NCBI GenBank assembly: GCA_012103255.1
Contig: WLXD01000007.1
Coordinates: forward strand, 62,001-126,000
Direction of reading: 5' to 3'
From: Acidobacteriota bacterium
GTDB taxonomy: Bacteria; Acidobacteriota; UBA890; WLXD01
DNA length: 64,000 bases
The notes under the pieces were generated by a model. It did not search any database. It had not been told where the DNA came from and saw nothing but the letters and a program-made list of their open reading frames with translations. This document shows positions 1 through 64,000 of this stretch, in pieces (within the stretch, counting starts at the first letter, position 1; every line of letters begins with the position of its first letter). The position numbers and the translations under genes were made by a program.

Positions 1-1152
1 GTCGCCGCGCAGCAGTGGGCCAAAGTCCTCGCCGTCGATGGGCCTATCGTCCGGCATCGAAACGCCGGTCGCAGCTGCAATCGTGGGCATCAGGTCGTAC
101 CCGATAATCGGCGCGTCGCTAGCGGTCCCTGGACCTATCGTGCCGGGCCAGCGGAGGATCGCGGGCACCCGGATTCCGCCTTCGTACAGCTCATGCTTGC
201 GCCCCCTGAAGCCACCCGTGTCGCCGTAGAGGTTGATCTCCCACCAACGTCGCCAGTCGGTCGTCACGGGCCCGTTGTCCGACGTAAAAACCACCAGTGT
301 GTTGTCTGCGCTACCCGTCGCGTCGAGTGCGTCGAGTAGGCGCCCGACCTGGTGGTCCATGTAGGTGATGTTGGCCCAGTACTCCCCCGGCCCGCGCGCC
401 TCGAGGTTGTCCGGTGGCTCTGGCAGACCGTTGGCGAACTGTTCAGGAGTGCCAAGGGTGTGCGCCGCATACAACTCGTTGAACTCCGGAGGGTTCGCGA
501 TTGTCGAGTGCGGCTCGAAGAGGGGTACGTAAAGAAAGAACGGCTGCTCCGCCGGCCGATCGCTCAACCAACCAATCGCTTCATCGACCACGATCTGGCC
601 CGCATACCCCTCGAGCCGACCGAGCGCTTCGCCGTTACGGAAGAAATTCACCGGATCGCGGCTATGCGGCACGGCCCACGCATGGAAGCCAAGCCAGTGG
701 TCGAATCCATGCTGATCGGGCTGGGCGTGATCGGGTTGATCCATGCCTCCGTTGAGATGCCATTTCCCCGACATCGCCGTAGCGTACCCAGCGTCGCGAA
801 GCAGTTCCGGCAACGTGATCTCTGCGAGTGGGAGCTGCGTCTCCGTCTCGGGCGGTATCCAACTCTCAATGCCAGTGCGGTAGTGCGTCCTACCTGTGAG
901 CAGAGACGCGCGCGACGGAGAGCACAGTGGCGACGGCGCGTAGTAAGACGTGAGCCGCAGCCCCTGCGCGGCAAGCTCATCGATCCGTGGGGTCTGAACG
1001 ATCGGATGACCGTACGCGCCCAGATCCCCATAGCCCAGATCGTCCGCGTAGATCAGCAGAACGTTGGGCCGGGCCGACTCGCTATGTGGCATCGCCACTG
1101 TCGAGCCCGCTGCGACGGCGCCCAAGCCGAGCGCAAGAAGCCCTGCGCGCAC
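1..1152 (-). CDS. Sulfatase (formylglycine-dependent), C-terminus cut by window edge
   Basis: Secreted type I sulfatase that would hydrolyse sulfate esters. The visible 384 residues begin with a signal peptide (about 1-20). The alkaline-phosphatase-fold metal ligands follow in NVLLIYADDLGYGD (Asp37-Asp38). The formylglycine signature PLCSPSRASLLTGR has the modified Cys at 77, and FTSDNGP (about 290) supplies further ligands. I chose a GTG start because it gives the signal peptide and lies 4 bases after the stop of the metallo-hydrolase gene, so the two look like one operon. An anaerobic or separate maturase is not in the window. The 3' end lies to the left of base 1. The substrate cannot be told from sequence; the family includes aryl, glycan and other sulfatases. 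Confidence 0.93.
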   Translation of the reverse strand, partial: MRAGLLALGLGAVAAGSTVAMPHSESARPNVLLIYADDLGYGDLGAYGHPIVQTPRIDELAAQGLRLTSYYAPSPLCSPSRASLLTGRTHYRTGIESWIPPETETQLPLAEITLPELLRDAGYATAMSGKWHLNGGMDQPDHAQPDQHGFDHWLGFHAWAVPHSRDPVNFFRNGEALGRLEGYAGQIVVDEAIGWLSDRPAEQPFFLYVPLFEPHSTIANPPEFNELYAAHTLGTPEQFANGLPEPPDNLEARGPGEYWANITYMDHQVGRLLDALDATGSADNTLVVFTSDNGPVTTDWRRWWEINLYGDTGGFRGRKHELYEGGIRVPAILRWPGTIGPGTASDAPIIGYDLMPTIAAATGVSMPDDRPIDGEDFGPLLRGD

Positions 1153-1156
1153 GCGC

Positions 1157-2044
1157 CTATTCCGTCAGGCTCCGATGCACGAGGCCCAGGAAGCGCTCCA
1201 CAGGCATCCAACCGGTTGCCATATCGGCAAACTCCGCAATCGGTTCCGCGGCAATGATCTCTTCGAGGCTGTCACCGTTGTCGACGTGAGTCTGAATCCG
1301 ATCGCGAATCGTCACGAGCATGCCGTGGAACTCACGCAACTGCGCAGCGCCCGAGAGTTGTCCGTGCCCGGGAATGATCTTGGTCATCTCGTTGGCGTCG
1401 GCAAGCACCAACTCCGATGCCGCGATCATGCCGTCTATGCCGCCACCCGAGTCGACATCGATGAACGGCAGCATCCCGTTGAAGAAGTTGTCGCCCATGT
1501 GGACCACGTTGGCATCGCGGAACCAGACGATCGTGTCGCCATCCGTATGAGCGTTGGCGACATGCGTGGCGTGAATCTGTTCGCCATTCCACCAAAAGCT
1601 GACTTCGTCGTTGAACGTCACGACCGGTAGCGCGATCGGTGGTGCTTGCCCGGTGTTGCCGACAACGTCGGTGAACGTGCCGGGGTCCATGCGTCGTCGA
1701 ACATTCTCATGGGCGACGATCATCGCGCCGGCCTCGCCCATCAGACGATTGCCGCCCGTGTGATCCCCGTGCCAATGCGTATTGAGTACGAACCGCACAT
1801 CTCCGCCGCCCGCATCGCGAACCGCGGCCACGATCTTGTCGTGCAGCGGCTCGAACTGATCATCGATGATGAACGCGCCGTCGTCGCCGACGGAAAGGCC
1901 GATGTTGCCGCCGGCAGCCATCAGCATGTAGATGCCGTCGGTCACCTCTACGGGCGTCACTTGAATGTCATTCTGCTGCGCGATTGCCGCAGCGGGTAGG
2001 CCGAGGGCAAGGGTAGCTACGAGAAGATTCGAGACTCGGGACAT
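1157..2044 (-). CDS. Secreted metallo-beta-lactamase-fold hydrolase
   Basis: Zinc hydrolase of the MBL fold, 295 residues, with a signal peptide ending near AIAQQ (about 23). The metal-binding signature THWHGDHTGGN places His90, His92, Asp94 and His95; NAHTDGD supplies His166 and Asp170, and PGHG the last His (227). Both metal sites are therefore complete. Such secreted MBL proteins include class B-like beta-lactamases, lactonases and quinoprotein-associated hydrolases; sequence alone does not decide. The ATG at 2044 is chosen for the signal peptide, although the frame stays open upstream. It is the first gene of an operon with the sulfatase and diverges from the M20 peptidase across 75 bases. 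Confidence 0.9.
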   Translation of the reverse strand: MSRVSNLLVATLALGLPAAAIAQQNDIQVTPVEVTDGIYMLMAAGGNIGLSVGDDGAFIIDDQFEPLHDKIVAAVRDAGGGDVRFVLNTHWHGDHTGGNRLMGEAGAMIVAHENVRRRMDPGTFTDVVGNTGQAPPIALPVVTFNDEVSFWWNGEQIHATHVANAHTDGDTIVWFRDANVVHMGDNFFNGMLPFIDVDSGGGIDGMIAASELVLADANEMTKIIPGHGQLSGAAQLREFHGMLVTIRDRIQTHVDNGDSLEEIIAAEPIAEFADMATGWMPVERFLGLVHRSLTE

Positions 2045-2119
2045 TGGGATGCTCCACCGGGGGTCGGGATGCCAAGCACGGCCAGAGTACACTGCGCCCC
2101 CACAGGAGGAACAAGTCCG

Positions 2120-3598
2120 ATGAAGAGGTTCGCGCTGGTTGTAGTCGCGCTGTTCGTGGCGCTCGGTGCCGTGGTGATCGTCCGAACTCTGCTCGTTGAG
2201 TCCCTGCAGCCGCCAGAAGAAGACCCGGTGCAGATCGACGTGGACGCCTCGGCACTCGCCGCCAGGTTCGCTCAGGCGCTCACGTATCCCACGATCTCCA
2301 ATCAAGATCGCGGCAACGTCGACGTTGCCGCGTTCGAGGGCCTGCACCAGCACTTCGCCGAGAGCTATCCGCTCGTCCACGAGACTCTGATGCTCGAGAC
2401 CGTTAACGACCTGAGTCTGCTCTACACGTGGACCGGCCGTGACCCGTCCAAGCCGCCGATCCTCCTCATGGGCCATCAGGACGTTGTTCCGGTCATTCCG
2501 GGCACTGAGGCCGATTGGCTCCACCCGCCGTTCGGCGGTGTCATCGAGAACGATGTGGTCTGGGGTCGTGGAGCGCTGGATGACAAGAGCAGTGTTGTCG
2601 CCATACTCGAATCAGTCGAACTTCTCCTGTCGGAGGGACATCAGCCGGAGCGCACGATCTACCTGGCCTTCGGTCACGACGAGGAAGTCGGCGGACCGGA
2701 GGGCGCAGGCGCAATCGCCGAACTATTCGAACAACGTGGCATCGGTCCCTTCGGACTCGTGCTCGATGAAGGTGGCGCTATTGCCGACGGCATCATGCCG
2801 GGCTACGACGGGCGGGCCGCCATCGTCGGAATCGCCGAGAAGGGTTTCATCAGCCTCGAGCTCCGTGTTGAAGGCGACGGCGGACACTCCTCGACTCCCC
2901 CCGATGTGACCAACATCGGCATCCTGGCCGCCGCGATCGAGCGCCTTCAAGAGAACCAATTCCCGGCGCGGTTGGATGGAGCCGCCGTGGAGATGTTCCG
3001 CTACCTGGCTCCCGAGCTACCGTTCGCCGCGCGCGCCGTTATGTCCAACCTGTGGCTTTTTCGCCCGGTACTCGTGCGACTGATGCTCCAGGAACCGGCG
3101 TCGGCGGCGATGGTGCGAACGACCACGGCCCCGACGATCATCAACGGTGGCGTGAAAGACAATGTGTTGCCGATCAACGCCACAGCGGTAGTGAATCACC
3201 GCATCCTGCCCGGGGATACGCGCGACTCCGTCATGCAACGAGTCAACGACGTGATCGACGACTCGCGCGTTCAGGTTCGCGACATCTCCACGAGCCACGA
3301 CCCCTCCGCGGTCTCTTCGCCGGACAGCGCCGAGTTTCTTCTCCTCGGCAAGACGCTCCGGCAGGTGATCGGCAACGACGTTATCGTGACGCCGTATCTG
3401 GTGATGGGCGGCACCGACGCGAAGTACTACTCGGGCAAGTCACCTGCCGTGTTCCGCTTCCTTCCCGTAGTGATGGGCGCCGATGGGCTGACGATGGTGC
3501 ACGGCACGAATGAGCGGGTCGATGTAGCGAGCATGGTGCTTGCCGTGCGCTACATGACCCAGTTCATTCGCAACACGGACGAGCTGCCCGCGGACTAG
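2120..3598 (+). CDS. M20 family metallopeptidase, PM20D1/CPS1-like, membrane-anchored
   Basis: Di-zinc amidohydrolase or carboxypeptidase of 492 residues. An N-terminal hydrophobic anchor (about 4-22) is followed by the M20 catalytic domain: MGHQDVVP gives His119 and Asp121, GRGALDDKSS the bridging Asp154, and GHDEEVGG the catalytic Glu pair at 188-189. Length and the N-terminal anchor match the PM20D1/carboxypeptidase S branch, which acts on N-acyl amino acids or dipeptides. The start is set by a strong AGGAGGAA ribosome site about 10 bases upstream (2104-2111). It converges with the next gene with 5 bases between stops. No frameshift is seen. Confidence 0.92.
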   Translation: MKRFALVVVALFVALGAVVIVRTLLVESLQPPEEDPVQIDVDASALAARFAQALTYPTISNQDRGNVDVAAFEGLHQHFAESYPLVHETLMLETVNDLSLLYTWTGRDPSKPPILLMGHQDVVPVIPGTEADWLHPPFGGVIENDVVWGRGALDDKSSVVAILESVELLLSEGHQPERTIYLAFGHDEEVGGPEGAGAIAELFEQRGIGPFGLVLDEGGAIADGIMPGYDGRAAIVGIAEKGFISLELRVEGDGGHSSTPPDVTNIGILAAAIERLQENQFPARLDGAAVEMFRYLAPELPFAARAVMSNLWLFRPVLVRLMLQEPASAAMVRTTTAPTIINGGVKDNVLPINATAVVNHRILPGDTRDSVMQRVNDVIDDSRVQVRDISTSHDPSAVSSPDSAEFLLLGKTLRQVIGNDVIVTPYLVMGGTDAKYYSGKSPAVFRFLPVVMGADGLTMVHGTNERVDVASMVLAVRYMTQFIRNTDELPAD

Positions 3599-3603
3599 TC
3601 GCT

Positions 3604-4890
3604 CTATCCGCCGAACACCTCAGCCGGTGCTGGCAAGGTCTCGGCCATCGTCTGACGGCTGAGCTCGACCAACGCCATGTAGGCATCGTCGGTCAGGCAC
3701 CAGTATGTCTGGCCGTCCTCGAGCATGATCTGGCGCAGGTATCCGTCCTGCCTCAGCAGCCGCGCGCACTGCGCCGCGCGATCGTCGCTGAGCCTTCGCA
3801 CCTCGAGACGGTGCAGAATTTCGCGGCCGCGCTCTACACGCACGCCATCCAGGGCCCCGATCCAGCTCCGTACCCCGTCCTCGAAGCGCTGGTCGTAGGC
3901 CATGCGCACCCAGTGTGCGAGGGGCACGCGCGGCGCCGTCGCTGCCGACCTCGATTCGCCAGCGACGAACGCGAAGAAGACGATCATGGTGTCGATGAAC
4001 ATTGCGATGAACGCGAACACGATTGCCGTGGGCGAGCCCGCGAACAGATCCGCCACCGCTCTCTGCCAGTACTCCTCCTCTTCGAGCGCGCTGGTATCGA
4101 GAATGGCCGGATCCACGGCCACCACCTGGAAGTCGCCGCGAACCTCGCGGATGCGATCGATCGGCACCACCGCAGACGCGCGGGAATAGCTCGAACGCAT
4201 GGACTCGTGGTCGACCGTTTCGCTGCTCGTGAGTAACTCGAGCTCAGCGTCGATACCGCTGAGCGCACCGGCTACGTCGACTTCCATCTGGTCGAGACGA
4301 GGCGCGAGGCTGGTCAGAAACCGATAGCGCTCTCCGGAGCCACTCTGCACGCGTCGCACGTCCACCGAGAGATCTGACTCGCCCACCAGCTGCTGCAGGT
4401 ACGGGTTCGAGATGTTTCGTAACCCGCCGCCGGTGTCCGACTCCATTTCAATGCGCTGATCGAGCTCTGCCCCCGCCTCGCGCAAGGTACCCAGGACTCC
4501 GGCCGTTTGGCTGCGCACGTCAACGAGGTAGGCACGGAGCGACTCGTACCGTTCGAGTCGACGCTCCTTGGCGATGGTCTCCTCGGAGAATCCGCGGAAA
4601 TAGAAGACATACGAGGTAAAGCTGGACATCACTACGGTGAACAAAATCACCGCGATGACCATCGGCTGCTGCTGTTTCCGATCGCGCAGCGAGAGGGTGC
4701 TCGAGAGCATGCCGAGCTGGATGATCGCGGCCAGTCCCAGCGCAGCGAGCGCGGAATAGCCGAAGTTCGGGAAGATTTCCGAGATCCCGTTGAACGTGCT
4801 GTAGCCGGACACAAAGCAGCCAATGGCCGCGGCCAGCGCCGGGAAAGTGTGGACGGGCGACTTGATGAAGCGAGCGAGGGCGCGGAACAA
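3604..4890 (-). CDS. Unknown membrane protein: 3 TM, long helical domain, 1 TM, C-terminal soluble domain
   Basis: I do not recognise this 428-residue protein. Three hydrophobic helices lie at about 15-35, 45-66 and 76-98. A charged, probably helical stretch of about 190 residues follows and should face one side of the membrane. A fourth helix lies at about 287-310 (FAFIAMFIDTMIVFFAF). A C-terminal soluble domain ends in what may be a small winged-helix-like fold rich in Arg and Leu. A TTG start at 4890 is chosen because GGAGGA sits 6 bases before it; an in-frame TTG at 4920 is the alternative. It is divergent from exonuclease III. The layout resembles sensor or scaffold membrane proteins, but no known catalytic motif is visible. 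Confidence 0.75.
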   Translation of the reverse strand: MFRALARFIKSPVHTFPALAAAIGCFVSGYSTFNGISEIFPNFGYSALAALGLAAIIQLGMLSSTLSLRDRKQQQPMVIAVILFTVVMSSFTSYVFYFRGFSEETIAKERRLERYESLRAYLVDVRSQTAGVLGTLREAGAELDQRIEMESDTGGGLRNISNPYLQQLVGESDLSVDVRRVQSGSGERYRFLTSLAPRLDQMEVDVAGALSGIDAELELLTSSETVDHESMRSSYSRASAVVPIDRIREVRGDFQVVAVDPAILDTSALEEEEYWQRAVADLFAGSPTAIVFAFIAMFIDTMIVFFAFVAGESRSAATAPRVPLAHWVRMAYDQRFEDGVRSWIGALDGVRVERGREILHRLEVRRLSDDRAAQCARLLRQDGYLRQIMLEDGQTYWCLTDDAYMALVELSRQTMAETLPAPAEVFGG

Positions 4891-5068
4891 AGGGACTCCT
4901 CCCGAATACACCTCCGGCAACGCACCTGACCGATCGGCCGTGGCCGATCTCTCGCTTTCGCCCTGGGGAGCAACTCCATCGAGGATACGCCCCCCAGTGA
5001 ATAGAGACTACGGGTGGCCCGGAAAAGTTTCGTCTGCAACCCGCGCAACGATCGGCTACCGTGCGGAT

Positions 5069-5836
5069 ATGCGAATTGCCACCTGGAACGTCAACGGTCT
5101 GCGCTCTCGTCTCGACTATGTCCTGCACTGGCTGCGGGCGCGCCAACCGGACGTCGTGGGCCTGCAGGAACTGAAGCTAGAGGACGATCAGTTCCCCTCG
5201 ATTGCCTTCGAGGCCGAGGGGTATCAGGCGGTTACGCACGGCCAGAAGGCCTGGAACGGCGTCGCAATCCTCAGCCGCGAGCCAGCGGAAGTTCGACAGA
5301 CGGGTCTGCCCGGGCAGGAGGAGATGGGCTCGCGCCTCATCACCGCACAGGTCTCAGGAATCGACTTCACCACCGTGTACGTGCCCAACGGCAAGACCGT
5401 GGAGCACGATGACTTCCCCCGTAAGTTGGCGTGGCTGGATCAGCTGGTCGAGCATTGGAACGCTAACCACTCTCCGGACTCGCAGGCGGTCCTGTGCGGC
5501 GACTTCAACCTCTGCGCTCAGCCGATCGACTCGTGGAAGGAGAATCCCGAAGGGATCTTCCATACCGCCGAGGAACGCGCGGTGTACGGCCGCCTCATCG
5601 ACACGGGGTTGATCGATCTGTTCCGTGACCGCTATCCGGACGAGCAGAAGTTCACCTGGTGGGACTACCGGATGGGCGCCTTCCATCGAAACATGGGCCT
5701 TCGGATCGACCTGATTCTGGGCACGAAGTCAGTACGAGACCGCGTGACTGAGGTGTGGACCGATCGTGACTATCGCAAGAAGCAGGAAGGACTTACAGCA
5801 TCGGATCATGCGCCCGTTATCGCGGATCTCGATTAG
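5069..5836 (+). CDS. xthA: Exodeoxyribonuclease III
   Basis: Mg-dependent AP endonuclease and 3'-5' exonuclease of base excision repair, 255 residues, the usual family length. Motifs in order: WNVNGLRSR with the metal-site Asn near the N-terminus, LQELK with the catalytic Glu (34), GDFNLC with the active-site Asp/Asn (about 148-150), LRIDLIL, and the C-terminal SDHAPV with the catalytic Asp-His pair. The start follows directly from the universal MRIATWNVNG N-terminus. The 3' end overlaps the start of the S9 peptidase by 29 bases, so the two are probably co-transcribed although their jobs look unrelated. Confidence 0.96.
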   Translation: MRIATWNVNGLRSRLDYVLHWLRARQPDVVGLQELKLEDDQFPSIAFEAEGYQAVTHGQKAWNGVAILSREPAEVRQTGLPGQEEMGSRLITAQVSGIDFTTVYVPNGKTVEHDDFPRKLAWLDQLVEHWNANHSPDSQAVLCGDFNLCAQPIDSWKENPEGIFHTAEERAVYGRLIDTGLIDLFRDRYPDEQKFTWWDYRMGAFHRNMGLRIDLILGTKSVRDRVTEVWTDRDYRKKQEGLTASDHAPVIADLD

Positions 5837-7697
5837 CGAAGGGCGCGCAGCCCTCCTTTTTGCCGCTGCGCTCACCACGTCCGCGGCGGCATCGAGTGCG
5901 CCGGCACGGGCCACCGTCGAACTCGATCTCGAGAATATCCACCGGGCTAACTTCGGGGCGCAGGCTGCGGCGCTCTCGCCCGACGGTCGGCGGGCTGCGG
6001 TTACTGCAAGCGAACCGAACCGGCGCGGCATCTGGCTCGCGTCGACCGAAGGAGGCTCATCCAACTTCTGGGTGCAAGGTTCTAGCCCCGCCTGGCACCC
6101 CGACGGCACCGCGATTGTCTTCCGACGCAACAATGACCTGTGGCGTATGGATATGGGAGCCGACGCTCCCCGCCGGCTAACCAACGACGAGCACGACGAG
6201 CGCGCCGCCGTCGTGTCTCCGGATGGGTCGCAGGTCGCGTTCTATTCGACGCGCTCCGGGCATCAGGACATCTGGACCGTCAGCAGCTCGGGCGGCCCCG
6301 CCGTGCAACTGACGACGGCCGCCATGTCCATCGACGATCCGCGATTCTCGCCCGGCTGGTCGCCGGATAGCCGCTCAATCGCCTACGTCTCGAACGCTGC
6401 CGACTATTGGCACGACGACGTGTGGATCGTCGACGTGGCCAGCGGCGAGAGCAGCCAGATCTCCACGGGTCTCATGGCGTCATCGACGCCGGCGTGGTCG
6501 CCGGACGGCCGCCGCATCGCGCTGCTGGGCACCGCCAAGGACGAGTACTGGTACGAGGACCTGGCCTACATCTACTTGCTCGACCCCAGCGTGGGGACCG
6601 AGCAGGTGGTGCCGATGCAGATCTGGGCCACCGACTGGCTGCACAACCATGGTGTGCACTGGACCGACGGCGGCCGCCGACTGGCGTTCCTCTACCATGA
6701 GCGCGGCGACCTGAACGTGTGGTCGGTGGCGGCCGAAGGCGGCGTCGCCACCCGGGTATCGCACATCGGCGGCGCCGTGCGCTCATTCGACGTCGCTGCA
6801 AACGGCGCCCGCGCCGTCCTCGTTCGGAGTGTTCCCACGCGCGGCTACGACGTGGACCTGGTTGACCTGCGAGGCGGCGAGCCACGCCGACTCACCGAGT
6901 TCGCCACGACGTGGAACTCCCTTCAGGATCCCGTGGAGGTCGCCTACGCGAGCTTCGACGGCATGTACATCCAGGGCTTTCTCTATAAGCCTCCGTTCTA
7001 CGACGCAGGCGGCTCCTTTCCGGCGCTGGTGAATGTTCACGGTGGCGGCACGAACTCCTACCTGCGGCGCGACAACCTGATCGAGCAGTACCTGGCGTCA
7101 AAGGGCTACCTGGTGCTGGCGGTGAACTACCGCGGCGGCTCGGGATTCGGACGCGACTTCCAGGACCTCGCGATCAACGACTGGGCCAATCGGCAAGCAC
7201 TCGATGCCGCCGCGGCCGCCGACTTCATCCGCGCCTTGCCGGAGTCCAACGGCAAGGTCGGGATCTACGGCTACAGCTACGGCGGGATCACCTCGATGGC
7301 CGCCATCGCGCGCGCGCCCGAAGCATTCGATGCCGCTGTGCCGATGGCCGGCATCTACGACTTCGCCGACGCCTACTCCACAGCCGACCGCCTGGGCCGC
7401 ATCTTCATCAAGACGGGCCACGGCGGGTCGCCGGAAGAGCGCCCAGAGATCTACGCAATCAGCGACACGGTGGCCCGACTCGACAACGTGCTCACGCCGC
7501 TCTTGATGATGCATGGCGAAGCCGACGTGCGAGCACCATTTCGCCAATACGAACTCGCGCTGAGCCGACTAGGGGCCGTTGGGATCGACGTCACCGCGCA
7601 TAGTTACCCCGACGAACCCCACGGCTTCCGCGATCCGGCCAACCGGATCGACATGTACACCCGCCTGGAGCGGTTTTTCGACCGGCACCTTCGCTAG
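5808..7697 (+). CDS. S9 family peptidase (prolyl oligopeptidase/acylaminoacyl type), secreted
   Basis: Serine peptidase of 629 residues. A signal peptide (about 1-35, ending in APARA) is followed by a TolB/WD-like beta-propeller with repeated SPDGR and WSPDSR blades (about 45-370), then the alpha/beta hydrolase domain. The nucleophile lies in GYSYGG (about 490), the catalytic Asp in GEADVR (about 573) and the His in EPHGF (about 604). The enzyme would cleave short peptides in the periplasm or outside the cell. The ATG at 5808 lies inside the end of the exonuclease III gene. AGGAAGGA sits somewhat far upstream (17 bases), so an earlier in-frame start remains possible. Confidence 0.92.
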   Translation: MRPLSRISISEGRAALLFAAALTTSAAASSAPARATVELDLENIHRANFGAQAAALSPDGRRAAVTASEPNRRGIWLASTEGGSSNFWVQGSSPAWHPDGTAIVFRRNNDLWRMDMGADAPRRLTNDEHDERAAVVSPDGSQVAFYSTRSGHQDIWTVSSSGGPAVQLTTAAMSIDDPRFSPGWSPDSRSIAYVSNAADYWHDDVWIVDVASGESSQISTGLMASSTPAWSPDGRRIALLGTAKDEYWYEDLAYIYLLDPSVGTEQVVPMQIWATDWLHNHGVHWTDGGRRLAFLYHERGDLNVWSVAAEGGVATRVSHIGGAVRSFDVAANGARAVLVRSVPTRGYDVDLVDLRGGEPRRLTEFATTWNSLQDPVEVAYASFDGMYIQGFLYKPPFYDAGGSFPALVNVHGGGTNSYLRRDNLIEQYLASKGYLVLAVNYRGGSGFGRDFQDLAINDWANRQALDAAAAADFIRALPESNGKVGIYGYSYGGITSMAAIARAPEAFDAAVPMAGIYDFADAYSTADRLGRIFIKTGHGGSPEERPEIYAISDTVARLDNVLTPLLMMHGEADVRAPFRQYELALSRLGAVGIDVTAHSYPDEPHGFRDPANRIDMYTRLERFFDRHLR

Positions 7698-7789
7698 CAG
7701 GAAGCGCGGGTAAGACGGTGGCGCGGTCGACAGCCCCGCGCAGGCGTTCTACGGTCTGCGGCGCTACCCCGTAAACCCGGAGAAGTGCC

Positions 7790-8926
7790 ATGCGCCGCGT
7801 TCTCGCTCTGTGTCTCGTCGCATCCCTTTGCGCCGCCTGCAGTGTCACAGTGGAGCAGTCGTCGCCCGGCGACCGCGTTCAACGCGACCGCCCGTGGGGC
7901 CTCACGGCGGCGCGCGTCAACGCCAGCGACGGACTCCGGGTTCTCGTGCTGCACGACATGGAAGGGCTGGCAGGACAAGACGATCCGCGAACCTTCCGAT
8001 TCAGCCACCCCGAGCACTACGCACGCGGCCAGGAAATGCTGGCCGCCGATATCAATGCGGTAATCGATGGTCTGTTCGCCGGCGGCGCTACCGAGGTGCA
8101 CGTGGTGGACGGCCACGGATCCGGTAACCCGGAGCCCGACGTACGAACGGATCTGCTCGACCCTCGGGCCGAGCAGGTGTTCCGGGACGAAGCGTTCGAT
8201 ACCTACTTCGACTTGCCGGAAAGCGCCGAGTACGACGCCGTGGCCGTCGTCGGCATGCACGCCAAGACCGGCAGCGGTGGATTCGCCTCGCACACGTTCA
8301 CGCTCGGCATTGAGTTCCAGGTGCACGGTCAGTCCATTACGGAAACGGAACTGGTCGCGTTGTCGTGGGGGCGCTTCGACGTCCCGGTGATCTTCGCGTC
8401 GGGCGACGATCGGCTGGCCGCCGATCTCGAAACCATGCCCTGGATCGAGTCAGTGATCGTGAAGACAGCGACGAGCGCCAGTACCGCCGAATTGCGCCCA
8501 ACCGAGGAGGCGCACGCCGATCTCACCGCGGCTGCCCAGCGGGCAGTCGAAAGCCTCGCCGAGGCCCAGGTGATGAAGATCGCGCTGCCGGTGGAGGCCA
8601 CCATCCGCACCGTGCCGCCGGCCGGACTGGGCGCCCTCAGCGGCGTTCCCGGTATCGACTACAACGGCGATGCCGACGCGGTGACATTCCAGGCCGACAC
8701 CCTGCGCGACGCGTACGATGGCTGGGTCGCTCTGGTCGGCGTCGCGCGGACGACGTACCCACGCGTCCTGGGCGAACAGATCAGTCTCCTTGGCCTCGAC
8801 GCTCAGCTGAACCCGGCGTACTCGGACGCACTCTTCGACCGCTGGGTCGACTTCGAGTCAGGTCGATGGAGTCCACCTGAGGCGCCCACTGGCGCGAGCC
8901 CGCAGCGCGGTCACGGCTACCGCTGA
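7790..8926 (+). CDS. M55 family D-aminopeptidase (DppA-like), exported
   Basis: Zinc aminopeptidase of the DppA fold, 378 residues, predicted to release N-terminal D-amino acids from small peptides. The M55 metal ligands are visible as HDMEG (Asp and Glu of the DxE motif, about 53-55), VVDGHG and GMHAKTG. Unlike cytoplasmic DppA it carries an N-terminal signal sequence; a Cys at 17 after LCAA may be a lipid site, but the lipobox is not canonical. It follows the S9 peptidase on the same strand with a 92-base gap. Its last 10 bases overlap the convergent M48 gene. Family assignment is firm; substrate is inferred. Confidence 0.88.
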   Translation: MRRVLALCLVASLCAACSVTVEQSSPGDRVQRDRPWGLTAARVNASDGLRVLVLHDMEGLAGQDDPRTFRFSHPEHYARGQEMLAADINAVIDGLFAGGATEVHVVDGHGSGNPEPDVRTDLLDPRAEQVFRDEAFDTYFDLPESAEYDAVAVVGMHAKTGSGGFASHTFTLGIEFQVHGQSITETELVALSWGRFDVPVIFASGDDRLAADLETMPWIESVIVKTATSASTAELRPTEEAHADLTAAAQRAVESLAEAQVMKIALPVEATIRTVPPAGLGALSGVPGIDYNGDADAVTFQADTLRDAYDGWVALVGVARTTYPRVLGEQISLLGLDAQLNPAYSDALFDRWVDFESGRWSPPEAPTGASPQRGHGYR

Positions 8927-10044
8927 TCCAGCACGGCGTCGAGTTCGGCAATCTCGAAGCGATAGTTGATCTCGATCTCGTGCTTGATGTTCTCGATGCG
9001 GTCCTCGGGCTTCACGTGCGCCTCGAGCATCGAGTCGTTGTCATAGGTGCGGTCGCCGTAGAAATAGCGGAATCGTGTCCAGATATCGATTCCGGCGTGC
9101 ACGTCGTAGCCCGCCTCGAAGGCATAGCGCGCGCCCACACGATCGGCCTGGGCTTCGAGTTCCGATCCGTAGCCTGCCGTCCACATGCGCCCGCCGGCGA
9201 CGGCCGCCACCTGACCCACGTCGCGGGCAGTACCGCCTGGCAGCATTCCCAGGAGCAGGCCGCTGCCGAGGGACACGAGCGCCTGCTTCCACCAGCTCGG
9301 TCCGGTGTCCTTGCGCGCGTGCTCGTGAGTGAAGTGCGCGAGCTCGTGGCCGAGAACGATGGCGAGCTCGTCCTCGCTGGTTTCTTCGATCAGTCCGGTA
9401 TTCAGCCAGATCGAGCCGTTAGGAAGCGCCATGACGTTCCACAGTTCCGCATCGATCACGTAGAGGCGGACCGCGCCCGGGTCGAGGTATGGCGGCCTAA
9501 TGTTGTTCAGGACCCGCTCGGCCCGCACTACCCGATCGTCGTAGTCCACGATCTCGCCGATGATGGCTCGATGGTCGCCTTCCTGCTGGTAGACGTAGCC
9601 AACCTGCGCCCACTCGTTCTCCAGTTCGTTCGCCATCGACTCCACCGACCCCGACAGGAACTCACGGTCGTTTGGTTGTGCCGTGACGCGGTCGGCAACG
9701 ATTACGCCGTTGGCCGTCCGAACGCCCTCCACTCGGAAGCGATACCCGAGCTCGATGTCGGACGGGTTGAGCACCTCCTCTTCGTCGTCGGCTTCCATCT
9801 CGGTGCCGTGCCAGATCTGGACGCGCTGGCCGTCGGAAATGAAGATGCCGCCCTTGCGATATTCGGCGTAGGCGTCGAGCTCGATGGGTTCTCCCAGGGG
9901 CTGCGCCTCGCTCTCGAATACGGGAGGCGACTCCTGCTGCGCAGTATCCTGCTCCTGCTGGGACCCAGCGTGGGCTACCGCCGGGACAACGAAGATCGCG
10001 ATGAGCGCGCACGTCGGCAAGTGCTGACGCAGTGTGTGGCGCAT
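8917..10044 (-). CDS. M48 family metalloprotease with N-terminal OB-like domain, secreted
   Basis: Zinc endopeptidase, 375 residues. A signal peptide (about 1-26, ending AVAHA) is followed by a DUF5666/OB-like segment (about 45-115, with repeated RV and VTAQP elements). The M48 domain has the HExxH site HELAHFTHEH (about 234-243) and the third ligand Glu in ELEAQADRVG (about 290). The protein is likely periplasmic and resembles BepA/LoiP-type M48 peptidases, but no TPR region is visible. The ATG at 10044 is chosen for the signal peptide, although the frame is open for 120 codons upstream. It diverges from the BNR protein gene across 67 bases. Confidence 0.9.
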   Translation of the reverse strand: MRHTLRQHLPTCALIAIFVVPAVAHAGSQQEQDTAQQESPPVFESEAQPLGEPIELDAYAEYRKGGIFISDGQRVQIWHGTEMEADDEEEVLNPSDIELGYRFRVEGVRTANGVIVADRVTAQPNDREFLSGSVESMANELENEWAQVGYVYQQEGDHRAIIGEIVDYDDRVVRAERVLNNIRPPYLDPGAVRLYVIDAELWNVMALPNGSIWLNTGLIEETSEDELAIVLGHELAHFTHEHARKDTGPSWWKQALVSLGSGLLLGMLPGGTARDVGQVAAVAGGRMWTAGYGSELEAQADRVGARYAFEAGYDVHAGIDIWTRFRYFYGDRTYDNDSMLEAHVKPEDRIENIKHEIEINYRFEIAELDAVLDQR

Positions 10045-10111
10045 AAGAAGACTCCGAGTCTCGGCGGGGACGCCTCGACAGCAAGCTAACACCTGAGGTA
10101 AGGACTCCGCC

Positions 10112-11185
10112 ATGAGACAACAACATCGCCTGTTCCCTTCCCGACCCGCCGCACTTGCTGTCGTGGCAGTTACGCTGGCCGCGAATCTGGGCCTTGCCGC
10201 GGCAGGGTCGCCCTCACAGTCCGCGCCGCGCTGGGAAGTCTTCGATCCCGGAGTCACCGAGTCTCTACGCGGGCTCTCGGCCGTGAGTGCCGACGTCGCG
10301 TGGGCCACTGGATCCAATGGCCGATGGCTGCGAACGATCGACGGCGGGCGGACCTGGCAAAGCGGCCAGATCCTGGGTGCCGAAACACTCGGCGTCCGCG
10401 ACATCGAGGCTTTCGATGGCCTCTACGCGGTCGCCCTCACGATCGGTTCGCCAGGTCGCATCTACCGAACAAACGATGGCGGTTACAGCTGGGACCTGGT
10501 CTACGAGGACGACCGGCCGGATGTGTTCTTCAACTGCATGGACTTCGCCGATCGTGACCGCGGCTACGCCGTGGGCGACCCGATAGACGGCAGGTTCCTC
10601 TTCATCGAGACGACCGACGGAGGCAAGAACTGGGCGCCACTCTCCGCGCCCCACCGACCCGAACCGGAACCGGGAGAGGCACAGTTCGCCGCGAGCGGGA
10701 CCTGCCTCCAAGCGACGGGGAACGACGTCTGGATCGGCACCGGCGGTAGCGTGGCTCGGGTCTTCCACTCCGATAATCGGGGGCGCCGCTGGAACGCAGC
10801 TGCAACCCCACTGCAGCAAGGCTCCGCGGCAAAAGGCGTCTTCGGCCTCCTGATGGACCCTGACGGGCACGGTATCGCGGTAGGCGGGGATTACAGCCTC
10901 GAGGACGACCCCACCGACGCGGTCGCTCTCTCACACGACGGCGGCGCCAGTTGGAGTGCGGAGGGAATCACGGGCCTCACGGGATTCCGGTCGGCGCTCG
11001 CGAGCCTCGAAGGAGGCACCGACGTGCTGGTCGCCGTCGGGCCTGCGGGTACCGACATCTCCTACGATGCCGGACGCAGTTGGTCCGCGATCGCTGGCCC
11101 CGGATTCCACGTGACGCGCGCAGCAGACGATGGGGCCGTCTGGGCCGCCGGTGCGGACGGTCGGGTCGCTCGCCTGGCGCGTTAG
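10112..11185 (+). CDS. Secreted BNR/Ycf48-like beta-propeller protein
   Basis: A 357-residue exported protein with a signal peptide (about 1-32). It is built of repeated Asp-box/BNR elements: TIDGGRTW, TNDGGYSW, TTDGGKNW, SDNRGRRW, SHDGGASW and SYDAGRSW, about one per propeller blade. Such propellers occur in Ycf48-like assembly factors, sialidases and oxidoreductase-like secreted proteins. No sialidase catalytic residues (FRIP motif, Tyr-Glu pair) are visible, so a binding or structural role is more likely than hydrolysis. It ends 8 bases before the convergent FadN-like gene. Confidence 0.85.
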   Translation: MRQQHRLFPSRPAALAVVAVTLAANLGLAAAGSPSQSAPRWEVFDPGVTESLRGLSAVSADVAWATGSNGRWLRTIDGGRTWQSGQILGAETLGVRDIEAFDGLYAVALTIGSPGRIYRTNDGGYSWDLVYEDDRPDVFFNCMDFADRDRGYAVGDPIDGRFLFIETTDGGKNWAPLSAPHRPEPEPGEAQFAASGTCLQATGNDVWIGTGGSVARVFHSDNRGRRWNAAATPLQQGSAAKGVFGLLMDPDGHGIAVGGDYSLEDDPTDAVALSHDGGASWSAEGITGLTGFRSALASLEGGTDVLVAVGPAGTDISYDAGRSWSAIAGPGFHVTRAADDGAVWAAGADGRVARLAR

Positions 11186-11193
11186 CTCTGCCG

Positions 11194-13281
11194 CTAGACG
11201 TCGAGGGTCTTCGTGGCTTCGGCGCCGACGGCACCTCGGCGACAGGTATCCGTCACCATGAAGTCTGCCGAGTGGCGCGACTGCACGTCGACTGCATCCA
11301 CTAGCGGAACGCCGCAGGAGCCCTGGACACAGTCGACGATCGCCTTGCGAGCAGCCTCGACGGCCGGTGCGCCCGGCACGAGGTCCGGCACATCGGTCGG
11401 AACACCGGACAGCGCGTCTGCATGCAGCGGCCGCCGCTCCAGCCCATGGTCGCCATCGGTAGCCAGCGACCACACCAGAGCGAGGCACTCCTCCACCGGA
11501 CCAGCCGCGTCGACGAGCCAGCCGGCCGCCTTCGTACCGCTCACGAGCCTGCCGCTGAGCAGCATCTGCATCAGCCTGGCGTGACCATCGCCATCGGTGC
11601 GACGGAACGGCCAATGACACCCCTCCATCCCCGGCACTACTGGGAGAGTGACCTCCGGGAATCCGAGCGTCGCATCGTCCGCGGAGACCAGGTAATGGCA
11701 GTGCACCATCAACTCGAGCATGCCGCCGAGGCAACGCTTGCCGTTGATGAAGCCAACGGAAGTGGCGAAGTCGTCGTTGAGTCGGCGTGCGGTGCGCGAC
11801 CAGTCGTTCGAGACGCCGAATCCGGCATCGGTGTCTTCCAGCGCCGGGAAGAAGTTGCTGGTGTCGGCGCCCACAAGCTGACCCGCCAGGTGGAAGTCTC
11901 CCGTCAAAATCACGCGATCGATGTCTGCGGCCTTGAGCCAGTCGATCGCCCGATTGAGCTCGGCATCAACGTCGTGGTTGTAGGCCTCGCGCCCAATCGT
12001 GAGGACGCCAACCTGGCCATCGTGTTCCGCGTTCACGTAGAGCTGCTGCCACTCGGCCGACTCGATCGCATCGAGCGTGTCGGGGTGCCATGCCGCTCCC
12101 ACCGCTGCCGGGTGCAGCGCCTGGTAGCGCTCGACGATGTCGATCACGGCATCTGCACCGGCGTTGCGCATCATCGCGAGAGTGCCCGAGCGGAACTGCG
12201 CACATTGCTCGCCGATCAGATTCATCTGCGCCAGATGCGAACGCTTCTCCTGCAACATCAGCGTCGTCATCTGGAAAATCGGTCCATACAGCCAGGTACG
12301 CAGATCGTTGTCGGCATCGGCATCCAGCGACCAGTCCACGAGCGGTCGGAAGTGGTTCGGTGGATACCATTCAGCACCGGTCTCCTTGCGCTCGTCGAGC
12401 GTCGGAGTCGGGCGGAACACCTCGCCGTAATTCTCGGCCAGATGGTGCAGGCACGACCAGGTCAGGAAATCGGCTCCCTTGGCACCGATCGCATCATGGG
12501 CGCGGAAAGGATTCGGACCCAGGAGACGCCGCACGTGCTTGTCGATCTTCCAGAACGGCATGTTCGAAGCGTCGTGGTAGCGCAGACCGGCGAGGGTCAC
12601 GCCGCAGAAGAGCACGTCCAGTACGAAAGACCAATCGTCACTCACCCGCATCGGCTGCAGGCCGAGAGCCCACAGGAGTCGCGTCACGTCCGACGTCTCG
12701 TCTTCGACGATCTCGTAGATCTTGTTGATCTCGTGCGGGAAGGCCGGGTGCGCGATCCCGACGCCGAGCTCGCGACTCGGGAACCCCGACGTCACGGAGC
12801 GGATCTCGATCTCCGGGTAACGGCCGCGAAACAGCTCGTAGTGTCCTCGCTTGATGTCGAGGATCTCTGGAATGGCCTCGAGCAGGAAGCGCGGGTTGTA
12901 GCGATCGAGGTCCGCAGGGAGCGTGGCGCCGTCGTAGCTTACGCGTACGATGCTCTGCATGATCGCGTCGGCGCCATCGCGTCCGAACGCGCGCACGAGC
13001 CCGCCGTAGTGCTTGCTGATTCCATCGGGCGCGCTGGGCAGATCCAGCGCCACGATCGGCACGCCGTAAGGCTGGAGCCGCGACCCGAATTGCATGGCCT
13101 TGCCGGATCCGACGATGCCGTTGGCGCCGGAAATAACGAGCGCGCCGCGGCTATCGGCCGGACCGAACACGGCATCCACTGCGCCGTCGACGGATACCGG
13201 TAGCGCGCCGTTCGCGAAGATGTCGCGCACTGTCCCGAGGTCGATCGTTTCGAGCGTTGTCTGACGAAGAGTCGTGGTCAT
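11194..13281 (-). CDS. 3-hydroxyacyl-CoA dehydrogenase/enoyl-CoA hydratase fusion (FadN-like order)
   Basis: Bifunctional beta-oxidation enzyme, 695 residues. The N-terminal Rossmann domain has a dinucleotide fold SGANGIVGSGKA (about 51-62), an atypical form of the GxGxxG motif, and an acidic residue after the second strand (VALD). The dehydrogenase C-terminal helices run to about 330. A crotonase-like domain follows at about 425-600, with the oxyanion-type segment GKRCLGGMLELMVHC. Dehydrogenase first and hydratase second is the order of Bacillus FadN, opposite to FadB. The ATG at 13281 lies 4 bases after the thiolase stop, so the pair would oxidise and cleave acyl-CoA together. Divergence in both domains leaves the exact substrate open. 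Confidence 0.83.
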   Translation of the reverse strand: MTTTLRQTTLETIDLGTVRDIFANGALPVSVDGAVDAVFGPADSRGALVISGANGIVGSGKAMQFGSRLQPYGVPIVALDLPSAPDGISKHYGGLVRAFGRDGADAIMQSIVRVSYDGATLPADLDRYNPRFLLEAIPEILDIKRGHYELFRGRYPEIEIRSVTSGFPSRELGVGIAHPAFPHEINKIYEIVEDETSDVTRLLWALGLQPMRVSDDWSFVLDVLFCGVTLAGLRYHDASNMPFWKIDKHVRRLLGPNPFRAHDAIGAKGADFLTWSCLHHLAENYGEVFRPTPTLDERKETGAEWYPPNHFRPLVDWSLDADADNDLRTWLYGPIFQMTTLMLQEKRSHLAQMNLIGEQCAQFRSGTLAMMRNAGADAVIDIVERYQALHPAAVGAAWHPDTLDAIESAEWQQLYVNAEHDGQVGVLTIGREAYNHDVDAELNRAIDWLKAADIDRVILTGDFHLAGQLVGADTSNFFPALEDTDAGFGVSNDWSRTARRLNDDFATSVGFINGKRCLGGMLELMVHCHYLVSADDATLGFPEVTLPVVPGMEGCHWPFRRTDGDGHARLMQMLLSGRLVSGTKAAGWLVDAAGPVEECLALVWSLATDGDHGLERRPLHADALSGVPTDVPDLVPGAPAVEAARKAIVDCVQGSCGVPLVDAVDVQSRHSADFMVTDTCRRGAVGAEATKTLDV

Positions 13282-13285
13282 CGCT

Positions 13286-14467
13286 CTATCCCTCAACCTT
13301 GAGAACGGCAGCGATCCCGACATCGCCGGCCGCGCAACCGAAGACCAGCACGTAGCCACCGCCCAGGTCGACTGCTTCTTCGAGCGCTTCGATGACGATG
13401 CGCGTCAGCGTCGGCCCCTGGGGATGACCCCACACCAGCGAGCAGCCCGTCTTGTTCATCTCGCGCCAGTCGTAGTCGAGCACCTTGGCGAAAATCGCAT
13501 CGTTGACCGCAAACGGGTTGTGATCCTTCACAACCGCCATGTCGTCCATCGTAAGCCCGGTGCGATCGAGCAACTTCTTCACGGCCATCGCCGGCGCCTC
13601 GGGCATAAACGCAGGGTTCACGCGCACCTCGGCCTTCGCCACAACCGAGATCTGGATCTCCGGTCGCTTGCTGAGATCGGCAACACGATCCTTGTTGCAG
13701 ACAAGCAGCGTCGCCATGCCGTCGGACGCGTGCGTCTGAGTGCCTGAGGTCACGCAAGTGTCGAGTTCACGCTGCGCAGCAAGACTCTCGCGCGTGATCA
13801 TGCGCACGCCGAGGTCGGCGTCGATCGTTCCGAGCTTCTTGCCCTGCACGGTGAGCAGGTCGAGCGGCACCATTACCCGGTCGAGGAATCCCGACTCCTT
13901 GGCGTTGAAGTACTGCTCGTAGCGATGGAACGTCAGGTCGTCGACTTCGCGACGATCGAGCTTGTACTTGCGCGCCGCGTTGCCGCCGGTGTTGAGCATG
14001 GCCTGCCCGGTCACCGGATCGAAACCGAAGTTGTCCCAGACATCGGCGATCGGCACCGTCCGCTGATACGAGCGCCGCTCGGGAAACACGCCCACGGGCG
14101 AATCGCTGGTGCGATCGAACGTCAGCACACCCACGACGTCGTGACTACCGATTGCCACTTCATTGGCACCCTGGATGATTGCCTGGAGCCCCGTGGCGCA
14201 CGCCTGCTCGATATGGAATCCGGGAAGACGCTTGCCCATGAGGCTCGCGATCATCGGCGCCGTCCAGAACTTCCAGTGGTACGGCACCGTCGACCCGATA
14301 ACCAGATATTCGAGTTCGCTCTTCGGCACGCCGCGCAGGCCCATGATGCGGGCCATCGACTCGCCGGCGAATTGACCGATATTGACCTCGGCAAGGGCCG
14401 AAGTCTGCCAGGCCGGGAAGTAGCTACTCCCCCAGGTGCCATAGGGGATCCGGGCTTCACCAAGCAT
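13286..14467 (-). CDS. Acetyl-CoA acetyltransferase (thiolase, FadA-like)
   Basis: Thiolase of 393 residues, cleaving 3-ketoacyl-CoA in beta-oxidation. The nucleophilic Cys is in IEQACATGLQAI (about 88). The late motifs are KDHNPFAVND (His/Asn), WGHPQGPT and the second catalytic Cys in VFGCAAGD, which stands where many thiolases have a Gly-rich CGGGG. The start at 14467 gives MLGEARIPYG, the typical thiolase N-terminus; the frame is open upstream. It is first in an operon with the FadN-like enzyme, mirroring the Bacillus fadNA arrangement. The C-terminal motif is divergent, so a narrower substrate than classical FadA is possible. Confidence 0.9.
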   Translation of the reverse strand: MLGEARIPYGTWGSSYFPAWQTSALAEVNIGQFAGESMARIMGLRGVPKSELEYLVIGSTVPYHWKFWTAPMIASLMGKRLPGFHIEQACATGLQAIIQGANEVAIGSHDVVGVLTFDRTSDSPVGVFPERRSYQRTVPIADVWDNFGFDPVTGQAMLNTGGNAARKYKLDRREVDDLTFHRYEQYFNAKESGFLDRVMVPLDLLTVQGKKLGTIDADLGVRMITRESLAAQRELDTCVTSGTQTHASDGMATLLVCNKDRVADLSKRPEIQISVVAKAEVRVNPAFMPEAPAMAVKKLLDRTGLTMDDMAVVKDHNPFAVNDAIFAKVLDYDWREMNKTGCSLVWGHPQGPTLTRIVIEALEEAVDLGGGYVLVFGCAAGDVGIAAVLKVEG

Positions 14468-14570
14468 CGCTGCTCCCTTGGGGTTGTGTCGCAGTCCCGT
14501 CGGGCGGCCGGTGGAAGAGATCACGGGCTCGACAGGGCGTCAGACCATGATCCTACCTAGTGGGATAGCC

Positions 14571-14586
14571 GTCCGCTTGCGCGGAC
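14571..14586 (-). terminator. Short hairpin after the first ADOP gene
   Basis: On the minus strand a 6-base-pair stem GTCCGC/GCGGAC is capped by a GCAA (GNRA) tetraloop, 44 bases after the permease stop. No T-run follows, so it may be a weak or Rho-assisted end, or a mRNA 3' stabiliser. The rest of the 162-base gap holds no gene. Confidence 0.35.
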
Positions 14587-14629
14587 ACCGTCTCAGCGCC
14601 CGACGGCGGATCCGGCCCGGCCAGGGAGT

Positions 14630-17101
14630 TCAGTCGGTGCGGATCACTTCGATCGGATCGATGCGGGCTGCACGTCGTGCAGGCAGCCAGCACGCACCCA
14701 CTGCGACCAGTAGCAGCCCGGCGCCGACCACCGCGGAGGCAACCGGGTCGAAGCCGCCAAGCTCGTAGAGCTGGGATCGCGCAATGGCCGCGAGCCCCAT
14801 AGCGGCGGCCGTGCCCGCGGCAAGTCCTATCGCCACGGCGGTCATCCACTCATTGATCACCTCGCGCACGACGCGCTCACGCGGGGCGCCAATCGCCATC
14901 CGTATGCCCGTTTCGCGCCTGCGCTGTACCACCGAGTAGGCGATCACGCTCTGGATACCGAAGGCTGCGAGCGCCGCCGCGAGGAGCCCGAAGATGCCCA
15001 TCATCTGAGCGGCGAATCGTGGCCGGGAGAGCGACATGTCGAAGCGCTGCTGCACGGTGAATACCCGCACCGGCAGGCCCGGGAACTTCGCCTCGACAAG
15101 GCCGCGCGCACTTGCCGCCACCGCAGATGGCGGGCCGGCAACGCGCAGCATCGTGTTGCTCCACGACATCGTGCCCCAGCCACTCGAACGGCCCTGCGCG
15201 TACGGCACGTAGAACTCGTCCTGCGGCGGAGAGTCGACGCCGTTGTGCAGCGTGTTCCCGACGATCCCCACGACCATCACCCAGGGACTCTCCGTGGGCT
15301 GCTCCGGTCTGCCATCTGCGCCCGTCCGGGCGATCGCATCCAGCCGGAGTCTCTTGCCCACCGCCGATTCGCCGGGGAAGACCCTGTTGGCCGCCTGTTG
15401 ATTCAGGAGAGCAACCGGAGTTCCGCGATCATCATCCGTCACCTCGAACGCGCGGCCTTCGAGCAAAGGAATGCCCGCAGTCTCGAAGTAGCCGGGCCCG
15501 GCCATCATCGCCACCAGGCGGACCGAATCGTCCGGCCGGTCCTCGAGGTCAACCTGACGCGCGCCTCCGGTGGTCCAGAACGGCGAATTGGACACCATTC
15601 CGGCGTTCTCGACGCCCGGCAACGCCGCCAGTTCGTCCGCGGTGGCCTGGTGCGTTGCTGCAAACTCGTCCGGATCGCCGTGGCTCGAATCGAGCGAGTA
15701 GCTGACCGCCAGCAACCGATCGACCTCCAATCCGGGATCCGTCGCGAGCAATTGCCAGAACTCGCCGACCACTGTGCCGGTGCCGAGCAGCACCACCGAG
15801 GCCACGGCCACCTCTGCAGCAACCACCATGCGGCCGCGACGTTGGCTGTCGCCGGCGATCCCTCCGCGCCCCGTGCGCAACGCCTCAGCGTCGTCGGCGG
15901 CGGCGGCGCGCAGAGCCGGTACGATACCGAACAGAAGGCTCGTCGCCACGCTCACGGCTATCGCGAAGAGGAGAACCCGGCCATCGAGAGCGACTTCATC
16001 GAGCCGCGGCAGGCTCGACGGCAACCATCCCGTGACCGACTCGAGCGCGAGGTACGCCAGTCCGAGTCCCGCCGCCCCGCCGATTCCCCCGACGAACAGA
16101 CTCTCGGCAAGTTGCTGCGTGAGCACCCGACGGCGTGAGGCCCCAAGCGCCTTTCGAACCGCCATCTCGTAGCGACGTCCCGCCGACTGGGCCAGGAGAA
16201 GATTGGCCACGTTTGCGCACGCGGCTACCAGGATCAGTCCGACGGCCACCAGCAGCAGAACCAGTGCGGGACGCAAAGTCCCGACGACTTCGTCATGCAC
16301 GGATCGAAGTCGCATGCGCCACTCGTCGGCCTCCGGGTAGGCATCGGGATAGCGCGCGACGTACTCCTGCGTCACGGCATCAACCTCGCGTTGCGCCTGA
16401 TCGAAGTCGACTCCCGGGCGCAACCGGCCGACGAAATAGGCGAGGCGATTTTCGCGATCGTCGGCGGGATCGGGCTCGAGCAAAGGCAGGATGAGGCTTG
16501 TGCGACCTGGCCATTTCGTGTCGACGGGAACCTGGAACGAATCCGGCATCACGCCGACAACCGTGTACGCCTCGCCGTCGAGGATGATCTCGCGCCCCAG
16601 CACCTCCGGCTCGGCGTCAAATCGCAACCGCCACACGCGCCCGTTGAGGATCACGACACGGTCGTTCCCCGGGGTGTGTTCGGTGGGCAGGAAAGCCCGT
16701 CCCAGCTGAGGCTGAACGCGCAGCGTGTCGAGCAGCGCGGAGTCAACGTAGGTTGTCCACATCGGCACAGCGACGTCGTCCACGTTGATGTTCATCGACC
16801 CGTAGCCAAAACCGGTGATCGACTCGAACGCCTGCGTCCCGGCCCGAAGATCGACCATTTCCTGCTTCGACATCGAGGGGTTGAACAATCCGGCGCCCGG
16901 GCGCGACTGCCAGCCGACGACGAGGTCCTCGGGCGCCTCGTAGGGCATGGGGCGCAACAGCACCGCATCCACCACGCTGAAGATCGTTGTCGAGGCCGCG
17001 ATACCCGCTGCCAGTATCAGCACAATGAGCGCCGTCATCGCCGGCCGGCGACGGAGTGAACGAGCGGCGTGCCACGCCGCGGTCGTGAAGCTGCCAAACA
17101 T
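14630..17101 (-). CDS. ADOP-type FtsX/MacB orphan permease (main part)
   Basis: Membrane protein of 823 residues as read. It has two tandem MacB periplasmic core plus FtsX units: the first TM at about 20-43 with ILAAGIAASTTIFSVV, periplasmic domain, FtsX helices at about 270-400, then a second periplasmic domain and three final helices. It ends in the family tail IDPIEVIRTD. No ATPase gene is adjacent, as usual for these orphan permeases, so the energy source is unknown. There is no ribosome site before the ATG at 17101. The N-terminal cytoplasmic domain common to the family is encoded just upstream in another frame, so the native gene is probably 14630-17345 with a one-base indel. Confidence 0.88.
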   Translation of the reverse strand: MFGSFTTAAWHAARSLRRRPAMTALIVLILAAGIAASTTIFSVVDAVLLRPMPYEAPEDLVVGWQSRPGAGLFNPSMSKQEMVDLRAGTQAFESITGFGYGSMNINVDDVAVPMWTTYVDSALLDTLRVQPQLGRAFLPTEHTPGNDRVVILNGRVWRLRFDAEPEVLGREIILDGEAYTVVGVMPDSFQVPVDTKWPGRTSLILPLLEPDPADDRENRLAYFVGRLRPGVDFDQAQREVDAVTQEYVARYPDAYPEADEWRMRLRSVHDEVVGTLRPALVLLLVAVGLILVAACANVANLLLAQSAGRRYEMAVRKALGASRRRVLTQQLAESLFVGGIGGAAGLGLAYLALESVTGWLPSSLPRLDEVALDGRVLLFAIAVSVATSLLFGIVPALRAAAADDAEALRTGRGGIAGDSQRRGRMVVAAEVAVASVVLLGTGTVVGEFWQLLATDPGLEVDRLLAVSYSLDSSHGDPDEFAATHQATADELAALPGVENAGMVSNSPFWTTGGARQVDLEDRPDDSVRLVAMMAGPGYFETAGIPLLEGRAFEVTDDDRGTPVALLNQQAANRVFPGESAVGKRLRLDAIARTGADGRPEQPTESPWVMVVGIVGNTLHNGVDSPPQDEFYVPYAQGRSSGWGTMSWSNTMLRVAGPPSAVAASARGLVEAKFPGLPVRVFTVQQRFDMSLSRPRFAAQMMGIFGLLAAALAAFGIQSVIAYSVVQRRRETGIRMAIGAPRERVVREVINEWMTAVAIGLAAGTAAAMGLAAIARSQLYELGGFDPVASAVVGAGLLLVAVGACWLPARRAARIDPIEVIRTD

Positions 17102-17345
17102 AGTGTTGAAAACCGGAGGGATCGACAGGTGAGGCCACGCCCGCCCAGCGGTCGCGCAGCCCGTTGCGGAACGCGTCGGCGCATTCGTTGACGACGAACT
17201 TCAGTCGCGCGGTACGCCCGGAGATTCCGAGGTATCGACGCTCGAAAGTCGCGACCATCTCTGGCCCGAGCTGTCGGCGCATGCTCGGTGGATAGCTGAG
17301 CAGCGCCAACCGATAGAGGCCACTCGCCCGGACGTTGCGCATCAT
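17102..17345 (-). CDS. N-terminal domain of the same ADOP permease, out of frame with the rest
   Basis: The ATG at 17345 lies 2 bases after the PadR stop and begins the ADOP leader domain (SGLYRLALLSYPPSMRRQLG, as in LRLYPKRFRQRYG of the copy at 36.8 kb). This frame passes into the permease in the wrong register. Removing one T from the run at 17109-17112 joins it to the permease and yields about 904 residues. The in-frame copies here have 874-911. I read it as one gene broken by an indel, either sequencing error or mutation. Left uncorrected, the frame runs on meaninglessly to 16743. Confidence 0.7.
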
Positions 17346-17347
17346 GA

Positions 17348-17683
17348 CTAGCCGCGCGGAAGCAGCTGCTTCGATCGTGCCTGCGCTACCAGCAGGCCCA
17401 GACGGCGCGCCTCGCCTCGGGCCGCCGCCAGGCCCTCATCGGTGAGTTCGTAGTACACGCGACGCTCATCGTCGTCGGTGTCAGGCCGGCTTGAACTCTC
17501 TCGGATTACGCCTTTGTTCAGCAGGCGCCGAATCGCCGAATAGAGCGTGCCGGTGCCCATCCGGACCTCGCCGTCGGTGCGGCCCTCGATCTCACGCAAG
17601 ATGCCGTACCCGTGGCGCGGCCTGTCGGCGAGCGACATGAGGATATGGAACATGGAGGTGGTCAAAGAGCCTTCGGTCGCCAC
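17348..17683 (-). CDS. PadR family transcriptional regulator
   Basis: Winged-helix repressor of 111 residues. The N-terminal PadR core is clear: HILMSLADRPRHGYGILREI, GTGTLYSAIRRLLNKGVI with the recognition helix, and a wing with RRVYYELTDEG; a short C-terminal helix provides dimer contacts. It is 2 bases upstream of the ADOP leader domain, so the regulator and permease are translationally coupled. A dyad-containing element at 17724-17750, just upstream of the start, is the likely binding site for autoregulation. The effector is unknown; PadR proteins of this size often sense small aromatic or hydrophobic compounds. Confidence 0.9.
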   Translation of the reverse strand: MATEGSLTTSMFHILMSLADRPRHGYGILREIEGRTDGEVRMGTGTLYSAIRRLLNKGVIRESSSRPDTDDDERRVYYELTDEGLAAARGEARRLGLLVAQARSKQLLPRG

Positions 17684-17723
17684 GGCGATCTCCAGGAGGG
17701 AATTTACCTAAGTCGCGCCAAAC

Positions 17724-17750
17724 TATATCACGACGCGATCTATCGCAACA
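17724..17750 (-). promoter_or_regulatory. Putative PadR operator, shared with the PadR-less ADOP gene
   Basis: The 27 bases match 45095-45121 at 22 positions, including CGAT-x-TATCGCAACA. It contains the near-palindrome CGATCTATCG (17736-17745). It lies about 40 bases upstream of the PadR start, in the same orientation to the gene as the second copy has to its permease. Confidence 0.55.
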
Positions 17751-17888
17751 AAACTGACGGACCTCCTGCGAAACGTCGTACGCGCGGGCTCGCTCCGTCG
17801 CATACTTGGAACTATCGCGCCCATCGCCGCGAACGCCGGAAATCCGCCGGTCACGATACGCGCCCCAGGCTGCACGCAGGTTTTCCGA

Positions 17889-19715
17889 ATGATTTCCAGG
17901 CTCCGCAACATCGCCATCATTGCGCACGTCGACCACGGCAAGACCACGCTGGTTGACGAGATGCTCAAGCAGTCCGGCACGCTCGACGAACGAGCCGCCG
18001 TGCCTGACCGCGTGATGGACTCGAACGACATCGAGCGCGAGCGCGGCATCACGATCCTCTCGAAGAACACCGCGATCCGCTGGAATGACTATCGGATCAA
18101 CATCGTCGACACACCCGGTCACGCCGACTTCGGTGGCGAGGTGGAGCGCGTGCTATCGATGGTCGACTCCGTGCTCCTGCTCGTTGACGCCGTCGACGGC
18201 CCCATGCCGCAGACACGATTCGTCACGCAGAAAGCCTTCGCTCACGGCCTCCACCCCATCGTGGTGATCAACAAGATCGACCGTGAGGCCGCGCGACCGG
18301 ACTGGGTTCTCGATCAGACGTTCGATCTATTCGACCGGCTCGGCGCCACTGACGACCAGCTCGACTTCCCGGTGATCTACACCTCTGCGTTGCAAGGCAC
18401 CGCCACGCTCGACTGGCACGAGAGCGGTACGGATCTGCAGCCTCTCTTCGAGACTCTCGTCGACAAGGTGCCGCCGCCCGCGGTCGATCCGGAAGGCCCG
18501 CTGCAGTTGCAGGTCACGTCGCTCGACTACTCTTCCTACGTCGGGGCGATCGGAATCGGCCGGATCACCCGCGGCACGCTGCGACGCAACGACAACGTCA
18601 CCGTCGTCGACGCCGACGGCGCCACCCGCAAGGAAAAGGTCCTGCAGGTACTGGGGTTCCAGGGCCTCGACCGCACCGAGATCGAATCCGCGACTGCCGG
18701 CGACATCGTGGCCTTCGCAGGTATCCCGGAACCGCGGATCTCCGACACACTTTGCGATCCAGAACACGTTGAGGCGCTGTCAGCGCTCACCGTCGATGAA
18801 CCCACGATCCGCATGACGTTCGAAACGAACACATCGCCGTTCTCGGGCAAAGAGGGCAAGTACGTTACGAGCCGTCAGCTACGTGAGCGCCTCGCGCGGG
18901 AATCGCTGACCAACGTCGCCCTTCGCGTGACGCCGTTGCCCGAGGCCGAGAAGTTCGAGGTGGCGGGACGTGGCGAGCTCCATCTATCGATCCTGCTCGA
19001 GAACATGCGGCGCGAAGGTTACGAACTAGCGGTATCACGGCCTCGCGTGGTTTACCGCGACGTGGATGGCGTACGCCAGGAGCCATTCGAGCAGGTGAGC
19101 GTGGACGTCGAAGATCGCCATCAGGGAACGATGATGGAAGCCTTGGGCGCGCGCGGAGCCGAACTCAAGGACATGGTGCCCGACGGCAAAGGTCGCGTGC
19201 GGCTCGACTTCATCATGCCCTCGCGTGGCCTCATCGGGTTCCAGTCAGAATTCCGCACCCTGACTTCGGGCAGCGGCATCATGGTGCACTCGTTCGATCA
19301 CTACGGCCCGCTCAAGAGCGTGGCCCGTGTCCGCCGGCCCAACGGTGCGCTGGTGTCGATGGCACAGGGGAAGGCACTCGGATTCTCGATCTACAACCTC
19401 CAGGAACGAGGCCAGATGATGGTCTTCCCCGGCGAGGAGGTCTACGAGGGCCAGGTGGTCGGCATCAATTCACGCGACAAGGATCTTGCCGTTAACCCGC
19501 TCAAGGGCAAGAAACTCACCAACATGCGCGCCGCCGGCAAGGACGACAGCATTGCGCTGACGCCGCCGGTGCGATTCGCGCTCGAGCAGGCTCTCGAGTT
19601 CATCGAGGATGACGAACTCGTTGAGGTGACGCCAGAGTCCTTGCGGATTCGAAAGCGCCACCTCAAAGAGGTCGACCGCCGGCGCGCGGCGAAGGCCGCA
19701 GCCGCCGCGAGCTGA
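17889..19715 (+). CDS. typA: Ribosome-associated GTPase TypA/BipA
   Basis: Translational GTPase of 608 residues, the usual family length, involved in 50S assembly and stress or cold adaptation. The G motifs are intact: AHVDHGKTT (G1), RGITI (G2), [11 protein letters not shown] (G3), NKIDR (G4). Domains II, III and V follow ([21 protein letters not shown]) and the TypA-specific C-terminal region with [11 protein letters not shown] and [14 protein letters not shown]. The ATG at 17889 gives the canonical [18 protein letters not shown] start. It stands alone between the divergent PadR gene and a convergent FKBP gene, with a bidirectional hairpin after its stop. Confidence 0.98.
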
Positions 19716-19718
19716 AGC

Positions 19719-19738
19719 GGCCGCCCCGAGGGGCGGCC
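19719..19738. terminator. Bidirectional hairpin between typA and the FKBP gene
   Basis: Perfect inverted repeat GGCCGCCCC/GGGGCGGCC with two central bases, between two convergent stops (19715 and 19746). It can serve both strands. No long T-run is present. Confidence 0.6.
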
Positions 19739-19745
19739 AGTCCAT

Positions 19746-20462
19746 CTAGCTCAGGATATCGAGAAGCTCTACCTCGAAGATCAGTGTCGCGCCAGGCCCG
19801 AACGGGCTGCCCGGGCGAGGCTGCGTGCCGTATGCCAGCTCCTGTGGAACGTAGAGCATGTACTTCGACCCCACGCTCATGAGCTGAAGTCCTTCGGTCC
19901 ACCCACCGATGACCTGGCTCAGGCCGAACTCTGCGGGCTCTCCGTCGTCGTACGACGTATCGAAGGTCTCGCCATCGAGTGTGGTGCCGCGATAGTGAAC
20001 CCGCACGCGACTGGTCGCGGTCGGCTTCGCGCCATCCCCTTCCTCGAGAACCTCAAACTGAAGTCCGCTGGCGGTGGTCGTCACCTCGGCGCGCGCGCCG
20101 TTCTCGGCGAGGAACTGTCGCCCTGCCTCAATATTCGCCGCGGTCTCCGCCTCGATCGCAGCACGCTCCAGGGTTGCGAGCGCATCGAGCCCGGCGCGCA
20201 TGCGATCGTCCTCGAACTGCGGATCCTCGCCTGCGAGACCGGCACGAAGACCGACCATGAAGGCTTTCTCGTCCATCACGGCGCTCTGCGACTGGCGGCC
20301 GGTGATCAATCCACGCGCGTAGCTACCAACAGCCTCATCGGTGTCCGCGACCGGGCCGGCATCAGCAGCCGGCGTATTGGCCGCTCCATCGGGCGCTGCG
20401 CTGCCGCAGGCCGCGATCAGCACGCAGGCTGCGCACGCAAATAGAGAACGTAGGGACTTCAT
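19746..20462 (-). CDS. FKBP-type peptidyl-prolyl isomerase, lipoprotein
   Basis: Periplasmic folding catalyst of 238 residues. The signal peptide ends in the lipobox LIAACGS, so the protein should be lipidated at Cys19. An alpha-helical FKBP_N dimerisation region (about 40-130) resembles Mip/FkpA. The FKBP domain (about 140-238) shows VRVHYRGTTLDGETFDTSY, the V-I-G-G-W active-site segment and YGTQPRPGSPFGPGATLIFEVEL. The key aromatic and Asp residues of the catalytic pocket are present. The start at 20462 is set by the signal peptide. The gene is monocistronic and convergent with typA. Confidence 0.94.
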   Translation of the reverse strand: MKSLRSLFACAACVLIAACGSAAPDGAANTPAADAGPVADTDEAVGSYARGLITGRQSQSAVMDEKAFMVGLRAGLAGEDPQFEDDRMRAGLDALATLERAAIEAETAANIEAGRQFLAENGARAEVTTTASGLQFEVLEEGDGAKPTATSRVRVHYRGTTLDGETFDTSYDDGEPAEFGLSQVIGGWTEGLQLMSVGSKYMLYVPQELAYGTQPRPGSPFGPGATLIFEVELLDILS

Positions 20463-20633
20463 GGGGGAACCTCCGAAGGTGAGCGTCGCCGCGTATCTGG
20501 AGTTCCCACGGCGCGCGAAAATCATCGTCGCTCGACGGTAGCACGGTCACTCCATGCTCACTGGCACGGAAAATCGGAGATTGATGTCGCCAAATGGTTG
20601 CCTCGCCGCCACGAGCCGTTTAGCCTCGGCGCC

Positions 20634-21077
20634 ATGCTGACCACGGACTCTGCTAAGTATGCTGTCCGCGCGATTGCGAACATGGCGGCGCGTGAGGACC
20701 TTTCGCGCCCGGTGAGCGCTGCGGAAATCGCGGACAACGAAGACCTGCCGCAGTACTACCTGGCCAAGGTCATGCAGGATCTCGTTCGTGCTCGCGTGCT
20801 GAAATCAACACGCGGTCGGGGCGGCGGGTTCATTCTTGCCGGAGACCCCGACAAGACTAGCGTCATGACTGTGCTCAACGCCGTTGAGGACATGTCGCGG
20901 TTCGAGCACGACTGCGTCCTCGGGCTGAACTCGTGCAACGACGACGCGGCGTGCCCCGCTCACGACATGTGGAAGCCGGTGCGCATAGCCCTCGTGAAGA
21001 CGCTACGCGAGATGACCGTGGCTGACCTTGCGACCGAGATGAACCGCAAAAAGGCGGCCCACGCACTCGGCCACTAG
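20634..21077 (+). CDS. Rrf2 family regulator with Fe-S type cysteine triad
   Basis: Winged-helix regulator of 147 residues. The N-terminal HTH is typical of Rrf2 (KYAVRAIANMA, QYYLAKVMQDLVRARVLKSTRGRGGGFILA). Three cysteines at 94, 101 and 107 (DCVLGLNSCNDDAACP) sit where IscR, NsrR and RsrR bind a [2Fe-2S] or [4Fe-4S] cluster, so it probably senses iron-sulfur status, nitric oxide or redox state. The start at 20634 matches the family N-terminus; the frame is open 12 codons upstream. It overlaps the convergent GCS2-CBS gene by 4 bases. No isc or suf genes are near, so the regulon cannot be read from context. Confidence 0.9.
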   Translation: MLTTDSAKYAVRAIANMAAREDLSRPVSAAEIADNEDLPQYYLAKVMQDLVRARVLKSTRGRGGGFILAGDPDKTSVMTVLNAVEDMSRFEHDCVLGLNSCNDDAACPAHDMWKPVRIALVKTLREMTVADLATEMNRKKAAHALGH

Positions 21078-22981
21078 TCGGGTCGCGGCACGACCAGATG
21101 AATGAAGTCGCGTTCGCTCACGATCCCGACGAGAGCGCCGTCGCGAACCACGGGTAGACAGTCCGCCTCCATCTCCCGCATGTGTGCCACTGCCTCGTTC
21201 GCGACGGTCTGCGGGCCGATGACCGGGGCGGCCGTGTTCATGATCGTCTCGACGGCAACTTCACCTGGCGGTTCCGCCTGTCCCTCGTGCAGGTCGTACT
21301 TGGACAGGTGCTCGATCACCTCCAGGCTCGAGATGATCCCGACATACTCGCCGTCTGAATTTTCTACCGGTACGTGCCGAACGCTCTGCCAGGTCATCAA
21401 GGCCGCGACCTGTGAGACCGACTCGTCCGGCTGCACCGTGACGAGATCCGTGGTCATGAACTCTTCAACCGTTGTCTTGTCCGCACCCATGTCCATCACC
21501 TCCCGGCCGGTTACAAGCGGCCACTCGCCTACCGCCAGTCCGGCGGCGCGCAAGTCATTCATTGCTTCCGTGAGCTTCACCATCGAACGCGCGGCGCCCA
21601 AACGGCCGGACATACCGGCCAGTGAGCGCAACTGCCAAGCAGCGCCGTTCTGTCGGTTCTCGAGCCGGCCCTCGATCACTCCGAGGTAACGCTCAACGTC
21701 GGCGCCGTCCAGGCCAGCTGCGAGAAGTGCTTGCCTCGCGGCGGGCAACATCCGCTCCAGGATCAGATCCACCGCATCGAAGCGCTGACGATCCAGCCAG
21801 ATGAACCGGGCGTCCAGCCCGAACTCTGCCGCCGCGTTGAAGTTGCGTCGCGCATCCTTGAAATCGAGACGCTCGCGCACGTCTCCGACTTCGTTGCAGA
21901 GCGCGAGAAGAGCGCCCCAGAACAACGCGGCATCGGCGACCTCATCGAGCACTGTGGGTCCCGAGGCGACCGCTCGCGCTTCAATCCTCAGATGGGGTAC
22001 GCCGCCGGTCGCCCCATAGCAGGCGCGATTCCATCGATAGACCGTGCCGTTGTGGATTTGCAGCGCACCCAATCCCGGCACCTCGCCGCGGGCCAGAAGT
22101 CCAAACGGATCTTCCGGCTTCGCGCCATGCAGCAGCGTGCGGAAACTCGCCACGTCTTCGCGGAAAAGCTGCATCACCGAGTCGTCTACCCACCGGCGAC
22201 CGAAGCTCACCCGCGCGCGACTGCTGCGCACGTCGTAGCTCGCGTGGCGTGTGTCGATCGACTGCTGGAACAGCGGAATCCTCGTTTCATGCCACAGCCG
22301 CTTGCCGAAAAGGACCGGTGAATTGGCGCAGGCAGCCACCACCGGCGCGGTCACCGCTTGAGCGCAGTTGTAGAGACGGGCGAACTCCTGCGGCTCTACC
22401 TGCAGATGGAACTGAAAACTCGTGCAGCAGGACTCGAGCATCACGGAGTCATGGCGGATCGCCAGCTCGTCGATTCCGGCTATGTCGAGGTTGTAGCTCC
22501 CTCCGGCGGCACGGGTCATCGCCTTGTCCAGCGCACGATAGCGAGGTTGCGGTGACATGTTCTCGAGCTCGAGGTCGGACTTCCGCAACGTCGGCAGGAT
22601 CCCGGTGAGGACAACACCACCACCGAGATTCGCCGCAGTGTCGTCGGCCTGCGCGACGAACCCGCCCAGGCTGTCTTCGAGTTGAGCCAGGCAGTCACCG
22701 CCGAAGCCCAACGGAGGAAGGTTGCACTCGAGGTTGTACGCCCCCAACTCCGTCGTGAAGTCGTCCGGCAGCTGCTCGAGCATCGCCATGCACGAAGGCG
22801 ATGGCCTCCAATCGCTCCCGACCAGGAACACTTCCTGCTCGGCGCCAATCCGTCGAACACCGGTCTCGATACGCTCGGTTTCGATCAGATGCTGGAGGGC
22901 TTCCAAATCGCGGGGCACGGCACGCTGCTGAGCTCGACGCGCCTCCGGGGACGACTCCGTGCGGACCCGTTGGTCTCCCAT
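21074..22981 (-). CDS. GCS2-type carboxylate-amine ligase fused to a CBS-domain pair
   Basis: A 635-residue fusion. The first about 450 residues are a glutamate-cysteine ligase 2 (GCS2/YbdK-like) ATP-grasp-related ligase, with RIGAEQEVFLV, ELGAYNLECNLPP, ESCCTSFQFHLQV and HLRIEARAV as the Glu/metal motifs. A linker leads to two CBS domains (about 515-632), each starting with the usual MTTDLVTVQPDESV or MNTAAPVIGPQTVANEA pattern; these bind adenine nucleotides and usually regulate the attached enzyme. The likely role is synthesis of gamma-glutamyl-cysteine or a similar amide, under adenylate control. No glutathione synthetase is adjacent. The amide product is inferred, not shown. Confidence 0.85.
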   Translation of the reverse strand: MGDQRVRTESSPEARRAQQRAVPRDLEALQHLIETERIETGVRRIGAEQEVFLVGSDWRPSPSCMAMLEQLPDDFTTELGAYNLECNLPPLGFGGDCLAQLEDSLGGFVAQADDTAANLGGGVVLTGILPTLRKSDLELENMSPQPRYRALDKAMTRAAGGSYNLDIAGIDELAIRHDSVMLESCCTSFQFHLQVEPQEFARLYNCAQAVTAPVVAACANSPVLFGKRLWHETRIPLFQQSIDTRHASYDVRSSRARVSFGRRWVDDSVMQLFREDVASFRTLLHGAKPEDPFGLLARGEVPGLGALQIHNGTVYRWNRACYGATGGVPHLRIEARAVASGPTVLDEVADAALFWGALLALCNEVGDVRERLDFKDARRNFNAAAEFGLDARFIWLDRQRFDAVDLILERMLPAARQALLAAGLDGADVERYLGVIEGRLENRQNGAAWQLRSLAGMSGRLGAARSMVKLTEAMNDLRAAGLAVGEWPLVTGREVMDMGADKTTVEEFMTTDLVTVQPDESVSQVAALMTWQSVRHVPVENSDGEYVGIISSLEVIEHLSKYDLHEGQAEPPGEVAVETIMNTAAPVIGPQTVANEAVAHMREMEADCLPVVRDGALVGIVSERDFIHLVVPRPD

Positions 22982-23054
22982 AGCGAATCACCTAACTTGA
23001 TGGCCCGCGCTAAAAGCGGACACCGGTATCGCAATTCGCTTACTCTACACCGCC

Positions 23055-23095
23055 GCGACCCGAGGTGCCGGTGGACACGGCCCTCCTCGGGTCGC
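23055..23095 (-). terminator. Strong hairpin after the MauG-like gene
   Basis: Perfect 11-base-pair stem GCGACCCGAGG/CCTCGGGTCGC with an inner GCCG/CGGC stem, starting 7 bases after the stop of the minus-strand gene. No T-run follows. It separates that gene from the GCS2-CBS gene downstream. Confidence 0.6.
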
Positions 23096-23101
23096 TCGAT
23101 T

Positions 23102-24469
23102 TCAGCGTGTGATCAGTCCGCTCGGAACGCTGTCCGGTACAAGCGCGCCAAGATCACGCGCGCTCGGATCCGTGAGCGAGCGCAGGAAGGCGACCAGATC
23201 GGCAACGTCGACGTTGTCGAGCCGAGATGGCCGGGCCTGGTTCGAGGCGGCAATCGCGGCGACCCGCGCCGGGTCGCTCATCACCACCAGGTCCTCGGCA
23301 TCGAGATCAACTCGTGAGGGCAGGATCAACTGGTTGGGGTCATAGGCCCTCAACTCACGGGCGGGGTCGCGATAGTGCCTGACCATGTTCGCCAGTGTTG
23401 AGTAGGCCCCGTCATGTCCGTAGGGCGCCGTCAGTTCGACGTTGCGCAGGGAAGGTGTGCGGAATCGGTAACGATCGCCGACGTTTCCGGTCACGTTCGC
23501 GCGTCCGAAGTCATCGCGCCCGTCACCACCGCCGCCGGTACCAGGACCGACCTGGGGAAGCGCGATGGAATGGAAGCGCCCGTCCGTCTGGAATGGGCCG
23601 GCGTGACAGCGCGCGCAACCAGCCTGTCCGTAGAACAGGTTCATGCCGCGGCGAGCTTGGGCCGAAAGCGCGCCCTGGTTGCCGCGCAGGAATCGGTCGA
23701 AGGGACTGTTGTCGCTGCGCAGAGCGGACATCTCGAACGCCGCGATCGCATTGGCAGCGTGAACAATGTTGATGTCCCTCGCTGCATCGACGTCGTCGAA
23801 AACCTGCCGAAACAAGGTGACGTATGCGGGGACGTTGCGGAGCCGCTTGGCCAGCCGGCCCCATACGCCGTTGTTGCCCGCCAGTCGACCGCGCGCCGCC
23901 GCCTTTGCGATCTTGTTCTCGGCACGCTGGCCGGCCATCTCCACCGTCGACGTCAGGGGGAACAGGGCCTGAGCGGCGAGGACGTTGTCCAATCCTGATG
24001 GCAGATCGTCGCCAGCAGGAGTATCGAACCCAGAATCTTGCGCGCCATCCACCGCGACGCGTCCGTCATGGAACAGCCGTCCGAACTGCCTGGCGCCCAG
24101 ATTGAAGAGCGCCGGTGAGTTGCGCGGAACCCTGGCCGGGACGCGGTCAGTTCCGGTGCCCGTAGAACGGCCAACTCCGATCCCAATCCCGCCTTCGCCG
24201 ATGGCCAGGGAGAGCGCATCCCCGCTCGCGTTGTCCGGGTGATGGCAGGTCGCACAGGAAATGTTGCGGTTGCCGCTCAGTAGCTCGTCGAAGAAGAGGA
24301 GTCGTCCGAGCTCCACCTTCGCCGTGTCGTAGTTGCCGTTTTCGCGATAGTCGGTGTCACGCACCGGACCAAAGCCGATACCGCCGGCCTGGGCACGAAC
24401 GCCGGCCGGCAACGCGACGAGGACGACGCCGATCGCAGTCGGCACGAGCCGCCGGCCTGAGTGGGTCAT
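23102..24469 (-). CDS. Di-heme cytochrome c peroxidase/MauG family protein
   Basis: Periplasmic c-type cytochrome of 455 residues. A signal peptide ends near VRAQ (27). The first heme site is ISCATCHHPDN (Cys72, Cys75, His76) and the second GCARCHAG (about 285-289). The region FRTPSLRNVELTAPYGHDGAYSTL supplies the typical distal segment and axial ligand of the family. It would reduce peroxides or oxidise protein side chains using electrons from a small cytochrome. The start at 24469 is the first that gives a clean signal peptide. It is monocistronic, with a hairpin behind it. Confidence 0.92.
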   Translation of the reverse strand: MTHSGRRLVPTAIGVVLVALPAGVRAQAGGIGFGPVRDTDYRENGNYDTAKVELGRLLFFDELLSGNRNISCATCHHPDNASGDALSLAIGEGGIGIGVGRSTGTGTDRVPARVPRNSPALFNLGARQFGRLFHDGRVAVDGAQDSGFDTPAGDDLPSGLDNVLAAQALFPLTSTVEMAGQRAENKIAKAAARGRLAGNNGVWGRLAKRLRNVPAYVTLFRQVFDDVDAARDINIVHAANAIAAFEMSALRSDNSPFDRFLRGNQGALSAQARRGMNLFYGQAGCARCHAGPFQTDGRFHSIALPQVGPGTGGGGDGRDDFGRANVTGNVGDRYRFRTPSLRNVELTAPYGHDGAYSTLANMVRHYRDPARELRAYDPNQLILPSRVDLDAEDLVVMSDPARVAAIAASNQARPSRLDNVDVADLVAFLRSLTDPSARDLGALVPDSVPSGLITR

Positions 24470-24570
24470 GCGGTCTAGAAATCTGTGCGCCAGGGTCGCG
24501 GGCGAGTGACGTTGCAATTCGAACCTCCACGGATGTCCTGTGTGCGGCATTGGACATCCCGAGGCGTGCT

Positions 24571-24600
24571 TTCATTCCGACCAACCTTCAGGCTTATGAT
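24571..24600 (+). promoter_or_regulatory. Candidate sigma70-like promoter for the small membrane protein
   Basis: TTCATT (24571-24576) and TATGAT (24595-24600) are spaced by 18 bases, followed at once by a run of eight G (24601-24608). Together with the leader fragment at 24653 this accounts for the 308-base stretch between the MauG-like start and the next ATG. Confidence 0.4.
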
Positions 24601-24652
24601 GGGGGGGGCTCCGGCAGGCCCCCAAAACCAGTCAGCCAACCGCGGAGGCCGG

Positions 24653-24777
24653 GTGCGTCATCTCGTCGAACGTCACATGGAGCGAGTGGGCTCCCGGCGC
24701 GCCTTCCTTCTCACCGTGCTCGCCATCCTGTGGGGGTCGATCGCGGTCGCGGTCGCTGGGCCGTGGGCAAAGGGGTC
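24653..24777 (+). other. Likely N-terminal part of the next gene, out of frame by one base
   Basis: A GTG with a good GGAGG site (24644-24648) 4 bases before it opens a frame coding HMERVGSRRAFLLTVLAILW and the rest of a transmembrane segment. It then runs into nonsense and stops at 24865. Adding one G to the GGGG run at 24772-24775 fuses it to the following frame (WAKG-VMETIW). I read it as the true start of the small membrane protein. Confidence 0.55.
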
Positions 24778-25146
24778 ATGGAGACCATCTGGATCACCCT
24801 GGCCCTGGCAAGCGGTGATCCCATCGACATCGCCGTGGCCGTCGTGCTCTGGATCGTCCTGCTGATCACGATCCCCCTGATTACCGCTGTGCGAGTAGTG
24901 TGGGGCGAATGGCGCGATGAACGTTGGGCCGCGCATGTGGCGCTCAATGAGCTCGAGGCGCAGTTGGCCAACGCGCGGCCTACGTCACGTCACATGGATA
25001 GTCCGCATGACCGACTCGCCCTGCGCGGCCTGGAAGCGCTCGAGACAGAATTCCTCGGGGCCCCGGCAAGCGAGGGCGACTTCCAACCGCGGGTAATCAC
25101 GCTGGCCAAAGCGCTACAGAAGCGCAACTCCGACAGCGGCGCGTAA
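24778..25146 (+). CDS. Small membrane protein of unknown function
   Basis: I do not recognise this protein. As read it is 122 residues: a hydrophobic helix at about 15-38 (VAVVLWIVLLITIPLI), then a charged, probably cytoplasmic tail with no Cys and no catalytic motif. The ATG at 24778 has no good ribosome site. With the upstream fragment restored by one G, the protein would have about 165 residues and two transmembrane helices. It ends at the bidirectional hairpin 25153-25174. Confidence 0.6.
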   Translation: METIWITLALASGDPIDIAVAVVLWIVLLITIPLITAVRVVWGEWRDERWAAHVALNELEAQLANARPTSRHMDSPHDRLALRGLEALETEFLGAPASEGDFQPRVITLAKALQKRNSDSGA

Positions 25147-25152
25147 CGCAGA

Positions 25153-25174
25153 ACGGCCGCCCAAAGGCGGCCGT
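25153..25174. terminator. Bidirectional hairpin
   Basis: Perfect 9-base-pair stem ACGGCCGCC/GGCGGCCGT with a CAAA loop between two convergent stops (25146 and 25196). No T-run; shared end for both transcripts. Confidence 0.65.
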
Positions 25175-25195
25175 CCCTAGTCGAGGTCAGTGCGA

Positions 25196-25696
25196 CTACT
25201 GCGGCTTCTGCACCAGTGGCAACTGCTGGGCAATCTGCAGATCGAGCAGGCTGGTCAGCTGGTTGTCGACCTGGGTGAAGCGGGCAGCGATCTTGGCTCC
25301 CATCGTCGCGGCGAGGCGTTCGACGAAAGCGAACTGCTGCTGCATGCGCTCTGAGCGAATCTCGAACGACGTCTGTAGCAAGGCAGCTGCCGTCGCGTCG
25401 TCCATGGTCTCGTAGCTCGCAGCGAAGTCCTTGATGAGCTCCCAGCGACGCTGGCCGAGCGCAGTCATGGCGCGATCGTATTCCGAGTACATCGGCCAGA
25501 ACGCTGCCGACTCGTCGGCACTGAACTCCATGGCCTGGCCAACGAGGTCGGCCCGCTCGTCGAGGATGTTGGCCCGCAACAGGCCCACGAAATTGTCGAC
25601 GTCTTCCTCTGTGATCTCCACAACCTGCTGAGCCTGGAGCGGAAGAGCAACGGCGAGCACGGCGAGCGCACAGGCGGTGATGAGGAACTTGCGCAT
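25196..25696 (-). CDS. Periplasmic helical protein of unknown function
   Basis: A 166-residue exported protein with a clear signal peptide (MRKFLITACALAVLAVALPL, cut after QAQ). The mature part is predicted all-helical, with a motif AAFWPMYSEYDRA followed by RRWELIKDFAASYETM. It is rich in Ala, Gln and acidic residues, without Cys or metal motifs. The size and layout recall small periplasmic Spy/CpxP-like helical proteins, but the LTxxQ motif is absent, so I do not assign it. It stands alone, ending at a hairpin. Confidence 0.75.
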   Translation of the reverse strand: MRKFLITACALAVLAVALPLQAQQVVEITEEDVDNFVGLLRANILDERADLVGQAMEFSADESAAFWPMYSEYDRAMTALGQRRWELIKDFAASYETMDDATAAALLQTSFEIRSERMQQQFAFVERLAATMGAKIAARFTQVDNQLTSLLDLQIAQQLPLVQKPQ

Positions 25697-25799
25697 GGGG
25701 ATTCTCCGTAGAATGTGAAGTTGTGTCAGATTCTAGTGAGAAGCTGCACGAGGCGTGCGCCAGCGTCTCCGCAAAGAAGCCCGCCGTGAGCATGCGGCC

Positions 25800-26873
25800 C
25801 TAGCGAACCTCAAACGGTAGTACAACGTCGGGTAGCGCCGGTCGTCCGGCGATTTCCCGGAGCGGTTCGTCGAAAAGGCGCTCGATACTGTTGCCCGCCG
25901 GATCTTCGAGATCGGCGTCAACGATCACCTCGTACGACCCAGGTCGCCACGGCTGCGCAGGCGCAAAACTCCAGCTGCGCTCCCCTACCTCGGTCGAGAC
26001 CGTGCCCTCGATCGACTCGCCACCCGCCGTGCGCACGCGGAACATGCTCGCCAGGAGGCCACGATCGAGCGCCGACTGGAACTCGATACGCAGCGTGTCG
26101 TCGGGTGCTGTTGGCGACGTGATTTCCCAATCGATGGGCTTTGGCTGCGTTCGATCGGCCGCAGTCACGGTCCAGGTCCGGCTGAATTCCTCAACCAAAG
26201 GACGACCTGCGTCATGGGGCCAATCCGGCTGGACGCGCAACGTCACGACATCTCCGGCTAGTAGCGGTGCTCCCATCTCGACGTTCGGCCCCACCTCGCG
26301 CTTCACACGACCCGGGTCGAAAAGCAGAGTCAACCGATCGTGCGCCGGACTCCACAACTCCTGCTCCGGCAAGACGAACGCGTCCTCAATTGGAGTGCCG
26401 TCAGCCCTCAATAGCTCCACGCGGTGCGCCGCATGCCCACTCGCCACGGCGCCGGAGAACTGGATGTAGACGCGGAGTAGATTCTCCGGAATCGTCTCGC
26501 CGCTCGGGAAGATGTCGAGTACGCGGGTCGCCGCACCGACCTCACCCGCCGGAACGGCAAGCACGACCGCGCCGAGCTCGCGCCCATCGACATCAAGCCA
26601 ACTTGCGCGATACGAAGTGCCGTCGCGCAACGGAAACCGCGGCGTCCAAAGCACACCCCCCTGAGCCGGAGCGGTGTCGCCGACAACCGGGGTACGCCCG
26701 GGTTCCGGAGCCTCCGGGCCCACGAACAACACAAACTCGCCCCCGGCAACCGGTCGCGAGGCCTGAATGGACCAGCCGCTGTCGTCCGATATCAGCTCGG
26801 CATCAAACGACGGCGGCGCAGGAGCGCACGCAACGACGGCGGCCGCCAGTAGCGCGACCGCCGTCGTCTTGAC
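25800..26873 (-). CDS. Ig-like domain lipoprotein with a non-canonical apparent start
   Basis: Surface or periplasmic lipoprotein of about 357 residues. The mature part carries beta-rich segments with EVGAATRVLDIFPSGETIPEN and RIEFQSALDRGLLASMFRV, as in SbsA-like Ig domains. The first standard start (GTG, 26732) would cut off 47 conserved-looking residues. Upstream, in frame and without stops, lies a lipoprotein signal, KTTAVALLAAAVVAC, preceded by GTC at 26871-26873 where ATG or GTG is expected; CTG at 26898-26900 is another option. I set the start at 26873 on this basis. It closely follows the upstream gene (17 bases), suggesting an operon. Function unknown. Confidence 0.65.
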   Translation of the reverse strand, partial: VKTTAVALLAAAVVACAPAPPSFDAELISDDSGWSIQASRPVAGGEFVLFVGPEAPEPGRTPVVGDTAPAQGGVLWTPRFPLRDGTSYRASWLDVDGRELGAVVLAVPAGEVGAATRVLDIFPSGETIPENLLRVYIQFSGAVASGHAAHRVELLRADGTPIEDAFVLPEQELWSPAHDRLTLLFDPGRVKREVGPNVEMGAPLLAGDVVTLRVQPDWPHDAGRPLVEEFSRTWTVTAADRTQPKPIDWEITSPTAPDDTLRIEFQSALDRGLLASMFRVRTAGGESIEGTVSTEVGERSWSFAPAQPWRPGSYEVIVDADLEDPAGNSIERLFDEPLREIAGRPALPDVVLPFEVR

Positions 26874-26890
26874 TCGACTCGTGTGAGTGC

Positions 26891-27988
26891 CTAGACCCAG
26901 CGGGAGCCCCGCACCGACAAGGTCAGTGTTCCGTTCTCGGGGTTCCTCTCGAGCACCATGACAGCGTCGTCGCCATAGGTATCGACCTGAACGACGAGTC
27001 CCATGGGCGAGCCTTCGTAGTCCACGCCAGTGCGCGGCCCAACGCGTTCCTCGATGCTCGGGTTGCGATGGGCCTCCGCGATGTCGGCCACCGGGATCTT
27101 CATGGTGCCGCGACGTGAGTTGGTGAGCAGCACGAAGTCCTCGCCCTCCTGTGTCACCAGCAGCATGTCGACAGGCACGTTGCCGAAGCCGAGTTCGGCA
27201 ATCGTCTTGCCGCGCAGCTGATGGCTGTTCTCAAGCTCGTCGATGGCGAACGTTACGAGCGGGGTGCACAGGTAGCCCGCCAGCACATGCTGCTCGCCGT
27301 CCAACTCGAGCGGCATGAATGTGTAAACCGGCGCGTGCGTTTCGAACTGCCCGTGTGCGCCGTGATAGATCTCGAGTCCGGTTGCACTTGCAGACTCGTC
27401 GAATGGCCACGGCGCGCGGCGCAGCACCGACGCGAACTCCTCATTGGAGAGGCCCGCGATAAACACCTGGTCACCGACCAACTCGATGTCCGTGATCGTC
27501 GAGTTGCGAGGGTTGCGCCGTGACTCCGGGTCGGAGTCGGGCGCGTCGGTCAACTGCAACGTCGTGTACTGCAACGCATCGAACGGCACGTGGTTGACGG
27601 TTCCGTCGGGATCAACACGGATCAGGGCGGGCTGTGCGTCCGCGCCGCTCCCACGCATCAGCGACAGATAGGCCGCGCCGCTGGCCTGGTCGACGGCCAG
27701 ATCCTTGATGAAGATCTCGGCCGTGGTCGTGCCGAGCATGTCGGCGATCTGTACGTCCAGGTTGTTCACGGCGGCGAACTCGCCCCGCTCTCCCATCGAA
27801 CCCGAGACCTCCAGCGCGTAGATCGCGCCGCCGAGCGAGTCACCGGCGAGGAGCTTGCCGTCAGCGAACTCCAACGCTCCGATCGAGGCGATCGGCGGGT
27901 TCGTCAGAACGGCCGGCTCACCAGGAACCATCCAGGCTGTCATCGCCATCAACGCGATGCCCAGCGCAAACCACTGTCGTTTCTTCAT
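26891..27988 (-). CDS. Secreted propeller-like protein of unknown function
   Basis: A 365-residue exported protein with an N-terminal signal or anchor helix (about 6-22, WFALGIALMAMTAWMVPG). The mature region alternates short beta-strand-like segments such as IGALEFADGKLLAGDSLGG, LIRVDPDGTVNHV, ITDIELVGDQVFIAGLSN and VLLTNSRRGTMKIPV, a pattern seen in six- or seven-bladed propellers. No Cys pair or active-site motif marks an enzyme. The ATG at 27988 is preceded by AGGAGA and encodes a KKR n-region; the frame is open upstream. It is the first gene of a probable operon with the Ig-like lipoprotein. Confidence 0.75.
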   Translation of the reverse strand: MKKRQWFALGIALMAMTAWMVPGEPAVLTNPPIASIGALEFADGKLLAGDSLGGAIYALEVSGSMGERGEFAAVNNLDVQIADMLGTTTAEIFIKDLAVDQASGAAYLSLMRGSGADAQPALIRVDPDGTVNHVPFDALQYTTLQLTDAPDSDPESRRNPRNSTITDIELVGDQVFIAGLSNEEFASVLRRAPWPFDESASATGLEIYHGAHGQFETHAPVYTFMPLELDGEQHVLAGYLCTPLVTFAIDELENSHQLRGKTIAELGFGNVPVDMLLVTQEGEDFVLLTNSRRGTMKIPVADIAEAHRNPSIEERVGPRTGVDYEGSPMGLVVQVDTYGDDAVMVLERNPENGTLTLSVRGSRWV

Positions 27989-28041
27989 CTTCCGTAGATC
28001 TCCTGTTCGCAGGGGTCTCGCCGACAACCTCGCCGGCAACG

Positions 28042-28071
28042 AAAAAGGCCGGCCTACAGTGTGGCCGGCCT
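28042..28071 (-). terminator. Intrinsic terminator of the small Cys-rich periplasmic gene
   Basis: Read on the minus strand, a 9-base-pair stem AGGCCGGCC/GGCCGGCCT with an 8-base loop is followed by a T-run (28042-28046). This is a full Rho-independent terminator 20 bases after the stop at 28091. Confidence 0.85.
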
Positions 28072-28090
28072 CTTCCTCGTCTTGCCAGAA

Positions 28091-28450
28091 CTAGTTCGTC
28101 TGCGCCGTGGTGCCGCTGACGATGAGTGTCTTGTAATCGCCGTCCTGCTCGCCCCAATCGCCGGTCACGCTGACGGTCTTCCCCGCCATGCCCTTGAGCG
28201 ACTCGAACGCCTCGGCGTCTTCGGCCGGCTTGAGAATGTAGAGGTCGCCGTCTGCCGTGAGCAGGCCGACGTCACCGCCGCGCTCGAAGCAGCGCTTGGC
28301 GCATTCGGCGTGGTCTTCGCCATGGGCGCCACGATCGACAAAGCAGGCTTTCTCGACAATTTCGCCGGTGACCGTGTCCGCAGCGAATGCTGCCGCTGAA
28401 CCAACGAACAGAATCGCAACCGTCAGAACTGTGACAACGAACTTACGCAT
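28091..28450 (-). CDS. Small periplasmic Cys/His protein
   Basis: A 119-residue exported protein; the signal peptide ends near AAAFAA (24). The mature part carries the pattern KACFVDRGAHGEDHAECAKRC, with three cysteines and two histidines close together, then GGDVGLLTADGDLYIL. Comparable C-x(n)-H-x2-C-A-x2-C segments occur in small periplasmic proteins near respiratory or copper genes, where metal or heme-related roles are suspected, but I know no proven function. The C-terminal half is a small beta domain (VSVTGDWGEQDGDYKTLIV). The gene is monocistronic with its own intrinsic terminator. Confidence 0.78.
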   Translation of the reverse strand: MRKFVVTVLTVAILFVGSAAAFAADTVTGEIVEKACFVDRGAHGEDHAECAKRCFERGGDVGLLTADGDLYILKPAEDAEAFESLKGMAGKTVSVTGDWGEQDGDYKTLIVSGTTAQTN

Positions 28451-28562
28451 CGGTCTACCTCGCTTGCGGCCGTGTGGCCAGGATGAAAGTCCGCGGCATT
28501 CTAGTCGTCGGACCCGCGAGATTCCACAGACGCGTGTGAGTCTCCGCTCGTTGCGTGATCAA

Positions 28563-28609
28563 TTCTATGTTTGCTAGTATCGCGTTCCTAACTTTTATAG
28601 AAGTAGATC
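28563..28609. promoter_or_regulatory. Imperfect dyad upstream of the second PadR gene
   Basis: TTCTAT (28563-28568) and ATAGAA (28597-28602) flank AGTATCGCG (28576-28584), a 9-base string also found in the element at 45095. The region is AT-rich and ends about 50 bases before the PadR start. It plausibly holds promoter and operator. Confidence 0.35.
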
Positions 28610-28657
28610 CGTCAAACCGTTCATAGAGCCGATCACCGCTGCGGGAGCGCAATAGAA

Positions 28658-28987
28658 ATGCCACGAGAGATCTTGGGTGAGTTGGAGCACCAGGTAATGC
28701 TGGCGCTTCTGCGCCTCGAGGACGAGGCGTACACCGCCCCGGTGGTGCTCGAACTCGAGGAGCGAACCGGACGCCCGGTGAAGTCGGCCGCGGTTTACAT
28801 CGCCCTCCGAAGGCTCGAAGAAAAGGGGCTCGTCACCTCCGCGATGCAAAGTCCGGGAGCGGCCGGTGGTCGCGACCGCCGGCACTTCGAAGTAACCGAT
28901 GAGGGCCGGCGCCGTCTTGTCGAAGCGCGCGCGGCCTACGAACGCCTTTGGGACGGACTCGACGTGGCAACCGGAGCACGTCGTTGA
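28658..28987 (+). CDS. PadR family transcriptional regulator
   Basis: Winged-helix regulator of 109 residues, with the PadR core ELEHQVMLALLRLE, SAAVYIALRRLEEKGLV (recognition helix) and RRHFEVTDEG (wing). The second segment, with GRPVKSAAVYI in place of HGYGI-GTLY, marks a different PadR subgroup from the one at 17.5 kb, so the ligand and operator probably differ. Its TGA overlaps the TTG start of the ADOP permease (TTGA), a translationally coupled pair. ATG 28658 is the only sensible start. Confidence 0.9.
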   Translation: MPREILGELEHQVMLALLRLEDEAYTAPVVLELEERTGRPVKSAAVYIALRRLEEKGLVTSAMQSPGAAGGRDRRHFEVTDEGRRRLVEARAAYERLWDGLDVATGARR

Positions 28988-31620
28988 CACCCCCTCGACT
29001 GTGGCGGGCTCTGCTTCGCCGCGTGGTCCCCGCCCACGACCGCGACATCGTGGTGCAGGAACTCGACCTGCTCTACGAGATGAAGGCTGAGCTCGGGGGC
29101 CGTGGCCACGCCGATCGCTGGTACCGCGGCGAAGCGCTCTCGTTCGCGCTGACCGTACCCCTGGCCGGGCTACGCCAACTCCTCCCCACCCAGGAAACCA
29201 CGATGAAAGACATGCTCGCCGACCTCGTTCGCGAAACCGGCCAGGCCGTGCGCTCCCTGGCTTCCCAGCCGGGTGTCAGCGTCGTCTGTCTGGCGGCACT
29301 GGTGCTCGGGATCGGCGCCAACACATTGATCTTCTCGATCGTCGATCACGTCGTGCTTCGACCGCTGCCCTACGCCCAGCCTGAACAGCTGGTCGACGTA
29401 TGGCCGTCGTACTTCTTGCTTCGCGGCGAGATCGAGTTCTTCGAGGAGAACGTCAGCTCGGCGGCGGTCGGAGCCTTCGTTCGAACGTCGGGGATCAACG
29501 CCTTGATCGATGGCACGAGTCGGCGGCTCGCTGCCAACCAGGTGGCGCCCGAGCTTCTCGATGTTCTCGATGTACAACCCCTGCTGGGGCGCAACTTCCT
29601 GGCCGATGAGGATGCCGTTGGCAGAAACGCCGTCACGCTCATCTCTTACGGGCTGTGGACGTCAGACTACGGCGCCGATGCCAATGCACTCGGCGAGGCC
29701 ATCGTGCTCGACGGCGTGCCGCACGAGATCGTGGGCGTTCTGCCGGCTGCGTTCGCGTTCCCGGATCGCAACCAGGATCTCCTCGTGCCCATCCTGATGG
29801 ACGCCCAGAATCCGGGCCTGCACTGGGGCTCAGGCGGCGCCCGCGCGGTAGCGCGGCTCAACCCAGGCGCAACCACCACACAGCTTCACGATGAAATGCA
29901 GGCACTGGCCCAGGAAGTCCGCCTGAAGAATCCGCTGTGGACCCCGAACGAGGATTTCCGCGCGGAGGGCACCATCGCGCCGCTTCGCGATGCGATGGTG
30001 CGAAACGTCGAATCCAATCTGGTTCTGCTCCTCGGCGCGGTCGGTCTCGTGCTCCTCGTAGCGTGCGCCAACGTCTCGAACCTTCTGCTCGCGCGGGCGA
30101 TATCACGGTCGCACGACCTCGCGGTGCGGGCGGCCCTAGGTGCGGGCCGGCGCCTTCTCCTGCGGCAGCAGCTCCTGGAAAGCCTCGTATTGGTTCTCGT
30201 GGGGTGTGCCCTCGCAGTATTCGTCGCGAGCCGGGCGCTGAACGTCATGGTCCGCATGCTCCCCGCTGAGATCCCGCGTGCGGGCGAAATCGCCCTCGAC
30301 GGACGCGTGCTCTCGATCAGCGTCGTCGTGGCAATCCTCGCCGGACTCTCCGCGAGCCTGCTCCCAGCGATGCGCGCTTCGCGAACCTCACCGAGCGCTG
30401 CCCTACGTGAGGGTGGTCGGGGATCCAGCGCCAGTGCGCATCGGCGTCGGATGTCCGCGGCCATGGTGGTGGTGCAGGTGTCGGCGGCAGTCGTCTTGGT
30501 GACAGGAGCGGGGCTACTGATCCGAACACTTGGCGCCCTGAGTCAGGTCGACCCTGGCTTCGAGACCGAACGCGTCGTCACGGCGAGGTTCACTCTCAAC
30601 CCGGACGGGTACAACGAGGCCAACACACGCATGGGCCTATTCACACAGATGGTCGAGGGCGTGGAGGCACTCCCCGGCGTGCAGCTTGCGGCAGCGGCGG
30701 GTCATGTTCCTTTCGGCCCCGGCTGGACCGGCATGGCGACGTTCATCGAGGACGTCACCGCCGATCCCAACGAATTGCCTTTCGTTCGGCATACGGAAGT
30801 CACTCCCAGATACTTCGAGACGATGGGCATTCCTCTGCTGCAGGGTCGCGACATCGCCGCGTCGGACCGCGCCGACACCGAACTCGTGGCCGTCGTGGAC
30901 GCGGAGATGGTTCGAACCTACTGGCCCGACACGAACCCGATCGGCAAGCGGATTCGCTACCCGTGGCGCAACGCACCGTGGATCACCGTGATCGGAGTGG
31001 TGGGAGGGACTGCAGAAACGAGCCTCGACGCCGAGCGAACCGCGGCCTTCTACGTCCCGATGGCGCAGAGGCCGCCAGTGGCGATCAACCTCGTGGCCCG
31101 CTCGACAGGCGGCCGGGCCGTCGAGGTGCAGGCGATCGAGGCGGTCGCCAACGGGATCGACGGCACGATACCGATGAGCGCCGCTGGCCCCCTGAGCGAT
31201 TTTCTTGCCACGTCGATGGCACGGGCCCGCTGGAGCACCGGGCTCGTCGCGGGTTTCGCGGCGCTCACGCTTCTGCTCGGATGCATCGGGGTTTACGGTG
31301 TCGTCGCCTACTCAGTGGCCGAACGCACACGTGATTTCGGCGTCCAGATGGCTCTAGGAGCGGCTCCGTCTCGCATCCGCCGCGCAGTTCTGCTCCAGGG
31401 ACTACGCCTGGCCCTGCCAGGGGCAGCCGTCGGGCTCCTGATTTCAATCCCCGCTACGCGCGCGCTCGAGAGCATGCTCTACGGCGTCACAGCACTAGAC
31501 CCCGTCACCTACGGTGCGGTGCCCGCCGTGCTCGTGATGGCCACGCTGGTGGCGTGCTACGTGCCCTCGCGCCGCGCCACACGGGTTGACCCGGCAACCG
31601 CACTACGTGCCGAAGTCTGA
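28984..31620 (+). CDS. ADOP-type FtsX/MacB orphan permease
   Basis: Large membrane protein of 878 residues. An N-terminal cytoplasmic leader (TPPRLWRALLRRVVPAHDRD, about 1-75) is followed by the first MacB core (TM at about 100 with LGIGANTLIFS; periplasmic part to 330) and FtsX helices (about 345-480). The second unit repeats this and ends in VDPATALRAEV. The TTG start overlaps the PadR stop and gives MTPPRLW, a common ADOP N-terminus. No ATPase partner is encoded nearby. Role unknown; MacB-like folds suggest mechanical work on envelope substrates, controlled here by the adjacent PadR. Confidence 0.92.
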   Translation: MTPPRLWRALLRRVVPAHDRDIVVQELDLLYEMKAELGGRGHADRWYRGEALSFALTVPLAGLRQLLPTQETTMKDMLADLVRETGQAVRSLASQPGVSVVCLAALVLGIGANTLIFSIVDHVVLRPLPYAQPEQLVDVWPSYFLLRGEIEFFEENVSSAAVGAFVRTSGINALIDGTSRRLAANQVAPELLDVLDVQPLLGRNFLADEDAVGRNAVTLISYGLWTSDYGADANALGEAIVLDGVPHEIVGVLPAAFAFPDRNQDLLVPILMDAQNPGLHWGSGGARAVARLNPGATTTQLHDEMQALAQEVRLKNPLWTPNEDFRAEGTIAPLRDAMVRNVESNLVLLLGAVGLVLLVACANVSNLLLARAISRSHDLAVRAALGAGRRLLLRQQLLESLVLVLVGCALAVFVASRALNVMVRMLPAEIPRAGEIALDGRVLSISVVVAILAGLSASLLPAMRASRTSPSAALREGGRGSSASAHRRRMSAAMVVVQVSAAVVLVTGAGLLIRTLGALSQVDPGFETERVVTARFTLNPDGYNEANTRMGLFTQMVEGVEALPGVQLAAAAGHVPFGPGWTGMATFIEDVTADPNELPFVRHTEVTPRYFETMGIPLLQGRDIAASDRADTELVAVVDAEMVRTYWPDTNPIGKRIRYPWRNAPWITVIGVVGGTAETSLDAERTAAFYVPMAQRPPVAINLVARSTGGRAVEVQAIEAVANGIDGTIPMSAAGPLSDFLATSMARARWSTGLVAGFAALTLLLGCIGVYGVVAYSVAERTRDFGVQMALGAAPSRIRRAVLLQGLRLALPGAAVGLLISIPATRALESMLYGVTALDPVTYGAVPAVLVMATLVACYVPSRRATRVDPATALRAEV

Positions 31621-31698
31621 GCGGGGAGCAGGCGGGCGGGTTGACAGGGCGGCTACCATGGAAGCGATCCGTCGAGAACGCACTGCCTGGAGTCGAGC

Positions 31699-32646
31699 AT
31701 GTCGATCCGTCCCGTCAAAGAGCACCTGAAGGCAAGACCACACGTCGAGGGCGCCGGAGTGAACCTGCATCGCGCCTTCGGGTTCGGGAAAACCAGCGAC
31801 TTCGATCCGTTCCTGCTGTTCGATGATTTCCGCGGCGACCAGCCGGCTGAATACCAGGCCGGATTCCCCTGGCACCCGCACCGCGGCATCGAGACGATCA
31901 CCTATGTGCTCGCGGGCAGCGTGGATCATGGCGACAGTCTCGGCAATGAAGGCTCGATCGAGCCCGGTGACGTGCAATGGATGACGGCCGGTAGCGGCAT
32001 CGTTCACCAGGAGTTGCCGCACGGTGACGCGCAGGGGCGCATGCACGGGTTCCAACTCTGGGCGAACCTGCCGCAGTCACTCAAGATGACCGGCCCGCGA
32101 TATCAAGACATCAAGTCCGCCGACATTCCTGAAGTCACGGAGGACGACGGGACGCGCGCTCGTGTGATCTGCGGCTCGCTTTGGGGCGCCAGCGGACCGG
32201 TCGATGGAATCGCTGCAGACCCTCAGTATGTCGACATTTCAGTCCCGCCTGGCGTGAAGCGCTCAATCCCGGTAGAGACGGGGCGTCATGCGTTCGCCTA
32301 CGTGTTCGCCGGGTCCGGCCACTTCTTCGGCGCCTCTGATCCGATGCGTGCGCCCACCGAGTGGGTAGACGGCAACGGGTCCGAACCGCTGGACGGGCAC
32401 CAGACCGGGCTGTCCGCTGGCACCGATACGGACAACCGCTCGCTCGTGCTCTTCGACCGTGGAGACACCGTCACTGTGCAGGCGGGCGAACAGGGTCTCC
32501 GGTTTCTACTCGCATCCGGGCAGCCGCTGCGGGAGCCGGTCGCCTGGCATGGCCCGATCGTGATGAATACCCGGGCAGAAATCGTGAAGGCCTACGAGGA
32601 ACTGGAAGCGGGCACGTTCCTCGGAAACGAACCGGAGTCGCCATGA
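31699..32646 (+). CDS. Pirin family protein
   Basis: Bicupin of 315 residues, the usual pirin size. The N-terminal cupin has the metal motif PWHPHRGIETITYVLAGSVDH (split into HPHRG and the later His), and HGDAQGRMHGFQLWANLP supplies the remaining pirin signature His/Glu ligands. The C-terminal cupin spans about 180-290. Bacterial pirins are quercetin dioxygenase-like or redox-linked regulators; which applies here is open. Its TGA overlaps the ATG of the DUF1272 gene (ATGA), so the two are made together. A TTGACA lies at 31641-31646, 53 bases before the start, but no convincing -10 follows. Confidence 0.93.
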   Translation: MSIRPVKEHLKARPHVEGAGVNLHRAFGFGKTSDFDPFLLFDDFRGDQPAEYQAGFPWHPHRGIETITYVLAGSVDHGDSLGNEGSIEPGDVQWMTAGSGIVHQELPHGDAQGRMHGFQLWANLPQSLKMTGPRYQDIKSADIPEVTEDDGTRARVICGSLWGASGPVDGIAADPQYVDISVPPGVKRSIPVETGRHAFAYVFAGSGHFFGASDPMRAPTEWVDGNGSEPLDGHQTGLSAGTDTDNRSLVLFDRGDTVTVQAGEQGLRFLLASGQPLREPVAWHGPIVMNTRAEIVKAYEELEAGTFLGNEPESP

Positions 32647-32828
32647 GCCTCGAAATGCGTGACCAATGCGAGCGCTGCAACGCGCCACTGCCGACGGACG
32701 CCGAGGCACGGATCTGCACCTACGAGTGCACGTGCTGCCCGGAGTGCGCCCAGTCGATGGGAGAACGTTGCCCGAACTGCGGCGGCGAACTCGTCGCGCG
32801 GCCGCGGCGAGCGATCGCAACCTCCTGA
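32643..32828 (+). CDS. DUF1272 domain protein, small Cys-rich zinc-ribbon-like
   Basis: A 61-residue protein matching the DUF1272 pattern: MSLEMRDQCERCNAPLP, CTYECTCCPECA and CPNCGGELVARP. Four CxxC-type pairs give eight or more cysteines, enough for one or two zinc sites. Function is unknown for the family. The ATG overlaps the pirin stop by 4 bases, so co-translation with pirin is very likely, and the pair may act together in a metal or redox response. The coding region is short but the family match covers its full length. Confidence 0.9.
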   Translation: MSLEMRDQCERCNAPLPTDAEARICTYECTCCPECAQSMGERCPNCGGELVARPRRAIATS

Positions 32829-32912
32829 CTGCGACCGGAGTGCGGCTGGGGTCATTGATCAGCCCTGGAAAGCCTTCAAACCCTCAGGACGTGACACGCA
32901 TCTTACTTGGTT

Positions 32913-32934
32913 GATAATATTATCGATTCGATAA
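32913..32934. promoter_or_regulatory. Overlapping palindromes before the third PadR gene
   Basis: GATAATATTATC (32913-32924) is a perfect 12-base palindrome. It overlaps TTATCGA-T-TCGATAA (32920-32934), a 7-base inverted repeat. Both lie 26-47 bases before the PadR start in an AT-rich patch, as expected for promoter plus operator. Confidence 0.6.
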
Positions 32935-32959
32935 TTCACTCAGCCAAACGAGGTGCTCT

Positions 32960-33301
32960 ATGGCCGCTACCGCGAAGAGCCATTCATCGATCTCGATGCT
33001 CGAGACCCAGGTTCTTCTGGTGCTGGCGAGCACGAAGCTGCACGGCTACGGCATTGCACTCGAGATCCAGAAGCGCGACCCGGACGGGCCGAAGATCTAT
33101 CCGACCAACCTGTACCGCCGACTGCACGACCTGGCCGACCGCGGGCTAATCGCGAATTCGGGCACTGAACTGGATGACAAGGGCCGCGCTCGGAAGACCT
33201 TCAGCATCACTGACGGCGGACGCGAAGCGCTCGCCTCGCAGACCTCCCGTCTAGCGGGATTCGTAGACGAACTCCGAGCCGCGGAGGGTTCGCCGGAATG
33301 A
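32960..33301 (+). CDS. PadR family transcriptional regulator
   Basis: Winged-helix regulator of 113 residues. The core is ETQVLLVLASTKLHGYGIALEI, YPTNLYRRLHDLADRGLIA with the recognition helix, and the wing RARKTFSITDGG. AGGTG lies 5 bases upstream of the ATG. The TGA overlaps the ATG of the next permease (ATGA), so expression is coupled. The recognition helix differs from the other PadR copies here, and so do the upstream palindromes, which argues for separate control of each permease. Confidence 0.9.
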   Translation: MAATAKSHSSISMLETQVLLVLASTKLHGYGIALEIQKRDPDGPKIYPTNLYRRLHDLADRGLIANSGTELDDKGRARKTFSITDGGREALASQTSRLAGFVDELRAAEGSPE

Positions 33302-36033
33302 CGCACGCAGAGGTAGCGAGCTGCGCGCACCCACGCCAGGTCGCTCTCTATCGCCGACTCCTGCGCTTCCTTCCGGAGCCGCTGGCCCGCGACCACGGCG
33401 ATGACATGGCCGCCCTCTTCTGCCACCACCTGATGGATGCGCGCGGTTCGCTGGGCGGCAGCACGGGGGTGTGCCTCTCGGCACTCCGCGACCTGATTCA
33501 GCACGGCCCGCGACTTCCCCGGCGTTCCATCGGCGACCCCAGCCCCAAGCGCACCCCGCACGAGGACCAGACGATGATCGAACGAGCACAGAGATTTCTC
33601 AGCAACCTGGGTCGCGATGGGCGCTACGCGCTGCGGCTACTGCGGCGCGAGTGGACGTTCACGCTCGCCGCAACTCTGATCCTTGGTCTCGCGATTGGCG
33701 CGAATACGGCGGTTTTCAGCTACATCGACGCGTACCTTCTGCGCCCGCTCCCCTATCCCGAGGCCGAGAACCTGGCGTTCGCCGCGCGTGAGTTCACGCA
33801 GGAAGGCGGCATCAGCGTCTCCCAGGACGGTCGCACCTGGAACGCGATCTCCGAAGCACAGAGCACCAACTTCGACGCCGCCGTGTACTCGGGCTGGTCG
33901 ACCAGCGTCAATCTGGCGACGGGCACGAGCGCGACGACTGTCGGAGTGCAGCGCGTTGGAGCGGGCTACTTCGAAACTCTGGGAGTGCTTCCGCTCCTTG
34001 GTCGCGAGTTCACCGCGGCAGAGGATGTGCCCGACGGGCCGCCCGTCACGATTCTCAGTCACGACACGTGGCAACAGTTGTTCGGCGAAGACCGGAGTGC
34101 GGTGGGGCGCTCGGTGCTTCTCCGCGGCGAGCCCTACACGGTGGTTGGCGTCATGCCTCCCGACTTCCGCAGCCAGGCCGAGGCCGACCTGTGGACGCCG
34201 CTGCAACCGAGTACGTCCGGAGAGGGCGGCGGCACCAACTACGCCATCCTGGTGCGTGTGACCGACCAGGACAGCTGGGCCGGCGCAGAGGCCGAACTCC
34301 AGTCCATCGGCATGGGACTCAACGAGCAGATCGAAGATCCCTCACGCCGCTATCGGCTGACTCTGACGTCGCTTCAGGCCGGCCAGTCCGCGGGCATGCG
34401 CTCGATGCTGACGCTCCTGGCCGCCGCGGTCGGCGCCGTGCTCCTGATTGCGTGCGTCAACGTGAGCGGTTTGCTGCTGGCGCGCGGGGCGCGGCGGGGA
34501 GCTGAGATCGCCACCAGGATGGCCATTGGCGGCGGCCGCGCCGCAATCATCCGCCAGTTCCTCGTGGAGAGCGTGGTGCTTGCGCTACTTGGTGGCGCAG
34601 CCGGTCTGCTCATCGCCCGAGTCTTCGTGAGCGGGATCGCATCGGTGGGTCGAGGTGTCCTCGATAACTGGCAGCCGGTTCAACTCGACGCTCGAGTGCT
34701 CGCGGGGACGGCGTTGATCGCCCTCGTCACTGCGCTCGTGTTCGGCCTCGCCCCGGCGTTTCAGGCCAGTCGGATCTCGATCAACGATGCATTGCGCGCC
34801 GGTGGCGGACGTGGTGTGGCCGGCGGGGGCAACCGTTGGCGCCGAGGCCTGGTCGTCGTCGAGGTCGCTCTTTGCGTTGTGCTACTCGTCGCGGCCGGAC
34901 TGCTACTGCGCACGTTCCTGCATCTACAGGGACTGGAACCGGGCTTTGATCCCGACGGCATCGTTACTGTTTCCGTATCGCTTCAAGACGCCCGCTACGA
35001 AACGCGTCAGTCCGCCGAGCAACTCTTCAACGACGGACTCGAGCGCGTGCGTGCGCTACCAGGAGTCGTTTCGGCAACGGCGGGCCTGGGCATGCCTTAT
35101 CAGAGGCTCCTGAACATGCCGTTCAGACCTGGTGACTTCGAGCTCCCCGAGGGCTGGAATCCGATCACGAACATGATGTACGTGAGTTCGGACTACTTCG
35201 AAACGTTGCGTGTCCGCGTCACCGAGGGGCGCGGAATCGACACCAGTGATGTTCAGGACTCCGAGCCAGTCGTGGTCATCAACGAGGCGTTTGCGCAGCG
35301 CTACCTGCCGCAACAAGCCCGACTGGATCGGACTCTCGATGTGGGACAGTCGCTGCGTGTCGTCGGCGTCGTAGAGACCGTGCGTCAGAGCGGCCGCGGC
35401 ATCGGTATTGGCGGTCCTGTCGCCGAAACGCCGATCATCTACGTGCCGGTTTCGCAGGTGAGCGACGGCTTCCTTGCCACTGTGCACACCTGGTTTGCAC
35501 CATCATGGATCGTGCGCGTGGGCGGCGAACCGGGCGAAGCCGCACGCAATATCGAGCAGGCACTCGACGGGGTTGATCCGCTGCTGCCGCTCGGCGCGAC
35601 ACTCTTTGCCTCCGACCTCCGATCGAGTGCGACCTCGGACCAACGGTTCACGGCGACTTTGGTCGGAGTACTGGCCGCTGCCGCGATGGTGCTCGCCGGC
35701 CTCGGGATCTACGGACTGGTGGCCAGTACCGTCGCCGAGCGACGCCGCGAGATCGGCATCCGCATGGCGCTCGGCGCACGGGCAGCGCATGCGATCAAGA
35801 TCAGCGCGATGCCAAGCGTCAAGCTGGCGATTGCGGGCGCGGTGATCGGCATCGGCGGCTCGTTCCTCGCACACAGCGGACTACAGTCGATGCTCTATGG
35901 CGTTGCGCCCAACGATCCGTGGACGTACTTCGGCGTCTCCGGAGCGTTGGTGATCGCGGCATCGATCGCCAGCCTGATCCCGGCGCTACGCGCCACGCAG
36001 GTAGACCCGGCGAACACGCTGCGAGTGGACTAG
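33298..36033 (+). CDS. ADOP-type FtsX/MacB orphan permease
   Basis: Largest ADOP in the window, 911 residues. A leader domain (CAHPRQVALYRRLLRFLPEP, about 8-80) precedes the first MacB core (TM about 118-140, LGLAIGANTAVFSYIDAYLL). FtsX helices lie at about 360-500, with LIACVNVSGLLLARGARR and the usual A-x-R-M-A-I-GGGR coupling segment. The second unit ends with GIRMALGARAAH and the tail VDPANTLRVD. The start overlaps the PadR stop. Like its neighbours it has no ATPase gene beside it. Sequence divergence between copies suggests different substrates or conditions rather than recent duplication. Confidence 0.93.
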   Translation: MTHAEVASCAHPRQVALYRRLLRFLPEPLARDHGDDMAALFCHHLMDARGSLGGSTGVCLSALRDLIQHGPRLPRRSIGDPSPKRTPHEDQTMIERAQRFLSNLGRDGRYALRLLRREWTFTLAATLILGLAIGANTAVFSYIDAYLLRPLPYPEAENLAFAAREFTQEGGISVSQDGRTWNAISEAQSTNFDAAVYSGWSTSVNLATGTSATTVGVQRVGAGYFETLGVLPLLGREFTAAEDVPDGPPVTILSHDTWQQLFGEDRSAVGRSVLLRGEPYTVVGVMPPDFRSQAEADLWTPLQPSTSGEGGGTNYAILVRVTDQDSWAGAEAELQSIGMGLNEQIEDPSRRYRLTLTSLQAGQSAGMRSMLTLLAAAVGAVLLIACVNVSGLLLARGARRGAEIATRMAIGGGRAAIIRQFLVESVVLALLGGAAGLLIARVFVSGIASVGRGVLDNWQPVQLDARVLAGTALIALVTALVFGLAPAFQASRISINDALRAGGGRGVAGGGNRWRRGLVVVEVALCVVLLVAAGLLLRTFLHLQGLEPGFDPDGIVTVSVSLQDARYETRQSAEQLFNDGLERVRALPGVVSATAGLGMPYQRLLNMPFRPGDFELPEGWNPITNMMYVSSDYFETLRVRVTEGRGIDTSDVQDSEPVVVINEAFAQRYLPQQARLDRTLDVGQSLRVVGVVETVRQSGRGIGIGGPVAETPIIYVPVSQVSDGFLATVHTWFAPSWIVRVGGEPGEAARNIEQALDGVDPLLPLGATLFASDLRSSATSDQRFTATLVGVLAAAAMVLAGLGIYGLVASTVAERRREIGIRMALGARAAHAIKISAMPSVKLAIAGAVIGIGGSFLAHSGLQSMLYGVAPNDPWTYFGVSGALVIAASIASLIPALRATQVDPANTLRVD

Positions 36034-36040
36034 ACGATCA

Positions 36041-36280
36041 TCAGCCGATCTCAGCCAGGACCTCGTCGAAGCGCGCGTGCATGCGTGCTTCGGCGTCGTC
36101 CAGCGCGGATTCCTTGTCCTCGAACCAGTCCGTGCTGCCATGCAGCCGGTCGACGAGGTTCTTCTCGCCAATCTCGATGGTGAGATTGCCGCGGAACCAG
36201 GCACGGTACTTGCCCTGAAGCGGCTCGATCCAGCAACGGTAGTTGTGGCCGTTGTAGTCACCGGCCCTGCGCATGCTCAT
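36041..36280 (-). CDS. Small unknown protein (79 residues)
   Basis: I do not recognise this protein. It begins MSMRRAGDYNGHNYRCWIEP and has an aromatic, mixed beta-strand first half (KYRAWFRGNLTIEIG) followed by an acidic helix (ESALDDAEARMHARFDEVLAEIG). The ATG at 36280 is chosen because GAGGA lies 7 bases before it; the frame is open to 36514 but that part looks non-coding and covers an operator. It converges on the permease stop 8 bases away and diverges from the next PadR gene, so the perfect palindrome between them could control it too. Confidence 0.6.
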   Translation of the reverse strand: MSMRRAGDYNGHNYRCWIEPLQGKYRAWFRGNLTIEIGEKNLVDRLHGSTDWFEDKESALDDAEARMHARFDEVLAEIG

Positions 36281-36382
36281 GTGGGAATCCTCGGATGGAT
36301 TCGGCGCACCAGCGCCGTTCGCTATGGGGGAGCCCCGAAAGGCTACAACCTGTCGGCCCGCACGGCGAATCATCGATTTCAT

Positions 36383-36425
36383 GTCGCTCACAAACATGTC
36401 GCTTGACGACATGTTTGTCAGTGAC
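36383..36425. promoter_or_regulatory. Long palindromic operator between the small gene and the fourth PadR
   Basis: The arms GTCGCTCACAAACATGTCG and CGACATGTTTGTCAGTGAC match as an inverted repeat at 17 of 19 positions with a 5-base centre; the inner 12 bases (ACAAACATGTCG) are perfect. It lies 49 bases before the PadR start in the 194-base divergent gap. This is the best-formed operator candidate in the window. Confidence 0.7.
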
Positions 36426-36474
36426 ATATCCTGCCGAGCAGCTTCACCTGATAGCCATTGCTTGGAGGCGCCCG

Positions 36475-36819
36475 ATGTCACCAGCCGCTTCGCCTGATGC
36501 GCTCTCACCGACAACTCTGCAGATTCTCCTGAGCCTGGTGCGGGAGCCCCGGCATGGATATGGAATCAAGCTGGACATCGAGGAGCGCACCGAGGGTGCC
36601 ATGTCACTTGGGTCCGGGACCCTGTACCAGGCCCTGGCCCGGCTCGAGCAACAGGCAATGATCGCGACTCAGGGCACGGACGCGGAAACCGACGCGCGCC
36701 GAGGCCGCCTCTACGCCCTGCTTCCGGCCGGGCGCACGGCAGTTCAACGCCAACTGAGTTCGATGCAGAGAACGGTCAGCAGCGACGCAGCACGCCTGGC
36801 GCTGGCTGACCCGGAGTGA
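36475..36819 (+). CDS. PadR family transcriptional regulator
   Basis: Winged-helix regulator of 114 residues: LQILLSLVREPRHGYGIKLDIEE split by the usual turn, GSGTLYQALARLEQQAMIA (recognition helix) and RRGRLYALLPAG (wing). It belongs to the HGYGI/GTLY subgroup, like the copy at 17.5 kb. GGAGG (36464-36468) stands 6 bases before the ATG at 36475 and fixes the start. The TGA overlaps the GTG of the permease (GTGA). A long palindrome sits in its promoter region, consistent with autoregulation. Confidence 0.9.
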   Translation: MSPAASPDALSPTTLQILLSLVREPRHGYGIKLDIEERTEGAMSLGSGTLYQALARLEQQAMIATQGTDAETDARRGRLYALLPAGRTAVQRQLSSMQRTVSSDAARLALADPE

Positions 36820-39491
36820 ACCATTCGACCGGCCTGCCCGAGTTTCTCTTCGGGCTACTCCTGCGCTTGTATCCGAAACGGTTCCGCCAGCGGTACGGCC
36901 AGGAACTCCTGATCTTCTTCCGCGCCGAGAGTCGGCGCGCGACTAATCGCGGCCTGCTTGGTCGCTCGAAGTTCTGGCTGCGCACGATCAGCGACACGTT
37001 CGTCGCGGCGCGCCGCTATCGCCGAATGTCCATCCCCACCGGACCACGCTCGCCCATGCTCATGCAGACGCTGCCACGTCATTTCCAGCTCGCTCTCCGC
37101 GCCATGCGACGCCAGCCGTCGTTCGCGTTCCTCGTCGTCCTGAGTCTCTCCATTGGCATGAGCGCCGCATTGATCGTCTTCTCCCTCGCCGAGGCCGCCC
37201 TGGTCGAGGCGATGCCGTTCGAGGAAGGCGACGGGCTCTTCTTCATCGATGGCACTCTGGCGGATGATCGCAGCGACGTTCGCGCCGGGTCCTATCCGGA
37301 GATCGCACGGTGGCGTGACGACACCTCGGCGTTCGAGGGGCTGGCCGCGATGTCAGGTATCGCGCTCAACCTCGTCACGCCGGACCTTGTAGAGCGCATC
37401 CAGGCCGAGATCGTCGGAGCCGATTACTTCGCCCTCCGACGGGCGCGGCAGATCGCCGGCCGTCTCCTCGGCGATGAAGACGGCCCTGAACGTGGGGAAT
37501 CCGCGGTCGTCGTCATCGGGGAAACCCTGTGTGAGCGCGTCTTCGATCGCAGCGACGTGCTCGGAACTCAGATCACGCTCAACGAGATTCCCCTCACCGT
37601 GGTCGGCATCGTGCCCGAGAGCTTCGTCGGGCTGGCCCTCGGCGCCGAGGCCTGGGTACCGATGAGCATGACGCGCGTGGTCGGCCGGGATACCGAACGC
37701 CGGGGCAGTCGCTGGCTCACGTCGATCGCGCGGCTCAACGACAACACCTCAGTCGAAGCCGCGCAGGCAGAACTCGACGGCGTCGCGCTCGATCTGGCCA
37801 CTGAATGGCCGCAGACGAACGACAACCGTACGGGCACCCTACAGCCCGCACGGGAGGCGTATCTCGACACAGCGGAGGACCTCATTCTCCTCTTGCTGGG
37901 CGCTGGTGTTCTGTTGCTGTGTATCGCCTCCGCCAACGTCGCCGGACTGCTTCTTCTGCGCGCCGAAACCCAAACCGCCGAACATGCGCTCTGCCTGGCG
38001 TTGGGCGAGCGGCGTGCCGGGATCGGACTCCGGGTGATCACCGAGTGCTTCACATTCGCCGTGGTCGCGGCTGTCATCAGCTGGGGCCTTGCTCAAGCGA
38101 CACTTCAGTGGGCGATGTCGTCGCTTCCCGCAAACGCTCTCCCAAGCTTCGTCACCCCCCGGCTGGATGCAGGGAGTCTGCTGTTCATGCTCGCTGCCGT
38201 GCTACTGGCAACCGGCGTGGCCGCATTGATTCCGGCGCTCTGGAGCTCGCGCGGCGACCTGACATCGGCCCTTCGAGGAAGCCGAGCTCTCGGTGCGAGT
38301 TCGGGCGGCACGCGGAGTCCGCAGCGCATGTTCGTCGTTGCTCAAATCGCGACCACCCTCGTGCTACTCGTCGCCACGGGGCTGATGGGACGCACGGTGA
38401 TCTCGAAACTCAATGTACCGACGGGGTTCGATCCCACGGATCTGTATGCGTTCCGAGTCCGCGTCCCGGCGGACCATGAGGACAGCGCTGCCCGAGACGC
38501 CTTCGCCGCTTCCGTTCGTGACCAGGTCGCTGGCATTCCAGGCGTGCTCGAAACCACATATGGCTCTGACGTGCCGCTGCGTGGTGGATCGAGCGCGGGA
38601 CTCGTGGTTCTGGCCGAGGCACCCGATCAGACAATCCGCTACTACCGGCATCGCGTGAGCCCCGACTACTTCGCGCGAACGGGAATCCAGATCCTGAACG
38701 GCAGAGGATTCGACGCCACCGACACTGCCGATTCCATGGCTGTCGTCGTGGTAAGCGAGGGGTTCGCGAGCCGGTTCATGCCCGGGCAGAACCCGGTCGG
38801 GCAAACGCTGGTCCGCGCTCCCGGATTCGGCGATATCCCCACCACCATTATCGGAGTCGCGGCGTCGACCCGATGGCGCGACCTGACCGCTGATCTGACG
38901 GCCGACGGCGATGACCCCGACTTGTACTTCCCCTTCGCGCAGTTCAGCACTCGGGTTGTCGAGTTCGTGGTTCGCGCGGAAACGGGCGCAACCGAACTGC
39001 CCGACGCGATTCGCCAAGCGGTGCGCACTTTGGCGCCGGACGCGCCCGCCTATCAGTTCACAAGCCTGAACGAACAACTCGATCAACAGACCGCCGGCGA
39101 TCGGCTGACTCTGGTCGTTCTCGCGACATTCGCCGTGAGATCGCTACTCCTCGCCGGAGTGGGCGTCTATGGAACTCTCGCGCAGGCGGTTCGGAGGCGT
39201 CGCCGGGAAATTGCGATCCGCATGGCGGTTGGTGCCGCCGGATCGGTTGTGCGGCGCGGCATCCTGAGTGAGGGCATGCGCCTCACAGGTGCGGGCGCAG
39301 TCTTCGGCCTCGTCACGTCGCTGGCACTGACTCGGCTCGTAAGCGGTCTCCTGTTCGGCGTGACCGCGCTCGACCCCGGCACGTACATCGTCGTGCTCGC
39401 AGCGCTCGCGACCTTGGCTCTGCTGGCAACCTGGGTGCCCGCGGCCAGGGCAACCCGAGTCGACCCGCAAGCGGCCCTACGCTCCGACTAG
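36816..39491 (+). CDS. ADOP-type FtsX/MacB orphan permease
   Basis: ADOP permease of 891 residues. The leader domain is textbook: LPEFLFGLLLRLYPKRFRQRYGQELLIFF (about 7-35, here given only as its key LRLYPKRFRQRYG core). The first MacB core starts at about 100, with LSLSIGMSAALIVFSLAEA in place of the usual GIGANTAIF. FtsX helices at about 350-480 carry LLCIASANVAGLLLLRAET. The second unit ends GIRMAV-like with EIAIRMAVGAAGSV and VDPQAALRSD. The GTG start overlaps the PadR stop. The TM1 motif is unusual within the family, but length and layout are complete. Confidence 0.92.
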   Translation: MNHSTGLPEFLFGLLLRLYPKRFRQRYGQELLIFFRAESRRATNRGLLGRSKFWLRTISDTFVAARRYRRMSIPTGPRSPMLMQTLPRHFQLALRAMRRQPSFAFLVVLSLSIGMSAALIVFSLAEAALVEAMPFEEGDGLFFIDGTLADDRSDVRAGSYPEIARWRDDTSAFEGLAAMSGIALNLVTPDLVERIQAEIVGADYFALRRARQIAGRLLGDEDGPERGESAVVVIGETLCERVFDRSDVLGTQITLNEIPLTVVGIVPESFVGLALGAEAWVPMSMTRVVGRDTERRGSRWLTSIARLNDNTSVEAAQAELDGVALDLATEWPQTNDNRTGTLQPAREAYLDTAEDLILLLLGAGVLLLCIASANVAGLLLLRAETQTAEHALCLALGERRAGIGLRVITECFTFAVVAAVISWGLAQATLQWAMSSLPANALPSFVTPRLDAGSLLFMLAAVLLATGVAALIPALWSSRGDLTSALRGSRALGASSGGTRSPQRMFVVAQIATTLVLLVATGLMGRTVISKLNVPTGFDPTDLYAFRVRVPADHEDSAARDAFAASVRDQVAGIPGVLETTYGSDVPLRGGSSAGLVVLAEAPDQTIRYYRHRVSPDYFARTGIQILNGRGFDATDTADSMAVVVVSEGFASRFMPGQNPVGQTLVRAPGFGDIPTTIIGVAASTRWRDLTADLTADGDDPDLYFPFAQFSTRVVEFVVRAETGATELPDAIRQAVRTLAPDAPAYQFTSLNEQLDQQTAGDRLTLVVLATFAVRSLLLAGVGVYGTLAQAVRRRRREIAIRMAVGAAGSVVRRGILSEGMRLTGAGAVFGLVTSLALTRLVSGLLFGVTALDPGTYIVVLAALATLALLATWVPAARATRVDPQAALRSD

Positions 39492-39563
39492 CTACTTCTT
39501 CGGCGTCGCTGCTCGTTTCTTTGGACTTGCCTTTCGTGGACTAGCTTGGGAACCATAGGTTCC

Positions 39564-40637
39564 ATGTCCTCTCGCTACAAAGTCCCGTTGGTGGCCGTAT
39601 TCGTCGCTGTCGCACTCCCGGCGGCTGCCCAACAGTCGCTTGAGAGTCCTCAGCTCTCGCTGTTGGCTTCATGGGGTTGTGCGGAATGTAGCGGCGCTGA
39701 ACTGCTTGGCGAAATTCAGAGCGTGACTCTTGCCCCGAACGGGACCGCCTACGCCCTGGACAGCTTCGAGCCGGCAATTCGGATATTCGTGCGCGATCAG
39801 CCGGCCGGGGCGTTCGGCCAGGAAGGTGAAGGGCCTGGCGAGTTCCAGCTCGCGAGCTTCGCCGGCGCAGCGCCCAGCGGACTCGAGGTCATCGACACGA
39901 GGCATCGCCGGATCAGCCGGCTCACCTACTCTGGCGACTTGGTCGATACGCGGCGGTTGACCGGGTTCCCTACCTACGCGTCCTATGACACAGAGACCGG
40001 CACCTGGTACTTCGCCACGATGGACTGGGCTTCCGGTGGCGCCCGCGTCACGCGACTCGAACCGCTTGGATCCGACCCGATCGCTGTAGGTCCGACGGAC
40101 TTCCCGCTAAGTGACAAGGGGACGCTCGCGGGCTTCTATCCAATTGCGGCGCGGCCGGGAGGCGGTTTCGCCGTCGGCGACGGCGCACGGGAATACCGCA
40201 TTCGCATCTATTCCGATTCCGGCGATCTACGGCACGAGATCCATCGTCCTCTCGAACGCATGGCGCGAACACCAGCTGAGATGGAGTTCGAACAGGAACG
40301 GATGGCCATGGGTGCCGCAGCAATGGCGCGCCTCGCGAACGCGGAGGGTGGCACACGGACGATGCCCGAGGTCGATCCGCTGAAACGACACTTCTACGTA
40401 CACGCTCTCCGCTACGACGACCACGGCAGACTTTGGGTGCTGACCAGGCGCGGGAACGAGAATCACTCGATCTTCGATATCTATTCCCCCACAGGCGCTG
40501 ACCTCGGAGAGGTCTCCGTTCCAGGCATGGTCGACCGCTTCGACGTACGGGGGCAGCGTCTGCTCACAGCTGGCATCACTGAGGACTGGGTGCCCGTGGT
40601 GCGACTCTGGGATCTTGAGGATTCGGCGCAGCGCTAG
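39564..40637 (+). CDS. 6-bladed beta-propeller (NHL-like) secreted protein
   Basis: Exported protein of 357 residues with a signal peptide (about 1-23, ending PAAAQQ). The propeller is suggested by repeated blades such as IQSVTLAPNGTAYALDSFE, IRIFVRDQPAGAFGQEGEGP (the GxGEFQ element of NHL repeats follows), GLEVIDTRHRRISRLTYSG and HALRYDDHGRLWVLTRRG. A Cys pair CAEC (about 39-42) may form a disulfide. Such proteins are abundant in Gemmatimonadota and Acidobacteriota, with no proven role. The ATG at 39564 is used; a TTG 18 bases earlier is possible. Confidence 0.78.
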   Translation: MSSRYKVPLVAVFVAVALPAAAQQSLESPQLSLLASWGCAECSGAELLGEIQSVTLAPNGTAYALDSFEPAIRIFVRDQPAGAFGQEGEGPGEFQLASFAGAAPSGLEVIDTRHRRISRLTYSGDLVDTRRLTGFPTYASYDTETGTWYFATMDWASGGARVTRLEPLGSDPIAVGPTDFPLSDKGTLAGFYPIAARPGGGFAVGDGAREYRIRIYSDSGDLRHEIHRPLERMARTPAEMEFEQERMAMGAAAMARLANAEGGTRTMPEVDPLKRHFYVHALRYDDHGRLWVLTRRGNENHSIFDIYSPTGADLGEVSVPGMVDRFDVRGQRLLTAGITEDWVPVVRLWDLEDSAQR

Positions 40638-42091
40638 AAAGGAGTCAGCTGCGGCGCGGCAAGTAAGGTGACTCCCAGACGAGAGGAGCTCTCAAAACAG
40701 AGCCAACTGCTCCGCGGTGGGCTCCGCTCAGCAGTACCACGGCTCTGTGAGGGATACGGAATCGTGGCGCGCGCCGGCAATGGCGGCAACTCGTGCAGGC
40801 GCGCGTCGCCTGGCGCGTGCCTCCTGGCGTACCGGCTCGCGAGGTCCCAGATCGCCTCGAACGTCTGACTGCGATGCCGATCGGCTCGGGCGTCGGCATC
40901 CACGAGCGCCTCGATCTCCCGCTGCAAGGCGTCCATCTCCGGGCGCGGGTGCTTCCACGGGTAGCCGAGTAGTGCCTCGTCGAAGTCGTCGACCAGATCG
41001 GACACTTCAGGCACGTCGAGTAGCCACGATCCTCGCGGAATCAGTAGACGGATCGCCAGCTGAATTGGCGATACGTTGCCCACGAGATCCAACTCGCCCA
41101 GGGTCCGCAGCATGTCCGCATAGCTTTCGAGGGTCGTCCACGGAGTGAAGGCGACGAAGGTTGGCTGCAGGTTCAGACCGTTGTCCCGGCAGAGTTCGAC
41201 CGCAGTGACGAAGTCCGCACGCGAGTGTCCCTTGTCGAGGAACGAAAGCGTGCGCTCATCGAGGGCCTCGACTGCACTCGTTATCAATGTGCAGCCTGTG
41301 CGCTGCAGCACCGGAAGAAGTTCGCGCTGGGCGAGCAAGTGCTCGACCTTCACGGTGACGTCGTAGCTAAGTCCTGGATGGCGCGCGTGGAGTGCCTCGA
41401 CCACGGCGCGCGCGTGACCCGGACCATTGAAGAAATCCGGATCGCCGAAAGTGATGTGCTGGGCACCGGCGCTCACCTGCTGGTCGACGTCGGCCATCAC
41501 GATGTCGGCCGGGACCACGTGGAAGCGCCCCTTGTAGACAGGAACAACGGGGCAGTGGCGGCATACATGCTTACAGCCTCGGGTTGCTTCGGTGCTGCCG
41601 ACCACGCGCTCGGTCCCATCCGGCATGCGCAATCGGGCGTACCGATCGAGGGCGGGCAGTCCCGCACGGTCCGGCACCTCGAACTCCATCCGGTCCAGGG
41701 CCACGGCCGTGGCCTCTTCGGGTGAGCCGGTCTGCCCCATCAGGAATCCCGCGAGGTAGTGCTCGCATTCCGCCGCCCCGAGGAACTCGACTCCGTGCTC
41801 ACGGAGCGCAGTGGCGTTGAGCGGTGCGTAGAGCCCCCATGCGCCGAGTCGCGCCTCGGGGTTGAGCTGACGAATGCGCGGCAGCGCGGCCAACGCGATG
41901 CGGGTCGCGGTGAACATCGGCAACCAAAGCGCGATGGCGTCGGCCGTCTGTACTTCCTCGTCGTCGAGAGTGTCCACCGACAGATCCAGACAGCGAGCCT
42001 CGCCTCCCCGCCCCTCAATGAGCGCGGCCGCCAGCCCGACAGCGAACGGCTGTCGTCCGAGTTCGTACGTCGAGATCAGAAGCACTTTCAT
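40634..42091 (-). CDS. B12-binding/radical SAM protein of the CUAEP/CCAEP-tail family (frameshifted 3' end)
   Basis: Radical SAM enzyme with an N-terminal cobalamin-binding-like Rossmann domain (about 1-140). The [4Fe-4S] motif is CKHVCRHC (Cys173, 177, 180), the SAM barrel runs to about 400, and a helical C-terminal extension follows. ATG 42091 gives MKVLLISTYE, typical of the B12 domain. The B12-ligand His motif DxHxxG is absent, so cobalamin binding may be base-off or lost. As read, the last about 50 residues are low-complexity nonsense. Restoring one C in the CCC run at 40751-40753 leads into a Cys-UGA-Ala-Glu-Pro tail with a true stop at 40692, giving 466 residues. No substrate is known for the family. 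Confidence 0.87.
   Translation of the reverse strand: MKVLLISTYELGRQPFAVGLAAALIEGRGGEARCLDLSVDTLDDEEVQTADAIALWLPMFTATRIALAALPRIRQLNPEARLGAWGLYAPLNATALREHGVEFLGAAECEHYLAGFLMGQTGSPEEATAVALDRMEFEVPDRAGLPALDRYARLRMPDGTERVVGSTEATRGCKHVCRHCPVVPVYKGRFHVVPADIVMADVDQQVSAGAQHITFGDPDFFNGPGHARAVVEALHARHPGLSYDVTVKVEHLLAQRELLPVLQRTGCTLITSAVEALDERTLSFLDKGHSRADFVTAVELCRDNGLNLQPTFVAFTPWTTLESYADMLRTLGELDLVGNVSPIQLAIRLLIPRGSWLLDVPEVSDLVDDFDEALLGYPWKHPRPEMDALQREIEALVDADARADRHRSQTFEAIWDLASRYARRHAPGDARLHELPPLPARATIPYPSQSRGTAERSPPRSSWLCFESSSRLGVTLLAAPQLTPF
40692..40753 (-). other. Hidden C-terminal tail with candidate selenocysteine codon
   Basis: In the frame one base off from the radical SAM gene the sequence reads LTEPWYC, UGA (40728-40730), AEPTAEQLALF, then a second UGA (40692-40694). 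The Cys-Sec-Ala-Glu-Pro string is the hallmark that names the CUAEP/CCAEP-tail radical SAM (seleno)protein family. An RNA hairpin GAGCC/GGCUC begins 3 bases after the UGA and could be a bacterial SECIS, though its apical loop is weak. No sel genes lie in the window. Confidence 0.7.
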
Positions 42092-42181
42092 CCCAGCAGA
42101 GTACCTGCTCTGCCCTGGCACGCTCGCGATCACCCGATCGAGGTGAAAACGGCATTTCTGGCGAAGAGGACGCTCGAGAAA

Positions 42182-42249
42182 AGTGATCTAACCGAAATTA
42201 ATTTACGCACGGCCGGGCAAGAGTGACTTTTGCGCGCCAGAAGTGACTT
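42182..42249 (+). repeat. Phased direct repeats upstream of a promoter
   Basis: AGTGACTT occurs at 42222-42229 and 42242-42249, exactly 20 bases apart. A related AGTGATCT lies at 42182-42189, 40 bases before the first. The spacings are whole helical turns, and the last copy touches the -35 box, as expected for activator sites. Confidence 0.5.
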
Positions 42250-42277
42250 GACATTCGAGTTCGATTTGTCGTAGAAT
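42248..42277 (+). promoter_or_regulatory. Near-consensus sigma70 promoter
   Basis: TTGACA (42248-42253), 18 bases, TAGAAT (42272-42277), in an AT-rich patch. It points rightwards, against both flanking genes, which are on the minus strand. No plus-strand coding region follows. Confidence 0.65.
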
Positions 42278-42283
42278 TCTCTA

Positions 42284-42333
42284 ATTCGTTGCTAAGAAAG
42301 CCCGGACGCGCGCCTCGCGAACCGGGTATTTTT
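42284..42333 (+). ncRNA. Candidate small RNA between promoter and terminator
   Basis: Transcription from the promoter at 42248-42277 would begin near 42284 and stop at the terminator 42301-42333, giving a transcript of about 50 bases with no reading frame. Its 5' part is AT-rich (CTAATTCGTTGCTAAGAAAG). The remaining bases of the 339-base gap (42092-42430) hold no gene; the radical SAM promoter should lie at its left end. Confidence 0.4.
42301..42333 (+). terminator. Intrinsic terminator
   Basis: Outer stem CCCGG/CCGGG (42301-42305 with 42322-42326) encloses an inner CGCG/CGCG stem and is followed by TATTTTT (42327-42333). This is a complete Rho-independent signal on the plus strand. Confidence 0.7.
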
Positions 42334-42430
42334 CGCCCTGAAGCCGCCGAACTTTCACCTTCAGTTCGCCCGATCGGCGAGGAATCCCGCAGTGCTGCTT
42401 CCCGGTAACCCCGGCTGTCTCGCTGCGCCG

Positions 42431-45055
42431 CTACTCCGCCCGCAGCGCTTCCGTTGGCGCGATATGCAGCGCCTTCAGTGTCGGTTTGAGACATGCGACT
42501 ACGGCGACCACTACCGTTGTCGCGACCCCGATCGACAGAGGACCGGCAAGTGTCCACCAAGCAGGCAACGCGCTCGCGTCGACCACCGCAACGAACACCG
42601 CCGCTGCTCCTGGTAGACCGATCGTCACGCCCACCAGCACTTGCGTGAGAGCCTGACGAGACACAGTGAGCGCAATACTCCGCTTCCCCGCGCCGAGCGC
42701 CTTGCGAATGCCGATCTCGGACGTTCGTCGCGCGACGCTGAAAGACATGATCGCGTAGAGACTGGACGTAGCGAGCGCTAGCAGAATCAGGACGAGCAGC
42801 CCTCCGCCCAGCGCTGTTCCGCCCATTACGTACCAGTCCCCTTCATAGATCTCGCTGAGCGGCCTGGGGTTCCGCAGTGCCGCTGCGGGATCGATTCCCA
42901 TGGTGAGTGCGCGGAGACGCGGCGTGAAGGCTCCCGGATCCGGGCCAACGTCAATCGCGATGCGCAGCGGTTGGATCGCGCCCGGTGCCGCGGGAAGGTA
43001 CACACCCGCGTCCTCATCAGGCTGGAGCACATGCATCCCCAGATGACCCACAACACCCACGACCTCATGCCAGGACGTCGGCGGCGCTGAACTGCTCGCC
43101 CGGAGTCGGATCCGGCGCCCAATCGGATCGCCACCCGCGAGCACCTGATCGACGAAGTTGGTGTTCACGATCACGCTGGTGACGCCGTCGGACAAGTCGC
43201 TGGGCTGGAAGTCGCGCCCAGCCAGAATGGACCGTCGCAGCTCGCCGAAATAGTGGACATCCACGACCGCGAGCCGTACGCGACGATCGCCGAGGGGGGC
43301 GGGCGATCCACCCTCGACCTCAACGCTGCGCCGCGGATGGTCCATCCGTGGCAGTGCGCTGGCCGCAGCGACACCGCCAACTCCTGGCTCCGCGCGCAAA
43401 CGATCCAGAAGAGCGGGTGCCGTCGAGTCGAGATTGGACTCCCCAGAACTTGTGGCCGTAGGGAACCTCACTTCGACAGCCAGGTACTCGGTTGCGTCAA
43501 TCCCGACGCCATCCGTCGATCGCGCAACGTCTACAACCATGTGCCCGATCGCAAGGGCCAGCGCGACCACGACGACGGCGCACGCTACGTCCCCCACGAT
43601 CAACCATCCAGTCCACCCGCCAATCCGGCGCTGATTGCCGCCGTCCAGTCCAGCTCTGATATTCGGCCGTGTCAGCCGAAGGGCTGGTATCGCGCCCGCC
43701 ACGACTGCACTCAGAATCGCGAGGACAAGCGCGATTCCCGCGGCGGTCGGAGTCAATCCTGGATCGACCCAATACGGCAACAACGGGGTGATGTTGGCGA
43801 CGTCAAGTAAGCGAGCCGGCACCCAGTCGATCAGTACAAGGCCACCGGCCGTGGCGATCCCGGCGAGCACGAGAGACTCGGTGAACACCTGCAATACGAT
43901 GCGCGACCGGCTCGCCCCGAGCGCCGACCGGACTGAGAGTTCCAGTGCTCTCGCGGAGGTACGCGCGAAGACGAGCATGCCCACATTCGCGCACGCGACG
44001 AACAAGAGGATGATCGCCACGGACTGAGCCAGGGCGAATTCCGGCGTCGTCCGCAGCCCGCCACGATCCATTCCCACGCCCATATGGGCTGTCGGGAGCA
44101 CCTCCGCCCTGAGGCCCTCGTACGCGGCCGGAAAATCGGCGATATACCGCGCCAGCGTCCCTTCAAGTTCGACGTTCGCAGCTTCCTCCTGGATTCCGCT
44201 AGCGAGCCTGCCGTAGACCAGTAGCTGCCCGCCTTCTCCCGGCTGCGTCGACGCAGGCAGAAGAAGCGGGCGCCAGAGTTCGTGTCGAATTGGGAATCGG
44301 AACCCGGCTGGCATCACGCCGACAACGGTGTGCTCGATCCCGTTGAGACGAATGGACTGGCCCACGGCGGCGGGATCTGCGCCAAGTCTCGAGCGCCAGA
44401 GGCTGTAGCCAATCACGACAACAGGCTCCGCACCGGCCTGCTCGTCTCCGCGGTCCAGCGTCCGGCCGAGCAAAGGCGGTACGCGGAGGAGTTCGAACGT
44501 GGAGGCCGTTACCCGGGCGCCGGGAACAGGGTCAACAACCCCGCCGTCGACGTTGTCAGAAGTCATGAGTGCCGCGCCAAGCTCGGCAAAGGAAGTCAGT
44601 TCATCCTGCCATCGAACATAATCGTACGGCCGCGGCAAGGAACGACGCGAGCTTGCCGCGTCCCAGTACCGCAATGTTCGCACCCGGTCACCTTCCTCCA
44701 CAGGCAGCGGAGATTCGATGGCCGTCACGAATTGCCACGGCGCCAGCCCGACCGGGATCCCCACACCGAGCGCGAATACCGCCACGGCGGTGAGCACGGG
44801 TTGCTGCCAGACGAGTCGAATCCCTAGCTTGACGTCGATCCACGAGAAGCTGGGCCATCTCGCCGGGACGCTAGCGGCCGCCACCCGGAACAGGTCCGCG
44901 AACTCGCGCAACCACACGATCGCCGCGCCGCGACGACCCGCCGAGCGGAGCCGCGCCTGGATCAGTTCATCCATTTCGCGGTTGTGGCGCAGGGTGAATC
45001 CACCGAGGAGGATACGGCGAAGCACACGATGTGCGGAGGCGAGCGGTCGGTTCAC
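42431..45055 (-). CDS. ADOP-type orphan permease without its own PadR gene
   Basis: ADOP permease of 874 residues. A short leader (MNRPLASAHRVLRRILLGGF, about 1-70) is followed by the first MacB core (TM about 84-105, FALGVGIPVGLAPWQFV, which lacks the usual GANTAIF) and FtsX helices (about 345-475, LFVACANVGMLVFARTSARA). The second unit ends EIGIRKALGAGKRS and IAPTEALRAE. It is the only complete ADOP here with no PadR upstream; the gene above it is a sugar oxidoreductase. An element matching the PadR operator of the 17.5-kb module lies 40 bases before its ATG. The leader and TM1 are the most divergent of the set. Confidence 0.9.
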   Translation of the reverse strand: MNRPLASAHRVLRRILLGGFTLRHNREMDELIQARLRSAGRRGAAIVWLREFADLFRVAAASVPARWPSFSWIDVKLGIRLVWQQPVLTAVAVFALGVGIPVGLAPWQFVTAIESPLPVEEGDRVRTLRYWDAASSRRSLPRPYDYVRWQDELTSFAELGAALMTSDNVDGGVVDPVPGARVTASTFELLRVPPLLGRTLDRGDEQAGAEPVVVIGYSLWRSRLGADPAAVGQSIRLNGIEHTVVGVMPAGFRFPIRHELWRPLLLPASTQPGEGGQLLVYGRLASGIQEEAANVELEGTLARYIADFPAAYEGLRAEVLPTAHMGVGMDRGGLRTTPEFALAQSVAIILLFVACANVGMLVFARTSARALELSVRSALGASRSRIVLQVFTESLVLAGIATAGGLVLIDWVPARLLDVANITPLLPYWVDPGLTPTAAGIALVLAILSAVVAGAIPALRLTRPNIRAGLDGGNQRRIGGWTGWLIVGDVACAVVVVALALAIGHMVVDVARSTDGVGIDATEYLAVEVRFPTATSSGESNLDSTAPALLDRLRAEPGVGGVAAASALPRMDHPRRSVEVEGGSPAPLGDRRVRLAVVDVHYFGELRRSILAGRDFQPSDLSDGVTSVIVNTNFVDQVLAGGDPIGRRIRLRASSSAPPTSWHEVVGVVGHLGMHVLQPDEDAGVYLPAAPGAIQPLRIAIDVGPDPGAFTPRLRALTMGIDPAAALRNPRPLSEIYEGDWYVMGGTALGGGLLVLILLALATSSLYAIMSFSVARRTSEIGIRKALGAGKRSIALTVSRQALTQVLVGVTIGLPGAAAVFVAVVDASALPAWWTLAGPLSIGVATTVVVAVVACLKPTLKALHIAPTEALRAE

Positions 45056-45094
45056 AGGTTCATCGGGAGTCGCGGATCAGATGGTGATGCTTGA

Positions 45095-45128
45095 AGTATC
45101 GCGACACGATATATCGCAACACGATACT
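45095..45128 (-). promoter_or_regulatory. Putative PadR operator upstream of the PadR-less ADOP
   Basis: Outer inverted repeat AGTATCG (45095-45101)/CGATACT (45122-45128) encloses the perfect palindrome CGATATATCG (45107-45116). The first 27 bases match 17724-17750 at 22 positions. It sits 40 bases upstream of the permease ATG and touches the end of the oxidoreductase frame. Confidence 0.6.
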
Positions 45129-46377
45129 AATCAATAACAGCCCCTCGACTACAGCCCCGTCGAACCCTCGACCATCGGGAGACTAGTAGACGATGTCCAC
45201 GATCCTGCGGGTTGCCGACGACTCCTCCACCGCCGTCGCAGATCACGGCTGCGCGATAGCCGTCGAGGAACGTCGCGCCGTGCGGCGCCACCTCCGTGTC
45301 GTTCACGATGGCTTCGAGCAGATGTGCCACCTCGTGTACGAACGTGTGCTCCCAGCCGATGATGTGACCATGCGGCCACCAGTGCTCCAGGAACGGATGG
45401 TGCGCCTCTGTCATCAGCGCTTGATGAAAGCCCTGTGTCGACTCCGGCTCTTCACCAACCCAGAACACTTCGAGTTCGTTCAGGCGCTCGAGATTGAAGC
45501 GGACTGAGCCGTGCTCGGCGTTGATCTCGATGACTTGATGGTTCTTGCGGCCCGCCGCGTAGCGCGTTGCCTCGAGTGTGCCGAGCGCTCCGTTGGTGAA
45601 CTGAACACTCGCCGCAAAGGCATCGTCGACGTCGACCGTCGCCACCCCTGAGCCGTCCGGCAGGGGCCGTTCCTTGATGAACGTCTGCGTCATCGCGCCC
45701 ACGTGGGCGATATCGCCAACGAGGTAGTGCGCGAGGTCGATGATGTGCGCACCGAGGTCGCCCAGCGCGCCGCTCCCGGCTTCGCTCTTGTTCAAGCGCC
45801 AGATCGCAGGAGTGCCGTAGTGCGGCATGATCCACTCTTGGAGATACGCGGCCCGAAAGTGATAGATGCGACCTAGCTTGCCGCTGTCGATCAGCTCCCG
45901 AATCTGGCGGATTGCCGGCACGAAGCGGTAGTTGAACGCGACCATGTGCTTCACACCAGCAGCGTCAACGGCATCCAGCATGGCGCGCGACTCTTCCGCG
46001 GTGCGCCCGAGCGGCTTCTCGCAGAGCACGTGCTTGCCGGCCTCGGCCGCCGCAATGCACGGCGCCGCATGGGCATCATTGGGACCGCCGTTGTCGAACA
46101 GTTGCACGCTGTCATCAGCGATCATGTCGCGCCAATCGGTATAGGCGCGGGAGTACCCGAAGCGCGCAGCGGCGCCCTGCACCGCCGACTCGTTGCGGCC
46201 GCAAATCGCCGCCAACACCGGCACAGCCGGCGGTGGATAGACCATGTAGGGCAAAGTCCGGAATGCGTTCGAATGCGCCTTCCCCATGAACGCGTACCCG
46301 AGCATTCCCACGCCGACCGTCGGGATGTCACCGGCAGCGTGATCGCCGGCCATAGCGGTGAAGGCCTGGTCGCTCAT
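45127..46377 (-). CDS. Gfo/Idh/MocA family oxidoreductase (frameshift near the 3' end)
   Basis: NAD(P)-dependent sugar or inositol oxidoreductase. The Rossmann fold starts with [19 protein letters not shown] (about 22-40). The family active-site segment is [15 protein letters not shown] (EKP Lys about 115), and the C-terminal half has [19 protein letters not shown] with the catalytic Asp/His. The ATG at 46377 overlaps the isomerase stop (ATGA). As read, the last about 37 residues are nonsense. Dropping one G near 45234 gives the normal family ending [19 protein letters not shown] with a stop at 45183 (397 residues). I read that as the true end. With the upstream TIM-barrel enzyme it should process a sugar or cyclitol. 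Confidence 0.9.
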
Positions 46378-47375
46378 TCTCCGTCTCCGAAGGCCGCATC
46401 GAATGCCACGTCCGACGGATCGAAATCCTGCGCGCGCACCATCTCGAGCGCCTCCTGCGCGCCCCACTCGCGATCCATGCCCGAGTCTTCCCACTCGATC
46501 GAGAGCGGGCCCGTGTAGCCGATGCGATTGAGGCGCCGAATGATCGGATCCCATTCAACGTCGCCGCGTCCAGGGGAAACGAAGTCCCATCCGCGGCGAT
46601 GGTCACCGAAGTCCAGATGCGATCCGAGGATGCTCGCGCGACCGTCCAGTTGTACCCGCGCATCCTTCACATGGACGTGGAAGATCCGATCGGGAAACTC
46701 GTCCAGAAACATCGTGGGCTCGACGAACTGATGCACCAGATGACTCGGGTCGAAGTTGAAGCCGAACGCGGGATGGTTTTCGAGCGCGTCGAGCGCCCTG
46801 CGCGCCGTGTAGATGTCATAGGCGATCTCGGTGGGATGCACTTCGAGGGCAAACCGCACGCGGTTGGTCGCGAAGGCATCCAGGATCGGTGTCCAACGCT
46901 CCGCGAAGTCGCCGAAGCCCGCGTCCATCTCCGCTTGCGAAGTTGGCGGAAAAAAATAGAGCTTGTGCCACACGCTGCTGCCCGTGAATCCATTCACAAC
47001 GTCCACGCCGAATCGCGCTGCAGCTTCGGCGGTGCGTGCTACCTCAGCCGCCGCTCGCTGACGAACACCTTCGGGGTCGCCGCCGCCCCAGACCGGCTCG
47101 GGAACGATGGCCTTGTGTCGGTCATCAATCGGGTCGCAAACACACTGCCCCACGAGATGGGTGCTGATGGCGTGGCAGGCGAGCCCATGCGCCGCCAGAA
47201 GTTCGCGCTTCTCATCCAGATAGGCTGCGTCGGTGAGCGCCGCATCCACGTCGAAGTGGTCGCCCCAGCAGGCCAACTCGAGGCCGTCGAAGCCCCATTG
47301 AGCTGCCCTTGCTGCCAGGTCTCGAAGAGGCATGTCTGCCCACTGACCGGTGAACAAAGTGACGGGACGTGGCAT
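46374..47375 (-). CDS. Sugar phosphate isomerase/epimerase (xylose isomerase-like TIM barrel)
   Basis: Metal-dependent isomerase or epimerase of the AP endonuclease 2 superfamily, 333 residues. Landmarks are [18 protein letters not shown] (first acidic ligand region), [28 protein letters not shown] (Glu and His ligands), [22 protein letters not shown] and the late WEDSGMDRE with a Glu. All four metal-binding positions appear present. The ATG at 47375 starts [14 protein letters not shown]. It is first in a two-gene operon with the Gfo/Idh enzyme, a pairing common in inositol or rare-sugar breakdown, but no transporter or regulator is adjacent to name the sugar. Confidence 0.9.
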
Positions 47376-47515
47376 GAGTCCGCTCCTTGGCGATGCGCGG
47401 GAATGGAGTCGTCCGAAACGGGCGCCGCGGCAGTGTACCGTAGGCAGGAGAGGCGCCCCGGCAAGAGGCCGCCCGCCGTTCGACGTCCGCCGCCGGATTC
47501 CGAAGGAGTCTTCCG

Positions 47516-49840
47516 ATGCGCCTACCCCGCCGCCTGCCAGTTGTCGCGATCGCCCTTCTTCTCCTCCTGCCTGCGGTCTCCACCGCGACCGCACAGGACA
47601 GCGGCGGCGCGCTAACCGCGGATGACTACGCGCACGCTGAGAGCTTTCTCCGTGGCACGACGAACGCCCTGGTCCACCGGGCCGGCGTCCGCCCGACGTG
47701 GCTACGCGACCAGCGATTCTGGTACCGAATCACCACACCGGCGGGGAGCGAATTCATACTGGTGAACCCCGCAACCGGCGAGCGCCGCCCGGCCTTCGAC
47801 CACCTCCGCATCGCGGCAGGGTTGTCGACGGCAACCGGCTCTCGCTACACCGGAAACGCGCTCCCCTTCAGCACCCTCGAATTCGCCTACGACGGACGGA
47901 CCATCTTCGTCGAGGCGGATGACGCCGGGTGGGCATGCAACCTGGACAGTTACCGTTGTGCGGAACGACTCGACGACGAAGCCTCCGCATCACGCGTGGA
48001 AATGCCCTCGCCTGACGGCCGCCAGGTGGCCTTCGTCCGTGACCACAACCTCTGGGTGCGCGAGCTGTCGACCGGCGAGGAACGGCCCACCACGCGCGAC
48101 GGCATCCTCGACTACGGCTATGCCACCGACAACGCGGGGTGGAAGAAGTCGGACCGCCCGATCATCAAATGGTCGCCCGACTCCAAGAAGATCTACACGT
48201 ATCAGCAGGACCAGCGCGGCGTCGGCGAGATGTACCTCGCAGATACGCGAGTCGGACACCCGCGCCTGGAGGCCTGGAAGTATCCGCTCCCCGGTGACGC
48301 GATCATCAGCATGGTTGAGCGTGTGGTGATCGACATCGACAACGGCGAGGTGGTGCGCCTGCTCATGCAGGCTGACCAACATCGATCCACCACATGCGAC
48401 GACATTGCCTGCGGTCGTGCGTGGATGGACGTGCAGTGGAATCCGGACTCCTCGGACGTCGCATTCGCGTCCACCTCGCGCGACCACAAAGACACGTGGT
48501 TGAGGCTGGCCGACATACGAACGGGCGAGGTTCGCACGCTGCTGCACGAGCGCGTCGAGACCTTCTTCGAGGCCGGCAACGGCGGTGTGAACTGGCGTTA
48601 CCTGCCTGGCAGCGACGAGTTCATCTGGTATTCGCAGCGCGACGACTGGGGTCATCTGTATCTCTACGACCTCTCGACCGGCGACCTGAAGCACCAGATC
48701 ACGACCGGCACAGGCAACGTCGGCAACATCGTGCGCGTGGACGAAGCCGATCGAGTGATCTACTTCACCGGAGTTGGCTTCGAGGAAGGTCGCGATCCGT
48801 ACTTCCAGCACCTGTATCGGATCAACTTCGACGGCAGCGGAATGACCCTCCTCACACCTGAGGATGCGAATCACTCGGTTTCGCTCTCGCCCGCCGGCGA
48901 CTATTTCGTGGACAGCTTCTCCACGCCCGACACGCCGCCGGTAGCGGTGCTGCGCAACGCTGAGGGCGAGCTGATCGCCGAGCTCGAAACCGCCGACGTC
49001 TCTGCGCTGGAGGCCACCGGGTGGAAGCCGCCAACGCCATTCACGGTGAAGGGCCGCGATGGCACCACAGATCTATACGGGCTCATGTTCACGCCCACGA
49101 ACCTGGAGCCGAACCGCAAGTACCCGATCATCAACAACATCTACCCTGGACCGCAGGCTGGCAGCGTCGGAAGTCGGAGCTTCCAGGCGGCACGCGGTGA
49201 CGCTCAGGCAATGGCCGAGCTCGGGTTCGTTGTGATCAAGCTCGATGGCATGGGAACCCCGTGGCGCTCGAAGTCTTTCCACGAGACCTACTACGGCGAC
49301 ATGGGTGACAACACGTTGCCCGACCAGATCGCCGGGATGCGTGAACTGGCCGAGCAATATCCGTTCATCGACCTCGACCGCGCCGGCATCTGGGGCCACT
49401 CCGGTGGCGGCTACGCGACAGCAGGTGCCTTGTTCCGCCACGCCGACTTCTTCAAGGTGGGCGTGTCGCAAGCCGGCAACCACGACAATCGCGTGTACGA
49501 GGATGACTGGGGCGAGAAGTGGCAGGGGCTCCTCACCCGCGACCCCGATCGCGGCACGAACTACGACAGCCAGGCGAATCAGACGTACGCCAACCAGCTT
49601 GAAGGCAAACTTCTACTGGCACACGGCACCATGGACACCAACGTGCCGTTCTACTCGACACTTCTTGTAGTGGACGCGCTGATCGCGGCGAACAAGGACT
49701 TCGATCTGATCCTGTTTCCCAACCGCGGCCACGGGTTCTCGAGCGAGCCTTACATGATGCGGCGTCGTTGGGACTACTTCGTGGAGCACCTCATGGGGGC
49801 CGAACCTCCCCACGAGTACGAGATCGGCGACCGTCGATAG
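47516..49840 (+). CDS. S9 family peptidase, dipeptidyl peptidase IV type
   Basis: Secreted serine peptidase of 774 residues. A signal peptide (about 1-26, ending STATAQ) is followed by an eight-bladed DPPIV_N propeller (about 100-500) and the hydrolase domain. The nucleophile is in [12 protein letters not shown] (Ser about 628), the Asp in GTMDTNVP (about 706), the His in NRGHGFS (about 738). It removes N-terminal dipeptides, often X-Pro, from peptides. AAGGAG precedes the ATG by 7 bases. It is divergent from the isomerase operon. The propeller-hydrolase spacing is normal. Confidence 0.94.
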
Positions 49841-49943
49841 GTGTAAGCCGTCTCGCAGCGGGTAATCCCGACGCTGTAGCCGACGTCCGCAGCGAGCAAA
49901 GGAAAGACGAACCGTCCGACCCCTTTTGCTCGTGAGGATCACC

Positions 49944-51098
49944 GTGCCTCAGATTGACGTCGAAACTGCCGTTCGTGACCGCTACGCCGACGGCGCTCAG
50001 GCCCGCCAGGCCAAGTTGTACTGCCCCACCGACTACGAGCCGGAGTACCTGAAGGTCATTCCGCGTGAGGTGATCGAACGCGACTACGGCTGCGGCAACC
50101 CGGCGCGCTACTTGAATCAAGGCGAGACCGTGCTCGACCTGGGCAGCGGCACCGGCAAGATCTGCTTCATTGCAGCGCAGGTTGTCGGCGCCGAAGGTCG
50201 CGTGATCGGTGTAGATATGACTCCCGAGATGCTCGAGGTCGCCAACCGAAACGCGCCCATCGTTGCCGACAGACTCGGCTACGACAATGTCGAGTTCAGG
50301 CGTGGGCGAATTCAGGACCTCGCGCTCGATCTGGATCGCGTGGACGCAGAGGTCAACGATCTTCGAGTTCATAGCTATGAGGATCTGCTCTTGGCCGAGA
50401 AGCGTGCCAACGAACTGCGCATGACCAGTCCGCTCGTCGACTCCGCATCCGTGGACGTTGTTGTGTCCAATTGCGTACTCAACCTGGTGGACGTGGAGTC
50501 TAGGGAGCAGCTCTTTGGCGAGATCCACCGTGTGCTGCGCCGTGGAGGCCGCGCTGTGATCTCCGATATCGTTTCGGACGAGGAGATCCCCGTGGAGATG
50601 CAGCAGGATCCGGAACTCTGGAGCGGGTGCATCTCAGGCGCGTTCACGGAAACGGGTTTTCTGGAGGCGTTCGAAGAGACCGGCTTCTACGGCATCCACG
50701 TGGTCGAGCGCCAGGCTGAGCCCTGGCAAACCGTGGATGGATTCGAGTTCCGTTCCGTTACGATCGAGGCGTTCAAGGGCAAGGAAGGAGCCTGCTTCGA
50801 GAGGAATCAGGCCGTGATCTATCGAGGCCCCTTCAAGGAAGTCGTCGACGACGACGGCCACCGCATGACGCGCGGAGAGCGATACGCAGTGTGCGACAAG
50901 ACGTACCAGATCTACGGAGCTGCACCCTACGAGGGCCACTTCGAGCGCATCGCGCCACGGGAAGAAATCCCCCTGGAGGACGCCGGATTGTTCGACTGTG
51001 GCCGTGCCCGCCTGCGCCATCCGCGCGAAACCAAGGGGCAGCACTACGACGCGACCACGGACGCTGCGCCTTGCTGCGAACCGGGTGGCTCCGGCTGA
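49944..51098 (+). CDS. ArsM-like SAM methyltransferase with a C-terminal Cys-Cys tail
   Basis: Class I methyltransferase of 384 residues. Motif I is VLDLGSGTGK (about 63-72), and VIGVDMTPEML carries the SAM acidic residue. Three cysteines match the arsenite-binding set of ArsM: DYGCGNP (50), VSNCVLNLV (about 178) and WSGCISGA (about 231). The segment RGRIQDLALDLDRVD and beyond is longer than in typical ArsM. A second domain (about 270-365) has ERNQAVIYRGPFK. The tail ends CCEPGGSG, like thiol or selenol tails in arsenic and related enzymes. GTG 49944 follows GAGG; TTG 49926 is an alternative. The TGATG overlap couples it to the radical SAM gene. Confidence 0.88.
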   Translation: MPQIDVETAVRDRYADGAQARQAKLYCPTDYEPEYLKVIPREVIERDYGCGNPARYLNQGETVLDLGSGTGKICFIAAQVVGAEGRVIGVDMTPEMLEVANRNAPIVADRLGYDNVEFRRGRIQDLALDLDRVDAEVNDLRVHSYEDLLLAEKRANELRMTSPLVDSASVDVVVSNCVLNLVDVESREQLFGEIHRVLRRGGRAVISDIVSDEEIPVEMQQDPELWSGCISGAFTETGFLEAFEETGFYGIHVVERQAEPWQTVDGFEFRSVTIEAFKGKEGACFERNQAVIYRGPFKEVVDDDGHRMTRGERYAVCDKTYQIYGAAPYEGHFERIAPREEIPLEDAGLFDCGRARLRHPRETKGQHYDATTDAAPCCEPGGSG

Positions 51099-52042
51099 TG
51101 TCTCCGGTCGCACAGGTACCAAAGTTCGCCGATCCGAGAATCACGGCCAAAGGCGAGGAGCGCGCGACGGTCCAATTCGATCGACTGGACACCCTCTGGT
51201 TCAACACGGGCACGCTGTGCAACATCGAGTGCGTCAACTGCTACATCGAGTCGAGCCCGAGCAACGATCGGCTGGCCTACCTTTCGTTGGCCGAGGTGGA
51301 GCGCTACCTCGATGAGATCGACGCACTAGAGCTCGACGCCCGCGAGATCGGGTTCACCGGCGGCGAACCGTTTCTCAATCCAGATTTCTGCGCGATGCTC
51401 GCCGCGACTCTGGAAAGAGGCTACGAGGTGCTGGTGCTGACCAACGCAATGCGGCCCATGATGCGACCGGCTGTCCAAGAGCTGTTGCAAGAACTCCTGG
51501 CGCGACATGGGAAACGACTCACCATGCGCGTGAGCCTGGACCACCACACCGAGGAACTTCACGACCGCGAGCGCGGCGCGGGCTCGTGGCAGGAGGCCAT
51601 CGCCGGGACGCGCTGGCTGGCGAGCCGGGGGTTCCATGTCACGGTCGCCGGGCGTAGTTGTTGGGGTGAAGAGGAGGCGATCGCGCGCGCGGGCTACGCG
51701 AACGTCTTTGCTGCGGAAGAGTTTCCGATCGACGCTGACAGTTCGGCCCAGCTCGTCATCTTCCCGGAAATGGACCCCCACGCCGACGTTCCGGAGATCA
51801 CGACGGATTGCTGGGGGATACTGGGCGTCAATCCCGGCGACATGATGTGCGCGTCGAGCCGCATGATCGTCAAAAGGAACGGAGCCGCCGAGCCGGCGGT
51901 TCTGGCATGCACGCTGCTCCCCTACGACCCGCTCTTCGAACTCGGATCGACTCTGGCCGAGGCACGCTCAGCAGTGCCGCTGAACCACGTCCACTGTGCC
52001 AAGTTCTGCGTACTCGGCGGCGCGAGCTGCTCGGCCAGCTAG
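51098..52042 (+). CDS. Radical SAM protein coupled to the ArsM-like methyltransferase
   Basis: Radical SAM enzyme of 314 residues. The cluster motif CNIECVNC (Cys41, 45, 48) is followed by IGFTGGEPFLNP (the GGEP SAM contact). Late cysteines (HVHCAKFCVLGGASCSAS at the C-terminus) could bind an auxiliary cluster or a metalloid. It is not ArsS of arsenosugar synthesis: the ArsS tail and DUF3641 are absent. The ATG shares one base with the methyltransferase TGA, so the two are surely made together and probably work on the same small molecule, perhaps an arsenic or selenium compound. That role is inference. Its last 4 bases overlap the convergent DUF6265 gene. Confidence 0.88.
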   Translation: MSPVAQVPKFADPRITAKGEERATVQFDRLDTLWFNTGTLCNIECVNCYIESSPSNDRLAYLSLAEVERYLDEIDALELDAREIGFTGGEPFLNPDFCAMLAATLERGYEVLVLTNAMRPMMRPAVQELLQELLARHGKRLTMRVSLDHHTEELHDRERGAGSWQEAIAGTRWLASRGFHVTVAGRSCWGEEEAIARAGYANVFAAEEFPIDADSSAQLVIFPEMDPHADVPEITTDCWGILGVNPGDMMCASSRMIVKRNGAAEPAVLACTLLPYDPLFELGSTLAEARSAVPLNHVHCAKFCVLGGASCSAS

Positions 52043-52542
52043 TCTTCTCCTCGGCGGGTGAACGGGAAGTCGATCTCCTGGGTGTCGCCATTGGCGTCGG
52101 GCCCGGAGATCGTTGCTGTGAAAGTGCTCTCGCCGGTGCGCAGATAGACGATCTTCTGCGGGAAGTCGTGCTCGGGGTTTTCAAAGACGAACTCCGACTC
52201 GGTCCAGGAGGTCAGCTTGAACTCTGTCCGCGACTGGTTGATCGGCTCCGCGATGTAGACGACCTCGTCTGAGATGAGCGCGATCTGGAGACGTTCAACG
52301 ACACGCGCGGCGCCGCCATCGCGGGGCGTGGCAGTCGCGTCACCGCTGTAGTTGCCTCCGCCGAGCCGGGTCCAGGTTTCGGTCGTGGTGCCCCGGCGGG
52401 TCTCACGATCCCAGGCCCCTTCCAGCCACGCGAGATTCTCGAGCGCGGCCTCGGAAGTCGTAGGACTCTGGGCGGTCGCGGAAGGCAAACTCCCGCCGAC
52501 AAACAGCGTGAGCGTCAATCCGAGCACAACGATTCGCTTCAT
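52039..52542 (-). CDS. DUF6265 family secreted protein
   Basis: Exported protein of 167 residues with a signal peptide (about 1-25, ending ATAQ). It has the family opening LAWLEGAWDRE and a lipocalin-like antiparallel barrel with TTTETWTRLGGGNYSG, EFKLTSWTESEFVFENPEHD and the closing ISGPDANGDTQEIDFPFTR. The fold suggests binding of a small hydrophobic ligand, but no function is established for the family. ATG 52542 is fixed by the signal peptide. It converges on the radical SAM gene with a 4-base overlap of stop codons. Confidence 0.82.
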   Translation of the reverse strand: MKRIVVLGLTLTLFVGGSLPSATAQSPTTSEAALENLAWLEGAWDRETRRGTTTETWTRLGGGNYSGDATATPRDGGAARVVERLQIALISDEVVYIAEPINQSRTEFKLTSWTESEFVFENPEHDFPQKIVYLRTGESTFTATISGPDANGDTQEIDFPFTRRGED

Positions 52543-52591
52543 GGCCCCGTCTCTCCGCCCTAGTAGGTTTGGGTATCTAGGCATGAGTGCA

Positions 52592-54067
52592 TCATGCCGG
52601 GTATTGGGTTGCCAGTGCCGTTGCAACTTCTCCAGCTGCCCGGACACCGGACCGCAGCGCGCCCACCATCGTGGCGCGGGTCGCCGACGTGTGTTCTCCC
52701 GCGAAGTACACACGACCGTGTGACTCACGCAGCGTCGGGAGCAGCCGTTGCACTTGCCCTGGTGCGGGCATGGAAAAGCCCGCACGCGCGTAGGGGTCCC
52801 GCGACCAGCACTTGGTGACGCTGCCCTCAAATTGCCCCCCGATGCCGGGGTGGACCTTCTCGAGCCCAGCCAGTGTTCGCTCGACAATCTCGCTCTCGGG
52901 CAGCATGGCGAGATCTTCTGCGCCGGCACCACGGACGTGGCTTTCGAGAATGACGCGGGAGTGCGCCGCGTTCGCCGCGGCCTTCGGGTGCGTTTCCACC
53001 TGCCCGATCGGCAAGTCCGTGTGCGCGGAACCCGTCACGCCTTCATCGAGCCAGAAAGCCCGTCGCATCTGCACGAAGGTCCGCGTCACGTGCATGGTGC
53101 TCAACTCGGACAGTGCCCGCGCTTGCGGCGAAGGCAGCGCCGGCGCGAACTCGATGTCGCGCAGGACGGGCGCCGGCAACGTACAGACGATGTGATCCGC
53201 CTCGAACACGCGGCTCACGTTCGCCTGCCGCGTAGCAACGCGGACACGATCTCCCACGTGATGCACGGCCTCAACTTCGACTCCGTAGTGAATGCGCTGG
53301 CCGAGTTCACGAGCCAGCGCAAGCGGGAGGGCGTCGTTGCCATCGCGCAGCACGAACGGCGCGGCGCCCGTGACCGCCCAGGCGTAGTCGGCCATAGCGA
53401 CTGACTGCATCGAGGCTGTATCTATCGCCGCCCCAAACCACAGCCAATACCGCATCAACTGCACGGCGCCTTCGGAGGCACCGCCGGATCGCATGAAATC
53501 CGCCAGGGTTGTGTTGTCGAGGGCCGCCAAGGATGCGTCCTGCCAACGATCCGGCCGCACGATACTGGCCGGGAGTCGATCCACGATGTAACGCTGCTGG
53601 ATGCCCCAGGGACCCAGTGCTATTTCATCATCGGTCAGTTCCAGCGGCCACGACGTGGCTTCCCCTTCCTCGACGACGAATCGATGTCCGGCCAGGTGGT
53701 ACAGCTGCCGGCCACTGCTCGGGGCCAATGCGGCTCGTTCCAGCCCGAGCGCGTCGATGTACCGGTTGGCATGGACGTCGGAGGAAACGAACACCATGCC
53801 ACCAGCTTCGGCATGCAATCCGTCGGCGAAGGGCTGCCGCAGCGTGCGAACCCGCCCCCCGGCTCGGCTGCGCGCTTCGAGAACGACGACATCGTGACCG
53901 GCGGCTACGAGTTCCCGCGCCGCTGCGAGGCCGGCGAGACCTGCGCCCAGCACGATCACGCGGGGCGACTGTACTGGCGCCGCGGTCACCACGGATCGCG
54001 CCGCAAGCAAACCGGTCGCTCCGAGCGCCCCGTCACGCAGCACCCTGCGGCGCGTATAGCCCGTCAC
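52592..54067 (-). CDS. Tat-exported flavin monoamine oxidase
   Basis: FAD-dependent amine oxidase of 491 residues. A Tat signal (TRRRVLRDG, twin Arg near 5-8) exports it folded. The dinucleotide fold VLGAGLAGLAAAREL (about 38-53) and EARSRAGGRV (second FAD contact) are complete. The C-terminal FAD segment GRVYFAGEHTS (about 450) is typical of MAO, polyamine and amino-acid oxidases. Oxidation of amines releases aldehyde, ammonia and hydrogen peroxide. The GTG start shares one base with the stop of the serine hydrolase (TAGTG), so both are made from one message. Substrate not readable from sequence. Confidence 0.92.
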   Translation of the reverse strand: MTGYTRRRVLRDGALGATGLLAARSVVTAAPVQSPRVIVLGAGLAGLAAARELVAAGHDVVVLEARSRAGGRVRTLRQPFADGLHAEAGGMVFVSSDVHANRYIDALGLERAALAPSSGRQLYHLAGHRFVVEEGEATSWPLELTDDEIALGPWGIQQRYIVDRLPASIVRPDRWQDASLAALDNTTLADFMRSGGASEGAVQLMRYWLWFGAAIDTASMQSVAMADYAWAVTGAAPFVLRDGNDALPLALARELGQRIHYGVEVEAVHHVGDRVRVATRQANVSRVFEADHIVCTLPAPVLRDIEFAPALPSPQARALSELSTMHVTRTFVQMRRAFWLDEGVTGSAHTDLPIGQVETHPKAAANAAHSRVILESHVRGAGAEDLAMLPESEIVERTLAGLEKVHPGIGGQFEGSVTKCWSRDPYARAGFSMPAPGQVQRLLPTLRESHGRVYFAGEHTSATRATMVGALRSGVRAAGEVATALATQYPA

Positions 54068-56205
54068 TATTGCTCGCTATCCTCCGCCTGGCGGTGCGCG
54101 TCAAACACTCCGTTCGGCTGATGGAACCGGGCCGTCGGAACCGTGCCGTCATCCTCCATGAGGAACTCCACGGTGAATCCAGCGGCCTCCTTGATGCTGA
54201 AAGAAGTGCCGGAAACCGGCACCAGCTCAAAGGTGGGCTGACCGGTGACGGTTCCAAAGAGCGTGGTGCCGCGGAGCTCGACAACGATCTCCTGAGGGTC
54301 GAGCGCGTAGGTCCCGGTGAAGCGCTCGAGAAACACCGGATCGGCGAGCCGATCTTCGGGCAGGCGGGTGAACACCCGCGCCGAAAGCGTCGGCTCGATA
54401 GCCACGAGTACCTCGGTGATCGCGCCGAGGCTATCCATGCGGAACTGGAACTTCGTGCCGTCGAGCGTGGCGTCATCGTCGTCGACGACAAATGTGTCGA
54501 AGTGCCAATGGCTGAGGGCGCCGCCGAGCCCGTTGTAGTCGACGTGGAGCACGTCTTCCTGGAGCGTGACCGAGACGTCGCTGTACCCGGCGTTACCGAA
54601 CTCGCCCGTGTAGGCGCCCAGTCCGTGTGACGGCATCGTGTCCGGGACGCGACCCGCGTCCTCATCTTCGGATTCCTCGCCGTCCTCCTCCTCACCTTCA
54701 TCCTCGTCGTCCGGGTTCACCGCCGCGAGAGCCTGGTCCAGGTAGCCCGCGTCGTCGAGTCCGAGGATTCGATCGATCACGGTGCGGCCAACCGCCGTAG
54801 GCACCGGGTTGAGGCCATCCGCGTTCGTGTAGACCACGACTCCGAAATTGTCCTTCGGAAGCAGAGCGACCCAGGAGATGAACCCGTCGATGCCACCGCC
54901 GTGCTGCACCACGAAGTGTCCGCGCTGAGCCTCCACCATCCAGCCCATGCCGTAGCCCATGCCGAACACGTTGCGGCCGCCGGGGTAGCCGCCGACCACC
55001 ATCGCAGGCGTATGCATGGCCTGCATGGTCGATTCCTCGATGAGTCGCTGGCCATTGATCTCGCCACCCCCGAGGTGCAAGCGCATCCACTGCGTCATCT
55101 CTGCGACCGAGGAGTTGATCGAACCCGCTGGGCCAACGGCATCGATGTTGCGGAACGGAACGAGCGTGGCTTCGCCCTCCGCGAGCCGGTATGGCAGCGC
55201 ATGATCGTCGTCCGCTTTCGAGTTCTCGACCGAGAAGTTGGCACGACTCATCTCGAGCGGATTGAAGATGCGCTCCTGCACGAGTTGTTCCCAGGTCTTG
55301 CCCGTCACGCGTTCGGCCAGGAGGCCTGCGGTCATGAACATGATGTTCTGGTACTGCCACGTCTCGCGAAACTCGGCCGTGGGCTCGAGGTGAGCGAGTC
55401 GCGCGAAGATCTCCTCACGGGTGGCATTGGCGCCGTACCAGGCCAGGTCATGGCGCGGGAGCCCGCTGCTGTGAATCAAGAGGTCCTTCACCGTCAGGTG
55501 CTGGGTGGCGTAATCGTCCTGCAACCTGAAGTCAGGCATGTGCTCAATCACCGGGTCATCCCAGGCGAGCTGCCCCTCATCGACGAGGAGTGCCAGCACG
55601 AACGCGGTGAACGCCTTCGAAGTGGAGCCAATCGCGAAGAGCGTGTTCTCCGTCGCGGGCAGCCCGTTCTCAACGTCGCGCTGGCCATAGCCCTTCGCGA
55701 ACACGAGCTGATCGTCCGCGACCACGGCGATGCTCAGGCCCGGCACACCGAAGTCCTCAAGCGCTTTCTCGATGATCGGGTCGATTCCCTCCAGGGCGTC
55801 ACGCGCCTGCTCCGCCATGTCGGCGCCGCGGGTCATGGAGAAGGCGAAGATCTGTCCGCCTTGAGTGAACTCGCCCGTGATCTTGTCTTCGAAACGGCTG
55901 CCCTGGAACACCGGGTCGCCCGGCACATCCGGCATGCGGAACGACACGGCATCGCCGTCGACCATGACGTCGGCGAGCGCGTAGTTTGAAAGCCCCTGAG
56001 CCGGAATCGAGATATCTCCGGTCCAACCCGTTTCGCTGTCTTCGAGATCGACGTCGAACTCGATGTCCACCGCGTTCGGGGCTGCCGCCGACACCTTCAC
56101 GACACCGCGCCAATGGCCCGCCGCGGAACCCGTATCCTGGGCTGTCAGTGGAACCGCCACCAGGACGAGTGCCAGCAGAAGCGAGATTCGTGGCAACCGA
56201 TTCAT
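54067..56205 (-). CDS. Serine hydrolase (beta-lactamase/D-Ala-D-Ala carboxypeptidase class C) with extra domains
   Basis: Secreted penicillin-binding-type hydrolase, 712 residues, with a signal peptide (about 1-22). A beta-rich N-domain (about 28-128) precedes the class C fold: STSK nucleophile (Ser194, Lys197), YQN (about 285) and HGGGID (about 440) in place of KTG. An extremely acidic linker (about 497-516, mostly Asp and Glu) leads to a C-terminal DUF3471-like beta domain. The role could be peptidase, esterase or amidase action on peptidoglycan or D-peptides; it need not be a drug-resistance enzyme. It is first in a two-gene message with the amine oxidase. Confidence 0.9.
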   Translation of the reverse strand: MNRLPRISLLLALVLVAVPLTAQDTGSAAGHWRGVVKVSAAAPNAVDIEFDVDLEDSETGWTGDISIPAQGLSNYALADVMVDGDAVSFRMPDVPGDPVFQGSRFEDKITGEFTQGGQIFAFSMTRGADMAEQARDALEGIDPIIEKALEDFGVPGLSIAVVADDQLVFAKGYGQRDVENGLPATENTLFAIGSTSKAFTAFVLALLVDEGQLAWDDPVIEHMPDFRLQDDYATQHLTVKDLLIHSSGLPRHDLAWYGANATREEIFARLAHLEPTAEFRETWQYQNIMFMTAGLLAERVTGKTWEQLVQERIFNPLEMSRANFSVENSKADDDHALPYRLAEGEATLVPFRNIDAVGPAGSINSSVAEMTQWMRLHLGGGEINGQRLIEESTMQAMHTPAMVVGGYPGGRNVFGMGYGMGWMVEAQRGHFVVQHGGGIDGFISWVALLPKDNFGVVVYTNADGLNPVPTAVGRTVIDRILGLDDAGYLDQALAAVNPDDEDEGEEEDGEESEDEDAGRVPDTMPSHGLGAYTGEFGNAGYSDVSVTLQEDVLHVDYNGLGGALSHWHFDTFVVDDDDATLDGTKFQFRMDSLGAITEVLVAIEPTLSARVFTRLPEDRLADPVFLERFTGTYALDPQEIVVELRGTTLFGTVTGQPTFELVPVSGTSFSIKEAAGFTVEFLMEDDGTVPTARFHQPNGVFDAHRQAEDSEQ

Positions 56206-56299
56206 GTCCTACCCCCAGGCTGAACGTAATGCGGAAAAGCACCCGCGGCACGATGAGCTAGTGCCCGGCTCCGACAGAATTCTAGGAGACCGACGCTCC

Positions 56300-57241
56300 C
56301 TACGCTGTGTGTGCCGCCAAAGAGCTGACTCTTCGTCGATACGCTCCAGGCCCCATGCCGACGACCGACTTGAATCGTCGGCTAAACGCGGCCTCGGACT
56401 CGTAGCCAACTCGCTGCGCAACCTCCTTCGCGGGTGCTCCTGCCCCCAGAAGTCGCCTGGCGACGTCCATGCGGTGGGAGGTGAGGTACTCGATAGCCGT
56501 CGCACCGAACGATCTCGAGAATCTCGCGGCGAACGTTGTGCGCGACATGCCAGCCTGCCGAGCCAACGAAGCCAGTGTCCAGGCCGCTGCAGGTTGCGCG
56601 TGCATCGCACGCATGGCGTCGCCAAGTCCGGGCTCGAACAACGTTCGCAGAAACGGCACTTCAGTGGCCCCGTGTTCCGCTTGATAGCGAACGCATTGAA
56701 CGAACAGGATCTCGGACAGGCGTCGGACCGTTGCGAGACTGCCGGGACGCCCCGCGCTGGTCTCGGCGGCGATGAACCGCACGAGTTGATCGATCCAGGC
56801 GAAGTCGTAGTCGGGCGATGCGGGAACATGCACGATGCTCGGCAAGCCGTCCAGCAGCGGATGAGCCGCGCCGCGGTCAAACGCGAAGTAGCCACAAACC
56901 ATGCGAGTCCGTTCGCCACCGCCGCCCCAGACCAACGGCGCAGCGGGGCCAGGATCGGCCGATTCCAGAACATCGCCAAGCCCCACGGCGGGCGTCGCCG
57001 GATCTTCCTGTAGAAGGTGGCCATTGCCGTGCGGGACCAGCGCGAGGTCACCCTGCGACAGCAATCGCACCTCGCCGGTGCTCGGGACGGTGAGCCAGCA
57101 GCGTCCCTGGGTTACGACATGGAATCGACAGACGTTCGTGTCCTCGGGTACGTCGACGCCCCAGGGAGCCGTGAAATCCGTCCCGAAGTACAGGCTCCCT
57201 CGCAGCCGCAACGAGTCGATCACATCCGTCAGCACGTGCAC
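56300..57241 (-). CDS. AraC family regulator with cupin_6 sensor domain
   Basis: Transcription factor of 313 residues. The N-terminal cupin (about 15-190; FHVVTQGRCWLTV, DLALVPHGNGH) belongs to the AraC_binding_2/cupin_6 group. The C-terminal double HTH lies at about 215-305, with WTLASLARQAGMSRTTFAARF and APAKEVAQRVGYESEAAFSRRF. It probably regulates a nearby oxidoreductase or transporter in response to a small molecule; the divergent DUF4383 gene is the closest candidate. A palindrome (57264-57277) lies 23 bases upstream of its start. ATG 57241 is the first clear start. Confidence 0.92.
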   Translation of the reverse strand: MHVLTDVIDSLRLRGSLYFGTDFTAPWGVDVPEDTNVCRFHVVTQGRCWLTVPSTGEVRLLSQGDLALVPHGNGHLLQEDPATPAVGLGDVLESADPGPAAPLVWGGGGERTRMVCGYFAFDRGAAHPLLDGLPSIVHVPASPDYDFAWIDQLVRFIAAETSAGRPGSLATVRRLSEILFVQCVRYQAEHGATEVPFLRTLFEPGLGDAMRAMHAQPAAAWTLASLARQAGMSRTTFAARFSRSFGATAIEYLTSHRMDVARRLLGAGAPAKEVAQRVGYESEAAFSRRFKSVVGMGPGAYRRRVSSLAAHTA

Positions 57242-57263
57242 GGCGGAATCACCTACGAGATTT

Positions 57264-57277
57264 AAGTGCTAGTACTT
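57264..57277. promoter_or_regulatory. Near-perfect palindrome between AraC and DUF4383 genes
   Basis: AAGTGCTAGTACTT is self-complementary at all but one base pair around the centre CTAG. It lies just outside the AraC start in a 158-base divergent gap, a typical place for an operator that could serve both genes. Confidence 0.45.
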
Positions 57278-57399
57278 GTCAACGCACGATCGAGCAAGAA
57301 CTTTGCATTCTTGAGCATGAGACGTACGAACAGAGAGTAGCAAACTAACCAATGAACGCGAGGATACACCTCGCGACAAGCACTCTCGGAGAAGACGCG

Positions 57400-57810
57400 A
57401 TGCACTCGAACCACCTCACACCGGTCAGGGCCGCCTGGGCGCTGTCTCTACTATTTCTCGCGCCCGGCGTCCTGGGCTTTCTGCCCAACCCGTTGGTCGG
57501 AGCGACGGGCATGTTCGAAACCAACGCACCGCACAACCTCGTGCACCTCGCGACCGCTGTCGGATTCGCGGTCGTCGCGCGGCTCGGCGATCGTTGGTCG
57601 CTGAACTTCATGCGAGCATTTGCCGTGGTGTATCTGCTGGTCGCAGTTCTCGGTTTCGTTACGCTGGGTGGCATGGACCGCGGCCTGCTGCTTGGTTTGA
57701 TCCACATCAATAGTCTCGACAACTACCTCCACGCGGGCCTGGCTCTCGCAATCCTTGGAACGTCCGTCGTCGCTAAGGTGCCGTACGCGCCTGTCGCCAC
57801 GGCAAGCTAG
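57400..57810 (+). CDS. DUF4383 family membrane protein
   Basis: Four-helix inner-membrane protein of 136 residues (helices at about 10-30, 45-62, 75-95 and 105-125). It shows the family pattern TPVRAAWALSLLFLAPGVLGFLP and NAPHNLVHLATAVGFAVVA, where the conserved HN-LVH segment suggests a metal or proton-linked role, not proven. GGAGAAG stands 5 bases before the ATG at 57400 and fixes the start; an ATG 48 bases upstream is less likely. It is divergent from an AraC regulator and ends at a strong hairpin. Confidence 0.85.
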   Translation: MHSNHLTPVRAAWALSLLFLAPGVLGFLPNPLVGATGMFETNAPHNLVHLATAVGFAVVARLGDRWSLNFMRAFAVVYLLVAVLGFVTLGGMDRGLLLGLIHINSLDNYLHAGLALAILGTSVVAKVPYAPVATAS

Positions 57811-57829
57811 GCATCCACCGAGGGCCGAT

Positions 57830-57856
57830 CCGGACACGGGCCTGCGCCGTGTCCGG
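57830..57856 (+). terminator. Terminator hairpin after the DUF4383 gene
   Basis: Perfect 10-base-pair stem CCGGACACGG/CCGTGTCCGG with a 7-base loop, 20 bases past the stop, followed by TCGCTTTC. Likely the end of the DUF4383 transcript. Confidence 0.7.
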
Positions 57857-57916
57857 TCGCTTTCGGTTCATGGGACACAACACTTCGCAAATCCAGCGCC
57901 GCCATATGAACGTCAA

Positions 57917-58528
57917 ATGACCCAACCTACTCCGCTCGAACAGACCAACCTGGACGCGATCGTGGAAGAGGCCAGGCGCTGCGACTTGTGCGTACCGAAT
58001 CTGCCGCTTGGGCCCAACCCGCTCTTCAAGGTCTCGGCGGACGTGCGGATTCTGGTGATCGGTCAAGCTCCCGGGCGGGTTGCTCACCTGCGTAGCACGC
58101 CTTGGGATGACAAGAGCGGCGACCGGCTCCGCTCCTGGCTGGGCATCACGCGGAACGAGTTCTATTCGAGACCCGAGGTAGGTCTTCTCCCGATGGGATT
58201 CTGTTTCCCGGGCACGGGCCCCCGAGGTGACCTCGCACCGCGGCCAGAGTGCGCCGATGCATGGCACAGCCGAATCATCGAGTTGCTACCAAACCGTGCG
58301 ATGACGCTGTTGGTCGGTCGCTATGCGTTCGAGGCGTATTGGCGAACCAACCGATCCGAAAGACTCACGGCCGCCGCACGCGATTGGCGATCGCGGTTCC
58401 CGGAGTCACTTGTTCTGCCGCACCCGAGCCCTCGCAACAATCGCTGGCTCGCTGCCAATCCATGGTTCGAGGCCGAAGCGGTACCGGCAATCCGCGAAGA
58501 GGTCGCGCGCTTACTCAGCTCCACCTAG
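57917..58528 (+). CDS. Uracil-DNA glycosylase family protein
   Basis: DNA repair glycosylase of 203 residues of the UDG superfamily. Motif 1 is VIGQAPGRVAHLRS (about 48-61), the intercalating His motif is LPHPSPRNN (about 172-180). An N-terminal CDLC pair (about 19-22) hints at the Fe-S forms of families 4 and 5, but only two of the four cysteines are obvious, so the cluster is uncertain. The ATG at 57917 is the first that gives a family-like N-terminus; the frame is open upstream. Its end overlaps the convergent flavoprotein gene by 18 bases. Confidence 0.86.
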   Translation: MTQPTPLEQTNLDAIVEEARRCDLCVPNLPLGPNPLFKVSADVRILVIGQAPGRVAHLRSTPWDDKSGDRLRSWLGITRNEFYSRPEVGLLPMGFCFPGTGPRGDLAPRPECADAWHSRIIELLPNRAMTLLVGRYAFEAYWRTNRSERLTAAARDWRSRFPESLVLPHPSPRNNRWLAANPWFEAEAVPAIREEVARLLSST

Positions 58529-59632
58529 TTCGGCGAGCGTGACGCGTCGCCTGTCCGTGCGGATCTGCGCGTCGATGGCGTCGATCGCGCGCACCGCATA
58601 TTCCTGGGCGGTGTAGATCTGCTTCATCACTGGCTCGTCGGCGCGTTTCACCATGTCACCCACGGCGAACAGACCCGGCGTGGTGGTGGCGCCGCGTGCG
58701 TCGATCAGGACGTGCCGCTCGTCGACCGGCGCGCCAGGGTCAGCAAGCTCTGCGCCAAGTTGGCGTGCCAGATCGTTGTAGACACGATGCAAGCCGAGCG
58801 CGACGAGGCCGAATCGAACCTCGATCCTCGCTCCGCCTTCGAGCACGAAGGCCTGTAGGTCGCCCTTGGCGCCATCGACTCCGGTGATCGGCTCGGGACG
58901 GACGGCGATTCCGTAAGCCTGAAGAAGACGTGAAGAATCGTCGCTCCAGCTGGCCGCCTCACCGTTCGTGAGAACGGAGCACGCCGACTGGTAGCGCTCG
59001 TGCAGCATCATGGCGAGCTGCGCCGCTCCTTCGCCGTGACCGAGCACCGCGGTCGGGATTCCGGAGGTGAGATGTCCCTCACATCGGATGCAATACAGCA
59101 CCGTCTCGCGGTTGGCATACGGGAAGATCCAAGAGGCATCGGCAATCGCCTCACCTCCTTCGTCGCGATTGATCAGCGGCTGTCTGTCCATCACGCCCGT
59201 GGCAAGAACCACGAAACGAGCGCGGTACTCCTCCTCCTCGGCCCGTAAAACAAAGCCGCCGTCTGCGGCGCTCGCCTCGGTGGCGGCACTCTTGATCAGA
59301 GTCACGCGGTCGGAGTAGCTCTCTTTTACGCGATCGACCGTGTTGCGCACAATGTCGCGAGCGGCGATGTGCTCGTGACCGTCCGCCAGAGCGGAGCGCG
59401 CATCCGCGAACTCCGCGCCCCGCAACGAGCGCGCGAGCTTGGCCCGGACGATCCCGTCATGGATTCCGATCATGTTGTCGATGTTCGCCACCCACTGCGA
59501 CCTCGACCTCTTGGTCGTAATCCGGTCGCCGAGCAACCAGCCGACTCTGATGTGTTCATACTGCGCGGCTCGCAGCGCCGCGGCACTCCCCGCGATTCCG
59601 CCGCCCACGACGATCAAGTCGAATTTCGACAC
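58511..59632 (-). CDS. Thioredoxin-reductase-like FAD/NAD(P) oxidoreductase
   Basis: Flavoprotein disulfide reductase of 373 residues. The FAD fold is LIVVGGGIAGSAAALRA (about 7-22). A redox-active CIRC pair (Cys181, Cys184) stands where thioredoxin reductase has CATC. The NAD(P) fold AVLGHGEGAAQLAMML follows, and GLFAVGDMVKRADEPVMKQI closes the FAD site. The first 50 residues contain a longer insertion than in TrxB, so the partner need not be thioredoxin; bacillithiol or ferredoxin reductase relatives are alternatives. The GTG at 59632 is chosen because it precedes the Rossmann fold by six residues; the frame is open upstream. Confidence 0.88.
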   Translation of the reverse strand: MSKFDLIVVGGGIAGSAAALRAAQYEHIRVGWLLGDRITTKRSRSQWVANIDNMIGIHDGIVRAKLARSLRGAEFADARSALADGHEHIAARDIVRNTVDRVKESYSDRVTLIKSAATEASAADGGFVLRAEEEEYRARFVVLATGVMDRQPLINRDEGGEAIADASWIFPYANRETVLYCIRCEGHLTSGIPTAVLGHGEGAAQLAMMLHERYQSACSVLTNGEAASWSDDSSRLLQAYGIAVRPEPITGVDGAKGDLQAFVLEGGARIEVRFGLVALGLHRVYNDLARQLGAELADPGAPVDERHVLIDARGATTTPGLFAVGDMVKRADEPVMKQIYTAQEYAVRAIDAIDAQIRTDRRRVTLAELGGAE

Positions 59633-59778
59633 GCGCTCACACCACGTTTCTGGCGATTGTGCTCGAACGGTACACCAGCAAAATGGGCGCGATCGGTGTC
59701 CTTCCCCGTGCAGTGGGTTGTGCGCCTCGCTAGAATCCGGGCGCATCCAGTTCATGATCCGAATCCGAGGCCTGTGTG

Positions 59779-62700
59779 ATGAAGCGTTCCGTACCCGTTG
59801 TGTTGCTACTCCTGCTCCTCTTCGTACTGCCTGTCGCCCCGGCTGCCGGCCAGGAGGCCGACACCACCGTGGCAGGCGCGGTCAACGCCATGCAGTTGCG
59901 GGCTATCGGACCGGCCCTCATGGGCGGTCGGATCGCGGACATCAAGGTGCACCCCGAGGATCGAAGCACCTGGTACGTAGCCGTTGGCTCCGGTGGTCTG
60001 TGGAAGACCACCAATGCCGGAATCATCTGGACTCCGATATTCGACGACCAGCCCTCCTACTCGATCGGCACGGTCGAAATCGACCCGAACAACCCTGACG
60101 TGATCTGGGTCGGCACAGGCGAGAACGTCAGCGGCCGTCACGTCGCCTGGGGCACCGGAATCTACCGCAGCCTCGATGGCGGACGATCCTGGGCTGTGAT
60201 GGGACTGCCGGCATCCGAACACATCGGCAAGATCCTGATCGACCCGCGCGACTCCAACACCGTGCTCGTCGCGGCAGAAGGCCCGCTGTGGTCGAGCGGC
60301 GGGGAACGCGGTGTCTACAAGACCACGGACGGCGGGCAGACCTGGCGCGCGGTCCTCGAGATCAACGCCGACACGGGCGTCACGGATATCGAGTTCGATC
60401 CCACTGACCCGGACACGATCTATGCCGCCGCCTACCAGCGTCGCCGGCACATCTGGTCGCTGCTCGGAGGCGGCCCGGATTCGGGGATCTATAAGTCAAC
60501 CGACGGTGGCGAGAACTGGCGCCGCATCAATCGCGGATTGCCGGACGGCGACATGGGCAAGATCGGGCTCGCCGTCACGCCGGCGGACTCGAACGTCGTC
60601 TACGCCACGATCGAGGCCGATCGCGATGAGCGCGGCCTGTACATCTCGACCGACAAGGGCGAGAGCTGGACGCGCCGAAGCTCATACATATCCGGAGGTA
60701 CCGGCCCGCACTACTACCAGGAGATCGAGGCCTCGCCCGAGGATCCGCAACTGCTCTACCAGATGGATGTGTTCATCCACGTCTCCCGCGACGGCGGGCA
60801 GTCGTTTGACTTCCTCGGAACCGGTCGCGAGAAGCACAGTGACAACCACGCCCTGTGGATCGACCCGGATGATGGCAAGCATCTCCTCGCTGGTACCGAT
60901 GCGGGGCTCTACGAGACCTTCGATGAAGGCACCACGTGGCGGCACTTCCCGAACATGCCGATCTCGCAGTTCTACAAACTCGCAGTCGACAACAGCGAGC
61001 CCTTCTACAACATCCTGGGTGGCGCTCAGGATCTGGGCACTCTGCTTGGGCCGTCACGCACTCTGAACACAGAGGGCATTCGCAACCAGGACTGGACCGT
61101 TCCTCTGGGTGCCGACGGCTACGGAGTCGCCTTTGATCCCGATGATCCGAAGGTGATGTACATGGAGACGCAGGTCGGCAACCTGCAGCGTGTCGACGGC
61201 CGCAGCTTCGAGGTTGTCGACATCCAGCCGCAGTCGGCGCCCGGAGACGCACCGGAGCGCTTCAACTGGGACGCACCTCTCCTGATCAGTCCTCACTCGA
61301 GCAGCCGCCTCTACTTCGGTTCGCAGCGCCTGTGGCGAAGCGACAACCGTGGCGACTCGTGGACGCCGGTGAGCGAAGATCTCACACGTAATACCAACCG
61401 CTACACGCTCGAGCTGATGGATCGGGTGTGGAGCGTGGATTCGCTCTACGACAACGGCGCGATGTCACAGTACGCAACACTCACCGCGATCACGGAATCG
61501 CCTCTCCAGGAAGGCGTGATCTACACGGGCTCGGACGACGGTGTCGTTTCGGCAACTGTCTCCGGTGGAGGCAGCTGGCAGGACACCGCGCCGCTTCCAG
61601 GCCTACCCGATCGATCGTTCATCAACGATGTCGAGGCCTCCCAGCACGATCCGGCTGGGGTCTTCGTAGTGGCCGACGCGCACAAGATCGGGGACTTCAG
61701 TCCGTACGTTTACGCCAGCGACGATCACGGAGCCTCGTGGCGGAGCATCTCGGGTGATCTGCCGGACGGCACGATCGTGTGGGCGATCCAGCAGGACCAC
61801 GAGTCGGCAGACCTTCTGTTTCTCGCCGCCGAGTACGGCATCTACACAAGCGTCAACGGAGGCGCCAACTGGCATCGCCTCGGCGGCGCGCCGACGATCG
61901 CGTTCCGTGACTTGAAGCTGCATCGCCGAGACAACGATGTGGTCGGCACGACGTTCGGACGCGGGTTCTACGTGCTCGACGACTACTCCCCGCTTCGGGG
62001 CGTCGCCGACGGTGCACTCGAGAACGCCGCAGCGCTCTTCGAGCCGCGCGACGCATGGTGGTACGTGCCCAACGAGCCAGGCCAGGCGAAGGGTCAGCCG
62101 ACGCTCGGCAGCGACAGCTTCAAGACTCCCAACCCGGACTTCGGCGTGGCTTTCACCTACTTCCTGAGTGAGGTACCCAAGACCGCCGCCGAACAGCGCC
62201 GCGACCGCGAAGCCGCTGCGCGGGAAACCGGCGACGATGCTCCGTTCCCCGGCTACGACCTGCTACGCGAAGAGGCGGCGGAGAGCTCACCTCGCGCGCT
62301 CCTCCTGGTGCGCGATTCCAGCGGTAGCCCCGTGCGGTGGATCGAGGGACCTGCACGTGCCGGTGTACACCGCGTGAATTGGGACCTACGTCACCCCGCA
62401 CCGAATCCCATCGATCTGAGCGTGCCAGGTTTCCAACCACCGTGGGCAGGCAGCCCGGTCGGACCACTTGCGGCGCCCGGCACCTACAGCGTCGAGCTGA
62501 TGCTGGTGGCCGGCGGCGAAGCCCAGGCGCTGGCTGAACCTCAGATGTTCGAGGTTCGACCAGTCCCGAACATCCCCGGCCAACCCGACTTCAATGCCAT
62601 CGCCGCGTTCCAGTCGGAGGTCGCGGAGGCCCGTCGCCAGGTGGCGGCTGCTGGTGCGCAGATCGGGGAGGCCCGCAACAAGCTCCGGTTCATGCGAGCC

Positions 62701-63054
62701 GCCCTGCTGGAAACGCCCGATGCAGACGCGTCCTTGTTTGGTCGCCTCGACGGCCTGGAGCGCTCACTCACGGCACTGCAGACTCGACTGTTCGGAGATC
62801 CGATCCGCGGCCAGCTCAACGAGCCCGGCGAGCCCTCGATCGCCGGCCGCATTGGCCGGGTCTACGGCAATGTCACCTCGACGCGTTTCCCGGCCACGGC
62901 GACACAGCAACAGAGCTACGAGATCGGACTTGCCGCGTTCGAGACGTTCCGTGGCGACCTCGACGCGGTACTCGATGGCGATGTCGCCCAACTCGAGGCC
63001 GATCTCGAAGCAGCCGGCGCGCCATACACGCCGGGCCGGCGCGGCATGCGCTAG
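59779..63054 (+). CDS. Large secreted BNR/VPS10-like propeller protein
   Basis: Exported protein of 1,091 residues annotated in relatives as glycosyl hydrolase because of its Asp-boxes. A signal peptide (about 1-25) is followed by two propellers made of BNR elements (KTTNAGIIW, RSLDGGRSW, KTTDGGQTW, KSTDGGENW, ISTDKGESW and others, to about 740), as in sortilin/VPS10 and xyloglucanase-like folds. A beta-rich domain (about 800-920) and a helical C-terminus (about 930-1090) complete it. No sialidase catalytic triad is visible, so hydrolase activity is doubtful. ATG 59779 follows a GTG three bases earlier. It is monocistronic. Confidence 0.88.
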   Translation: MKRSVPVVLLLLLLFVLPVAPAAGQEADTTVAGAVNAMQLRAIGPALMGGRIADIKVHPEDRSTWYVAVGSGGLWKTTNAGIIWTPIFDDQPSYSIGTVEIDPNNPDVIWVGTGENVSGRHVAWGTGIYRSLDGGRSWAVMGLPASEHIGKILIDPRDSNTVLVAAEGPLWSSGGERGVYKTTDGGQTWRAVLEINADTGVTDIEFDPTDPDTIYAAAYQRRRHIWSLLGGGPDSGIYKSTDGGENWRRINRGLPDGDMGKIGLAVTPADSNVVYATIEADRDERGLYISTDKGESWTRRSSYISGGTGPHYYQEIEASPEDPQLLYQMDVFIHVSRDGGQSFDFLGTGREKHSDNHALWIDPDDGKHLLAGTDAGLYETFDEGTTWRHFPNMPISQFYKLAVDNSEPFYNILGGAQDLGTLLGPSRTLNTEGIRNQDWTVPLGADGYGVAFDPDDPKVMYMETQVGNLQRVDGRSFEVVDIQPQSAPGDAPERFNWDAPLLISPHSSSRLYFGSQRLWRSDNRGDSWTPVSEDLTRNTNRYTLELMDRVWSVDSLYDNGAMSQYATLTAITESPLQEGVIYTGSDDGVVSATVSGGGSWQDTAPLPGLPDRSFINDVEASQHDPAGVFVVADAHKIGDFSPYVYASDDHGASWRSISGDLPDGTIVWAIQQDHESADLLFLAAEYGIYTSVNGGANWHRLGGAPTIAFRDLKLHRRDNDVVGTTFGRGFYVLDDYSPLRGVADGALENAAALFEPRDAWWYVPNEPGQAKGQPTLGSDSFKTPNPDFGVAFTYFLSEVPKTAAEQRRDREAAARETGDDAPFPGYDLLREEAAESSPRALLLVRDSSGSPVRWIEGPARAGVHRVNWDLRHPAPNPIDLSVPGFQPPWAGSPVGPLAAPGTYSVELMLVAGGEAQALAEPQMFEVRPVPNIPGQPDFNAIAAFQSEVAEARRQVAAAGAQIGEARNKLRFMRAALLETPDADASLFGRLDGLERSLTALQTRLFGDPIRGQLNEPGEPSIAGRIGRVYGNVTSTRFPATATQQQSYEIGLAAFETFRGDLDAVLDGDVAQLEADLEAAGAPYTPGRRGMR

Positions 63055-63088
63055 ACCCGGCTGCCTTCTACTTGCATCCGAAACTCAG

Positions 63089-63121
63089 GCTATGTAGAGT
63101 TTCACACAGCTATGTAGAGTT
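63089..63121. promoter_or_regulatory. Tandem direct repeat before the sixth PadR gene
   Basis: GCTATGTAGAGTT occurs at 63089-63101 and again at 63109-63121, exactly 20 bases (two helical turns) apart, 44-76 bases before the PadR ATG. A direct rather than inverted repeat sets this operator candidate apart from the others in the window. Confidence 0.5.
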
Positions 63122-63164
63122 CCATATAGACCTGCCTGAAAAGAAACCTTGCTGGAGTGCCCGG

Positions 63165-63476
63165 ATGAGCCAGCCTCGCATCACCTACCCCGGAGCCTGC
63201 GTATTGCAGGCCGTTGCCCGCGGCTGCCGGTACGGCTTCGACATCATGGATTTCGCCGGACTGCCGAGCGGCACGGTCTACCCGATCCTGCGGCGCTACG
63301 AAGCGCTCGGGCTGCTGCGTTCCGACTGGGAAGAGACTGACAACGCCCACGCGAAGGGGCGGCCACGCCGCCGCAACTACGAACTCACCCTCGATGGTGA
63401 AGCCGCGCTGCAGCGCGCCGCGGAGCGATTCGCGCTGCATCAGCGCATCTTCGCGCCCGAGGAAGCGCAGGGCTAG
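63165..63476 (+). CDS. PadR family transcriptional regulator
   Basis: Winged-helix regulator of 103 residues: YPGACVLQAVARGCRYGFDIMD, SGTVYPILRRYEALGLLRSD (recognition helix) and PRRRNYELTLDGEAAL (wing). GGAG (63153-63156) precedes the ATG at 63165; an upstream TTG at 63072 would read through the repeats and is rejected. Its stop is 2 bases before the permease ATG, so the two are coupled. The recognition helix differs from the other copies, and so does its putative operator (a tandem repeat). Confidence 0.9.
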   Translation: MSQPRITYPGACVLQAVARGCRYGFDIMDFAGLPSGTVYPILRRYEALGLLRSDWEETDNAHAKGRPRRRNYELTLDGEAALQRAAERFALHQRIFAPEEAQG

Positions 63477-63478
63477 CG

Positions 63479-64000
63479 ATGGATCGCCCCTTCACCTACC
63501 GCAGCCTCGGTGTCGGCCTGCGCCTGTGCGCCGCAGTCGTGCCGGCGCCGAATCGGGCTCGATGGCTCGAAGAGTGGCGCGCCGAGGTCTGGCATGCCCT
63601 GCAGCACGGAAGTAGGCCCTCCGCGGTACGGCGCGCGCTGGGTGCGCCGCGCGACGCGCTCTGGAGCCGCAGACCGACTCGACTCGACACCCCCTCCCCG
63701 CCCGGATCCCCCCGCCGAGGAATCGACGCCTTGATGCAAGACATTCGTTACGCGCTGCGGTCGTTGCTACGACGCCCGGTATTCACCCTGACAGCCATCC
63801 TGATGTTGGCTGCGGGCATCGGCGCCAACGCCGCGCTCTTCGGCGCGATCAAACATGCGCTCTTCGAGCCCCTGCCGTGGGAGGCGCCTGAGCGACTCAT
63901 CGCCCTCTACGAGAACCGGCCGCTTCAGGAAGGGCGCGACCGCAACAGCGTCTCCCTACTCGATCTCGATGACTGGCGCGACCGATCCGAGAGCTTCGAG
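63479..64000 (+). CDS. ADOP-type orphan permease, C-terminus cut by window edge
   Basis: First 174 residues of a sixth ADOP. The leader domain RARWLEEWRAEVWHALQHG (about 25-45) is followed by a Pro/Arg-rich linker (about 60-80) and the start of the MacB core, LMQDIRYALRSLLRRPVFTL with TM1 LMLAAGIGANAALFGAIKHA (about 100-125). The frame runs unbroken to base 64000. It is 2 bases after the PadR stop. The rest of the gene, expected at about 700 further codons, lies to the right. Confidence 0.9.
   Translation, partial: MDRPFTYRSLGVGLRLCAAVVPAPNRARWLEEWRAEVWHALQHGSRPSAVRRALGAPRDALWSRRPTRLDTPSPPGSPRRGIDALMQDIRYALRSLLRRPVFTLTAILMLAAGIGANAALFGAIKHALFEPLPWEAPERLIALYENRPLQEGRDRNSVSLLDLDDWRDRSESFE

What the first reader, a model, noticed from the sequence alone, without database searches (positions are those of the whole stretch)
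40692..42091. Radical SAM gene hides a Cys-UGA-Ala-Glu-Pro tail: candidate selenoprotein behind a frameshift
Seen: in the frame one base off from the radical SAM gene the sequence reads LTEPWYC, UGA (40728-40730), AEPTAEQLALF, then a second UGA. The normal frame ends in about 50 residues of nonsense, and adding one C to the CCC run at 40751-40753 joins the enzyme to this tail. Known: a radical SAM family is named for a CUAEP or CCAEP tail, where U is selenocysteine. Inferred: UGA codes selenocysteine here and the protein has 466 residues. No member of this family has a known substrate, so a natural Sec-bearing copy is worth study. Standard gene callers would miss the tail twice, once for the UGA and once for the indel.
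Basis: partly seen in the sequence, partly recalled or inferred. Interest (0 to 1): 0.85.

Follow-up and report, generated by a model that had tools for sequence, protein, structure and literature searches.

The report
Selenocysteine radical-SAM enzyme with frame break
An acidobacterial genome carries one more copy of a known but uncharacterised selenium-containing enzyme family; its selenium tail was hidden by a small frame break that is probably a sequencing error, and its partner gene suggests that it helps make an unusual amino acid that is joined into a small peptide.

Summary
The minus-strand gene starting at 42091 belongs to NCBIfam NF040546 (CUAEP/CCAEP-tail radical SAM selenoprotein; 550.6 bits, cut-off 500). 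Its LTEPWYC-UGA-AEPTAEQLALF tail lies in another frame. Joining the frames raises the score to 591.0 bits (two C removed) or 584.7 (one C added); the family's fixed spacing also favours two extra bases over one missing base. No frame break was seen in the relatives examined, and about eight other mid-gene breaks were seen in 0.5 Mb of this assembly, so an assembly indel is the likely cause.

Selenocysteine coding is well supported: SelA, SelB, SelD and tRNA-Sec are present, and a hairpin meeting the published bacterial SECIS model follows the UGA; it covaries in 70 UGA relatives and is missing from 36 Cys relatives.

New here: in 396 genomes of the phylum the gene co-occurs almost perfectly with an L-amino-acid-ligase-type ATP-grasp gene (62 of 63), often directly downstream. 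The window's genome keeps an intact copy elsewhere. With ArsL as nearest characterised relative, I propose synthesis of an arsinothricin-like amino acid that is capped as a dipeptide; that chemistry is inference. New member of a known kind.

The parts
40692..42091 (-). CUAEP-tail radical SAM gene: body in one frame, Sec tail in another
   Evidence: NF040546 550.6 bits as assembled, 591.0 with frames joined
41550..41575 (-). Region coding the radical SAM CxxxCxxC motif (Cys173, Cys177, Cys180)
   Evidence: All three Cys present in all 107 aligned sequences; coordinates computed from codon numbers
40751..40753 (-). CCC run where the frame breaks; two bases too many by family spacing
   Evidence: Spacing P-x-x-x-E in 106 of 107; profile scores 591.0 against 584.7 bits
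40728..40730 (-). UGA codon read as selenocysteine (inferred), Cys-Sec-Ala-Glu-Pro tail
   Evidence: 72 relatives have TGA and 36 have TGC/TGT here; Sec machinery present
40698..40714 (-). SECIS-like hairpin: stem CGGAGC/GCUCUG, loop AGUUG
   Evidence: Six of six pairs; covaries in 70 UGA relatives, missing in 36 Cys relatives; -9.7 kcal/mol and RNAalifold consensus
40692..40727 (-). Tail coding AEPTAEQLALF, then the stop UGA 40694-40692
   Evidence: Matches the short-tail group of the family
40634..40750 (-). Unrelated out-of-frame extension of the assembled reading frame
   Evidence: No coding signal, no profile match

Best explanation
The locus encodes a CUAEP-type radical SAM selenoprotein. 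In the living organism the gene is most likely intact: about 465 residues, with UGA 40728-40730 read as selenocysteine under the hairpin at 40698-40714. The frame break is most likely a two-base assembly error in the CCC run; a recent real mutation is the main alternative. Function (inferred): the enzyme builds an unusual amino acid. It cleaves SAM at its [4Fe-4S] cluster, as its relative ArsL is proposed to do, and transfers a SAM-derived group, probably 3-amino-3-carboxypropyl, to a soft acceptor such as As(III) that is held by the C-terminal Cys-Sec pair. An L-amino-acid-ligase-type ATP-grasp enzyme then couples the product to another amino acid. Shown by computation: family, Sec machinery, SECIS, frame break, genomic pairing with the ligase. 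Inferred: intactness in vivo, amino-acid product, acceptor atom, role of Sec. Separate estimates: identity 0.97; Sec decoding 0.9; frame break an assembly error 0.7, real mutation 0.27, programmed 0.03; amino-acid or peptide product 0.65; ArsL-like transfer to a metalloid 0.35.
For: Family profile over cut-off, +40 bits with the tail joined. SelA, SelB, SelD and tRNA-Sec in the genome. SECIS covariation in UGA but not Cys relatives, all limits of the published bacterial model met. No break seen in relatives; other breaks in this assembly. Ligase in 62 of 63 genomes with the gene and 5 of 333 without; ligase directly downstream in 37 of 94 loci; intact ligase in the window's genome. Nearest characterised family ArsL, 265 bits, with its proposed reaction (PMC8552651). 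Amino-acid and metalloid contexts in L133 and L123.
Against: No reads to test the indel; the automatic frameshift rate is only modestly above that of a control genome. The two other genomes of its genus lack the gene. The window protein departs from 4 of 82 highly conserved columns, tied third highest of 107. ArsP or SaoD genes were found near only two of the loci, so the metalloid link is thin. The free 45-nt fold prefers another structure.
Confidence: 0.7

Rival explanations
1. Real, recent inactivating frameshift: the gene is a young pseudogene in this organism, its tail, SECIS and stop not yet decayed.
For: Sequence as deposited; gene absent from two other genomes of the genus; four departures from highly conserved columns.
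Against: Tail, SECIS and stop undecayed; near-obligate partner gene intact in the genome; other breaks in the same assembly.
Confidence: 0.27
2. Programmed frameshift: the ribosome changes frame before the tail and then reads UGA as Sec.
For: Tail and SECIS are intact in the other frame.
Against: No relative examined needs a frameshift; no XXXYYYZ slippery heptamer at TATCCCTCACAG (read).
Confidence: 0.03
3. Chemical rival: the enzyme uses ordinary 5'-deoxyadenosyl radical chemistry (dehydration, epimerisation or similar), with the Cys-Sec pair as hydrogen donor or redox pair, on an amino-acid substrate later taken by the ligase.
For: The closest solved fold is the radical SAM dehydratase AprD4; most radical SAM enzymes work this way (general knowledge).
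Against: Sequence is much closer to ArsL (265 bits) than to AprD4 (24 bits).
Confidence: 0.3
4. UGA is an ordinary stop; the AEP tail is not translated.
For: Sec insertion was not observed directly; the free 45-nt fold differs from the SECIS hairpin.
Against: 72 TGA and 36 Cys-codon relatives with the same following residues; hairpin covariation only in the UGA set; complete Sec machinery.
Confidence: 0.04

Closest known systems
NCBIfam NF040546, CUAEP/CCAEP-tail radical SAM (seleno)protein
   Same: Whole length, radical SAM cluster motif, tail and Sec codon; score over the curated cut-off
   Different: The assembled gene has a frame break before the tail, not seen in the relatives examined; no ligase gene beside it, unlike many relatives
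ArsL (NF040542), arsinothricin biosynthesis radical SAM protein
   Same: Homologous over profile positions 1-405 of 423, 265 bits
   Different: Far below the ArsL cut-off of 450 bits; tail is CUAEP, whereas the ArsL model is named for RCCLKC
AprD4 radical SAM diol dehydratase (PDB 6fd2)
   Same: Closest solved fold to the homologue model, TM-score 0.67-0.71
   Different: About 20% identity; different reaction; no CUAEP tail reported by the match
L-amino-acid ligases of the ATP-grasp superfamily (partner gene)
   Same: ATPgrasp_N, ATP-grasp_4 and LAL_C2 domains in the partner
   Different: No specific NCBIfam model fits over its cut-off; paired here with a radical SAM selenoprotein

Membership tests
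NF040546 rSAM_CUAEP | Score over the curated cut-off (500 bits) | tested here: met
   550.6 bits as assembled
NF040546 rSAM_CUAEP | CxxxCxxC radical SAM motif | tested here: met
   Cys173, Cys177, Cys180; conserved in all 107 sequences
NF040546 rSAM_CUAEP | C-terminal C-U/C-A-E-P tail in the same reading frame | tested here: inconclusive
   Tail present but in another frame as assembled; family match extends to position 467 of 468 once the frames are joined
Bacterial selenoprotein gene | Sec machinery SelA, SelB, SelD and tRNA-Sec | tested here: met
   All four over their cut-offs
Bacterial selenoprotein gene | SECIS: loop 3-9 nt, stem 4-16 bp, G in the first two loop positions, 16-37 nt spacing, -7.5 kcal/mol or lower | tested here: met
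   Loop AGUUG of 5 nt, 6 bp, 19 nt spacing, -9.7 kcal/mol
Bacterial selenoprotein gene | Cys-containing homologues at the Sec position | tested here: met
   36 of 108 tails have TGC or TGT
Bacterial selenoprotein gene | Selenium in the purified protein | not testable with these tools
   Needs 75Se labelling or mass spectrometry
ArsL (NF040542) | Score over the curated cut-off (450 bits) | tested here: not met
   265 bits
ArsL (NF040542) | RCCLKC motif for which the model is named | tested here: not met
   Joined tail reads EPWYCUAEPTAEQLALF; profile match stops at 405 of 423
ArsL (NF040542) | Transfer of the 3-amino-3-carboxypropyl group to As(III) | not testable with these tools
   Proposed for ArsL in PMC8552651; enzymology needed here

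The most novel reading that the evidence does not exclude
The CUAEP selenoprotein and the L-amino-acid-ligase-type enzyme form a widespread two-enzyme pathway that makes a dipeptide carrying a carbon-metalloid amino acid, an arsenic analogue of phosphinothricin peptides, with selenocysteine holding the metalloid.
Probability: 0.2. Interest if true: 0.85.

Novelty: new member of a known kind. Interest (0 to 1): 0.5.

Why it matters
The family is spread over Acidobacteriota, Proteobacteria, Chloroflexota and Actinomycetota (by record titles; 556 confirmed stretches), and I found no described substrate for it. A near-obligate partner gene turns an orphan selenoenzyme into a testable two-step pathway, and CCAEP (Cys) homologues in the named strains Actinopolyspora xinjiangensis DSM 46732 and Virgisporangium aurantiacum NBRC 16421 allow work without the selenium problem. 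The window case also shows how one small indel before a Sec codon hides a selenoprotein from annotation.

Tried and rejected
Relatives G300 and G354, whose profile match stopped at 404-405, were checked for the same break: their tails are in frame. Programmed frameshifting: no slippery heptamer, no relative needing it. Viral origin: no viral contig encodes a relative. Rfam shows no SECIS family here; the weak mir-1471 and guanidine-III matches are far below threshold. A sequence search of solved structures gave only a weak AprD4 match. Sec genes beside tRNA-Sec: none of the ten neighbouring proteins scanned is a sel gene; they lie elsewhere. The automatic frameshift count separated this genome only weakly from a control (20 against 15 per Mb), so I rest on inspected cases. 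The NfuA-like neighbour as a third obligate part: hits of about 120 bits or more in 30 of 63 genomes with the gene, against 55 of 333 without, so associated but not obligate. Haft's two selenoprotein papers were not held, so I could not check whether the ligase link is already published; CUAEP occurs in no held paper.

Full report
WHAT IS IN THE SEQUENCE. On the minus strand, ATG 42091-42089 opens a radical SAM gene. As assembled, the frame runs on to a stop at 40636-40634 with 39 residues of unrelated sequence after codon 446. A codon-usage scan ends the coding signal at 40751 while the open frame continues for 117 nt. In another frame the sequence reads LTEPWYC-UGA-AEPTAEQLALF-stop.

FAMILY. 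The protein scores 550.6 bits against NCBIfam NF040546, CUAEP/CCAEP-tail radical SAM (seleno)protein (cut-off 500), but only over profile positions 1-437 of 468. In 396 genomes of the phylum, 60 hold a member over the cut-off, most of them with one in-frame TGA. In 28 relatives read out, the tail is PRLTEPWF-C-U/C-AEPTEGQ... or PYLTEPWY-C-U/C-AEPTxxQLAxx, with variants; the window's tail is of the second type. The nearest relatives found share about 55% identity, so no near-identical copy was available to settle the indel.

THE FRAME BREAK. Joining the frames by adding one C gives 466 residues and 584.7 bits; removing two C gives 465 residues and 591.0 bits; both then match to position 467. 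In an alignment of 107 sequences (the window's in its two-C-removed reading), 106 have P four residues before the E of E-P-W. That fixes the break between TAT and CTC and favours two extra bases. No frame break was seen in the relatives: those with a readable tail are in frame through it, and two with early-ending profile matches were checked and are in frame.

ASSEMBLY ERROR OR REAL? Reads are not available. The same window has a second break near 45234 in a Gfo/Idh-type oxidoreductase: removing one base extends its match to the last profile position (386 of 386) and adds 11 bits. An ADOP permease near 17.1 kb changes frame near its start (by inspection). In about 434 kb sampled elsewhere in the genome I judged six of ten flagged events to be clear mid-gene breaks by reading the translations (L155 twice, L159, L160, L168, L170). 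The automatic rate (20 per Mb) is only modestly above a control genome (15 per Mb), so this argument is moderate. Two further points favour an intact gene: the tail, SECIS and stop are undecayed, and its near-obligate partner is intact in this genome. Against: four departures from 82 highly conserved columns (tied third highest of 107), and absence of the gene from the two other genomes of its genus. I put assembly error at 0.7, real mutation at 0.27 and programmed frameshift at 0.03.

SELENOCYSTEINE. The genome has tRNA-Sec (65.9 bits; anticodon TCA by ARAGORN), SelA (534 bits), SelB (346 bits, two pieces in one frame) and SelD (330 bits, itself with one in-frame TGA). After the UGA lies the hairpin CGGAGC-AGUUG-GCUCUG (40714-40698). 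In 70 UGA relatives the six corresponding pairs form on average 5.33 of 6, against 3.78 (sd 0.09) for synonymous-codon shuffles, and the pairs switch between GC, CG, AT and TA. In 36 Cys relatives the figure is 2.58 against 2.52, so the hairpin goes with the UGA. For the window alone the chance of six pairs under synonymous shuffling is 0.04. RNAalifold on 71 UGA sequences returns exactly this hairpin, and the isolated hairpin folds at -9.7 kcal/mol. It meets the published bacterial SECIS limits (PMC13188914). The free 45-nt minimum-energy fold prefers a longer alternative, which I note as a weakness.

PARTNER AND CONTEXT. In 94 loci with a readable tail, an ATP-grasp gene lies within three genes in 51 and directly downstream on the same strand in 37. 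It carries ATPgrasp_N, ATP-grasp_4 and LAL_C2 domains, the make-up of L-amino-acid ligases. Over the same 396 genomes the ligase is present in 62 of 63 genomes with the radical SAM gene (60 over cut-off plus three partial) and in 5 of 333 without (Fisher p = 2.6e-65; relatedness of the genomes is not corrected for). The window has no such ligase, but its genome has one on contig C2 (614 bits), next to an NfuA-like Fe-S carrier. NfuA-like genes also neighbour the radical SAM gene elsewhere but are not obligate. Other neighbours include oligopeptide:H+ symporters and an oxidative damage protection (Fe2+ trafficking) protein. In Virgisporangium (L133) the CCAEP gene follows a VioC/GntD-type amino-acid hydroxylase and lies among adenylation/carrier, MbtH, CmlA-type and halogenase genes; in Actinopolyspora (L123) it is followed by a PLP decarboxylase, an ArsP_1 permease and a SaoD/DsrE family protein. 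A SaoD-like gene also lies in the Methylocapsa locus L101. These contexts point to an amino-acid product, and a few to metalloids.

MECHANISM. The nearest characterised family is ArsL (265 bits), which is proposed to cleave SAM to a 3-amino-3-carboxypropyl radical that bonds to As(III) (PMC8552651). The AlphaFold model of homologue L084 is confident (mean pLDDT 91.8; 75-79 in the tail region) and closest to AprD4; I could not measure where the tail sits. I commit to: SAM cleavage, transfer of a SAM-derived group to a soft acceptor held by Cys-Sec, then ligation to an amino acid. Family, Sec coding and partner are shown computationally; every chemical step is inferred. The main chemical rival is ordinary 5'-deoxyadenosyl chemistry with Cys-Sec as hydrogen donor or redox pair.

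VERDICT. A real feature, correctly spotted. It is a new member of a curated family, with the break better described as two extra bases. The ligase pairing is the part most likely to interest specialists; I could not check whether it is already published.

Noticed in passing
window 45127-46374 (minus), break near 45234: Gfo/Idh-type oxidoreductase (levoglucosan dehydrogenase-like) also has a frame break; removing one base completes its family match.
   Followed up: yes
window about 17040-17140 (minus): ADOP-type permease changes frame near its N-terminus, a third likely break in 64 kb.
   Followed up: partly
L155, L159, L160, L168, L170 (same genome): Six further mid-gene frame breaks, several in ADOP permeases, seen in a 434-kb sample.
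   Followed up: partly
window 14633-17101, 28948-31620, 33298-36033, 36816-39491, 42431-45055: Five large permease-type ORFs in 64 kb (two scanned here match ADOP; the others look alike), several preceded by PadR-like regulator genes.
   Followed up: no
L153:7305-9213 (own genome, contig C2): The L-amino-acid-ligase-type gene lies convergent with an NfuA-like Fe-S protein gene; the same pair is adjacent in same-genus genome G001, where the radical SAM gene was not found.
   Followed up: partly
L133:1526-15232: In Virgisporangium aurantiacum the CCAEP homologue sits in an apparent nonribosomal-peptide-type cluster with hydroxylases, halogenase and MbtH proteins.
   Followed up: partly
L123:9362-12137: In Actinopolyspora xinjiangensis the CCAEP homologue is followed by a PLP decarboxylase, an ArsP_1 permease and a SaoD/DsrE protein, an organometal-like context.
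   Followed up: partly
L074: A MAG record titled Bifidobacterium breve carries a homologue 54% identical to the window protein; the title is probably a misassignment.
   Followed up: no
window 39546-40637 (plus): Convergent 363-residue ORF next to the radical SAM gene has no Pfam or NCBIfam match.
   Followed up: no
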